In this document: piece by piece, positions 1 through 39,812 of the stretch | How the letters are laid out: every line of letters begins with the position of its first letter | Position numbering within the stretch: the first letter of the stretch is position 1 | Source: Bacteroidota bacterium | GTDB lineage: Bacteria; Bacteroidota; Ignavibacteria; UBA10030; UBA8401 | Assembly (NCBI GenBank): GCA_019455105.1 | Contig: JACFMZ010000011.1 | Coordinates: 1-39,812 of the forward strand | DNA: 39,812 bases | Direction of reading: 5' to 3' | The notes under the pieces: generated by a model | What the model was told of the DNA's origin: nothing | Databases searched by the model: none | What the model saw: only the letters and a program-made list of their open reading frames with translations | Made by a program: the position numbers and the translations under genes

Positions 1-1
1 G

Positions 2-436
2 CCGAAATTTTATGCTGTCGCTTCAAAAAATGATTCAATCTGGTTCGGCGGAAACGACGGCGTCGTTATTTCCATTGATGATGAAAACCATTACTTTGGT
101 GGCAACTGGATAATTCTGCACAGCTCACAGCCGCTTTCATCAGCAACAACAACATACGCTTATCCCAATCCTTTTTCTCCGGATGATGAAGTCGTGCGCA
201 TTCATTATTCAACGGGAGGAATTGATGCGCCGGTTACGATAAGAATTTTTGATTTCGGAATGAATCTTGTGCGAACGCTTATTCAACATGCTGTGCGTAA
301 CGGAATTCAAGAACATGATGAAATCTGGAACGGCAAAAGCGATAACGGAATGTCGGTCGTTAACGGAGTATATTTTTATAATATCGCCATTGATAACAAA
401 GAACCGTTCTGGGGAAAAATTCTTGTTATTCAATAA
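2..436 (+). CDS. C-terminal part of a secreted protein with T9SS-type sorting domain (5' end outside window)
   Basis: The frame is open from the window edge to the TAA at 434-436, giving about 144 residues; the start lies upstream. The first part (FYAVASKNDSIWFGG) resembles a blade of a sensor-type beta-propeller. It is followed by a YPNPFSPDDE motif and a FlgD-like Ig fold with a DFGMNLVRTL strand, a WNGKSDNG turn and a final GVYFY...KILVIQ strand. This is the layout of C-terminal sorting domains on type IX secretion cargo in the Bacteroidota/Ignavibacteria group. The ATG at 194 is internal to the domain and not a plausible start. The next gene begins 3 nt after the stop, so the two are probably cotranscribed with the PorV-like genes. 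What the missing N-terminus does cannot be said. Confidence 0.8.
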   Translation, partial: PKFYAVASKNDSIWFGGNDGVVISIDDENHYFGGNWIILHSSQPLSSATTTYAYPNPFSPDDEVVRIHYSTGGIDAPVTIRIFDFGMNLVRTLIQHAVRNGIQEHDEIWNGKSDNGMSVVNGVYFYNIAIDNKEPFWGKILVIQ

Positions 437-439
437 AGA

Positions 440-1495
440 ATGAAAAATCTGAAAATTACATACACCCATATTCAGCAAAAACGAAGACCGATGTTTTCGC
501 CTATAAGTATTCTCTTGAAAAAGAATTTTATATTGTCTTTTTACTGTAAAAGAATTGTTTATTCATCGTTCTGCTTAGTATTTATTTTTACTGCTTCATC
601 TTACGGACAGCTTTCCGGAACAGCGGGTGCTTTTTCACGTGTAGGATTCGGCGCCCGCGGAATGGGAATGGGAAATGCTCTCACCGCCGTAAGTAACGGA
701 GAGCTTCCAGGATATTATAATTCCGCATCTCCTTCGGTTATTACTCACTCATCCGGCGCTCTTTCGTTCGGCATTTTATCGCTCGACCGCTCGCTGAATA
801 CCATCTATTACGCCCAGCCGATTGATACCACGGCAGGACTTGCTGTCGGCATTATTAATTCCGGCGTTACAAATATCGACGGCCGTGATGCTGACGGTTA
901 CCATACAGAAAATTATTCGGTTTCGGAAAATCAATTTTCATTCTCCTTTTCAAAACGATTTAATAAACTCTCTCTCGGCATTACCTCGAAGATTTATTAT
1001 TACAAATTATTTAAAAACCTCAGCAGCACCGCAGTCGGAATCGATATCGGAGCATTATACCGAATTACACCTCGTTTAACTGCCGGCATTGTTGTAAAAG
1101 ATTTAATGGCGAAATATAAATGGGATACTTCTTCCGAAGAGTTGTACGGACAAAACGGAAATTCTACAACGGAACGTTTCCCGCAATTAAAAATTGCCGG
1201 TCTTTCGTATCTTTTCGGAGACCATCTCGGTATCATTTCCGGAGAAATTGAATTCAGCGACAATGCAGTAAAAATTCTCCGCTCCGGAATCGAAATATAT
1301 CTGCTGGATATTCTCACCCTGCGCGCAGGGATTGACGGATGGAATATGAATGACAAAACATCGGCACATCCTTCATTTGGTTTTTCAATTCTTATTCCTG
1401 AAATTAGTTACAAGCCGGCTGTTCATTATGCTTATGTTGTTGAACCGTACAATGTCTTTGCCATGCATTGTATCTCTTTATCAGTTTCATTATGA
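440..1495 (+). CDS. PorV/PorQ-family outer-membrane beta-barrel protein (first copy)
   Basis: The 351-residue protein has a hydrophobic signal segment at about residues 39-55 ending in SSYG-Q, and the family signature GARGMGMGNA followed by GYYNSASP. The rest alternates polar and hydrophobic residues, as in an outer-membrane barrel. PorV and PorQ relatives work in the type IX secretion attachment complex, PorV carrying cargo from translocon to sortase; members outside Porphyromonas are mostly uncharacterised. The start is uncertain: the first ATG leaves 38 residues before the signal core. An ATG at 491 and a TTG at 533 are also in frame, and none has a strong ribosome binding site. The gene follows the sorting-domain protein by 3 nt and overlaps the next PorV-like gene (ATGA), which supports one operon. 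Confidence 0.82.
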   Translation: MKNLKITYTHIQQKRRPMFSPISILLKKNFILSFYCKRIVYSSFCLVFIFTASSYGQLSGTAGAFSRVGFGARGMGMGNALTAVSNGELPGYYNSASPSVITHSSGALSFGILSLDRSLNTIYYAQPIDTTAGLAVGIINSGVTNIDGRDADGYHTENYSVSENQFSFSFSKRFNKLSLGITSKIYYYKLFKNLSSTAVGIDIGALYRITPRLTAGIVVKDLMAKYKWDTSSEELYGQNGNSTTERFPQLKIAGLSYLFGDHLGIISGEIEFSDNAVKILRSGIEIYLLDILTLRAGIDGWNMNDKTSAHPSFGFSILIPEISYKPAVHYAYVVEPYNVFAMHCISLSVSL

Positions 1496-2388
1496 AAATA
1501 ATTACTCAGTACATCGTATTTTTTATTTTTCTTGCCGTTATTGCCGCAGCGCAGAATGTTAAGACCGGATTCCCTTTCTTAAAAACGGGTGCAAGCGCAC
1601 AAGCTTTAGGTATGGGAGAAACTGTTTCTGCTTTTTCATTAGAATCCGGCGCTCAATTTTATAATCCGGCTCTTCTTGCTTCATTTAAGAACAGCGAGCT
1701 TTCTCTTTCACATAAAGCAATGTTTGCCGAAACATCTACCGAATATCTTGCTGCGGTTATTGCCGGGTCAACGTTCTCGTACGGCGTAGCGCTAAATTCA
1801 ACATCCGTCCGCAATATTGAAATCCGGACGCAGCCGGGACCGGCCGAAGGAACATTCAGCGCACGCGATTTTTCTCTCGGAATTTCCGCTGCCACAAAAT
1901 TTTTGGATGATATTCAGATCGGCGTTACGGCAAAATTTTTATATGAAAAAATTTTTGTTGATGAAGCTTCCGGCTACGGAATTGATTTCGGCGGAATGTA
2001 TTTCGTTGCAAAAACTTTTGCTCTTACGGCGTCGGTTAACAATCTCGGTTCAATGAATGCCATGCGAAATGTTAATCCAACGCTTCCGGCAAGCATTCAC
2101 GCAGGCGCTTCTTCTTTCCTTCCTATAACAGAACAATTTTCTGCTCTCGGAAATGTTGATATTGTAAAGACATTAGACGACAATCTCTCTCATTTTCATT
2201 TCGGAACGGAAATTTCGTACGAACAAAATATCAAACTCCGACTCGGCTATCTTACAGGATATGCCGGCAAAGGATTTTCTACCGGTGTTGGATTTCAATA
2301 TTCCGTTATAACATTTAATTACGCTTATGTTCCTATGACTGCATCGTTTTCGCCGAGTCATGTTTTTACTATAGGATTTATATTGTAA
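1492..2388 (+). CDS. PorV/PorQ-family outer-membrane beta-barrel protein (second copy)
   Basis: From the ATG at 1492 the protein has 298 residues, with a clean signal peptide (MKIITQYIVFFIFLAVIAAA, then Q). It carries the family motif GASAQALGMGETVSAF plus FYNPALLASF, and a strand-rich barrel that ends in phenylalanine-rich, membrane-type segments (VFTIGFIL). An in-frame ATG at 1468 would add eight residues inside the previous gene. The 1492 start is preferred because it gives the typical ATGA stop/start overlap and a normal signal peptide. It is a diverged paralogue of the gene before it. PorV/PorQ proteins act in the outer membrane in T9SS attachment; whether this pair serves that role, or is devoted to the adjacent sorting-domain protein, is inference. 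Confidence 0.82.
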   Translation: MKIITQYIVFFIFLAVIAAAQNVKTGFPFLKTGASAQALGMGETVSAFSLESGAQFYNPALLASFKNSELSLSHKAMFAETSTEYLAAVIAGSTFSYGVALNSTSVRNIEIRTQPGPAEGTFSARDFSLGISAATKFLDDIQIGVTAKFLYEKIFVDEASGYGIDFGGMYFVAKTFALTASVNNLGSMNAMRNVNPTLPASIHAGASSFLPITEQFSALGNVDIVKTLDDNLSHFHFGTEISYEQNIKLRLGYLTGYAGKGFSTGVGFQYSVITFNYAYVPMTASFSPSHVFTIGFIL

Positions 2389-2403
2389 AATGTTTTTGCA
2401 ATC

Positions 2404-3387
2404 GTGAACGGAAAGCCGAACATACTTTTTACATCAACATTCTCTACCCCTTTCATTTCAACGGATATTCAGTTGCTTCAATCTTTTGCAGAACTTAAAA
2501 TCGTTCAAAGCAGCGGCGTAGCTGCTCTTCTAAAATATATCTTACATCTCCGGAAAACGGATTTAACCTTTTCATGGTTTGCGTCGGTCTATTCTTCAAT
2601 TCTCGTTTTATTAACAAAAATTTTTCACAAACCTTCGATTATTGTTATCGGCGGAATTGATGTTGCGAGGGAAAAAGAGTTTAATTACGGAATATGGAAT
2701 TCCTGGTGGAAAGCTAAACTTGTCGGTTATGGAATTCGGCATGCCACAAAAATTCTTTCCGTTGATGAATCGTTAAAACAAGAGGCAATTCGTCTCGCAA
2801 AATATGATGGAAGAAATATTTCCGTATTGCATACCGGATATGAAAAAGAGCAGTGGACTCCTCACGGCAAAAAAGAGCGCATCGTTCTCAGCGTCGGCGC
2901 TGCTCCGGATTTTGCCAGAGTGAAAATTAAAGGCTTCGATATTTTATTTTCAGTTGCAGAAAAAATGAGCGATATTCAATTTATCATTATCGGAATCAGT
3001 GAAAATATTCAGAAGCAGCTTACGATACCAAAAAATGTAACATGTCTGCCGAAAATTGCTCAGACGGAATTATTGAAATATTATCAACGGGCAAAAGTCT
3101 ATGCGCAGCTATCGCGGCGCGAGGGAATGCCGAACACGTTATGCGAAGCCATGCTTTGCGAATGTATCCCGGTCGGTGCTGATGTTTTCGGAATTCCGAC
3201 GGCAATCGGAAACGCAGGATTTTTGGTAGATATTAACAAGCATGATGAAATTCAGGAAAAATTATTTGCCGCATTAAATTCCGATGATACGTTAAGCCTA
3301 AAAGCAAGACAGAGAATCATTCAGCAGTTTCCGATTGAACGGCGTAAAGAAAAATTACAAACACTCGTTTCTGAATCACTAGATTGA
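2404..3387 (+). CDS. GT4-type glycosyltransferase
   Basis: This 327-residue GT-B fold transferase lacks a signal peptide. The N-terminal half is a diverged acceptor domain containing IVIGGIDVARE (residues 80-90). The C-terminal half shows the donor domain: SVGAAPDFARVKIKGFD near 163-179, IIIGIS near 194-199, and an E-x7-E motif (E240 to E248 in REGMPNTLCEAM), which in retaining GT4 enzymes contacts the nucleotide sugar. It is expected to transfer a sugar from a nucleotide donor to a lipid- or polysaccharide-linked acceptor at the cytoplasmic face of the inner membrane. The start is GTG at 2404, 15 nt after the PorV-like gene, and the stop overlaps the next gene's TTG (TTGA). The sugar and acceptor cannot be read from the sequence. 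Confidence 0.82.
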   Translation: MNGKPNILFTSTFSTPFISTDIQLLQSFAELKIVQSSGVAALLKYILHLRKTDLTFSWFASVYSSILVLLTKIFHKPSIIVIGGIDVAREKEFNYGIWNSWWKAKLVGYGIRHATKILSVDESLKQEAIRLAKYDGRNISVLHTGYEKEQWTPHGKKERIVLSVGAAPDFARVKIKGFDILFSVAEKMSDIQFIIIGISENIQKQLTIPKNVTCLPKIAQTELLKYYQRAKVYAQLSRREGMPNTLCEAMLCECIPVGADVFGIPTAIGNAGFLVDINKHDEIQEKLFAALNSDDTLSLKARQRIIQQFPIERRKEKLQTLVSESLD

Positions 3388-4910
3388 CGCATTTCAAACT
3401 CCATATCGGCATCACTCATTATCAGCCCGGTTGGGAAATTATTTTATCTCAAATCGGCGTTGACTGGAGCATCTGTAATTTTTCGTCATCATTATCGTCA
3501 AATGACTTCAGCGTAATTATTTTAAATGGCTACGTTAACGAAGAAACTGCGTATTCCCTTCAGCGCTATGTAAAATCCGGCGGCGCCGTTTTAACAATCA
3601 ACGGATACGGAAAAAATATCTTTTTCAAAACATCTACGTCTCGTTATTATTCTACCCTTCATCCGAATGAAGTAGAAGACGGAATGTGGCATTCGCTGTT
3701 TGATTTCCCCGGAACATTTCAAACGGAAGAAAACCCATCGATTGATTTTGAAAAAGGTTTTGTTCTTTCGCTTCCTTTTGATGTCAATGCGTTAATTATT
3801 TCCACTAATGCGGTAAGAAAAAATTTTTGGTTTGAAGGCGTTCTCCGCTATCCGAACGAAATAACTGCCGGTGTTTCCAAAGGCGGACTGCGAAAATTAG
3901 TTCAGCACAAACTTATGCGTCTTCATCATTTTCGAAAACTTCCGTTCATTCATAAATGGTATTTTCCGCAACAAGCGCAGACAGTTTTTACTTTTCGTGT
4001 TGATACGGATTCGGGAACACAGGAGCAGCTTACTACTCTCTTTGAACTATGCCGGCAGTTCGTAATTCCGACAGAATGGTTTGTTGATGTTCAAAGTCAT
4101 GAACAGCAGCTTTCGCTGTTTCGCTCTTTTAATTCTCAGGAAATTGGCGTTCATTGTTACCGTCATAAAATATTTTATGATTATGAGCAGGACAAAAATA
4201 ATTTTTCTACTGCAAAACAATTATTGGAACGCCAGGACATAATTCCAAACGGAATTGCGCTTCCGTACGGAACTTGGACAGAAACGCTCGGGAAAATTAT
4301 TCAGGAATTACACTTTCCATTTTCGTCCGAGTTTGCTTTAAACTACGACGATCTTCCGTTCTTCCCTTTTTGCGAAAACCAGTTTTCAACAACGCTGCAG
4401 CTGCCGATTCATCCTGTTTCAATTGGAATTATGAAACGCGCGCGATTCACTGAAGATGAAATGCGGGAATATTATCTTCATCTAATTGATCGCTATGCTG
4501 TTTTTCGGGAGCCGATTTGCTTGTATCATCATCCCACGCATTTACATTTTTCTGTATTCAAATCGGTTTTTGAAAAAATCCGTAATTTGAATATTTTAAC
4601 GCTCTCATATTCCCAATACAACGATTGGTGGAGAAAGCGTCTCCTCACGAACCCTTCGTATGAATATGACGCAACTAAAAACTCCGTACAGGTAAAAGGA
4701 AATATGCAGGAAAGCGTACATTTACGTCTTACGCTGCACGATGAGGAAATATTTATTCCATCACATGGAATATTTTCGCTTGAAAAATTATCAAAGCGGA
4801 AAGAATTGCGATCGCATACTATTCCGCAGTATGCAAAAAAAATTCGCCGCTTCGATTGGCGTCATCTTCTTATTAACATTCTTGAAAAGAAATATAAAGC
4901 GCGGCAATGA
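3384..4910 (+). CDS. polysaccharide deacetylase-like (NodB-fold) protein with extra N-terminal domain
   Basis: The 508-residue protein starts at a TTG overlapping the preceding stop and ends in an ATGA overlap with the next glycosyltransferase, so it is translationally embedded in the sugar-transfer operon. Residues 1-140 look like an alpha/beta domain with an amidotransferase-like stretch (VIILNGY at 44-50, then YVKSGGAVLTING). Residues about 200-390 resemble a NodB deacetylase: TFRVDTDSG supplies D207 and D209, VHCYRH supplies an H-x3-H pair (H257, H261), LPYGTW follows, and YHHPTH (381-386) sits near the end. These match the usual Asp-His-His metal triad and catalytic segments only loosely. 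There is no signal peptide, so it would act in the cytoplasm on a glycan precursor. Activity is predicted only. Confidence 0.68.
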   Translation: MTHFKLHIGITHYQPGWEIILSQIGVDWSICNFSSSLSSNDFSVIILNGYVNEETAYSLQRYVKSGGAVLTINGYGKNIFFKTSTSRYYSTLHPNEVEDGMWHSLFDFPGTFQTEENPSIDFEKGFVLSLPFDVNALIISTNAVRKNFWFEGVLRYPNEITAGVSKGGLRKLVQHKLMRLHHFRKLPFIHKWYFPQQAQTVFTFRVDTDSGTQEQLTTLFELCRQFVIPTEWFVDVQSHEQQLSLFRSFNSQEIGVHCYRHKIFYDYEQDKNNFSTAKQLLERQDIIPNGIALPYGTWTETLGKIIQELHFPFSSEFALNYDDLPFFPFCENQFSTTLQLPIHPVSIGIMKRARFTEDEMREYYLHLIDRYAVFREPICLYHHPTHLHFSVFKSVFEKIRNLNILTLSYSQYNDWWRKRLLTNPSYEYDATKNSVQVKGNMQESVHLRLTLHDEEIFIPSHGIFSLEKLSKRKELRSHTIPQYAKKIRRFDWRHLLINILEKKYKARQ

Positions 4911-5941
4911 AAATTCTTCTCGGCGGATATTCTTCGTTAGGATTAATTCACGGCGGACCAGCCGTACAGTTAATGCAGACATACCTGGAGCTGAAAAAAC
5001 TCGGCGTCGAGGCGGAATTGCTCGATCCGTATAAGCGATACACTGCATCTGATTTTGACCTTGCTCATATTTTTGCCGCCAATATCGGCACGTACCACCT
5101 TGCCAAAAATTTACAGGAATATCATCTGCCGTTTGTTGTCTCTTCAATTTTTTATACGCAGCATTCAACGCCGTATATTAAACGGCTATGTTCGATCGCA
5201 CAAATGTTTCAGAGGCTGCATAAAGGAATTTGGATGACGTACGGTATTACGCAGGAAATCTGTTCGCTTGCCCGCCGCGTTCTTCCGAATACGACCGATG
5301 AACGAAATATTATTGAACACGGACTCGGCATTCCCTCTCAAAAACTATCCGTTGTTCCGAACGGTGTTGAGCCGCGATTTGAATACGGCGATCCGACGCT
5401 ATTCAAAAAAAAATACGGGATAGAGAATTTTATTCTCAACGTCGGACATATCGGTCCGAGGCGAAAAAATATTCTTAATCTTATTCGCGCATTGAAACAT
5501 ATTAATCATCCGGCGGTGATTATCGGAAAAATTACCCATGGAGCTTACGCCGAACAGTGTTTAGCGGAAGCAAAGGAAAATAAAAACCTTTTTCTCATTC
5601 ACGGTTTGGAAAATAATTCTGAAGTATTAGCTTCAGCCTATGCGGCGAGCAATGTGTTTGCTCTCCCTTCATTGTTTGAAACGCCCGGCATCGCCGCTCT
5701 TGAAGCAGGACTTGCCGGCGCTAAAATTGTTATTACGTCGTTCGGCGGCACAAAAGATTATTTTGAAAATTTTGCTGAATATACCGACCCACATTCTGTC
5801 AGCGCCATTCAACAAGGAATTGAAAAAGCGCTGAATAAGAAAAAAGATTTTGCTCTTAAAGAACATATAAAAAGGAATTTCTTATGGAACAGTGTAGCTA
5901 AAAAAACTTTAGAAGTGTACAAAAATGTCACTCAACAATAA
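4907..5941 (+). CDS. GT4 family glycosyltransferase
   Basis: This 344-residue protein begins with a compact GT-B N-domain (MKILLGGYSS, then IHGGPAVQL). The donor domain has NVGHIGPRRKN at about 178-188 and IHGLENNSEV near 231-240. The E-x7-E motif runs from E258 to E266 in LFETPGIAALEAG, typical of retaining GT4 enzymes that use UDP- or GDP-sugars. The ATG overlaps the stop of the deacetylase-like gene (ATGA), so both are probably translated together. The likely role is adding one residue of a surface glycan or lipopolysaccharide. It differs from the other two GT4 proteins of the cluster throughout the acceptor domain, suggesting a different acceptor. Confidence 0.85.
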   Translation: MKILLGGYSSLGLIHGGPAVQLMQTYLELKKLGVEAELLDPYKRYTASDFDLAHIFAANIGTYHLAKNLQEYHLPFVVSSIFYTQHSTPYIKRLCSIAQMFQRLHKGIWMTYGITQEICSLARRVLPNTTDERNIIEHGLGIPSQKLSVVPNGVEPRFEYGDPTLFKKKYGIENFILNVGHIGPRRKNILNLIRALKHINHPAVIIGKITHGAYAEQCLAEAKENKNLFLIHGLENNSEVLASAYAASNVFALPSLFETPGIAALEAGLAGAKIVITSFGGTKDYFENFAEYTDPHSVSAIQQGIEKALNKKKDFALKEHIKRNFLWNSVAKKTLEVYKNVTQQ

Positions 5942-6038
5942 TTCTTTTACGAGAACTTCCTTACTGTCCACAATTTTCATTAAAAATATGATTCCCCGTC
6001 TTTCAATAACTCAGACTCAAATAATTTTCTAATTGTTC

Positions 6039-7136
6039 ATGAATATTCTTTTCATCAGTTCAATTCAAATGTGGGGCGGCGGCGAAGTCTTTTTGATGGA
6101 TATTATGAAGGGCTTGCGTCAGAAAGGACACAATGTTTTCTTGTTATGCCGGCAAAAGACAGAACTCGCCGAGAACGCGGTGAGCCTCGGATTTGACGTA
6201 ACAACAATTCGTATCGCCGGAGATTTTGATCCATTTGTTATCTGGAACGCATTCCGTGTGATGAAGAAGAAACACATTGATCTCATCTGCACAAATATGG
6301 ACAAGGATTTGCGCTTCGGCGGACTTGCGGCAAAACTCGCCGGCGTAAAAGGAATAGTCCCGAGCCGCGAAATTGATTATCCGCTGAAAAATACATTCCG
6401 CTACAAATTTTTCTACAAGACAATTGCTACGCAAATTATTGTTAATTCTCTTGCCACAAAAAAAACCGTACTTAAAAGCGCTCCGTGGCTTGATGAGAAA
6501 AATATTTCGATTATCTACAAAGGAATTTCTCTTGAACCCTATTCTGCTCCTCTTGCATCTAATATTAAGACGGAATTACATCTTCCTGATTCGGCAAAAA
6601 TTATTTCCTTTGTCGGTCAGTTAGATGAGCGGAAAGGAATAACATATTTACTGGAAGCATGGAAAAATATCGCCGCGGCAGTTCCCGATTCGGTGTTATT
6701 AATTATCGGCAAGGGAAAACTTCAGCACTCAATAGAAACTTTTATTGAAGAAAATCAGTTACACCATTCAATAAAGTTATTGGGTTTTAGAAATGATATA
6801 CCATCGATTTTACGGCAGTCTTTTGCGCTGACGCTTCCTTCATTATGGGAAGGCTTCGGCTATGTTTTGGTCGAAGCAATGGCGGCAAAAATTCCGACTG
6901 TTGCAACAAACACCAGCAGTATTCCTGAAATAGTGATCAACGGAATTACCGGGATTCTTGTTGAACCGAAAAATTCTCCGCAGCTGGCAGATGCATTTTT
7001 TGAGCTGATAAATTCTCCGGTGAAAGCTTCAGTGATGGGAAATGCCGGCAGAATGAAAATGGAACAACAATTTACCATCGAAAAAATGGTGAATGCATTT
7101 GAAGAAGTTTTTTTAGCGTCAATAAGACCAAAATAA
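6039..7136 (+). CDS. GT4 family glycosyltransferase
   Basis: A 365-residue classical GT4 enzyme. The N-terminus MNILFISSIQMWGGGEVF contains the glycine loop of the acceptor domain. FVGQLDERKGI (191-201) and LLIIGKGKL (220-228) mark the donor domain, and E271 to E279 in LWEGFGYVLVEAM form the E-x7-E motif. NTSSIPEIV and NGITGILVEP complete the signature. I chose the ATG at 6039; a TTG two codons upstream (6033) is also open but adds only two residues. A 97-nt gap separates it from the previous gene, so it may have its own promoter, although none was recognised. It probably belongs to the same surface-polysaccharide pathway. Confidence 0.88.
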   Translation: MNILFISSIQMWGGGEVFLMDIMKGLRQKGHNVFLLCRQKTELAENAVSLGFDVTTIRIAGDFDPFVIWNAFRVMKKKHIDLICTNMDKDLRFGGLAAKLAGVKGIVPSREIDYPLKNTFRYKFFYKTIATQIIVNSLATKKTVLKSAPWLDEKNISIIYKGISLEPYSAPLASNIKTELHLPDSAKIISFVGQLDERKGITYLLEAWKNIAAAVPDSVLLIIGKGKLQHSIETFIEENQLHHSIKLLGFRNDIPSILRQSFALTLPSLWEGFGYVLVEAMAAKIPTVATNTSSIPEIVINGITGILVEPKNSPQLADAFFELINSPVKASVMGNAGRMKMEQQFTIEKMVNAFEEVFLASIRPK

Positions 7137-7199
7137 ATATGTCAAAACCTTTTTACACCAGATAACGAATTATTAATAAATTTCTTCATAAAGGGAGAT

Positions 7200-7703
7200 A
7201 TGAAAACTTTTCTCATCACAATGTTTCTTTTTGTATTTACCATTTCGGCTTCAGCACAGGAATCCAAAAATCCTCAAAAAGCATCATGGCAGACATTTAA
7301 TACCGGAATGCAAAAAGCAAAAACATCAGGTAAAAAAATTCTTATCGATGTCTATGCTGATTGGTGCAGCTGGTGTAAAAAAATGGATGCAGTAACGTAT
7401 GCCGATAAAAAAGTACAGGATTATCTCAACAAAAATTTTGTCATCATAAAACTGAATGCAGAAGCAAGTGAGAAAATCCAATATTCCGGACAGACAATTT
7501 CGCCAATGGAATTTTCTCAAGGCATGGGAATTAACGGTTATCCCGCAACGCTCTTTATGACAAGTTCAGGGCAGCCGATTACCATTTTGCCGGGATATTC
7601 AGAGCCGGATATGTTTATTCATGTTTTAAGCTTCATTGCAGAAAATCAATACGAAAAGAAAAAGTTTGATCAGTATCTTACAGAAAAGGGAGTAAAGTTT
7701 TAA
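7200..7703 (+). CDS. exported thioredoxin-fold protein (WCSWC active site)
   Basis: The 167-residue protein has a signal peptide (MKTFLITMFLFVFTISASAQ) and a thioredoxin fold with DVYADWCSWCKKMD (C56 and C59) and a cis-proline in NGYPATLF (P115). The W-C-x2-C-K-K-M-D form is typical of the exported thioredoxin-like/DUF255-related group that works in the periplasm as a disulfide reductase or isomerase. A good ribosome binding site (AAGGGAGA) lies just before the ATG. It follows the glycosyltransferase by 63 nt and is closed by a strong terminator. It might keep cysteines of envelope proteins reduced; no partner is evident here. Confidence 0.85.
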   Translation: MKTFLITMFLFVFTISASAQESKNPQKASWQTFNTGMQKAKTSGKKILIDVYADWCSWCKKMDAVTYADKKVQDYLNKNFVIIKLNAEASEKIQYSGQTISPMEFSQGMGINGYPATLFMTSSGQPITILPGYSEPDMFIHVLSFIAENQYEKKKFDQYLTEKGVKF

Positions 7704-7711
7704 TTTATTTC

Positions 7712-7748
7712 AGCAAGCGGAAGTATAAATCTTCCGCTTGCTTTTATC
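7712..7748. terminator. bidirectional rho-independent terminator
   Basis: A perfect 12-bp inverted repeat (AGCAAGCGGAAG at 7712-7723, CTTCCGCTTGCT at 7731-7742) with a 7-nt loop is followed by TTTTA on the + strand. It lies between the convergent thioredoxin-like gene and the first GT9 gene. The reverse direction has a weaker T tract. Confidence 0.85.
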
Positions 7749-8928
7749 GAACGGATTTAATGAACATATTCCCACGAATCGCCGCAAGTTTTCTTACTTC
7801 AGCAATTATTTTTTCCAAATCAATCATTTCAATACATTCAAGATTATACGGACATTCTTTTTTCCAGCACGGTGCGCAGAATAATCCTTCGGGGATCAGC
7901 TTTATTCCTCTGTCATACAAATCAATTTCACTCCAGCAGCTCAGCCCGAACCAGACAATCACAAATTTTTTTAACGCAATGGCAACATGCATTCCAAACG
8001 AATCACCGGTAATCATCACATCGCAGATATTTTCATAACATATTCCCCGCCGGACTCCTTCTGTTGTGGGAGTGTTCAGAACTTTATTTCCAACCCTGCG
8101 ATATATTTCCGCATTGCGCTCGGTATCTTCCGGACCGCCGACCAGAACTAATTTCACCCCGTCAACTTCTGCTAAAGCGTTGATAAGATATTCGTGCTGT
8201 TCGATTCTCATTTTTTTATTCGGATACAAAATTGAACAGCCGGTATTAAATCCTACCACCAATTCTCCCGTATGCAGTCCGTGTTCGGCTTTATATCTTT
8301 CGCAGAATTCTTTTTCCTGTTCCGTAAGTTCTAAAACATATTCGTCCCGATTGAATTTCAATCCGAGCGCTTCCTGTAAAATTTGTGTCCCCGCTAAATT
8401 ATTTTTTCGGAATTTTAATTCATCATTCAAACCAAGAATGTAACTGTATTCCGCTTCTTTATTCAAAGGAATAATTTTTCCGTTTTCATTTAACCCGAAA
8501 CCGAGCTTCTTCTTTGCCTGAATGCTGTTTCCAAACGCACAGGAGCGTTTTGTTTTATCGGTTTGGAGAAGCACATCAAATTTCATCTGCTGCAGAATCA
8601 GCCAATTTTCCGGTTCCCACACATACACGGCATCGAGATACGGATTGTTATCCAACAGGCGGTAAGCATTTTTCAGCGTTATCCAGGAAATATGCGAGTT
8701 CGGGTATTTTCTTTTTAATGCCGGAAGCATTGCCGTTGTCTGCAGAACGGCGCCCATAGCATCTAAATTGACAATAAGAATTTTTGTTCCTAAAGGAATA
8801 TTATCTACGCATTTTTCATAGCAGACAGTCCCGGGAAAACATGGTTTATAGCCGGTAAAATGTTTGCAATCTGGTATTCTAATTTTTTGTTGCTTTATTT
8901 TTTTCTTTTGAATTTTTTTCTTTGACAT
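7744..8928 (-). CDS. GT9 (ADP-heptose:LPS heptosyltransferase-like) protein with two cysteine clusters
   Basis: This 394-residue GT-B protein contains ILIVNLDAMGAVLQTTAMLPALKRKYP (50-76, by description), FNTGCSILYPNKK near 227-239, LVLVGGPEDTERN near 260-272 and TGDSFGMHVAIAL near 307-319, all GT9 landmarks. A lysine-rich N-terminus precedes a cysteine cluster C21-x8-C30-x5-C36-x3-C40 (CKHFTGYKPCFPG). A second cluster at C351-x2-C354-x4-C359-x5-C365 matches the spacing in the GT9 gene at 9913-10923. The position usually holding the Gly-Asp pair after the first strand reads G59-A60, so the acidic residue thought to act as base in heptosyltransferases is absent or moved. It is the last gene of the three-gene GT9 operon and ends beside the terminator. 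Donor sugar is unknown. Confidence 0.83.
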   Translation of the reverse strand: MSKKKIQKKKIKQQKIRIPDCKHFTGYKPCFPGTVCYEKCVDNIPLGTKILIVNLDAMGAVLQTTAMLPALKRKYPNSHISWITLKNAYRLLDNNPYLDAVYVWEPENWLILQQMKFDVLLQTDKTKRSCAFGNSIQAKKKLGFGLNENGKIIPLNKEAEYSYILGLNDELKFRKNNLAGTQILQEALGLKFNRDEYVLELTEQEKEFCERYKAEHGLHTGELVVGFNTGCSILYPNKKMRIEQHEYLINALAEVDGVKLVLVGGPEDTERNAEIYRRVGNKVLNTPTTEGVRRGICYENICDVMITGDSFGMHVAIALKKFVIVWFGLSCWSEIDLYDRGIKLIPEGLFCAPCWKKECPYNLECIEMIDLEKIIAEVRKLAAIRGNMFIKSVR

Positions 8929-8933
8929 TATTC

Positions 8934-9908
8934 TCAGTTATTATTTTTGTTAACTATTTCAAGAAATGATTGATAGACACTTTCAACCTCAATAGCAGAT
9001 AGTGTATTTTCGGATGAACGAACGGTCTTAAAGTTGCTCGAAAGCGGCTGCCAGCTGACAAAATTCCATTCATAATTGGGGTATAAAACAACCATTGGAA
9101 TGTCAAACGCAGAGGCAATATGCACTGCAGAAGTATCCGCTGTTATAAGATAATCCGAATTTTTAAGATATGCCGCATAATGTTGAAATGAAGAATAGAG
9201 TTTTTGTATTATTCTGGCGGTATCAAGCTGGGCAATAATTTTGTCAAATTTTTCCTGATCTTTATTTTCATAAAGCAAAATAAATTTCCATTGCGGAGAT
9301 TGCTGCATAATTTTCTGAATTAACAATACCCAACTCTCTTCCTGCCAATAGCGAATTGCCGCCCCTGCCGAAAGGTTAACGGCAATAATTTTTGAATGTT
9401 CTTTTACAGCACTAATCTGAGCCGCTATATCATGTTCTTCTTCCTCACCGAGATAAACAATAGGTTTCTTGATAAGATTTCCAAATTGCTTATCGACCAA
9501 TGATAATAAAATTCGGAGCCGCTCGATAATATGAGATGTATTTTTATCGGGCCGCTCTATACCGATATCCGCTTTCGATGAACCAAAATTAAAACCAATG
9601 GAAGTCCGATATCGCAGAATTTTACGAATCATTGCGGAAGTTGTCGATGCGTCATCGTTTAGATCAACAATACCATCAAATTTCTTAAAAAATAATTTCA
9701 GCAATAAAAAGTATATTAAAAAATTTCTTTTTGAAAAATAAAAGTTTGAAATATCGTCATTATATTTCAATACCTCTCTATTCCCCGGCAGCGTTATAAG
9801 AGAAAGTTCATCATAAGGGAATATTTCCTTCCATGCTTTAAACACCGATGAAGCAACAACAATATCGCCGATTTTTCCTAATCGAATAAAAAGAATTTTT
9901 CTTCTCAC
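8934..9908 (-). CDS. GT9 family glycosyltransferase (heptosyltransferase-like)
   Basis: The 324-residue protein starts at a GTG (9906-9908) with the typical N-terminus ILFIRLGKIGDIVVASSVF, including the conserved Gly-Asp. Later landmarks are AVNLSAGAAIRYWQEESW, ILLYENKDQEKFD and TADTSAVHIASAFDIPMVVLYP, the last being the donor-binding loop of GT9 enzymes. It lacks the C-terminal cysteine cluster of its two neighbours and ends in a polar tail. It sits 5 nt from the next gene and 4 nt from the previous, so the three are one transcription unit. The probable function is addition of a heptose-like sugar to lipid A core or another glycan in the cytoplasm. Confidence 0.85.
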   Translation of the reverse strand: MRRKILFIRLGKIGDIVVASSVFKAWKEIFPYDELSLITLPGNREVLKYNDDISNFYFSKRNFLIYFLLLKLFFKKFDGIVDLNDDASTTSAMIRKILRYRTSIGFNFGSSKADIGIERPDKNTSHIIERLRILLSLVDKQFGNLIKKPIVYLGEEEEHDIAAQISAVKEHSKIIAVNLSAGAAIRYWQEESWVLLIQKIMQQSPQWKFILLYENKDQEKFDKIIAQLDTARIIQKLYSSFQHYAAYLKNSDYLITADTSAVHIASAFDIPMVVLYPNYEWNFVSWQPLSSNFKTVRSSENTLSAIEVESVYQSFLEIVNKNNN

Positions 9909-9912
9909 CCTG

Positions 9913-10923
9913 TTATCTTCTTCCTAATAATTTTCCTGCTTTTTCGATGAAGGGCTGCACCGGCAGCTCAAACATACATTCATGATGATACTGGCAGGTA
10001 AGTTTATTGCAAATAATACAAAATAAATCACTTTTAATAACAAAATCTGAATTTACGGAATACGGACGGTGATTTTGCGGATTGGTCGGTCCAAAAATTC
10101 CTATCGTTGGAACTTTTAATGCCGCTGAAATATGCATCGGACCCGAATCATTAGCAATCACTAACTGACATTTACTGATTAACGCCGCCATCATTCCTAC
10201 AGAAGTTTCCGGTGCATAGATGCTTATCTCTTTAAGTGAAGAAAAAATTTTGTCGGCATCTTCTTTATCTTCCGGTCCCCATAAAATTAAAAATCTACTT
10301 TGATAAACCCGCTCAAGTTCACGGCAGATTTCAATCCATTTTTCCGGTTCGCATCGCTTTGATGGCCATCCGCCGGAGGGGATAATTCCAATAACGATTG
10401 TGTTGGTTAAATTTTTAGAGTGAAAATACTCAGCAGCAAATTTTTTTTCTTCTTCCGTTAAATAAAAATGGGTATTCTTTGAAGTAACGGGGATTCCGGC
10501 AGCTTTTAACAGTTGAAAATTTGCTTCTGCAGCATGCATCTCCGGAGCCGCCCGCTCTGCACGGATAGCGTAAGCATACTTCCTTCCGCGATAGTCGAAA
10601 CCAATTTTATATTTCGCACCGGAAAGAAATGTGATTTGTGCGGTTTTAGGATTTGACCAAAAATCAAAAACAATATCGTATTTTTCTTTCCGGACTTTTC
10701 GAATGATGGAAAGAATAAAATCATTTTTTTGGTATGTTAATACTTTAGAAATAAACGGATTATTTTCTATAGCACGTTTTCCAAAATCTTCTGTAAGGAA
10801 ATGAATTTCCGCCTGAGGAAAAGCATTTTTTAAATTTTCGAGAACTACGGTAGCAAGAACAATATCACCGATTCCCCGCGGTTTTATACATAGAATTTTC
10901 TGAATTTTTGAAATTAATAGCAT
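9913..10923 (-). CDS. GT9 family glycosyltransferase (heptosyltransferase-like)
   Basis: This 336-residue enzyme has ILCIKPRGIGDIVLATVVLENLK at the N-terminus (Gly-Asp at 19-20), IPSGGWPSKRCEPEKW at about 181-196, LWGPEDKEDAD, and NDSGPMHISAALKVPTIGIFGPTNP near 258-282, the most WaaF/RfaF-like donor site of the three. A C-terminal cysteine cluster (C302-x2-C305-x4-C310-x5-C316) has the same spacing as in the gene at 7744-8928. It is the first gene of the operon, starting at the ATG complementary to 10921-10923. No clear ribosome binding site precedes the ATG. Likely role: transfer of ADP-heptose or a related sugar onto the LPS inner core. Confidence 0.86.
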   Translation of the reverse strand: MLLISKIQKILCIKPRGIGDIVLATVVLENLKNAFPQAEIHFLTEDFGKRAIENNPFISKVLTYQKNDFILSIIRKVRKEKYDIVFDFWSNPKTAQITFLSGAKYKIGFDYRGRKYAYAIRAERAAPEMHAAEANFQLLKAAGIPVTSKNTHFYLTEEEKKFAAEYFHSKNLTNTIVIGIIPSGGWPSKRCEPEKWIEICRELERVYQSRFLILWGPEDKEDADKIFSSLKEISIYAPETSVGMMAALISKCQLVIANDSGPMHISAALKVPTIGIFGPTNPQNHRPYSVNSDFVIKSDLFCIICNKLTCQYHHECMFELPVQPFIEKAGKLLGRR

Positions 10924-11099
10924 GAAAGGGATAATACGTTAAAAGCACTAAATATTTAAATATCTCTTGTGACTTATTTTATACAAAATATAAAAAAAAA
11001 TATCTAAATTCTTGACAGAACAATATATAATCATTATTTTCAAAAAAGCACCACCCACCATAATTCACCATTATTTCATTAACTAAAAGGAGTAATACG

Positions 11100-13001
11100 A
11101 TGCGAAAAATCGCTACGTTTTTCTTTTTGTCTATGTTAATGTCTGCATTTGCATACAGTCAATTTCATATTGGCGCTACATGGACACCAAAACTTACCAC
11201 TACAAGTCCTGATTCTGCTTACTTTGGAGATATTGGGATTCGAGGCGCTTGGGTTGCACCGGATTTAGATAAAGATGGGAAGCCGGAAATTATTGTAACA
11301 GACTACACTAAATCCGGAAGAGTTCATGTTTTTCAAGCTGCAGGGAACGATACATTAGAATGGATTTGGTCTTCACCTCGATTAGATTTAGTTGCTGATA
11401 TGGGTTCCGGTGGAAGTTCTACTCCCCGCACTATTCGTACCGGCGATCTTGACGGAGACGGAAAAGGTGAAATTATTTTTGCACGTGCAGGGAAAGGATT
11501 TTTAGTTTTTGAATGGGACGGAGTTCCTGGTAGCCACAAGTTTGGAACACTTCCCTCGGCTGTTGTTCCTCTCGACGTCCCATACGGATCTAATTACGGC
11601 GATTTAGCCGCCGCCCCAAACGAAGGAGGCTTACAAACCACCGTTGAACATTTTGAAGTAATGGATGTCGATAAAGATGGAAAAGATGAATTAATAATTC
11701 CAAAAAATATTTCAGGAGCTGCAAATGATGATTTCTTAATTATTTCTGCTGACGGAGAATGGGATTATGAAAATCAAGGATTTGCTTCTTTTAAAATCGA
11801 GGGAAGTACAAATCGTTTAGCAAGTGTTAAATACGGCGGAGGTTCTCCATATTCAGTTCATCCGGCGGATATTGATGGCGACGGTAAATATGAACTCGTT
11901 TGTCATAACTGGCAAGAGGGTGATTACTTTGTTATGAAAGCAACCGGAGCTGACACCTATCAACTTCCTGATACGAATAAAACAGCTAACTTCTTAAATA
12001 TCACTTCACCTTATGACCAAGTTGCACTCTTCGGCGGAATTGTCGGCGATATTGATAAAGATGGAAACGATGAAGTATTTTTTGCATGGTTTGATGATCT
12101 TGCGGGAGCCGGCGGCGGAGAAGAGATGGGAAATCTTTGGATTGTTAACTACAGCCCGAATGATGATGTCTTTAAAGCCGATTCTACGCATGTTGCGCGT
12201 ATCATGACTGGTATTTCTCAATCATCATCCGGCGAGCGTATCTCCAGCTTTAACGGAGTCGTTGCCGATTTTGACGGTAATGGAAAGAAGGAAATAATCG
12301 TTTCTTCCTCATATCCCAGTAACGTTGTTGCAGCAGAATATCAAGGCGGTAATGTCATGGATCCCGCAAGCTATATTCGAAAAGTCTATTATACAGGCGA
12401 AAAAGATATTTACGCTACGGTAACGTATGTTGATTCAGCCGGAGTGTTAGATACCTTGACTACTCTCGGCGAAGGATTCGTTTCAAAAATGGCTGGTCCT
12501 ATTGATTTAGACGGAGACGGAAAATTAGAACTCCTTCTTCCTTATCAATCTTTAGTTGATGTTACAACCTATTCTTGGACACACTATGATACAAATACCA
12601 GCGCATTTGTTACAGATTCTTCTGTAGCGCTCTCCAATCCTAAAAAATGGACAATCCGTTCATTAGAGCGGGATGTTGCCGGCAGCGTCCATTCAAAAGA
12701 ATATGTTATGATTACACCGGATAATTATATTTTAAACCAAAACTATCCCAATCCGTTCAACCCTTCAACACAAATTAATTTTATTCTTCCGTTGAACAAA
12801 AAAGTAAGTTTGAAGGTGTATGATATGCTCGGCAAAGAAGTTCGTACACTCATCAATAACGAAGAGTATGCAAAAGGTAATTACAATGTTACCTGGAACG
12901 GACGCGATAATTCGGGACGCACCGTTGCATCGGGAACATACATTGCAAAAATGGTCTCCGGAAATATTGAGAAAAGCATTAAAATGATGATGGTAAAATA
13001 A
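11100..13001 (+). CDS. secreted FG-GAP/VCBS-like beta-propeller with T9SS type A sorting domain
   Basis: The 633-residue protein opens with a signal peptide (MRKIATFFFLSMLMSAFAYS) and carries seven DxDxDG-type motifs at about residues 55, 116, 189, 257, 317, 390 and 469 (for example DLDKDGKPEIIV, DIDGDGKYELVC, DFDGNGKKEIIV). Such motifs bind Ca2+ in FG-GAP repeats, so a seven-bladed calcium-binding propeller is likely. From about 545 it has LNQNYPNPFNPSTQINF followed by a FlgD-like Ig fold ending in KSIKMMMVK, the type A sorting signal of type IX cargo. A strong ribosome binding site (AAAAGGAG, 11085-11092) stands 7 nt before the ATG. It is monocistronic: a divergent operon lies upstream and a terminator downstream. 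Surface exposure is inferred; ligand unknown. Confidence 0.85.
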   Translation: MRKIATFFFLSMLMSAFAYSQFHIGATWTPKLTTTSPDSAYFGDIGIRGAWVAPDLDKDGKPEIIVTDYTKSGRVHVFQAAGNDTLEWIWSSPRLDLVADMGSGGSSTPRTIRTGDLDGDGKGEIIFARAGKGFLVFEWDGVPGSHKFGTLPSAVVPLDVPYGSNYGDLAAAPNEGGLQTTVEHFEVMDVDKDGKDELIIPKNISGAANDDFLIISADGEWDYENQGFASFKIEGSTNRLASVKYGGGSPYSVHPADIDGDGKYELVCHNWQEGDYFVMKATGADTYQLPDTNKTANFLNITSPYDQVALFGGIVGDIDKDGNDEVFFAWFDDLAGAGGGEEMGNLWIVNYSPNDDVFKADSTHVARIMTGISQSSSGERISSFNGVVADFDGNGKKEIIVSSSYPSNVVAAEYQGGNVMDPASYIRKVYYTGEKDIYATVTYVDSAGVLDTLTTLGEGFVSKMAGPIDLDGDGKLELLLPYQSLVDVTTYSWTHYDTNTSAFVTDSSVALSNPKKWTIRSLERDVAGSVHSKEYVMITPDNYILNQNYPNPFNPSTQINFILPLNKKVSLKVYDMLGKEVRTLINNEEYAKGNYNVTWNGRDNSGRTVASGTYIAKMVSGNIEKSIKMMMVK

Positions 13002-13023
13002 TTTTACCGTTCATTGTGAAAAT

Positions 13024-13060
13024 AAAAAACCCGAAGAGAATATTTTCGGGTTTTTTATTT
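13024..13060. terminator. bidirectional rho-independent terminator
   Basis: The inverted repeat AAAAAACCCGAA (13024-13035) / TTCGGGTTTTTT (13045-13056) ends in T runs on both strands. It separates the converging propeller gene and M24 peptidase gene. Confidence 0.85.
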
Positions 13061-13085
13061 CAATTTATATCACCAAAAAGTTTTT

Positions 13086-14282
13086 TTAACAATCGATTGC
13101 GACAATTTCGTTTTGAATTTTATTTCCTAAGAGAACGATTTCTCTATCCTTTGAAATATATACATCAATTTCTAAACGCACTCCGAATTCATTCGGAAGG
13201 TAAATTCCCGGTTCAATTGAAAAACAAGTTTCCGGTATAATCTCACGAACATCCATTGTTTCATAATTATCAATATGGGTGCCGTTGCCGTGAACTTCTT
13301 CGCCGATATTATGTCCGGTTCGATGAACAAAATATTTCCCGTAACCCCGTTCTTCAATAAAACTTCGAGTTACATTATCAACATCGCATCCGCGTACAGT
13401 TTTACCGAGAGCAAATTCTTTCTTTAGATATTCAACGGCTGCATCTCTCGATCCTTTTACAATATCAAAAACTTCTTGATATTTTTGCGGAATTTTCTTT
13501 CCTGCATAACCCACCCAGGTAAAATCGGCATAAACAGAACCCGGTTTTTTATTTTTCGCCCACCAATCAATAAGAATATAATCACCTTTCTTAATTTCCT
13601 GATGTATTTCCGGTGTCGGATCATAATGAGGATTAGCGCCGTTACCGTTCACGGAGCAATTCGCAGGAGCATATGTTGTTAAATTGTTTTTATTAAATTC
13701 GTTCATTATCAATTGTTGAACATCGTATTCCGTAACTTTATGATTGTTTCGCAGGCGCTCACCGATAAAATTAAATGCCTTATCAATAATTTCCAAAAGA
13801 ATGCCAGCGGTTATTTGTGCATCCGCATATTGTTCTTTAGACCAACGCGCTTCAAAATATTGTACAATATTTCCTGAAGAGACGACATTCATTTCAAAAC
13901 TTCGAATGAATTCCATTGTCCCGGCATCGACTTTTGATAAATATGGAATATCATTATTCGGCGAATATTCCATGCAGATATTCTTTGCGTTATGTAATAT
14001 TTTTTTAATACCGTTACGAAGCGTAACCCATTTGTTGTAAATTATTTTTTCACCCGGAAGATGGTCTAGGTCGTATTGTTCAATATCATGAACTAATTTT
14101 TTCGGAATTCCTTTCGCAGGAATAAAATAAAAATACCTTCGGGAAGATAGTTTATCGGTCGGCATTTCAAGAATTTTAGTGGCAAAAATATTTGCATTCC
14201 GAAAATTATAAATCAGCCAGCCGTCTAAATTATATTCTTGAATTTTTTTTTGAATTTCATCTAATTGCAGTACAAATGACAT
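13086..14282 (-). CDS. M24 family metallopeptidase (Xaa-Pro aminopeptidase-like)
   Basis: The 398-residue protein has a creatinase-type N-domain (residues 1-140, LDGWLIYNF near 19-27) and a pita-bread catalytic domain. All five metal ligands of the family can be placed: D239 (ILIDWWA), D253 (VYADFTW), H324 (HRTGHNIG), E357 (FSIEPGIY) and E371 (VRLEIDVY). H331 in EEVHGNG is also conserved. It probably removes N-terminal residues preceding proline, in the cytoplasm, with a dinuclear Mn or Co centre. It lies downstream of groEL behind a terminator, so it is likely to have its own promoter in the 117-nt gap, although none was identified. Which peptidase subgroup it belongs to is unsure. Confidence 0.88.
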   Translation of the reverse strand: MSFVLQLDEIQKKIQEYNLDGWLIYNFRNANIFATKILEMPTDKLSSRRYFYFIPAKGIPKKLVHDIEQYDLDHLPGEKIIYNKWVTLRNGIKKILHNAKNICMEYSPNNDIPYLSKVDAGTMEFIRSFEMNVVSSGNIVQYFEARWSKEQYADAQITAGILLEIIDKAFNFIGERLRNNHKVTEYDVQQLIMNEFNKNNLTTYAPANCSVNGNGANPHYDPTPEIHQEIKKGDYILIDWWAKNKKPGSVYADFTWVGYAGKKIPQKYQEVFDIVKGSRDAAVEYLKKEFALGKTVRGCDVDNVTRSFIEERGYGKYFVHRTGHNIGEEVHGNGTHIDNYETMDVREIIPETCFSIEPGIYLPNEFGVRLEIDVYISKDREIVLLGNKIQNEIVAIDC

Positions 14283-14314
14283 AATCTTATCCCTTTCATT
14301 TTGTAAAATATAAT

Positions 14315-14352
14315 AAATAAAAAACCCTCAGCCAATAATTTTGACTGAGGGC
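14315..14352 (-). terminator. rho-independent terminator after groEL
   Basis: On the minus strand, GCCCTCAGTCAA and TTGGCTGAGGG flank a short AT loop (stem 14325-14351 with one mismatch) and are followed by TTTTTTATTT. It sits 50 nt past the groEL stop codon. Confidence 0.82.
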
Positions 14353-14399
14353 TTATAGTTATATTATTACTGAATAGGATTGGTACTTCGAATGTACTT

Positions 14400-16046
<1,647 letters not shown>

Positions 16047-16067
16047 TTAAAATTAAATTTTAAAAAC

Positions 16068-16358
16068 TTATCGCGGAATAATTGCGAAGATATCGCTTTC
16101 ACGCATAATTAATACTTCTTGACCATCAACAGTAATTTCTGTTCCGGAATATTTTCCGTACAGAACTTTATCACCAACTTTTACATCCATGGCAATCTTT
16201 GTTCCGTTTTCGCTTACTTTGCCAGGACCTGCGGCAATAACTTCACCCCAAACCGGTTTTTCTTTTACAGTATCCGGTAGGATAATTCCGCCTTTGGTTT
16301 TTTCTTCCGCTTCGGCAGGACGAACAACTATTCTATCTGCTAAAGGTTGAATTTTCAT
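16068..16358 (-). CDS. groES: co-chaperonin GroES (10 kDa)
   Basis: The 96-residue protein [15 protein letters not shown]... contains the GGIILPDT mobile loop and the [14 protein letters not shown] roof region, and ends in DIFAIIPR. It forms the heptameric lid of GroEL. The open frame continues upstream to 16418, giving 20 extra residues, but the ATG at 16358 is preceded by a perfect AAAGGAGG ribosome binding site and gives the standard length, so that start is used. The longer version would run into the CIRCE element and start nearly at the transcription start. Confidence 0.97.
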
Positions 16359-16411
16359 ATTTCCTCCTTTGTAACATATTATTTGACATATAATTATGGA
16401 GATACTAACAT

Positions 16412-16438
16412 TTGGCACTCTCCACTTGTGAGTGCTAA
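16412..16438 (-). promoter_or_regulatory. CIRCE operator (HrcA binding site) of groESL
   Basis: TTGGCACTC (16412-16420), a 9-nt spacer and GAGTGCTAA (16430-16438) form the TTAGCACTC-N9-GAGTGCTAA inverted repeat with one mismatch. It overlaps the edge of the -10 box and the expected transcription start, 54 nt or more before the groES ATG. CIRCE is the HrcA operator of heat-shock operons; no hrcA gene is in the window. Confidence 0.92.
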
Positions 16439-16465
16439 TATACAGGAATTTTGCTTTTTAGTCAA
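16437..16465 (-). promoter_or_regulatory. sigma70-like promoter of groESL
   Basis: On the minus strand TTGACT (16460-16465) and TATATT (16437-16442) are separated by exactly 17 nt, the ideal vegetative spacing. The promoter lies just beyond the lolD stop codon and its -10 overlaps the first CIRCE half, so HrcA binding would block RNA polymerase. Confidence 0.82.
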
Positions 16466-16476
16466 TAGTAGAAATT

Positions 16477-17145
16477 TTATTTAAGAATACCGTCGATTAA
16501 AGTAATGATACGATCGGCTTTTTCGGCAAGATTTTTATTGTGGGTAACAACAACAAATGTTTGATGATATTTTTTTCGAAGGTTAAAGATTAATTGATGA
16601 AGTGCGTTGGCATTTTCGCTGTCCAAATTACCGGAGGGCTCATCGGCAAAAATTATTTTTGGAGAATTCATTAATGCGCGGGCAACGGCGACACGCTGTT
16701 GTTCGCCTCCCGAAAGTTCGGATGGTTTATGATAATAACGGCTGGAGAGACCGACTTCTGTTAGCAATTCTTTTGCACGAGATTCGATTTCCGATATTTT
16801 TTTTCCGCTTATTAATGCCGGCATAAAAACATTTTCTAAAGCAGTAAATTCCGGTAAAAGATGGTGGAATTGAAATACAAATCCGATATTTTTATTTCGA
16901 AGAGCAGAAGTTGCTTCATCCGAAAGAGTAGAAATATTTTCGCCGTTAAAATATAATTCTCCGGAAGTTTGTCTGTCTAACAATCCTAATATGTGAAGAA
17001 GCGTGCTCTTTCCGGCACCGGATTGTCCGACAACAGCAATAATTTCCGCTTCACTGATTTCCAGAGAAATTCCCTTTAGAACTTCTATCGAAGAAGTTTT
17101 TCCGGTTCGGTACAATTTTGTAATATTTTTTGCTTGTAAAATCAT
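16477..17145 (-). CDS. lolD: ABC transporter ATP-binding protein, LolD-type (lipoprotein release)
   Basis: The 222-residue ATPase has Walker [13 protein letters not shown] (about 39-50), the Q-loop [18 protein letters not shown], the signature [15 protein letters not shown], Walker [13 protein letters not shown] and the switch histidine in VVVTHN. This is the LolD/MacB/FtsE subfamily. Next to two LolC/E-type permeases it is best read as LolD, powering release of outer-membrane lipoproteins to the periplasmic carrier. The start is the ATG at 17145. A 117-nt gap separates it from the frameshifted permease, larger than the 1-nt gap between the two permeases, and includes an imperfect repeat (see findings). 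MacB-type assignment cannot be excluded. Confidence 0.85.
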
Positions 17146-17262
17146 TTGTACTATCTTTCGATTAGCATTTTAAGTCCCCTCTGTGCGTTTGTTCGAGCGA
17201 CAGCGAGAGGCGAATATTTGTGATTATTTTGAAACTTCAATCATAAAACTTGAAACGATTTT

Positions 17263-18487
17263 TCATTCCCATCTAATCGCTTCTGCAGACAATAATTTCG
17301 CTGCTCGTGTTGAAGGATAAAGTGTCGCGAGATAACACAACAGAAACGTTGAAATTGAGACAATGAGAAAATCAGAAATGCGCATTTCCACCGGAAGTGC
17401 AGGAATAATATAGACGGTTTCGTCCAGCGGAAACCAATGGTAATGTATCTGCGCCCAACATACGATATACGCAAGCATACATCCTAAAATCGCCCCGATA
17501 ATGCCGATAATGATTCCTTCAAATCGAAAGATGTTGCGTATTGCTGATTCCTGTGCGCCCATAGATTTTAATATTCCAATGTCTCGGGTTTTTTCAATTA
17601 CCGTCATAGTAAGCGATCCAAGAAGATTAAATGTTGCGACAATAACAATCAGCGTTAAAATAATAAAAGCTGTCCAACGTTCAACCAGCATTACAGAATA
17701 TAAATCTTTGTGTAAATCAAACCATGTTTGAACAGTAATACCGCTAGCAGAATATTTATTATCGAGTTCTTCTTTTACTTTCTCCGCATCTTCATACGAA
17801 TTCAATCGAAGGTCTATTCCGGAAATATTTTTTTGTATTGTAAATATGTTTCCCTGTAGAAAGAGATGTAAAGGCGTAGACCGCATCATATTCACGATTA
17901 TTTGATTCATAAATTCCCGATACTTCACATTGAATGAGTTTCGGAATCTGCATGGTTAAAAAATAATTATTTACTGATGAGGCGCTTAAAACATACATTG
18001 AATCACCGACATCTAAGCCGAGCTTATCGGCAAGAGAATAACCGAGAATAATTTTATTTCCTTCTCCTTCTTGTAACTCCCCGCTTCCAATAATAATTTT
18101 ATCGTTTAGTCCCGATATTTTTGATAAAGAGTTTGCTTCCACTCCGCGTAAAAAAACAACCCGTGTCGCTTTTTTAGAAATCAGCATGACTTTTCCGCTG
18201 ACAAATTCACCAATACCTGCACTATTCTCATTTTGTAAAAATGTTTCAATCTTATGAAGCTCTTGCGGCGTCGTCTCTCGGCTCACGCTGATTCGTAAAT
18301 GCGGATCAAATCCGACTAAAATATCAGTAACAAGAGAATTAAATCCATTAAAAACTGAAAGAACAATTAATAATGCCGCGACGCCGATGGTAATTCCGAT
18401 AACAGAAATTATAGAAATTACCGTAATGAAAGCTGCTTCACGTTTTGAAACAAGATATCTCTTTGCAATGTACCACGAATAGTTCAT
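17263..18487 (-). pseudogene. LolC/E-type ABC permease interrupted by a 1-nt frameshift
   Basis: Two overlapping frames encode the two halves of one FtsX/LolC-E permease. The upstream frame (18487 to 17792) gives the N-terminal half, with a TM segment at about 21-44 and the MacB-like periplasmic domain up to TGKHIYNTKK. The downstream frame (stop at 17263) resumes with QKNISGIDLRLNSYEDAEKV and the last three membrane segments (TAFIILTLIVIVATF, GIIIGIIGAILGCMLAY, ISDFLIVSISTFLLCY), ending AAKLLSAEAIRWE. The break falls in a run of seven A (17828-17834, T on the + strand). Six A would give a 407-residue protein, close to the intact 406-residue neighbour and matching it across the break. It may be a sequencing error, a slippage site or real inactivation. 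Start at 18487 is 1 nt after the neighbour. Confidence 0.85.
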
Positions 18488-18488
18488 T

Positions 18489-19709
18489 TTACTGTCGTAT
18501 TGCCTTTATCGGATCAAGATTTGATGCGAGTTTAGCCGGTATATACGAAGCCGTTAAACATAATATAATGCTGACAGCCGTAACAATAATAAAATTTTCA
18601 CTTTTGAATAATATCGGTACTGTGCTCATAAAGTAAATTGTACTCGGCAGGGAAAAGAAATGAAATGTTTGCTGCAGCCAGCAGACACTAAATCCAATGA
18701 AATTACCGAGTACTGTTCCGATGATACTAATAATAAGTCCCTGACGAAGAAATATTTTTCTAATATCTTTTGCCGAAGAGCCGAGCGAGCGAAGAATTCC
18801 AATTTGTTTTTTCTTTTCAAGAATCAACATAAGTAGAGTGCCGATAATATTTATTGCCGCAACCAAAGTAATTAACCCGAGTACAAGCGGAATTGGTTCT
18901 TTCTGAAGCTGAATCCATGTAAAAAGATTTCGATATTGTTGATAAATGGATCTGCCGAAAAATGGAAATCCTAATTCGGCAGAAATATTTTTTGCAAAGT
19001 GATTGGCATTTTCGGGATTGTTCAACATAATATCCAAGCCGGAAACTGCATCCGGCATATCAAAAATATCTTGTGCAGCGTGAATACTTGTGTAAAGATA
19101 CACATCGTCATATTCTGCCATTCCGGATTCATAAACTCCTTTTACAATTAAACCGGCAATTCTCGGCTGCACCGTCGCCGAAAACTCAGAAGGAATACCG
19201 AACGCAAGCAATGTATCGTTTATTGAAGCACCCAGTCGAGATAGAAGTTTTCTTCCGATAACACAATCATAAACACCGTCAGAATATTCATTCAATAATA
19301 TTTTCCCTTCAACGAGATATTTTGCAATATCCACTTCATTCGCAGAAGAAATTCCTTTAATTAAAACACCATCCGCTTGATCGTGATAACTGATCATTCC
19401 TTCTTTTGAAACAACCGGGCTAATAGAAACAACATCATTGTGTGTCCGAGATATTGTATTAATTATTTTTTGATATTCTTCGATGGGTTTATTTTGAAAT
19501 GTTGTTATCTGCACATGAGCCGTAAAACTGAACACTTTCCGTGTCAGCTCATGTTCAAAGCCGACGAGAATGGTTAAGGTAATTATTAATGCCGTAACAC
19601 CGAGCGTTACGCCGGTAACAGCAAAGGCGGTAATGAAGGAAATAAATTTCTGGCTTTGCGATTTCTGCGTTTTAAGAAAACGTTTTGCGATGTAAGCAGA
19701 ATAATGCAT
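18489..19709 (-). CDS. LolC/E-type lipoprotein-releasing ABC permease
   Basis: This intact 406-residue permease has the family layout: one TM near residues 25-50 (FITAFAVTGVTLGVTALIITLTILVG, described), a large periplasmic MacB-like domain, and three TM segments in the last 150 residues separated by the LEKKKQIGILRSLGSSAKDIRKIF coupling motif of FtsX permeases. The domain end PAKLASNLDPIKAIRQ is typical. Together with LolD and a partner permease it would extract lipoproteins from the inner membrane. It begins at the ATG at 19709, 2 nt after prfB ends, so it is in the prfB transcription unit. It is a paralogue of the frameshifted gene; which corresponds to LolC or LolE is not decidable. Confidence 0.85.
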   Translation of the reverse strand: MHYSAYIAKRFLKTQKSQSQKFISFITAFAVTGVTLGVTALIITLTILVGFEHELTRKVFSFTAHVQITTFQNKPIEEYQKIINTISRTHNDVVSISPVVSKEGMISYHDQADGVLIKGISSANEVDIAKYLVEGKILLNEYSDGVYDCVIGRKLLSRLGASINDTLLAFGIPSEFSATVQPRIAGLIVKGVYESGMAEYDDVYLYTSIHAAQDIFDMPDAVSGLDIMLNNPENANHFAKNISAELGFPFFGRSIYQQYRNLFTWIQLQKEPIPLVLGLITLVAAINIIGTLLMLILEKKKQIGILRSLGSSAKDIRKIFLRQGLIISIIGTVLGNFIGFSVCWLQQTFHFFSLPSTIYFMSTVPILFKSENFIIVTAVSIILCLTASYIPAKLASNLDPIKAIRQ

Positions 19710-19711
19710 TC

Positions 19712-20822
19712 TTAGGCAATTTTCGGGCTGCTGAACTGCATGAGATATGCTTGAATAAATTCATCAAGATCACCATCCATTACACCTTGAACATCGCTCG
19801 TTTCAACATCAGTGCGGTGATCTTTTACCATATTGTACGGATGAAAGACATATGAGCGAATCTGACTTCCCCATTCTATCTTTTTCTTTGTTCCTTCAAT
19901 GGCGGCAAGGCGCGCCTCTTCTTCTTCACGTTTTAATTGATACAATCTCGATTTTAGCATCTTCATTGCCCGCTCACGATTTTGAAACTGCGATCGCTCT
20001 TCCTGACACGCTACCACGACGCCGGTCGGCAAATGGCGAAGACGAACAGCCGTTTCAACTTTATTAACATTCTGCCCTCCTTTACCGCCTGAGCGATACG
20101 TTTCCATTTCAACATCGGCAGGATTAATTTCAATTTCTATATCATCATCAATTTCGGGATAGACAAAAACAGACGCGAAGGAGGTGTGTCGGCGTTTATT
20201 GGCATCGAAAGGAGAAATTCTCACCAAACGGTGCACGCCCGATTCGGCTTTAAGATAGCCGAAAGCATATTCACCGGTAATTTCAAGGGTGGCGCTTTTT
20301 ATTCCGGCGCCGTCGCCGTCTAAACGTTCAAGAAGGGCAACTTTATATCCTTTTTCTTCACACCAGCGCAGATACATTCGGAGAAGCATTTCTGCCCAAT
20401 CCTGCGACTCAGTTCCTCCGGCTCCCGAGTGAATATTTAAGAGAGCATTTCTTTTATCATCAACCCCGCTCAGCATATTGCGAAATTCCAAATCCGAAAG
20501 CGCATGCTGAATTGTACGAATTTCGATTTCTATTTCTTTTTCAAACGATTCATCCTTTGCTTCTTCAGCAATTTCTATAAGCGCTGTTGAATCGTTAATT
20601 TTCGCTTGAATGGTATTCCAACTGTCAACCCAGCTTTTTCTGGAATTAATCTCCTGCATTATTTTTTGCGCGGCAATATTATCATTCCAGAAATTAGCAT
20701 CAGATGTTTTTTTCTGCAGTTCCGCTAGTTGTGTTTCTTTTCCGTCAATGTCAAAGAAACCTCCGCAATTGTGAAAGGCGCTCTTGAAGTGATTGTAATT
20801 GTTCTTTTGATTCATCAAACAT
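19712..20822 (-). CDS. prfB: peptide chain release factor 2 with programmed +1 frameshift
   Basis: RF2 terminates translation at UGA and UAA. The ribosome-binding GGQ motif is in [15 protein letters not shown] and the codon-recognition SPF motif is in [11 protein letters not shown]. The 23-codon leader starts at the ATG at 20822 ([20 protein letters not shown]) and runs into an in-frame TGA at 20751-20753. Just before it stand GGAGG (20760-20764) and CTT-TGA-C, the known bacterial RF2 slip site. Skipping one base continues as [15 protein letters not shown] to the stop at 19712, giving a 369-residue protein. A simple reading from 20818 (MMNQKN...) is out of frame with the first residues and should not be used. 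Production is thus autoregulated by RF2 level. The ATG shares its A with the TAA of the upstream gene (TAATG). Confidence 0.95.
20750..20765 (-). promoter_or_regulatory. programmed +1 ribosomal frameshift site in prfB
   Basis: On the minus strand the order is CGGAGG (20760-20765), TTT, then CTTTGAC (20750-20756), with a 3-nt spacer as in the classic AGGGGG-TAT-CTTTGAC of E. coli prfB. The internal Shine-Dalgarno-like box and the slow UGA decoding drive the ribosome one base forward when RF2 is scarce. Confidence 0.93.
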
Positions 20823-21145
20823 TATAATGTTTCCTCAATTTCTATTTCCATACGAAGCATGACGCTGCTTAACGTTTTTCCTTGTGCATCGTTTTTTAAT
20901 GATTTTGTTCCGCCCCCGCCGAGCACATGATGAAGAAGAAAATTTAATGCGCCGATATTCGGCAGTTCGAAGCGATCAACATTTCCGAAACAAATTCCTT
21001 CAAAATGTTTCTTTACCCGTTCTTCAGTAACATATTTTTTCAACAAAGAATAATATTCAGGTTTTCGGGCAATAATACCGACGTTACCGGTATCTCCTTT
21101 ATCACCGGAGCGGGCGTGTGCAATTTGCAACAGTTGAATTTTCAT
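20822..21145 (-). CDS. AtuA-associated small domain protein
   Basis: The 107-residue protein contains AHARSGDKGDTGNVGIIARKPEYY at the N-terminus (24 residues, described in part as HARSGDKGDTGNVGI) and ALNFLLHHVLGGGGTKSL in the centre. These are the features of the small C-terminal AtuA-like domain that usually follows the DUF1446 domain. Here it is a separate gene: its ATG overlaps the stop of the DUF1446 gene (ATGA) and its TAA overlaps the prfB ATG. It is presumably the partner subunit of the DUF1446 protein. The reaction is not established for this family beyond its link with terpene and acyl-CoA catabolism. Confidence 0.82.
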   Translation of the reverse strand: MKIQLLQIAHARSGDKGDTGNVGIIARKPEYYSLLKKYVTEERVKKHFEGICFGNVDRFELPNIGALNFLLHHVLGGGGTKSLKNDAQGKTLSSVMLRMEIEIEETL

Positions 21146-22503
21146 ATTGACCTCACTTCAACGTTCGGCGTAACGGCTGATTTGGGTATTAATGCGGGCC
21201 AATATGCAATAACATCACTCGGTTTTGGTCTTCCGCCGGCAAACCCTGTTACCGAAGGGGGACCGGTTAAAATTAATGGAGCAATTTCTCTTCCGAATCT
21301 TTCAATGGCAGCTTTGTCTTTTCCGCGCACACCGATACGCATAACTACTTCGTTCAACGCATCGGCATTTTTTGCCAGAGGACCAAAACAGGAATTGTAT
21401 CCGAGGAATTCAGTTTTTATTTCGTCAAATTCTAATCCTAATATTTTTAACCTCGCACGCAAAATTTCATCAGCTTTTTGTGCTTTTGCAAGTGCATCGG
21501 GCCAGGCATAGGTTAAGGTTGAAAACGCCGTGTAACCGTCAAAATACGCCATTGAAACTTTATATGAATCGGTTGCCTCTCTTCCTTTCACTTGAGCAAC
21601 TTCTACCCGATTTTCGCCGACATCTTCAAGATGAATAGAAGTAAAATCCGCAACGCAGTCTGGAGTAATATAGTTGCGGGGATTTCCAATTTCATACAGC
21701 AATTGCTCCTTAACCGTTGCGGAAGAAACCAAACCGCCCGTACCTTCATGCTTTGTAATAATAAATTTTCCGTCAGGAAATGCTTCAGCAATCGGGAACC
21801 CTATGTTAGCAAGGTCTGGAACAGATTTCCAATCGCCGGTAAAATTTCCGCCGCTTGCCTGACCGCCGCATTCAAGAATATGGCCGGCGACAGTGCCCGA
21901 TGCAATTTTATTCCAATCATTCCATGCCCAGCCGAATTCATACATCATCGGCGCCAACGTTAAGCCCGTATCGGTTGTTCTGCCGGTAATAACAATCTGT
22001 GCGCCTTGCTGTAGAGCTTCAACAATCGGTTTGGCGCCGAAATAAACATTTGCACTGATTACATCGATTCGCACGGAAGAAAGTTTTTCTCCCGTTTCCA
22101 TATTATCAAGAAAAATATTCTTTTCAGCAAGAGAATCGATTTTGCCAAGAATATCATCACCAAACACTACGCCGATTTTTAAATTTTTGATTTGATGTTT
22201 TTTTGCAACTTCAAAAATTGCATCGCGGCAGGCAAGAGGATTTACTCCGCCTCCGTTGGTAATAACCTTAATTCCCTTTTGAACAATATCAGGAAGAATT
22301 TCATCGAAAAGTGGAATTAAATCTTTGGCGTACCCCAGCTTCGGATCTTTCAATTTTTGTTTTTGAAGAATAGACATTGTTACTTCAGCTAGATAATCAA
22401 GCATCATATAATCAATGTCTCCTTTACGGACTTGATCAATCGGAGCGGTTTGTAAATCACCCCAAAATCCTTGTCCGGAAGCTATGCGAATTTTTTCTTT
22501 CAT
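21142..22503 (-). CDS. AtuA family protein (DUF1446)
   Basis: The 453-residue protein has the DUF1446 signature: MKEKIRIASGQGFWGDLQ, VITNGGGVNPLACRDAI, ANVYFGAKPIVEALQQGAQIVITGR, GHILECGGQASGGNFTG and KHEGTGGLVSSATVKEQLLYE. Family members lie in acyclic-terpene utilisation or acyl-CoA degradation operons, but the catalysed reaction is unresolved. No signal peptide is present, so it is cytoplasmic. It is fused to the small AtuA domain in many bacteria, whereas here the two are separate overlapping genes. No other catabolic gene is adjacent: upstream is aspS at 85 nt, downstream is prfB. Its role therefore cannot be read from context. Confidence 0.82.
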   Translation of the reverse strand: MKEKIRIASGQGFWGDLQTAPIDQVRKGDIDYMMLDYLAEVTMSILQKQKLKDPKLGYAKDLIPLFDEILPDIVQKGIKVITNGGGVNPLACRDAIFEVAKKHQIKNLKIGVVFGDDILGKIDSLAEKNIFLDNMETGEKLSSVRIDVISANVYFGAKPIVEALQQGAQIVITGRTTDTGLTLAPMMYEFGWAWNDWNKIASGTVAGHILECGGQASGGNFTGDWKSVPDLANIGFPIAEAFPDGKFIITKHEGTGGLVSSATVKEQLLYEIGNPRNYITPDCVADFTSIHLEDVGENRVEVAQVKGREATDSYKVSMAYFDGYTAFSTLTYAWPDALAKAQKADEILRARLKILGLEFDEIKTEFLGYNSCFGPLAKNADALNEVVMRIGVRGKDKAAIERFGREIAPLILTGPPSVTGFAGGRPKPSDVIAYWPALIPKSAVTPNVEVRSI

Positions 22504-22587
22504 AAAATTCTTTTTCTCACTGAATGTTTGTCAGATTGAATTACCGTTGAAAGATTTTTCAGCATCAGAAATATTGATACGGAATTT

Positions 22588-24351
22588 TTATTTTAATTTT
22601 ATATGCAGTTCGTCTAACTGTTTCTTATCCACTTCTGAAGGATTATCATCCATAAGTGAATAACCGCTGCTGGTTTTTGGAAACGCAATCACATCACGAA
22701 TTGATTTTGAATTTGTCAGCAGCATGGCGATACGGTCAAAGCCGAATGCAATTCCTCCGTGCGGCGGTGCGCCGAATTTAAAGGCATCAAGCATAAAGCC
22801 GAATTTTGTTTTCGCTTCTTCCGTGCCGATTCCGAGTAAGCTGAAGACTTTACTTTGCATTTCCGAATTAAAAATACGAATGCTGCCGCCGGCAATCTCG
22901 TTTCCGTTTAATACCAAATCATACGCCCGCGCTCTCGCCTTCGGCGGGTCGGTGTTTAAGAAATGTTCATCTTCCGGCTTCGGCGATGTGAACGGATGAT
23001 GCATGGCAACAAAACGCTTTTCTTCTTCCGAATATTCAAACATTGGGAAATCAACAACCCAAAGTAAGTTCCATTTGTTTTCATCTGTCAAGTTAAGCCG
23101 TTTTGCCATTTCAAGACGAAGCGTGCCGAGCGTAGAATATGTTTTCTGCCAGGTATCGGAAACGATAAAGACATTATCGCCTGGCTTTGCTCCTGCCGCT
23201 TCGCAAATTTTCAAACAAATTTCATTGCCGAGAAATTTTTCAATAGCGGAATCAATTCCTTTGTCCGTTAACTTAATGTATGCCAGTCCGCCGACACCGA
23301 GTGACTTTGTAAAGTCAACCAGATTATCCATTTGATTGCGCGTAAAGCCGGCCCCACCGGGAACCGCAAAGCCGGCGACAACATTTCCTTTCTTAACGCT
23401 CTCCGAAAATACTTTGAAACCGGAATCTTTCACGAGTTCACTGAAATCAGCAAACTTTAATCCGAACCGAAGATCGGGCTTATCGCTTCCGTATCCTTCC
23501 ATCGCCTCTTTGTATGATAAACGAGGAAACGGAGTTTGAACTTCTATATTTAATAATTCTTTGAAGAATTTCTTCATTAATCCTTCAACGATCGTTTGAA
23601 TATCAAGTTCATCAATGAAGGACATTTCAACATCAATCTGCGTAAATTCCGGCTGACGGTCCGCGCGTAAATCTTCATCACGGAAACATTTTACCACTTG
23701 AAAATAACGATCGAACCCTGCCACCATAAGAATCTGTTTATACGTTTGCGGAGATTGCGGCAGCGCATAAAATTTGCCGGGGTTAATTCTGCTGGGAACA
23801 AGAAAATCACGCGCTCCTTCCGGCGTGCTTTTCATAAGAACGGGAGTTTCTATTTCAACAAAATTATGTTCATCAAAATATTTTCTCGTTATCTGATACA
23901 TTTTATGTCTGAACAACAATCTTTTTTGCATTTCAGAACGACGCAAATCAAGATACCGGTATTTTAAACGAAGATCTTCATTGGTATCAATATCATCTTC
24001 AATAGCAAATGGCGGATTTTCGGCTTTGTTTAAAATCACTAATTCCATTCCGACAACATCAACTTCGCCGGTTAAAATTTTCGGATTGATGGTTCCTTCG
24101 GGGCGCTGTTCAACTTTGCCTGTTACGGAAATAACATATTCGCTGCGAAGCTCTTTTGCCAGCTGATGTGCTTTCTCTTCATACTGCGGACCGAAGACCA
24201 CTTGGGTAATTCCATAACGGTCTCGTAAATCGATAAAAATAACTCCGCCGAGATCTCTTCGAGTATCAACCCAGCCGGTGAGAGTAATAGGTTGCCCAAT
24301 GTGAGAAGGACGCAATTCGCCGCACGTGTGTGTGCGTTTTTTATACTGCAT
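22588..24351 (-). CDS. aspS: aspartate--tRNA ligase (class II, bacterial type)
   Basis: The 587-residue enzyme has an N-terminal OB-fold anticodon domain (ITLTGWVDTRRDLGG, about 22-36), the class II motif 2 with FRDEDLRADRQPEFTQID (223-240) and motif 3 GAPPHGGIAFGFDRIAML near the end. An inserted GAD domain occurs in the middle, as in bacterial AspRS. It charges tRNA-Asp; whether it also charges tRNA-Asn cannot be decided. The ATG at 24351 follows a hairpin and an AAGGAA box (see findings). The preceding trxA gene is 268 nt upstream behind a terminator, so aspS has its own control region. Confidence 0.96.
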   Translation of the reverse strand: MQYKKRTHTCGELRPSHIGQPITLTGWVDTRRDLGGVIFIDLRDRYGITQVVFGPQYEEKAHQLAKELRSEYVISVTGKVEQRPEGTINPKILTGEVDVVGMELVILNKAENPPFAIEDDIDTNEDLRLKYRYLDLRRSEMQKRLLFRHKMYQITRKYFDEHNFVEIETPVLMKSTPEGARDFLVPSRINPGKFYALPQSPQTYKQILMVAGFDRYFQVVKCFRDEDLRADRQPEFTQIDVEMSFIDELDIQTIVEGLMKKFFKELLNIEVQTPFPRLSYKEAMEGYGSDKPDLRFGLKFADFSELVKDSGFKVFSESVKKGNVVAGFAVPGGAGFTRNQMDNLVDFTKSLGVGGLAYIKLTDKGIDSAIEKFLGNEICLKICEAAGAKPGDNVFIVSDTWQKTYSTLGTLRLEMAKRLNLTDENKWNLLWVVDFPMFEYSEEEKRFVAMHHPFTSPKPEDEHFLNTDPPKARARAYDLVLNGNEIAGGSIRIFNSEMQSKVFSLLGIGTEEAKTKFGFMLDAFKFGAPPHGGIAFGFDRIAMLLTNSKSIRDVIAFPKTSSGYSLMDDNPSEVDKKQLDELHIKLK

Positions 24352-24374
24352 GTGTGTAAGGAAATTCCTTTCAA

Positions 24375-24396
24375 TAAAAAATCCCTTTACAGGGAT
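24375..24396 (-). terminator. terminator-like hairpin in the aspS leader
   Basis: On the minus strand ATCCCT-GTAA-AGGGAT (24381-24396) is followed by TTTTTATTG, then an AAAGGAA box and a 13-nt palindrome AAGGAATTTCCTT (24358-24370) before the aspS ATG. The stem is only 6 bp. It could be an attenuator, a weak terminator of read-through, or incidental. Confidence 0.45.
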
Positions 24397-24466
24397 AAAG
24401 TTTTTGAGAAAACCGATTATCTGTGTTCAAGATAGCGAAAAAAGGGGGGTTTTTCAATTCAAGAAA

Positions 24467-24494
24467 TAAAAAAATCCCGCTTAATTTGCGGGAT
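24467..24494 (-). terminator. rho-independent terminator after trxA
   Basis: Minus strand ATCCCGC (24488-24494), AAATTAA loop, GCGGGAT (24474-24480), then TTTTTTT. It sits about 125 nt past the trxA stop and closes the dnaE-trxA unit. Confidence 0.8.
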
Positions 24495-24570
24495 ATTTCA
24501 TCTTACAAAATACTTGTTATTTCAAGTTTTGAGAGTTTGAAAAATTTTGATTATACAATATTCACAATCA

Positions 24571-24619
24571 GATTCCTCGCTCGCCCCTACGGGGCTGTAC
24601 CAAGAATGACAAAACAATG
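24571..24619. repeat. GC-rich intergenic hairpin segment
   Basis: GCCCC-TAC-GGGGC (24583-24595) lies in an otherwise AT-rich gap after trxA, within CCTCGCTCGCCCCTACGGGG. The composition differs from its surroundings and suggests a dispersed intergenic repeat, but no second full copy is in the window. Confidence 0.35.
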
Positions 24620-24943
24620 TTAATTTAAATGAGGCGTAATTTTATCAATAAGATTTCGCTTGGGGACAGCGCCGACAAGCTGATCGACAACTTTTCCTCC
24701 TTTGAAAATCAATAAGGTAGGAATACTGCGAATACCGAACTGCGTCGATATCTGCGGGTTTGCATCAACATCCAATTTCCCGAATTTCATTTTTCCGTCG
24801 TATTCTTTCGCAAGTTCTTCAACAATCGGCGCAATCATTTTGCATGGTCCGCACCAGGTAGCCCAAAAATCCACAAGGACAGGCATTTGTGAATCCATGA
24901 CTTCATTCTTAAAATTTGCATCGGTTACTTCTATCGGTTTCAT
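24620..24943 (-). CDS. trxA: thioredoxin
   Basis: The 107-residue cytoplasmic thioredoxin has the canonical [10 protein letters not shown] active site (in [12 protein letters not shown]) and the cis-proline in [11 protein letters not shown]. Length, conserved KLDVDANPQ and the final PKRNLIDKI helix match TrxA. It reduces disulfides of ribonucleotide reductase and other proteins using thioredoxin reductase. A good ribosome binding site (AAGGAG) precedes the ATG at 24943. It starts 22 nt after dnaE, so it is cotranscribed with it, followed by the terminator at 24467-24494. Confidence 0.96.
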
Positions 24944-24965
24944 TGTAACTCCTTAAAAATAATTG

Positions 24966-27900
24966 TTAATAAATTTTCACCGCTCGATCGCCGAGAAGGT
25001 TTTTTACGCTTTCCAAGAAATCGTGTGTAGGATTAATATTAAATAGTGTTGATTTAAAATTCTGCTGCGCCGTAAATTCTTTTCCCATAACGCTGAAATA
25101 ACAGGCACAGTTCCCTCCTTTATTATTTTCCAAAAGTTCTTTCAGTTTTGTAAGGGTAATATCTGAAATCTCATCGGCATTAAGAAGGAGATAAAGTTTT
25201 TTTGCGAATTTTTCTGTTGCAGAGTCCAAAGAAAGGAATTCATCGACAATAATTTTAATAACGTTGCCGTTTATCTCTCCTTTGCCTCGCACCAAGAGCA
25301 TTGCTTCTTCCGTAATTAGTTTTTCATACTTTTTGTAAACACTGGAGAAGACGACACATTCTGCTTTACCGGTAAAATCTTCAATGGTAAGAAACGCCAT
25401 TGTTTTGCCTTTCTTATCCAATTTCTTTTTAATGTTGGTAATAATACCGCCCGCTTTTATTTCGCCGCTTTTTATTCCTTCTACATCACCGAGATGAACA
25501 TCGGCAAACGCATTAATTTCTTTTTCATACTTTAGGAGCGGATGACCGGAGAGGAAAAATCCTAATACAGCTTTTTCCCGTGCCAGCTTTTCAGATTCGC
25601 TCCACATTGCTGCCGTTGGAAGAGACGGTGCATAAGAAGCAACATCAGATTTATTTTCATTACCGCCGAAGAGATTATCTTGTCCCCGCTCAGCGTGTGT
25701 CTGAGCTTCAGCGGCTGCGTGAACCGTCTGCTCAACTGCTAAAAGTAGCTGTGCACGATTGTTATTGACTCCGTCAAATGCGCCGGCTTGGATTAAACTT
25801 TCAAGTGTTTTTTTATTTACGGAACGCAGATCGACTTTTACGCAGAAATCGTAGAATGAAGTAAATCTCCCTTTTGTCTTTCGTACTTCAACAATTGCCT
25901 CAACGGCATTCATACCGACATTCTTAATTGCTGCCATGCCGAAACGAATGCTTCCGTTAATCACATTAAATTTACTTTCACTTTCATTGATATCGGGAGG
26001 AAGAACCGGGATGCCGAGTTTGCGGCAATCATCTATAAACTGAACAACTTTATCCGTTGAGGCAATTTCCGATGTTAATGTTGCGGCCATATATTCAGCG
26101 GGAAAATGCGCTTTTAAATACGCCGTTTGATACGCTACGAGTGAATACGCAACAGAGTGAGATTTATTAAACCCATAGGATGCAAATTTTTCAAGCAATT
26201 CAAATAATTCATTTGCTTTATCTTCCTTTAATCCGCTGGTTTGCCGCACTCCGTTGATAAATGCGGGCTTCATCTCCGCCATTTTCTTTTTATCTTTTTT
26301 CCCCATCGCGCGGCGCATATCATCCGCTTTGGAGAGTGTGAAGCCGGCAATTTCCGAAGCAATTCGCATCACCTGTTCTTGATAGACAATGACGCCGTAC
26401 GTTTCACGCAAAATCGGTTCCATCTTGGGATGAAGATATTTTATTTCGGCTTTTCCGTGTTTGCGTTTAATAAAATCGCCGATGTTTTCCATCGGTCCCG
26501 GACGGTAGAGTGCGTTCATTGCCACAAGATCGGTTATCGCTGTCGGTTTTAATTTACGAAGCCAGTCCTGCATTCCGGAACTTTCAAATTGAAACACGGC
26601 AATGGTTTGTCCTTTTCCGAACAACTCGAAAGTCTTTTGATCATCTTCGGGAAGCGTGTCGAGGTTAATTTCAATTTGATAATTTTTCTTAATGAGATTA
26701 AGAGTTTCTTCTATAACCGTCAGCGTGCGAAGGCCGAGAAAGTCCATTTTTAACAATCCGGCATCTTCAAGGTCTTTCATAGTGTACTGCGTAACAAGAT
26801 CGCCTTGGGGCGATTTACACATCGGCACATAATCAATAAGCGGACCGGGAGCGATAACTACACCGGCGGCATGGGTGCTGGTCTGGCGGTTCATTCCTTC
26901 AAGAGTTTTTCCGACATCGAACATCTGTTGAATTTTCGGATCAGAACTTTCTTTGAATGGCTTTAATTCAGGAATTGAATCCAACGCTTCCTGTATTCCT
27001 ATGACTTTTCCCTGCACACTAGGAATAAGTTTATTAATACTTTCAACCGTCTGCAAAGGAATACCAAGAACGCGCGCAACATCTTTTAAAACAGCTTTGG
27101 AGGAAAGCGTACCGAAAGTAATAATTTGTGCAACAGAATCTGCGCCATATTTTTCGCGCACGTAATCTATAACGATGCTTCGTTTCTCGTCGGAAAAATC
27201 AACGTCAATGTCAGGCATTGAAACACGATCGGGATTAAGAAAACGTTCAAACAGTAAATCATATTTCAACGGATCAACGTTGGTGATGCCTGTTGCATAC
27301 GCTACAATACTGCCGGCGGCGCTTCCGCGTCCCGGACCAACCATAACGCCTCGATCTCTTGCCGCTTTAATGAAATCCGCGACAATGAGAATATAGCCAG
27401 CGTATCCCATTCTGTTAATAACAGAAAGTTCAAACTTCATGCGCTGTTCAATTGTATCGTTCAGAACAGGATATCGTTTTTTTATTCCGCTCCACGCCAG
27501 TTGTTCAAGATATTCCTCCAATGTAGAAACACCGGCATCTTGCGGAATCGGAAACTTCGGCATGTGATTGGTTTTGAGATCTAATTGAAGATTACATTTT
27601 TCTGTAATTTCCAACGTGCTTTGAATTGCTTCAGGAAAATCTTTAAACAATTCGCACATTTCATCTTGGCTCTTAAAATAAATTTGGTCGGTGCCATAGC
27701 GGAGAATGGTTATATCCGGAGGATTTGCCGCGTTAGCATCGGGAATATTGAGCATAATATTATGCGCCGCGGCATGCTGCTGCCGGATATAATGCGAATC
27801 ATTCGTCGCGACAATTTTTATTCCGAGTTCTTTAGCAAGTTTCGGTGCATCGCGGAGAACAATTTGTTCATCAGAAATGTTATGATTTTGAATTTCAATG

Positions 27901-28463
27901 TAAAAATCTTCTCCGAACAATTCTTTGAAACGCATGGCAAGGTTTTTCGCTTCGTCATATTCACCATTAATCAACGGTGAAGAGATAACTCCCCCGGCGC
28001 AGGCAGATAAACAGACCAAGCCTTCGCGGTATTGTTCAAGTATTTCAAAATCAATACGCGGTTTGTAATAAAAACCTTCCAAATGTCCGAGTGTTACCAG
28101 TTTGCAAAGATTTCGATACCCGGTTTCGTTTTTACATAACAGAATTAAATGGTTGTAATCTCTTTTTGATTTTGATTTACCGCCGGAAACAAGAAGATCA
28201 TTACCGGAATCTTTCTGGGTTTTTGATTTTACTTTTCGGCTGATATGCGTGAGCATATAGACTTCGCAGCCGATAATCGGTTTAATCTTTCGTTTCTCTG
28301 CTTTTTTATAAAACTCAATCGCTCCGAACATTACGCCGTGATCCGTAAGCGCAACCGCCGGCATATTATTCTCAACGGCGGCATCGAGAAGCGTATCTAC
28401 CGTTGCGGCACCATCCAGAAGTGAATAATGCGTGTGATTATGTAAATGAATAAAACGAGACAT
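24966..28463 (-). CDS. dnaE: DNA polymerase III subunit alpha
   Basis: The 1165-residue replicative polymerase begins with a PHP domain (HLHNHTHYSLLDGAA, TDHGVMFG, IIGCEVYM). The palm holds the catalytic aspartates in MPDIDVDFSDEKR (D418, D420), and VGPGRGSAAGS lies near 376-384. YRPGPMENIGDFI, a fingers-type helix segment, helix-hairpin-helix region (SLIQAGAFDGV) and a C-terminal OB domain (AGGIITNIKKKLDKKGKTMAFLTIEDFTG in part) follow. It is DnaE-type rather than PolC. No Shine-Dalgarno box is seen upstream of the ATG at 28463, a common state in this group. The aldehyde dehydrogenase gene lies 95 nt upstream. Confidence 0.97.
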   Translation of the reverse strand: MSRFIHLHNHTHYSLLDGAATVDTLLDAAVENNMPAVALTDHGVMFGAIEFYKKAEKRKIKPIIGCEVYMLTHISRKVKSKTQKDSGNDLLVSGGKSKSKRDYNHLILLCKNETGYRNLCKLVTLGHLEGFYYKPRIDFEILEQYREGLVCLSACAGGVISSPLINGEYDEAKNLAMRFKELFGEDFYIEIQNHNISDEQIVLRDAPKLAKELGIKIVATNDSHYIRQQHAAAHNIMLNIPDANAANPPDITILRYGTDQIYFKSQDEMCELFKDFPEAIQSTLEITEKCNLQLDLKTNHMPKFPIPQDAGVSTLEEYLEQLAWSGIKKRYPVLNDTIEQRMKFELSVINRMGYAGYILIVADFIKAARDRGVMVGPGRGSAAGSIVAYATGITNVDPLKYDLLFERFLNPDRVSMPDIDVDFSDEKRSIVIDYVREKYGADSVAQIITFGTLSSKAVLKDVARVLGIPLQTVESINKLIPSVQGKVIGIQEALDSIPELKPFKESSDPKIQQMFDVGKTLEGMNRQTSTHAAGVVIAPGPLIDYVPMCKSPQGDLVTQYTMKDLEDAGLLKMDFLGLRTLTVIEETLNLIKKNYQIEINLDTLPEDDQKTFELFGKGQTIAVFQFESSGMQDWLRKLKPTAITDLVAMNALYRPGPMENIGDFIKRKHGKAEIKYLHPKMEPILRETYGVIVYQEQVMRIASEIAGFTLSKADDMRRAMGKKDKKKMAEMKPAFINGVRQTSGLKEDKANELFELLEKFASYGFNKSHSVAYSLVAYQTAYLKAHFPAEYMAATLTSEIASTDKVVQFIDDCRKLGIPVLPPDINESESKFNVINGSIRFGMAAIKNVGMNAVEAIVEVRKTKGRFTSFYDFCVKVDLRSVNKKTLESLIQAGAFDGVNNNRAQLLLAVEQTVHAAAEAQTHAERGQDNLFGGNENKSDVASYAPSLPTAAMWSESEKLAREKAVLGFFLSGHPLLKYEKEINAFADVHLGDVEGIKSGEIKAGGIITNIKKKLDKKGKTMAFLTIEDFTGKAECVVFSSVYKKYEKLITEEAMLLVRGKGEINGNVIKIIVDEFLSLDSATEKFAKKLYLLLNADEISDITLTKLKELLENNKGGNCACYFSVMGKEFTAQQNFKSTLFNINPTHDFLESVKNLLGDRAVKIY

Positions 28464-28558
28464 GAAGAAGAGTACTAAATTTTCAAAATTATCTTAATGT
28501 GAGATTTTAAAATATAACGAACAGATCACTATGTAAAAACAAAAACAGCTTAACTTTT

Positions 28559-29974
28559 TCAGCTTTCATACACCAATAACTTTTGCTCCATCATTTCACG
28601 AATTGCATAGCTGATTCCTTCTCTGCCGAAACCGGAATCTTTAATTCCGCCGTACGGCATAGAATCAACACGGAAGGTCGGATAATCATTAACGATGACA
28701 CCGCCGACGTGAAGATGACGATACGCGTATTGAATATTCGAATGATTATTGGAATACATACCAGCCTGCAAACCATATCGGGAATTATTTAATTCCTGCA
28801 CTGCTTCTTCTATTGAAGAGAATGTTTGTATGGTAATCACCGGTCCGAAAACTTCTTCGGAATAGACTTTCATTGACGGATTGATATTTGTCAGGAGAGT
28901 CGGTTCAACAAATACGCCGTTACGTTTTCCGCCGTAAAGAATTTCTGCGCCTTGCGAAACAGCTTCATTAATCCAATGCTCTACTCTCAGCGCTTCTTGT
29001 TCAGAAATCATAGGACCTGAAACGGTCTGCTCTTCTGCCGGATTCCCTGTAATCACTTTTTTTGTTTCACCAATAATTTTTTGGAAGACTTCATCTTTTA
29101 GTTTATCGTGAACCAAAATCCGCTGTACTTTAATGCAGACTTGCCCTGCATAACCGAAACCGCCGGCAACGCAACGCGGAACGGCCGAATCAATATCTGC
29201 AGATTCATCAAGAATAACGCCGGCGTTTCCTCCGAGTTCCAACAACACCTTTTTCTTTCCTGCTTTTGCTTTTAGTTTCCATCCGACATTCGCGCTTCCG
29301 GTAAAGCTGAGCATTGCAATGCGTTCATCGGTAACGAGCATTTCTGCCGTTTCATTTGAGCATGGAACAATATTGATTGTTTGTGCAGGCAGACCGCTTT
29401 CCAACAACAGTTCTGCAAGAAGCAGCGATGTTAACGGCGTTTGCGGCGGTGGTTTTAAAATAAAAGAATTACCCGCGGCAATTGCCGGTGCAATTTTATG
29501 CGCAACGAGATTCAACGGAAAATTAAAAGGAGAAATACAGGCAACTATTCCAATAGGAAAATACTTTACCATTCCCTGCTTTCCTTTTGTTACGGAAGTA
29601 ACATCCAACGGAATTGTTTCGCCGTTAATTCGTTTTGCTTCTTCAGAGGCAATTTCAAAGGTAACTATTGCGCGGTCAACTTCTGCGCGGGAAAATTTTA
29701 TCGGCTTTCCTGCTTCTGCCGTAATAAGCTGCGCAAATTCTTCCTTTCGTTTTGTAATAGACTGGGCAGTTTTCAGTAGAATCTGCGAGCGTTCGAATGA
29801 AGATAATTGTGAAAGAAGTTGAAACGCTTCCTGCCCGCTTATTACGGCATCAATAATATCGTTCGGTGAAGCATAACAAATTTCGTCAATCACGCTGCCG
29901 GAATAAGGGTTTCTCACTGCGGCAACAGTGCTGCTTGTTCTCTGCTTCCCTCCGATATAAAACGGTCTGCTCAT
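28559..29974 (-). CDS. NAD(P)-dependent aldehyde dehydrogenase family protein
   Basis: The 471-residue protein has the complete ALDH active site: N151 in SPFNFPLN, E246 in LLELGGNAG and the catalytic cysteine C280 in GYAGQVCIKVQR. A Rossmann cofactor fold with SFTGSANVGWKL at about 223-233 and the terminal GGIKDSGFGREG are also present. It oxidises an aldehyde to its acid; lactaldehyde or a related substrate is plausible, but the sequence does not say. It begins 1 nt after the stop of proS, so both are translated from one mRNA, a pairing that makes no metabolic sense on its own. Dimeric or tetrameric, cytoplasmic. Confidence 0.9.
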   Translation of the reverse strand: MSRPFYIGGKQRTSSTVAAVRNPYSGSVIDEICYASPNDIIDAVISGQEAFQLLSQLSSFERSQILLKTAQSITKRKEEFAQLITAEAGKPIKFSRAEVDRAIVTFEIASEEAKRINGETIPLDVTSVTKGKQGMVKYFPIGIVACISPFNFPLNLVAHKIAPAIAAGNSFILKPPPQTPLTSLLLAELLLESGLPAQTINIVPCSNETAEMLVTDERIAMLSFTGSANVGWKLKAKAGKKKVLLELGGNAGVILDESADIDSAVPRCVAGGFGYAGQVCIKVQRILVHDKLKDEVFQKIIGETKKVITGNPAEEQTVSGPMISEQEALRVEHWINEAVSQGAEILYGGKRNGVFVEPTLLTNINPSMKVYSEEVFGPVITIQTFSSIEEAVQELNNSRYGLQAGMYSNNHSNIQYAYRHLHVGGVIVNDYPTFRVDSMPYGGIKDSGFGREGISYAIREMMEQKLLVYES

Positions 29975-29975
29975 T

Positions 29976-31673
29976 TTAATTTTTTACAAAGGCAACAATT
30001 TCTTCTACGGCGTTTTCAACAGGAACAGTTTTTCTATCCCCGCTGTTACGATCTTTTAATTCTATAAGATTATTTTTCAGATTCTTTTCGCCGACAATTA
30101 TTTGAAGCGGCATGCCGAGTAAATCTGCATCTTTAAATTTAAATCCTGCCGTTACACCGGACCGATCATCATAGAGAACACTGATTCCCTGCTGAGGCAA
30201 TAATTTGTAAAGCTCATCTGCTTTGGCAACCACTTCCGGCGAATTCATATTGACGGAAATTAAATGCACATCGTACGGAGCAAGAGCTTTTTGCCACTTA
30301 ATGCCGTTTTCATCGTGATGCTGTTCAATATGGCAGGCAATAATTCGCTCAACGCCGATGCCGTAACTTCCCATAATAATAGGATGCTCTTCTCCTTTTT
30401 CATCAAGAAACATTGCTTTCATGCTGTCGGAATACTTTGTACCGAGTTTAAAAATATGTCCGACTTCGATTCCTTTGACAATGCGGAGTTTCCCTTTCCC
30501 GTCGGGACTGGTTTCTCCTTCTTCTACCGTTCGGAAATCATAAAAGGCTTCAATCTTTACATCGCGTTGCATATCCAAATTCAGCAGGTGAAAATCATTT
30601 TTGTTGGCGCCGCACACTAATCCGTTCGCATCTTTCAATCTGTTATCGGCAACAATATGAAATTTATTATTTAAACCGACGGGACCAATTGAACCGGCAT
30701 CAGCTCCGGTAAGTTCAATAAGTTCTTCCGGATGCGCGGGACGAATATCGGCACCGAACACTTTTTGCAATTTTGATTCATTCAACTGATTGTTACCGAG
30801 CATTAACACCAAAACAGGTTGTTCACCGTTCATAAAAATGAGCGATTTCGCACAGCGATTTGTCGGTAGTTTTAAGAAGGCGGCAACTTCGTCAATAGAT
30901 TTGCAGTTCGGCGTGTGCACTTCTTTCAATGGTTCAGAGAGTGAATACCTTTCCGCGCTCGGCACTAATGAAGTGGCAATTTCTACATTCGCCGCATAAC
31001 CGCTCTCTTCACACACCGCGAGATTATCTTCGCCTGCATTTGATTCAACCATAAATTCCTGCGAACCGCTTCCTCCCATTGCACCGCTCGAAGCGCCGAC
31101 AATATAAAAACTTAATCCGCAGCGAGTATAAATTTTTTTGTACGCTTCAGCATGAAGATCGTAACTTTTATCTAATCCTTCCCACGAAGAATCCATGCTG
31201 TATGAATCTTTCATTGTAAACTGTCTGCCGCGAAGCACGCCGGATTTCGGTCTCGGTTCATTGCGGAACTTTGTTTGAATTTGATACCAGATTTGCGGCA
31301 TTTGGTTGTACGATTTAATATGATTTTTTGCGATTGCGGTAATTACTTCTTCATGTGTCGGTGCCAGAACCATCGGTCTATTCTTAACATGAAACATAAT
31401 ATCGCCGAATGCTTTCACACGGTCAGTCTCTTCCCAAAGTTCAATCGGATTCAGCGCCGGTAGATGAAACTCTTGTCCGCCAATAGCATCCATCTCTTCG
31501 CGAATTATCTGCATGACTTTTTTCATCACGTTATAGCCGAACGGAAGAAACGAAAAAATTCCCGCTGCCAGCTGACGCATCAGTCCGGCGCGAATCATTA
31601 ATTGGTGGCTTGGAATTACTGCATCGGCAGGAACTTCTTTTACTGTCGGGAAAAAACCTTGAGAAAGTCGCAT
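29976..31673 (-). CDS. proS: proline--tRNA ligase (bacterial type, with editing domain)
   Basis: The 565-residue enzyme has class II motifs: RQLAAGIFSFLPFGYNVMKK for motif 1, TKFRNEPRPKSGVLRGRQFTMKDSY for motif 2 (first 20 residues given elsewhere), and the GSYGIGVERIIA motif 3 segment. The central insert holds a YbaK-like editing domain (about 230-390) that hydrolyses mischarged Ala-tRNA-Pro, and the anticodon-binding domain ends the protein. This is the ProS type 1 of most bacteria. The ATG at 31673 is 49 nt from the end of tRNA-Arg. No terminator lies between them, so tRNA and synthetase may share a transcript. Confidence 0.95.
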   Translation of the reverse strand: MRLSQGFFPTVKEVPADAVIPSHQLMIRAGLMRQLAAGIFSFLPFGYNVMKKVMQIIREEMDAIGGQEFHLPALNPIELWEETDRVKAFGDIMFHVKNRPMVLAPTHEEVITAIAKNHIKSYNQMPQIWYQIQTKFRNEPRPKSGVLRGRQFTMKDSYSMDSSWEGLDKSYDLHAEAYKKIYTRCGLSFYIVGASSGAMGGSGSQEFMVESNAGEDNLAVCEESGYAANVEIATSLVPSAERYSLSEPLKEVHTPNCKSIDEVAAFLKLPTNRCAKSLIFMNGEQPVLVLMLGNNQLNESKLQKVFGADIRPAHPEELIELTGADAGSIGPVGLNNKFHIVADNRLKDANGLVCGANKNDFHLLNLDMQRDVKIEAFYDFRTVEEGETSPDGKGKLRIVKGIEVGHIFKLGTKYSDSMKAMFLDEKGEEHPIIMGSYGIGVERIIACHIEQHHDENGIKWQKALAPYDVHLISVNMNSPEVVAKADELYKLLPQQGISVLYDDRSGVTAGFKFKDADLLGMPLQIIVGEKNLKNNLIELKDRNSGDRKTVPVENAVEEIVAFVKN

Positions 31674-31722
31674 TAATGTATTTTCTATTTTTTGTGTATG
31701 AAATAAAGTATTGATGAACTTG

Positions 31723-31795
31723 TACCCTCACGCAGACTCGAACTGCGATTAGGAGTTTAGGAAACTCCGGTTCTATCCTGTTGAACTATGAGGGC
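31723..31795 (-). tRNA. tRNA-Arg (anticodon CCU)
   Basis: On the minus strand a full cloverleaf can be drawn over 73 nt: acceptor GCCCTCA with TGAGGGT (one G-U pair at the end), D stem GTTC/GAAC with GG in the loop, anticodon stem GGAGT/ACTCC with loop TTCCTAA, a short variable loop and T stem CGCAG/CTGCG with loop TTCGAGT. The anticodon CCT (31759-31761) reads AGG, a minor arginine codon. The discriminator is A and the CCA end is not encoded. It lies between the amidase terminator and proS. Confidence 0.93.
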
Positions 31796-31845
31796 ACGCA
31801 GTAAAAATACGAAAATTGACTATGAATATAAAGATTGCATTTCAT

Positions 31846-31874
31846 AAAAAAAGACAGCTAAGAGCTGTCTTTTT
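31846..31874. terminator. rho-independent terminator after the Amidase_3 gene
   Basis: Stem AGACAGCT (31852-31859) / AGCTGTCT (31863-31870) with a 3-nt loop and A/T runs on both sides, about 43 nt after the amidase stop on the minus strand. It separates the envelope operon from tRNA-Arg and proS. Confidence 0.82.
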
Positions 31875-31916
31875 CCTTTTTGTACGAAATAAATATTCTT
31901 TCGATTAGCCCGTCAT

Positions 31917-34424
31917 TTATTTCGTCAGCATCATTCGCCTGGTTTCAGAATAATTCGGCGTGGTTAACCGATACACATACATTCCGCTTGAAAGCGATGA
32001 CGCATCGAACACTGTTTTATATCTTCCAGCGCCGAGCGTTTCATGAACAAGCTGTTTCACTTCTCTGCCGAGAATATCAAACACCGAAACCGTAACAAAT
32101 TGTTCTTCCGTTAAAGAAAATTCAATTGTTGTTGCGGGGTTAAACGGGTTCGGATAATTTTGCGCTAACTCCATTTGTGTCGGAATTTGACTTTGAGCAA
32201 TACGAACAGAAGTCGGTGTTTGCTTTATTAGCTGCAATTGATCAAAATACAGCGAGCCGAAAAGCGAACTTGTGCCGGGAACATATTGAAGCTGATAGCT
32301 GTCAAATCGTAATTGACCTTCAATAATTCCGTTACCAAGCCATGCGCCTGTTTCCTTAAAATCCCACTCTATTAATCTCCAGCCGAGCCAGTCGACCGTG
32401 TACCAAGGACTGACTTCATGATTTGCCGTTGTGCCGGCTGGGAACGCCTCTACGCTGTCATCTACTGCAAAACGGAAACGGGTTTTACTTCCGTCGCCGA
32501 GAAGAAAGGTTTGCAGTTTCGTATTTTGCGGATACCATTTTACATCCCGCGGTGCGCCGGAGTTTAAATATTCTCTTATTAAAAATGAACCGGCAGAAGA
32601 ATTCCAACCGTATTGAAGCTGCGCAGATCCGGTGTTTGATGCAAGATGAGGAACTTTTACCGCAGCATTAAATGTAAATTTTGTACTGTCACCGTTAATT
32701 CCTACCGTTGAACCGCTTGCCGCCGGCGCAAACCAAGAGGCAACAGAAGAATTAAAATCATCAATCACGGTATAAGACAACGTACCGGAAGCGGTTGTAA
32801 AATTTTTCAAAACTGTTGCGGCAAGTTTGTTTCCTGAGAGATCTTTTACATTGGAAATTGAAAGCCGGTACGCTTTTCCGCTTTCTAACGGATCGGCAAC
32901 ATAGAGATTAACATAGCCGATACCTGGGCCGTCCCAATATTGCACCTGCTGCGACGCAACCGCACCGCCGTTTTCAGTTTCAATTTTAATATTTACCGTT
33001 GATACGGTTGAAGGATCAAGCCGTTCGCTGAATTGAATGTTAAAAATTTGATTCGGCGAAATCGGAACGGCTGCATCAACCGGAAAAGCAGTAACAACAG
33101 CCGGAGGAACGGCATCTTTCTCTCCTGTTTTAAACTGAAGAACAAGTCCGTCGCCGGCAATGCCGTCACCGTTTGCGTCAAGCATTATTCCATTTTTTCC
33201 TTTCGCGGTTGAATCTATCGTAACGATAAAATCAGTTTTTACCGGAAGAGATGAGACGGGTCTAATCACCAACTGAGAATTAGTATTTGTCCACGATAAG
33301 GTATATGGAAAGCTCGGTGTAATGAAAAGCGCAGCACGCACGGAAGCAGTATCCATAGTTTTAGAAAAACGTATTCCGATAATATTTGTTACGCTGAAAT
33401 TTGTATCCCCCTGAACCGGCTGAGTCAGCGTAATCTTCGGAGGAATCATATCATATAAAGACCGATCGGCAAAAATAACAGATTGATAAGCAACCGTTAC
33501 TTTCAGTGAATCTGTTTTATAGTTCGGTGTTTCAAAGACGATAGTTTTTTGTCCCGGCTGAAGCGAATCAAACATAAAAAAGCCGTTGTTAAACAGATCG
33601 CCGCTATACACTCGATTTTCCGGAAGCAGCCGGACTTTTGTGTTGTTAATCGGAACAGAATTTTCTGCGTTTACCTGAAGACCGGCAATAATTCCGCCGG
33701 AATCTTTCGGACAGTTGTTGTAAAGTAAAATTCCGTTTAAAATTCCGTACGCTTCCATCTTTCGATAGTCGTTATTTAACAAACGCCGAGTTTCAGGGAA
33801 GACATCGTGAAACGAGCCTTCGGAAAGCTCTCCCGGCATTGTCAGCCCTTTTAACACGCCAAGATTGTATCCGCCGTTTGCTCCGCCGTAAAATGTATAA
33901 TCCAAATATACACCCGTTGTTCCGGAATTTCCTGATGATGAAGCGGTACGAATCATTGAGCGAATATTTGAAAAGATTAATCCGCCCATTTGCACCGCAG
34001 CAGGAAATGCCGGTTTTCGTGTCGAAATATCTTCTTTTACCAACACGCAGGTATAATTTCCGCCTCCGGCATTGCTGTGAATAGAATGAAACCAATTCAC
34101 ATTATTGGCATTGGCAAACTGCCAGCGGGCAGTTAATGAAGGTTCGTCATTATCATTCGGATATGAATTTGTTTCTCTTGTTAATAAAACTGTTGCTCCT
34201 TTTGCCTGCATAAGAGGACGAAGTAATAATGCCTTTTGAAAATTTCCTTCCGATTCCCAAAAAACATTACCCGGATCGGGTTCAATTCTCCGATCGTTTG
34301 CAGGGTTATTTCCGCCGTGACCGGGATCGATACAAAATTTTAATCCGCTTAAATTATTCGGCGGTTGAGCAATTACCGCTACAGAAAAAACTAACAGAGC
34401 GATGAGGATACGATAGGTCTTCAT
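31917..34424 (-). CDS. secreted N-acetylmuramoyl-L-alanine amidase (Amidase_3) with T9SS sorting domain
   Basis: I use the ATG at 34424: it follows AGGAGG by 9 nt and opens a signal peptide (MKTYRILIALLVFSVAVIAQ), whereas the ATG at 34442 is part of the ribosome binding site itself. The 835-residue protein has an Amidase_3 domain with zinc ligands H36 (DPGHGG), E60 (near WESEGNF) and H116 (FHSIHSNAG), and E202 in the SEGSF motif. A carboxypeptidase-regulatory-like fold at about 230-310, two Big_5-like Ig domains (IGIRFSKTMD, FNIQFSERLD) and a carbohydrate-binding-like beta domain around 550-730 follow. The C-terminus has NYPNPFNPATTIEF plus sorting fold, so secretion by type IX is predicted. 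It would cut peptidoglycan amide bonds outside or at the surface. Confidence 0.86.
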   Translation of the reverse strand: MKTYRILIALLVFSVAVIAQPPNNLSGLKFCIDPGHGGNNPANDRRIEPDPGNVFWESEGNFQKALLLRPLMQAKGATVLLTRETNSYPNDNDEPSLTARWQFANANNVNWFHSIHSNAGGGNYTCVLVKEDISTRKPAFPAAVQMGGLIFSNIRSMIRTASSSGNSGTTGVYLDYTFYGGANGGYNLGVLKGLTMPGELSEGSFHDVFPETRRLLNNDYRKMEAYGILNGILLYNNCPKDSGGIIAGLQVNAENSVPINNTKVRLLPENRVYSGDLFNNGFFMFDSLQPGQKTIVFETPNYKTDSLKVTVAYQSVIFADRSLYDMIPPKITLTQPVQGDTNFSVTNIIGIRFSKTMDTASVRAALFITPSFPYTLSWTNTNSQLVIRPVSSLPVKTDFIVTIDSTAKGKNGIMLDANGDGIAGDGLVLQFKTGEKDAVPPAVVTAFPVDAAVPISPNQIFNIQFSERLDPSTVSTVNIKIETENGGAVASQQVQYWDGPGIGYVNLYVADPLESGKAYRLSISNVKDLSGNKLAATVLKNFTTASGTLSYTVIDDFNSSVASWFAPAASGSTVGINGDSTKFTFNAAVKVPHLASNTGSAQLQYGWNSSAGSFLIREYLNSGAPRDVKWYPQNTKLQTFLLGDGSKTRFRFAVDDSVEAFPAGTTANHEVSPWYTVDWLGWRLIEWDFKETGAWLGNGIIEGQLRFDSYQLQYVPGTSSLFGSLYFDQLQLIKQTPTSVRIAQSQIPTQMELAQNYPNPFNPATTIEFSLTEEQFVTVSVFDILGREVKQLVHETLGAGRYKTVFDASSLSSGMYVYRLTTPNYSETRRMMLTK

Positions 34425-34428
34425 TGTC

Positions 34429-35340
34429 TTATTCCTCCTCATATGTTAATACATACACTTCGCCGTCGGATGTGGTTACCACAATTTTATTTTCTGTCGG
34501 CGAGCAATGGGGATACAGTTCCAAACCATTTTCCGTTTCTGTTAAGTTAATCCGCTGTTTTCCATCGGCAGATACGGCGATGATATCGGAGCCGATGATA
34601 ACATGCCCGTCATCAATATCATTCATTCCTATAACATACTTACCGCTGCGAGTCCATGAAGGGGCGTTGCAGCGAGCAAGACGGCGAACGTTTGTTCCGT
34701 TCACATCGGCGATAAATGCGCCTCGGTCCATATCAACGGCGGCAAGCTGCGAGCCGTCCGGAGAAAGAACCGGCCAGATGTATCTTCCGTTTTTCAGCGG
34801 ATCAAAAATTTCCTTCTTTCCCTTTTTGAGAAGTGAAATTTTTTGGTCTTCAATTCCCAGAACTACAGGCTGAGAAGTTTTTACCGAAGGAAGTATTGTT
34901 TTTTTTGTCCGCAGGTTCGTTACGGAAACATTATCGGCAACAAATACCGGTGTTTGAATATCTTCGCCGGAAGCAACAATACGTTCGCTTTTGTCGGATA
35001 GGTTTTTTATTACCACTTCCTGAGAGCGCTGCAGACTGTTCGGTTCTTGAAACGTTCTCCGGTAGGCAATCTGCTGCTCGTTTTGAGAAACAACAAAATT
35101 ATATCCTGAACCGGGATCTTCGGTAATTTTTGTCAATGTTTTATTCTTCCCGGAATATTTCCAAATTCCGTTGTAACCGGAATTTGTTAAATAAATATCT
35201 TTTCCGGAAGGCGAATACTGCGCTTGAAACCATTGCTCCGATGAAGGAACAGATATTTTTTCTTTATGGATAATTTTTATTTGTGCCGCAGCACTTACGG
35301 CACAGATAAAAACGAAAGATAAAAAGAGGTTTGTTTTCAT
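34429..35340 (-). CDS. secreted PD40/TolB-like beta-propeller protein
   Basis: Starting at the ATG at 35340 (AAGGAG lies 5 nt before it; the upstream GTG at 35346 overlaps that box), the protein has 303 residues. A signal peptide (MKTNLFLSFVFICAVSAAA) is followed by PD40-type repeats, including QYSPSGKDIYLTN, VSQNEQQIAYRR, VLSPDGSQLAAVD, SWTRSGKYVIGMND and HCSPTENKIVVTTSD. Such propellers are seen in TolB and many envelope sensors. No sorting domain or membrane anchor is present, so it is probably periplasmic. It is translationally close to both flanking hydrolase genes (4 nt and 13 nt gaps), suggesting a helper role, which is inference. Confidence 0.8.
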   Translation of the reverse strand: MKTNLFLSFVFICAVSAAAQIKIIHKEKISVPSSEQWFQAQYSPSGKDIYLTNSGYNGIWKYSGKNKTLTKITEDPGSGYNFVVSQNEQQIAYRRTFQEPNSLQRSQEVVIKNLSDKSERIVASGEDIQTPVFVADNVSVTNLRTKKTILPSVKTSQPVVLGIEDQKISLLKKGKKEIFDPLKNGRYIWPVLSPDGSQLAAVDMDRGAFIADVNGTNVRRLARCNAPSWTRSGKYVIGMNDIDDGHVIIGSDIIAVSADGKQRINLTETENGLELYPHCSPTENKIVVTTSDGEVYVLTYEEE

Positions 35341-35353
35341 TATCACTCCTTTA

Positions 35354-38014
35354 TTATTTCAGAAGAAGCATTTTTTTACTTTCAATAAATTTTTCGGTTT
35401 TGAGTTGATAAATATACATTCCGCTTGAAAGCTCCGATGCATCGAACTGCACGCTGTAATTACCGGGCGGTTGAATTCCGTTCACCAATTCCTGTACTTC
35501 TCTTCCCAGCATATCAAAAATGCGAAGCTGCACCAATCCGGTAACAGGAAGATGATAGCTGATCATCGTTGCAGGGTTAAACGGATTCGGATAATTTTGT
35601 TCCAGCGAAAACTTTGCGGGAATCTGTGCTTGTTCTTTCGGCGCAGAAGTAATATCCGCATTCAACTGCATTTCATCGAAATATGCAAAGCCGTTTCTTG
35701 CCCCGCCGCTTTCCTGCTTAATAATTATTCCGTCTACTTTTTTATACTGCCCGGTAATGGAACCGAGATTGAGTGAAATATATTTCCAGCCGCGCCAGAT
35801 TATTTTTCCGAAATCTATAAGCTGATTATCCGGCTGAAAACGGATTTGAAGCGAGTTGTTCCCTGCATCGCCGGCAACCCACATTCCCCATTTTGAATAA
35901 TTATCAAGCGGCGGCATTCCGGTCGGCTGAATGACAATGACACCGCCGGCAGTATCAGTAAAAGCGTACGTTAATTTCCCTGAATACGAGCCGTTGAACT
36001 TTTTATCATTCACAATATCAAACGTAGAATTTGCTGAATCAATCTTCGCCGTTCCGCTGGAAAGCAGCGGCTGTTTCCAGCCTTTTCCATTACTTTCAAA
36101 ATTATCTAAGATTGTACCAGCGGCAACAACTTCATTAGTCGTGGTAAATTGGAACTGATAATTCGTTTTCGAACTGTTATTATAATAATCTTTTAATCCT
36201 GCCAGTACTTTTAAAATATATGTTTGATTGGCTTTTAACGGAGGCGAGAATGATATAACACTTTGCTCATCTATAATGTCATTCTTTGCACCGGTAAGCG
36301 AAACCGATGCATTGTTTTGATCCGTAAATTTAATAGTGGTAGAAAGTGATGAGGTTAATGCCGGTTCATTTAATGTAACCACAACATCTGCCCGGAGTGA
36401 AATATTGGTGTCGTTATTTTGTGGATAGACAACAACAATCTGCGGTCCTGCTGTATCTAACGGAACTGTTGTGAAGGTAAATTGGTATGGAACAGTACCG
36501 AGTGATTTTTTCTTTGAAATATTTTTTGCCGATGTATCAACTTTAACGGTATACGTTGTATTCCAGACAAGATTTGATGACGGTTTCAATGTAAATAACC
36601 GGTTGTTATCAGTCCATTGTTTCGTTCCTGTAACATTTGGTGTAATTGAAATTGCTGCCTCAGTAGAAGCGATATCCATAGAAGTATTAAATTGTATGGA
36701 AATTTCTTTATACGTTTGTACCGGCTTGTCAGCATTTGGGAATGAAGAAACGATAACCGGCTTTACTGTATCCCCCGCTGTTAATAAACCCATATAATAG
36801 TTCCAATCCCAATAAATTCCAGGATCGGTATGGTCATTACATTTAATAGTTGGATCAAAACCTTGATTTGTAGAATAAACCCAGTTTTGCCAAGCCGTGT
36901 TTTTCCATTCACCATGGGCAACAATATGATTTCTATCTTTCGGAATGCCGTACTTATCGCACAAATAACCTACCAATCTTGAAGAAGATTGATAACATTC
37001 CGTTGTGTACCAGCCGCTCACACCGGCGTAGCCTTCATGTTCAATACCAATCATATACGAATTCCAGCATCCGGCATGCCACGCACGATATTTTTCTTCA
37101 ACCATCTGTGTTACTTCGCCCACCGGTGCATCCGGAACTCCATTCGGCATATGTGTTGAAGTATTTGCCCCGTAAGGATTTGAATTTAAAACAAAATGCG
37201 CGCTTACCTGTGCATCCGGATTTTTAAACCACGATATACATCCAAGATAAGAGCCTTCCACATCATGAATAACAACAAACCGCTGTTGAATTAACTGCGT
37301 ACCGAAGTTTCCGGAATACGCTGCATTCCATTTTGCAAGAGGATAATCCGGCTGGCTGTTTATTGAATTCGGAAATCCGCGTAACGGGCGCTCTTGAATT
37401 GCTTCGGTTTGCACTTCCTTGACAATTTTTTGAATCGGCTGAATATCTAACAAGCGGGCTTTTATAGAAATCTTATCCTGCTCAAAACCATTGGCAAGAA
37501 CAGAAAATACTTCCAGCCCTCGTTCTTGAGCAAGATCTTTTTGAGGAAAGCCGCTGAACTTTGCAACAGCGTTCTGCCAGCTTAAAATATTTGTCTTCAA
37601 AATTCCTTTGGGCTTCGGCTGTTCGTCATAATATTTTCGTAACAACGCTGCGCCGCCGCGAATATTCTGCTGTGGATCATCTTTTAATACCTGCACATCT
37701 TTGCCGATGAGTTCTGCCGCTTCACGAAGCGAAAACCCGAAATAGGAATTATCCCACAATCCCATAACGCCGTACACTCGCGGTAATCCGGTACAGGAAG
37801 AAGCTGTATCATCTGCCGCCCAGCGCATGTGCGTCCAGCGTGTTTCGCTGAAAGAAATTCCTTTTAACAGATCGGCAGGAACGCCGAATTCTTCTGCTGC
37901 CTGTTCAAAATATTTTTCATACATTTCTCTCGGTTCATGAGAATAATCGAATGCTGGCTGCTGCGCCGACAGTACGGTAATGAAGAAGAAAATAACGGTA
38001 AAGATTTTTTTCAT
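35354..38014 (-). CDS. secreted lytic transglycosylase-like / Amidase_2 fusion with T9SS sorting domain
   Basis: The 886-residue protein has a signal peptide and, at about residues 30-165, a lysozyme-like domain (KGISFSETRW with catalytic Glu E57, YGVMGLWD, NIRGGAALLRKYY). At about 235-405 follows an Amidase_2 domain with zinc-type residues H250 (VVIHDVEG), H313, the active segment GIEHEGYAG and the AHGEW / DHTDPGIYWDW ending. Two Big_5-like Ig domains (about 415-515, 520-625), a carbohydrate-binding-like domain (about 640-785) and NYPNPFNPATMISY with a FlgD-like sorting fold complete it. A fusion of glycan-strand and amide cleaving activities is predicted. It is 11 nt downstream of the DUF4159 gene. 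The transglycosylase assignment rests on motifs alone and is less sure than the amidase. Confidence 0.83.
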   Translation of the reverse strand: MKKIFTVIFFFITVLSAQQPAFDYSHEPREMYEKYFEQAAEEFGVPADLLKGISFSETRWTHMRWAADDTASSCTGLPRVYGVMGLWDNSYFGFSLREAAELIGKDVQVLKDDPQQNIRGGAALLRKYYDEQPKPKGILKTNILSWQNAVAKFSGFPQKDLAQERGLEVFSVLANGFEQDKISIKARLLDIQPIQKIVKEVQTEAIQERPLRGFPNSINSQPDYPLAKWNAAYSGNFGTQLIQQRFVVIHDVEGSYLGCISWFKNPDAQVSAHFVLNSNPYGANTSTHMPNGVPDAPVGEVTQMVEEKYRAWHAGCWNSYMIGIEHEGYAGVSGWYTTECYQSSSRLVGYLCDKYGIPKDRNHIVAHGEWKNTAWQNWVYSTNQGFDPTIKCNDHTDPGIYWDWNYYMGLLTAGDTVKPVIVSSFPNADKPVQTYKEISIQFNTSMDIASTEAAISITPNVTGTKQWTDNNRLFTLKPSSNLVWNTTYTVKVDTSAKNISKKKSLGTVPYQFTFTTVPLDTAGPQIVVVYPQNNDTNISLRADVVVTLNEPALTSSLSTTIKFTDQNNASVSLTGAKNDIIDEQSVISFSPPLKANQTYILKVLAGLKDYYNNSSKTNYQFQFTTTNEVVAAGTILDNFESNGKGWKQPLLSSGTAKIDSANSTFDIVNDKKFNGSYSGKLTYAFTDTAGGVIVIQPTGMPPLDNYSKWGMWVAGDAGNNSLQIRFQPDNQLIDFGKIIWRGWKYISLNLGSITGQYKKVDGIIIKQESGGARNGFAYFDEMQLNADITSAPKEQAQIPAKFSLEQNYPNPFNPATMISYHLPVTGLVQLRIFDMLGREVQELVNGIQPPGNYSVQFDASELSSGMYIYQLKTEKFIESKKMLLLK

Positions 38015-38025
38015 TGTGCCCTCTT

Positions 38026-39432
38026 TTATCGTTTTTGTTCAGATGCTATTTTAGTTTTATTTTGATCGACAATTCCTCCGCGCTGAGTTAGCGCATAGAC
38101 AATAACATTAAGCCCAAACTGTAATTGACGCATGTTATCAAACGGACCGCCGGCTGAACTCGGCAAAAATTTCCAATATCCCCACGCAAAATTATATCCT
38201 CTATTTGAAATTAACGCCACCATTCTGCCGTTTATAAATATTGCTTCGAGATACGGATAAATTTCTTTTACTTCACGCACTCTTCTGTCGTACCGGACTA
38301 AATCTTCTCCCGAAGGCGGACCGCTGAAATTTTCCCAAGCGGAATAAATAGGATGCGTATTGGGAATCCGTTCGAATATCGCTTCATATCCGAGCGCATC
38401 TTTTAACAATTGGCGCGCCGTAATATTAAAAGCGCCCGGCTGGTAAGCATTCCCGTCATCAATAAAAATAAATCCGCCGTGCAGCAGATATTGACCGAGA
38501 TTTCTGGCTTCTTCTTTCGTGTATTTTACCGCCGCTTGAAAACCCATCATATATAAAAATGGAACAGTGTTTAGCTCCTTTGAATCTAAACGAATTGTTC
38601 CGCGAATGCTCACCTGAAGCTTTGTACTGTCATTGGCATATTGAGCCAAACTCGGCAATGCCTGCGGAACGCAGTTCCATGAAGGCTGATTGTCAACAAC
38701 ATCCCATCCTGTTGCGGGAGATTTTTCCAGCCGTGTTGATTGATATTCTAACTGATAAATATTTAAAAATCCGCGGATATCTTTTTTATTGCGCGGGTTC
38801 ACTTCAATAAATCCGTCGAACCGATCTTGAAAATTTTCACTGGAAAGTAAATTTTCCCTCATGGTAGAAAGTCCCCCGCCGCTTCCGCTGGAGCGGGTAT
38901 TTTCTACATCGCTGGCGAATTGCGGGCCCCAATCTCTGCCGTCGCCCGGACCTGCGCCCCAGCCGCCTGCACCGCCCACTCCGAAGCTTCTTCCATAGCT
39001 TGTCGCGCCGCCGGGAATTCCCCAGCCGAGATCGGACGTTCCCGCCGCTGCCGTCAGCGCGCCGAAGAAGACACTTCCCTCGCTCGGTCTTCCGGCATTC
39101 GCCTGAACCGGACCGCTCGTTGATTGTTCTGCTGTGCTTGTTGTCGGCGCATCGGCTCTTACAAATTGAAAATTTCGCACATCGGTTGTCGGATTAAAAT
39201 CTACTGCTTTGGCTAAATCGAACGATTTGATAAAACGGGGCGGCTGCGCTTCAAATTTTACCGGCGGCTTAACGATATCATACGTTTTAATTTCAACACT
39301 GACAATCTTCTCCCCTTTTTCTCCGCCGGAAAATAAAATTATTAATCCGATAATTATATGGGTTAACGCCGAAACAATAATTGCCCAGAGACTGAACTTT
39401 GCAAACTGTTGTTTTTTTTCTGCTAAGTTCAT
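38026..39432 (-). CDS. DUF4159 domain protein with TonB-like N-terminal anchor
   Basis: The 468-residue protein has one N-terminal transmembrane segment (about residues 14-36, LWAIIVSALTHIIIGLIILF) followed by a VSVEIKTYDIVKPPVKFEAQPP segment, as in TonB-like anchors (given here in part). A glycine-rich low-complexity stretch comes at about 115-190. The C-terminal half is DUF4159: VSIRGTIRLDSKELNTVPFL, KYTKEEARNLGQYLLHGGFI and FIDDGN. DUF4159 proteins have an unproven link with envelope or surface processes. The ATG overlaps the stop of the TPR gene (ATGA), and the next gene is 11 nt away. It may bridge the inner membrane and the envelope hydrolases, an inference from context. Confidence 0.78.
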   Translation of the reverse strand: MNLAEKKQQFAKFSLWAIIVSALTHIIIGLIILFSGGEKGEKIVSVEIKTYDIVKPPVKFEAQPPRFIKSFDLAKAVDFNPTTDVRNFQFVRADAPTTSTAEQSTSGPVQANAGRPSEGSVFFGALTAAAGTSDLGWGIPGGATSYGRSFGVGGAGGWGAGPGDGRDWGPQFASDVENTRSSGSGGGLSTMRENLLSSENFQDRFDGFIEVNPRNKKDIRGFLNIYQLEYQSTRLEKSPATGWDVVDNQPSWNCVPQALPSLAQYANDSTKLQVSIRGTIRLDSKELNTVPFLYMMGFQAAVKYTKEEARNLGQYLLHGGFIFIDDGNAYQPGAFNITARQLLKDALGYEAIFERIPNTHPIYSAWENFSGPPSGEDLVRYDRRVREVKEIYPYLEAIFINGRMVALISNRGYNFAWGYWKFLPSSAGGPFDNMRQLQFGLNVIVYALTQRGGIVDQNKTKIASEQKR

Positions 39433-39812
39433 TTGCTCTTCCCTGATTCAATCCAGCGTTTATGCTGTTCCGCAAAAAAAACAACCATTTGCGCTTCGGG
39501 CTTTTCGGAATATTTTTTTATGATCTCCGTAAACATTTCCAAGGCTTTTTTTCTCTGTCCAAGTTCCTCATACGCCGAAGCAATATTCGCTTCACAGGCA
39601 TAGCGCACATCCGCATCGGGATATTTCTTGATAACATTTTCCAAAAGCGGTATGGCTTCTTTAAACTGTTCGGCATCAAACAATTTAATCGCTTCGGCAT
39701 ATTCCAGATAAGAATTGATTTGTTCTAATTCACGAACAAGACTTTTTGCTTCTTCAATGCGGGAATAGTTCGGATATTTTTCAAGAATAACCTGATAGGC
39801 GGTTTTTGCTTT
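39429..39812 (-). CDS. tetratricopeptide repeat protein, C-terminal part (5' end outside window)
   Basis: The frame is open from the window edge to the TGA at 39429. It shows TPR helices with typical spacing: KTAYQVILEKYPNYSRIEEA, LFDAEQFKEAIPLLENVIKKYP, YACEANIASAYEELGQRKKAL and EMFTEIIKKYSEKPEAQMVV. About 127 codons are in the window. The TTG near 39683 is not a start; the frame continues upstream of it. The stop overlaps the DUF4159 start, so the two are coupled. It is likely a scaffold or assembly protein of the same operon. Confidence 0.8.
   Translation of the reverse strand, partial: KAKTAYQVILEKYPNYSRIEEAKSLVRELEQINSYLEYAEAIKLFDAEQFKEAIPLLENVIKKYPDADVRYACEANIASAYEELGQRKKALEMFTEIIKKYSEKPEAQMVVFFAEQHKRWIESGKSK

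Follow-up and report, generated by a model that had tools for sequence, protein, structure and literature searches.

The Lol system is described as essential in E. coli (PMC12846838), and its form in most diderms is a homodimeric LolF with LolD (PMC11784454). The gene layout said to be most common is lolF-lolD (PMC11784454), with lolC-lolD-lolE as another, whereas in the present locus two neighbouring Lol-type permeases precede a LolD-type ATPase (16477-19709), and most relatives within the order retain this layout. In the draft assembly, the second of these permeases (permease 2, 18487-17263, minus strand) is broken by a single-base frame change in a run of seven A. Comparable breaks are known from endosymbionts: in Blochmannia, genes interrupted by one indel within an A-run are not accelerated and may be rescued (PMC3017870). 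Permease 2 resembles the poly(A) frameshifts of Blochmannia and Buchnera in having a single indel in an A-run of a conserved gene without acceleration, but differs in that the run is only seven bases long, the break is found in one species, a deletion is needed to restore the frame and the genome is not extremely AT-rich. Most likely, the extra A reflects no new mechanism, being either an assembly error or a very fresh mutation.

The window, a stretch of 39,812 nucleotides, is part of contig C186 in a draft of 3.03 Mb and 197 contigs (completeness 100, contamination 2.8). Gene order on the minus strand is AtuA, an AtuA ferredoxin-like domain, prfB, permease 1, permease 2, the LolD-type ATPase, groES (named from its sequence) and groEL; a thioredoxin-like ORF of about 107 aa (WCGPC), below the length cut-off of the ORF list, also lies on this strand at about 24590-24930. 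Permease 1 is an intact paralogous Lol-type permease directly upstream of permease 2 (18489-19709, minus strand; 406 aa), with matches to TIGR02212 (263 bits), PF02687 and PF12704. The ATPase (16477-17145, minus strand) begins 117 bp downstream of permease 2 on the same strand, and its TIGR02211 score of 302.8 bits is just below the cut-off of 307.75. Taken together, the two halves of permease 2 have the domain order of a LolC/E permease, MacB_PCD and then FtsX, with PF12704 in the N-terminal half (52.1 bits) and PF02687 in the C-terminal half (55.7 bits), both over cut-off. The halves match consecutive parts of the 411-position TIGR02212 profile (3-215 and 210-411). This likeness to LolC, LolE and LolF, to which the adjoining LolD-type ATPase adds, is qualified by scores of 143.9 and 151.7 bits for the two halves, which, like that of the intact paralogue, are below the curated equivalog cut-off of 362.45. 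Judged by sequence, permease 2 is accordingly termed ‘Lol-type’, and LolCE is not proven. Identity to intact relatives is 29-53% for the N-terminal half and 43-60% for the C-terminal half. No second copy of permease 2 was found in the genome, where the next best match is the paralogue at 32% identity.

The ORF of the N-terminal half (18487-17792, minus strand, 231 aa) and that of the C-terminal half (17928-17263, minus strand, 221 aa, with a GTG at 17928) occupy different frames, with an overlap at 17792-17928. The initial annotation had reported this arrangement, together with the A7 run at 17828-17834 (T7 on the plus strand) and a required shift of +1 (or -2), and all three proved right; the third frame runs into a stop within some five codons, and alignments with relatives switch frame there. 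As far as the run, 17835-18487 (minus strand) encodes in frame the first membrane span together with the larger part of the periplasmic MacB_PCD domain, while 17263-17827 (minus strand) encodes, in the +1 frame, the end of the periplasmic domain and the FtsX domain. At the run the N-terminal frame reads AAT ACA AAA AAA TAT and goes on into an out-of-frame tail, YFRNRPSIEFV (17792-17827, minus strand), with a TGA stop 12 codons past the run; the C-terminal frame reads CAA AAA AAT ATT TCC GGA. The last 12 residues of the N-terminal ORF and the first 32 or so of the C-terminal ORF are thus out-of-frame read-through and not family protein. It is highly improbable that the halves are two separate proteins, the second with its own start. 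Upstream start codons do exist in the C-terminal frame, as at 17928, but the overlap encodes out-of-family residues, the break falls inside the periplasmic domain and so leaves the C-terminal half without the first membrane span, and a split version is found in none of the 87 relatives introduced below.

A comparison with relatives, as the initial annotation had suggested, was made over an order-wide set of 98 genomes, the window's own included, of which 88 have a permease 2 orthologue. The orthologue is whole in all 87 relatives that have it, as one open frame of 367-651 codons, and no broken copy was seen; the window's alone is cut, to 230 codons. The N-terminal half continues into the C-terminal half in a single frame, uninterrupted by stops, in each of the 59 distinct relative genes checked; in L012, which belongs to the same family, the homologous codons are TCA AAA AAT GTT and hold six A. 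The frameshift at the run is shared by none of the 87 relatives in the order, which include no genome of the same genus. Named relatives of permease 2 belong to Ignavibacteria, Kryptonia and unclassified Bacteroidota, their assemblies being for the most part metagenome bins. Because the nearest relatives compared are only about 60% identical, the extra base can be dated only loosely. Most of the 60 relatives examined retain both adjacent permeases, which suggests that permease 1 and permease 2 may have non-redundant roles. At a strict cut-off, no orthologue is seen in three of the order's 75 good assemblies, which may mean either occasional absence of the gene or gaps in these assemblies at that place. 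Two assemblies of 96-100% completeness (G007 and G053) have no permease 2 orthologue at this cut-off, and the first of them has a genome of 1.7 Mb and a sister (G014) that does have the orthologue. Calling permease 2 essential therefore needs care, both because of these missing orthologues and because the scores of its halves, like that of the intact neighbour, fall short of the LolCE cut-off. The sequence flanking the break gave no match in a pattern scan of viral contigs.

Both halves of the gene appear to be under the same constraint as their surroundings. Near-invariant columns, defined against 42-43 relatives, are kept by the window's gene at 32 of 33 positions in the N-terminal half and 47 of 48 in the C-terminal half. 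Its mean distances to the relatives (0.572 and 0.464 for the two halves) are mid-range when set beside the relatives' own (0.566 and 0.456), and much the same holds for the intact paralogue. When only the family is considered, the window stands at a somewhat greater distance, similarly for the N-terminal half, the C-terminal half and the intact permease 1, which fits its position as a lone genus. Codon-position GC is equal in the two halves and their neighbours, and no further stop or frameshift was found in permease 2. A decayed pseudogene was rejected on these grounds, there being no second lesion and constraint being as in the neighbouring genes; the ‘real decay’ that the initial annotation had listed as an option is disfavoured accordingly.

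The lack of any decay sign makes an error or a very fresh change preferable to decay. The very fresh change, a possible explanation that we hold to be the less likely of these two, would be a genuine frameshift of very recent date, or else a strain variant whose sequence ended up as the consensus when a metagenome bin was assembled. Here, replication slippage would have added one A, the gene would be off in the sampled lineage, and it would be too early for decay to show, so that the undecayed state of both halves is what a recent event would predict. A-runs are known to gain and lose bases in this way, the orthologue is missing from a few good assemblies of the order as noted above, and the intact neighbouring paralogue could in principle form a LolF-like homodimer, homodimeric LolF being described as the common form (PMC11784454). 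Against this, the retention of the permease pair across relatives, with none broken, argues that both subunits are needed.

We favour, as the probable explanation, an isolated consensus error of the assembly that placed one extra A in the run. Permease 2 would then be an ordinary Lol-type permease that is whole in the organism, the extra A of the draft being a sporadic error of consensus assembly, and we infer that the extra base is absent from the organism. This reading is favoured because any gene can be hit by an assembly error, whereas true loss of permease 2 is seen in none of the 87 relatives. It is supported by a break that is unique in the order, by the absence of decay on either side of it and by the failure to find a second convincing break at a homopolymer. 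The place of permease 2 in the prfB-permease-permease-lolD-groES-groEL run, the retention of the permease pair and the lack of a second copy also speak for it. The same picture would result from a true mutation of very recent date. The weights that we give to the several explanations are our own judgement.

The frequency of such breaks was assessed in a frameshift survey of about 690 kb of sampled genome stretches, of which about 175 kb could be aligned to relatives. Single alignments with relatives crossed 140 A/T runs of at least seven bases in frame, so homopolymers are not a general weakness of the assembly, and any error at permease 2 would be sporadic. Convincing breaks in the compared coding sequence were limited to permease 2 and one integrase-like gene, and only that in permease 2 lies at an A/T run of seven or more. 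The other is a tyrosine-recombinase/integrase-like gene in L153 (about 4580-4600), with a frame change near a T6 run on the coding strand. A homopolymer-prone sequencing artefact, which would break many genes at long runs, does not describe what was found and was rejected. Among further candidates, that in L143 is a 10-N scaffold gap interrupting a transporter gene, and those in L136, L138, L140 and at window position 20821 seem to be fortuitous alignments with antisense or non-coding frames, rejected because the aligned frames contain stops or lie over a gene on the opposite strand. The draft is fragmented, with scaffold gaps of 10 N and 100 N, and local consensus faults therefore do occur in it.

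Alternatively, the organism may truly carry seven A, with RNA polymerase or the ribosome skipping one of them so that part of the products would be full-length permease. In favour of this, the break coincides exactly with the A-run, both halves are constrained without acceleration, Blochmannia and Buchnera offer an endosymbiont precedent (PMC3017870), and in a laboratory selection indels within runs of 3-8 bases were bypassed (PMC3812077). We nevertheless regard such rescue as unlikely. A run of at least seven A is present in 256 of 433 long ORFs, so that finding A7 at a break says little in favour of slippage, and A7 runs are commoner than in synonymous shuffles preserving the protein and codon counts (322 against 264, sd 12; sampled stretches L092-L110 and L131-L170). 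Only longer runs are depleted: A8 is near neutral (102 against 114, sd 8), A9 is depleted (11 against 45, sd 4) and A10 or longer is nearly absent (1 against 37, sd 4). Runs of at least nine A in long ORFs thus number 12, against about 82 in shuffles, and A6 is in excess along with A7. These counts suggest that the cost of slippage is felt at runs of nine or more A and not at seven, in agreement with a review reporting high-efficiency slippage in vivo for runs of nine (PMC5009743). The direction of published errors is also mostly opposite to the deletion needed here: a transcriptome-wide study of E. coli and Buchnera found that insertions are the main error at A/T runs, with deletions rarely tied to runs and no restored frame (PMC5574713). 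With A7 common and not avoided, this direction of error and no relative broken, a consensus error or a very fresh change is preferred over slippage, which is possible at this run but not favoured.

Programmed +1 ribosomal frameshifting at the run is the explanation to which we give least credence. Its appeal lies in a standard-type programmed +1 site within the same gene cluster, in prfB, the shift in permease 2 also being +1. That gene, read from ATG 20822, encodes 23 residues, then meets CGGAGG TTT CTT TGA C at 20762-20750 (minus strand), which we take to be the standard RF2 +1 frameshift site. The prfB ORF had been listed from TTG 20818, which puts its first codons in the wrong frame; ATG 20822 is probably the real start. 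The RF2-type elements present at 20750-20762 are absent at 17828-17834, where there is no GGAGG Shine-Dalgarno (SD)-like element three bases upstream, no slippery CTT and no CTT-TGA-C, and no stop at the shift point, the next being 12 codons on. The permease site is, moreover, not conserved in relatives.

In summary, the break, the run, the shift direction and the list of explanations given in the initial annotation all stand, and the choice among them, which it had left open, now tends towards an isolated consensus error or a very fresh change. It is unlikely, and in our estimation slightly more so than slippage rescue as such, that the seven A are real and fixed and that base-skipping slippage on A7 is the sole route to a conserved envelope permease in a member of the Ignavibacteria/Kryptonia-like Bacteroidota. 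Were the run both real and rescued, slippage rescue would reach beyond endosymbionts into a larger genome that is not reduced, and a run of only seven would suffice for it. If the extra A is an error, the matter is one of annotation only, and the draft should not be taken to represent an organism without permease 2.

Follow-up and report, generated by a model that had tools for sequence, protein, structure and literature searches.

The 886-aa protein encoded on the minus strand of the window (the whole 39,812-nucleotide stretch analysed here, contig JACFMZ010000011.1 of a Bacteroidota genome) combined an SLT-like domain, an Amidase_2 domain and the C-terminal sorting domain of a T9SS cargo. 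It is read here, with about even confidence, as a surface-displayed amidase whose SLT-derived module would mainly bind glycan strands. Across its two-domain relatives the amidase appears to be the constant working part, and most members seem to have kept the SLT-like half for a non-standard role, most simply glycan binding.

The open reading frame, with an ATG start, had exactly the coordinates of the original prediction. The protein and its parts were laid out as follows:

35354-38014 (-): 886-aa T9SS cargo with an SLT-like domain, Amidase_2, two Big_5 domains, a beta-rich region and a sorting domain (Pfam, NCBIfam).
37955-38014 (-): putative signal peptide, residues 1-20, signal-peptide-like in having Lys-Lys followed by a hydrophobic run (by eye and hydropathy only).
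37481-37933 (-): lysozyme-like (SLT-type) domain, about residues 28-178 (MltF fold match, Z 14.8; MltF/MltC profile match).
37844-37846 (-): codon of Glu57, aligned with the Glu of MltF, which we take to be catalytic.
36779-37342 (-): Amidase_2 domain, about residues 225-412, with putative Zn ligands H250, H367 and D397 and with Glu325 (Pfam, fold match, alignment).
36461-36778 (-): first Big_5 Ig-like domain, about residues 413-518, limits by eye (Pfam, two stretches).
36140-36457 (-): second Big_5 Ig-like domain, about residues 520-625 (Pfam).
35627-36133 (-): beta-rich region, residues 628-796 (23% identity to the same region of the Amidase_3 paralogue).
35369-35593 (-): T9SS type A sorting domain, residues 808-882 (Pfam, NCBIfam).

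The limits that alignment gave for the first two domains lay near those proposed originally (residues 30-165 and 235-405). The predicted Amidase_2 domain was matched by Pfam at residues 245-370 (PF01510; E 8.8e-26, 91.2 bits against a cut-off of 26) and its active site was complete (H250, H367, D397 and E325); the roles of the Zn ligands and of the conserved Glu are presumed from AmpD and T7 lysozyme. Big_5 gave two stretches above cut-off in Pfam. Structure prediction of the beta-rich region was poor (pLDDT 31.9, 2 sequences). Pfam placed Por_Secre_tail at residues 808-882 (PF18962, 38.5 bits against a cut-off of 27) and the NCBIfam sorting-domain model TIGR04183 scored 47.3 bits against a cut-off of 23.

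The organism's own genome (3.03 Mb, 197 contigs) contained 87 sorting-domain matches at E 0.001, one SprA match over nearly the whole model (1085.7 bits) and a PorU match above cut-off (954.7 bits). The type IX sorting domain claimed for the protein was confirmed, and judging from these sequence matches the protein is probably sent to the outer surface. Another T9SS cargo, with FG-GAP repeats and an FlgD_ig/Por_Secre_tail end, was encoded at 11100-13001(+) of the window.

Pfam found no PF01464 match for the SLT domain of the 886-aa protein up to E 0.1, and phmmer with the N-terminal domain as a single sequence returned no match in the PDB. PF01464 was above cut-off in the relatives at L004, L031, L032, L033 and L049. 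A profile of 16 N-terminal-domain sequences matched MltF in the PDB (E 1.8e-5) and MltC-type chains (2e-5 to 1e-4), with the MltF Glu (GYQESLW) aligned to the family Glu position. An AlphaFold2 model of residues 20-425 was built from 19 sequences, the window's own and 18 from named relatives. Its mean pLDDT was 70.9; most SLT blocks reached 80-96 and the loop directly after Glu57 fell below 60. In a fold search, model residues 2-161 matched MltF 4oxv (Z 14.8, rmsd 4.0 over 131), and further N-terminal matches were 5aa1 (Z 13.7, rmsd 3.3 over 127), MltC (Z 12.9), Slt70 (Z 12.5) and MltE (Z 12.2). Model residues 201-395 matched AmpD (Z 17.1) and also PlyL, AmpDh2 and AmiD. On this modelling, the N-terminal domain has a lysozyme-like SLT fold, as had been expected for it.

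Of the 136 loci, 95 entered the count of catalytic residues; the others were matches to the chassis alone (L010-L030), wide stretches (L052-L059), viral loci and repeated loci. Among the 103 ORFs matched, 71 spanned both domains by the set limits and 66 of these were distinct. Amidase-only loci were excluded from the 66 by design (among the 21 named loci: L034, L044, L045, L046, L048 and L050). L074 (G025), which by pairwise alignment has Gln at the Glu position, did not fit the limits and was therefore not counted in the 66.

The amidase residues were nearly invariant in the two-domain rows: H250, H367 and Glu325 were present in 66 of 66 and Asp397 in 65, with Cys in the remaining one. The SLT Glu was kept in only 24 of the 66 rows, from several phyla, and was missing in 42; since the rows are related and unevenly sampled, 24/66 is not a frequency in nature. 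The replacing residues were Asn (15), Gln (14), Leu (4), Ser (3), Lys (2), Val (2), Arg (1) and Thr (1). Gln at this position is the same change as in MltE E64Q, which is inactive according to PDB titles. On a tree of the amidase columns the Glu state changed at least nine times (bootstrap 8-10), and seven changes were forced by well-supported branches. The window protein's own supported clade of six rows held four with Glu and two without. Most of the changes were probably losses, because ordinary SLT domains have the Glu; the direction is not readable from the change count itself.

Two further positions belong to GxMQ and AYN, which we take to be SLT family motifs. The AYN Asn was replaced in all 66 two-domain rows, and the GxMQ Gln occurred in six rows, none of them among the 24 with Glu. 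The window protein kept Glu57 and had G85 at the GxMQ Gln position and S154 at the AYN Asn position. As a control, all five ordinary PF01464 domains of its genome kept the Glu, the motif Gln and YN. Columns P46, G82, M84, L86, A122, W146 and G176 of the SLT half were conserved in Glu-bearing and Glu-less rows alike, which fits a kept groove; Trp60 was commoner in Glu-less rows (95% vs 54% in Glu-bearing rows). Columns with at least 90% identity numbered 43 in the amidase half and 13 in the SLT half. The glycan-strand cleavage originally assigned to residues 30-165 was not established: Glu57 is present, but the GxMQ Gln and AYN Asn are not, and 42 of the 66 relatives are without the Glu.

Of 395 genomes sampled from the phylum, 13 gave a match to the two-domain query (E 1e-10), and eight of these 13 carried Glu-bearing copies. 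In 11 of the 13 a sorting domain was on the protein: nine by Pfam, and L005 and L009 by alignment through residues 885 and 886. In L073 and L074 its place was taken by Golvesin_C; the L074 ORF is truncated at the edge of the locus. The C-terminal chassis of Big_5, beta-rich region and sorting domain was common to other cargos of the phylum; eight chassis relatives were scanned, with Amidase_3 in five, a C39-like domain in two and Amidase_2 in one.

Twenty-one loci came from named genomes. Both domains were present in 15: Tumebacillus, Kribbella, Streptomyces, Chloroflexi, Dormibacteraeota and other MAGs, and a Saccharibacterium. L039 was counted here by alignment position, its N-terminal half giving no BLAST match. 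The amidase stood alone in six: four Nannocystis, an Armatimonadetes MAG and Haladaptatus. In the phyla of four named genomes, matches at E 1e-30 were found in 28/246, 3/249, 2/145 and 22/201 genomes, counts that include amidase-only matches and the starting genomes. The search for the same domain order in relatives had a divided outcome: the two-domain order was widespread in several phyla, and no T9SS form turned up outside this phylum. Because named relatives occur in other phyla, the fusion is not peculiar to this genome. A close origin from a phage endolysin was also rejected, as none of the 14 matching phage records covered 80% of the two-domain stretch. Viral contigs gave two and one partial matches in the amidase region, and PHROGs matches of the 886-aa protein fell on the amidase half.

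The gene lay in a minus-strand run in the order TPR, DUF4159, SLT-like/Amidase_2, TolB-like and Amidase_3 cargo. Successive genes were either 11 or 7 bases apart or overlapped by 4 or 14 bases. The neighbours of the SLT-like/Amidase_2 gene in the run were:

39429-39812 (-): TPR protein truncated by the window end, with only its C-terminal part present; the G093 protein has 1046 aa (ORF, Pfam).
38026-39432 (-): 468-aa DUF4159 protein lying upstream in the run, with a G093 counterpart at 76% identity (ORF, Pfam).
34429-35346 (-): TolB-like beta-propeller protein, 305 aa, with no sorting domain found (Pfam, NCBIfam).
31917-34442 (-): 841-aa T9SS cargo with Amidase_3, a CarboxypepD_reg-like domain, two Big_5 domains, a beta-rich region and a sorting domain (Pfam, NCBIfam).

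The proposed two-hydrolase operon was upheld in that the second amidase, with its own sorting domain, sits in the same tight run, the TolB-like gene lying in between. The full five-gene order was kept in G093, of the same family. In G243, also of the same family, the SLT/amidase, TolB-like and Amidase_3 genes were together with the TolB-like gene adjacent; G240, of the same order, had the three together in another gene order, the TolB-like gene again adjacent. Altogether, the three-gene set was found in four of nine loci examined, the window counted, and two of the contigs were short (G200, G097). In G231, of the same phylum, a single ORF (L073:994-3768(-)) encoded PD40 propeller repeats, the SLT-like domain, Amidase_2 and Golvesin_C. 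In G259 (L056) a T9SS protein near the SLT/amidase gene contained a TolB-like propeller, a C39-peptidase-like domain and Golvesin_C; its propeller was 20% identical to the window's TolB-like protein (E 2e-13, pairwise comparison). The L073 fusion and the G259 protein link the TolB-like propeller with these hydrolases, whatever its role.

Other features of the surroundings were noted. The DUF4159 protein had a hydrophobic N-terminal segment by eye, and no mention of DUF4159 was found in the literature searched. A transglutaminase-core protein adjoined the SLT/amidase gene at L056:10305-11771(-) and L059:5304-6779(-) (G259 and G039, one genus). Defence-system models run on four proteins returned no family. 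Further away, window positions 2404-10923 held a glycosyltransferase gene cluster (Glycos_transf_1 type and heptosyltransferase-like family 9). An FtsX part at 17263-17928(-) and a MacB_PCD part at 17792-18487(-) made up one ABC-permease-like gene in overlapping frames; it looks frameshifted, really or by assembly error, and an apparently whole relative adjoins at 18489-19709.

The window protein shared its fold (Z 12.2-14.8) and Glu position with the family 1 lytic transglycosylases MltF, MltC, MltE and Slt70 (PF01464), but was without their GxMQ Gln and AYN Asn and gave no match to the PF01464 model. It likewise shared the fold (AmpD Z 17.1), the Zn ligands and the Glu of the zinc amidases AmpD, AmiD, AmpDh2 and PlyL (PF01510). 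Two residues ahead of the Asp ligand it had His395, against a presumed Lys in AmpD; unlike the AmpD-type amidases, it also carried an SLT-like domain and a T9SS chassis in the same chain. The same two-domain order occurred in proteins of Streptomyces, Kribbella, Tumebacillus, Chloroflexi and Saccharibacteria, for which no family name was found. Their best segments were 27-38% identical to the window protein, but their C-termini differed (FG-GAP, Golvesin_C, fn3, PA14, SH3) and no sorting domain was found in the six scanned.

Amidase_2 occurs with a glycan-cutting domain in the staphylococcal Atl autolysin and in multi-domain phage lysins, which differ in glycosidase family or order and in Gram-positive wall anchoring. 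Two published T6SS effectors also pair a glycan-cutting with an amide-cutting domain. Tae17 of Acinetobacter, as described in the available part of its report, has a lytic transglycosylase-like and an amidase domain in one protein, and changing Glu278 lowered its toxicity; it differs in T6SS delivery, a CHAP-like amidase (Cys-His), LysM and an Ig-like N-terminal domain (PMC11796386). TseP of Aeromonas, from the portion of its report available, combines a Zn amidase with a lysozyme-type domain, and differs in having the amidase first, in T6SS delivery and in its immunity protein TsiP (PMC11893102). By fold, the window protein would similarly hold two hydrolase-type domains in one predicted secreted protein; with these precedents, as far as those partial sources go, two activities in one secreted protein are already known. 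The accessible part of a survey of autolysin architectures contained no example of SLT with Amidase_2 (PMC8051824), and literature searches of limited depth found no paper on this T9SS two-domain architecture. What appears new, within the literature searched, is the display by the T9SS and the repeated change of state at the SLT Glu.

Whether the SLT half cuts or holds separates the preferred reading from a truly bifunctional lysin, displayed by the T9SS, in which the SLT domain would cut glycan through Glu57, the amidase would cut the stem peptide and the Glu-less relatives would be separate secondary losses. Such a lysin is possible, if somewhat doubtful. The SLT fold (Z 14.8), Glu57 aligned with the Glu of MltF and Tae17 as a precedent, in the part of its report available, for a fusion using both activities all speak for it. 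Because Glu57 is kept, and the Glu also in eight of the 13 protein-bearing genomes of the phylum, cleavage by the window protein is possible and maybe selected, and Glu-bearing members may be active. Against this, the GxMQ Gln and AYN Asn are replaced here while all five ordinary SLTs of the genome keep them, and the Glu state has changed repeatedly, even within the window's six-row clade. Counterpoints to glycan binding are that the conserved SLT columns may reflect the fold and not a binding groove, and that the motif Gln or Asn may be dispensable in some transglycosylases.

The wall that is attacked is a question of target, not of mechanism. Action on foreign walls, or predation, as the original prediction suggested, follows fairly from surface export, and scavenging of dead-cell or shed wall fits equally well. 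Use as a weapon of predation or competition, with the 886-aa protein and its Amidase_3 partner lysing neighbours, is rather unlikely: the sorting domain, the T9SS genes and two hydrolases in one gene run favour it, but neither the run nor the neighbourhood showed a recognisable immunity gene, the Streptomyces, Tumebacillus and Saccharibacteria relatives fit autolysis or scavenging equally, and the outer membrane of an intact Gram-negative neighbour would shield its wall. A periplasmic autolysin of the producer, acting during T9SS transit or instead of export, is very improbable; T9SS cargo passes through the periplasm and the TolB-like protein of the run is without a sorting domain, but 11 of the 13 phylum genomes have a sorting domain on the protein, and SprA and PorU are present.

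For the surface-displayed amidase with a glycan-binding module, we infer a route covering export, glycan docking, amidase activity and target wall (foreign, dead-cell or shed). The putative signal peptide would take the protein into the periplasm, and the sorting domain at the C-terminus would then direct it through the SprA translocon, after which the PorU sortase would attach or release it. The Ig-like domains would keep the head away from the surface. The groove of the SLT fold would dock a glycan strand and present the stem peptide to the adjacent Zn amidase, which would cut the MurNAc-L-Ala bond; the Amidase_3 partner of the same run would perform the same chemistry with another fold. With Glu57 kept, the SLT domain of the window protein may still cut weakly, and the family trend would be towards a non-cutting binding module.

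If the SLT half is a clamp, "bifunctional" would be the wrong label for most of the family, and the family would be a natural series for studying the loss of cutting in a transglycosylase fold that retains binding, with Glu-bearing and Glu-less members side by side even in the window's own clade. The T9SS versions would be candidate surface-displayed peptidoglycan hydrolases. More broadly and only tentatively, this may be an extracellular amidase family of several phyla in which a transglycosylase domain became a glycan clamp, the Glu being lost many times while groove and amidase stayed under selection. In the window's lineage it would have gained T9SS display with an Amidase_3 partner and with the TolB-like propeller as a dedicated accessory, a role suggested by the single polypeptide of L073 and the propeller-bearing T9SS C39-peptidase-like protein of L056.
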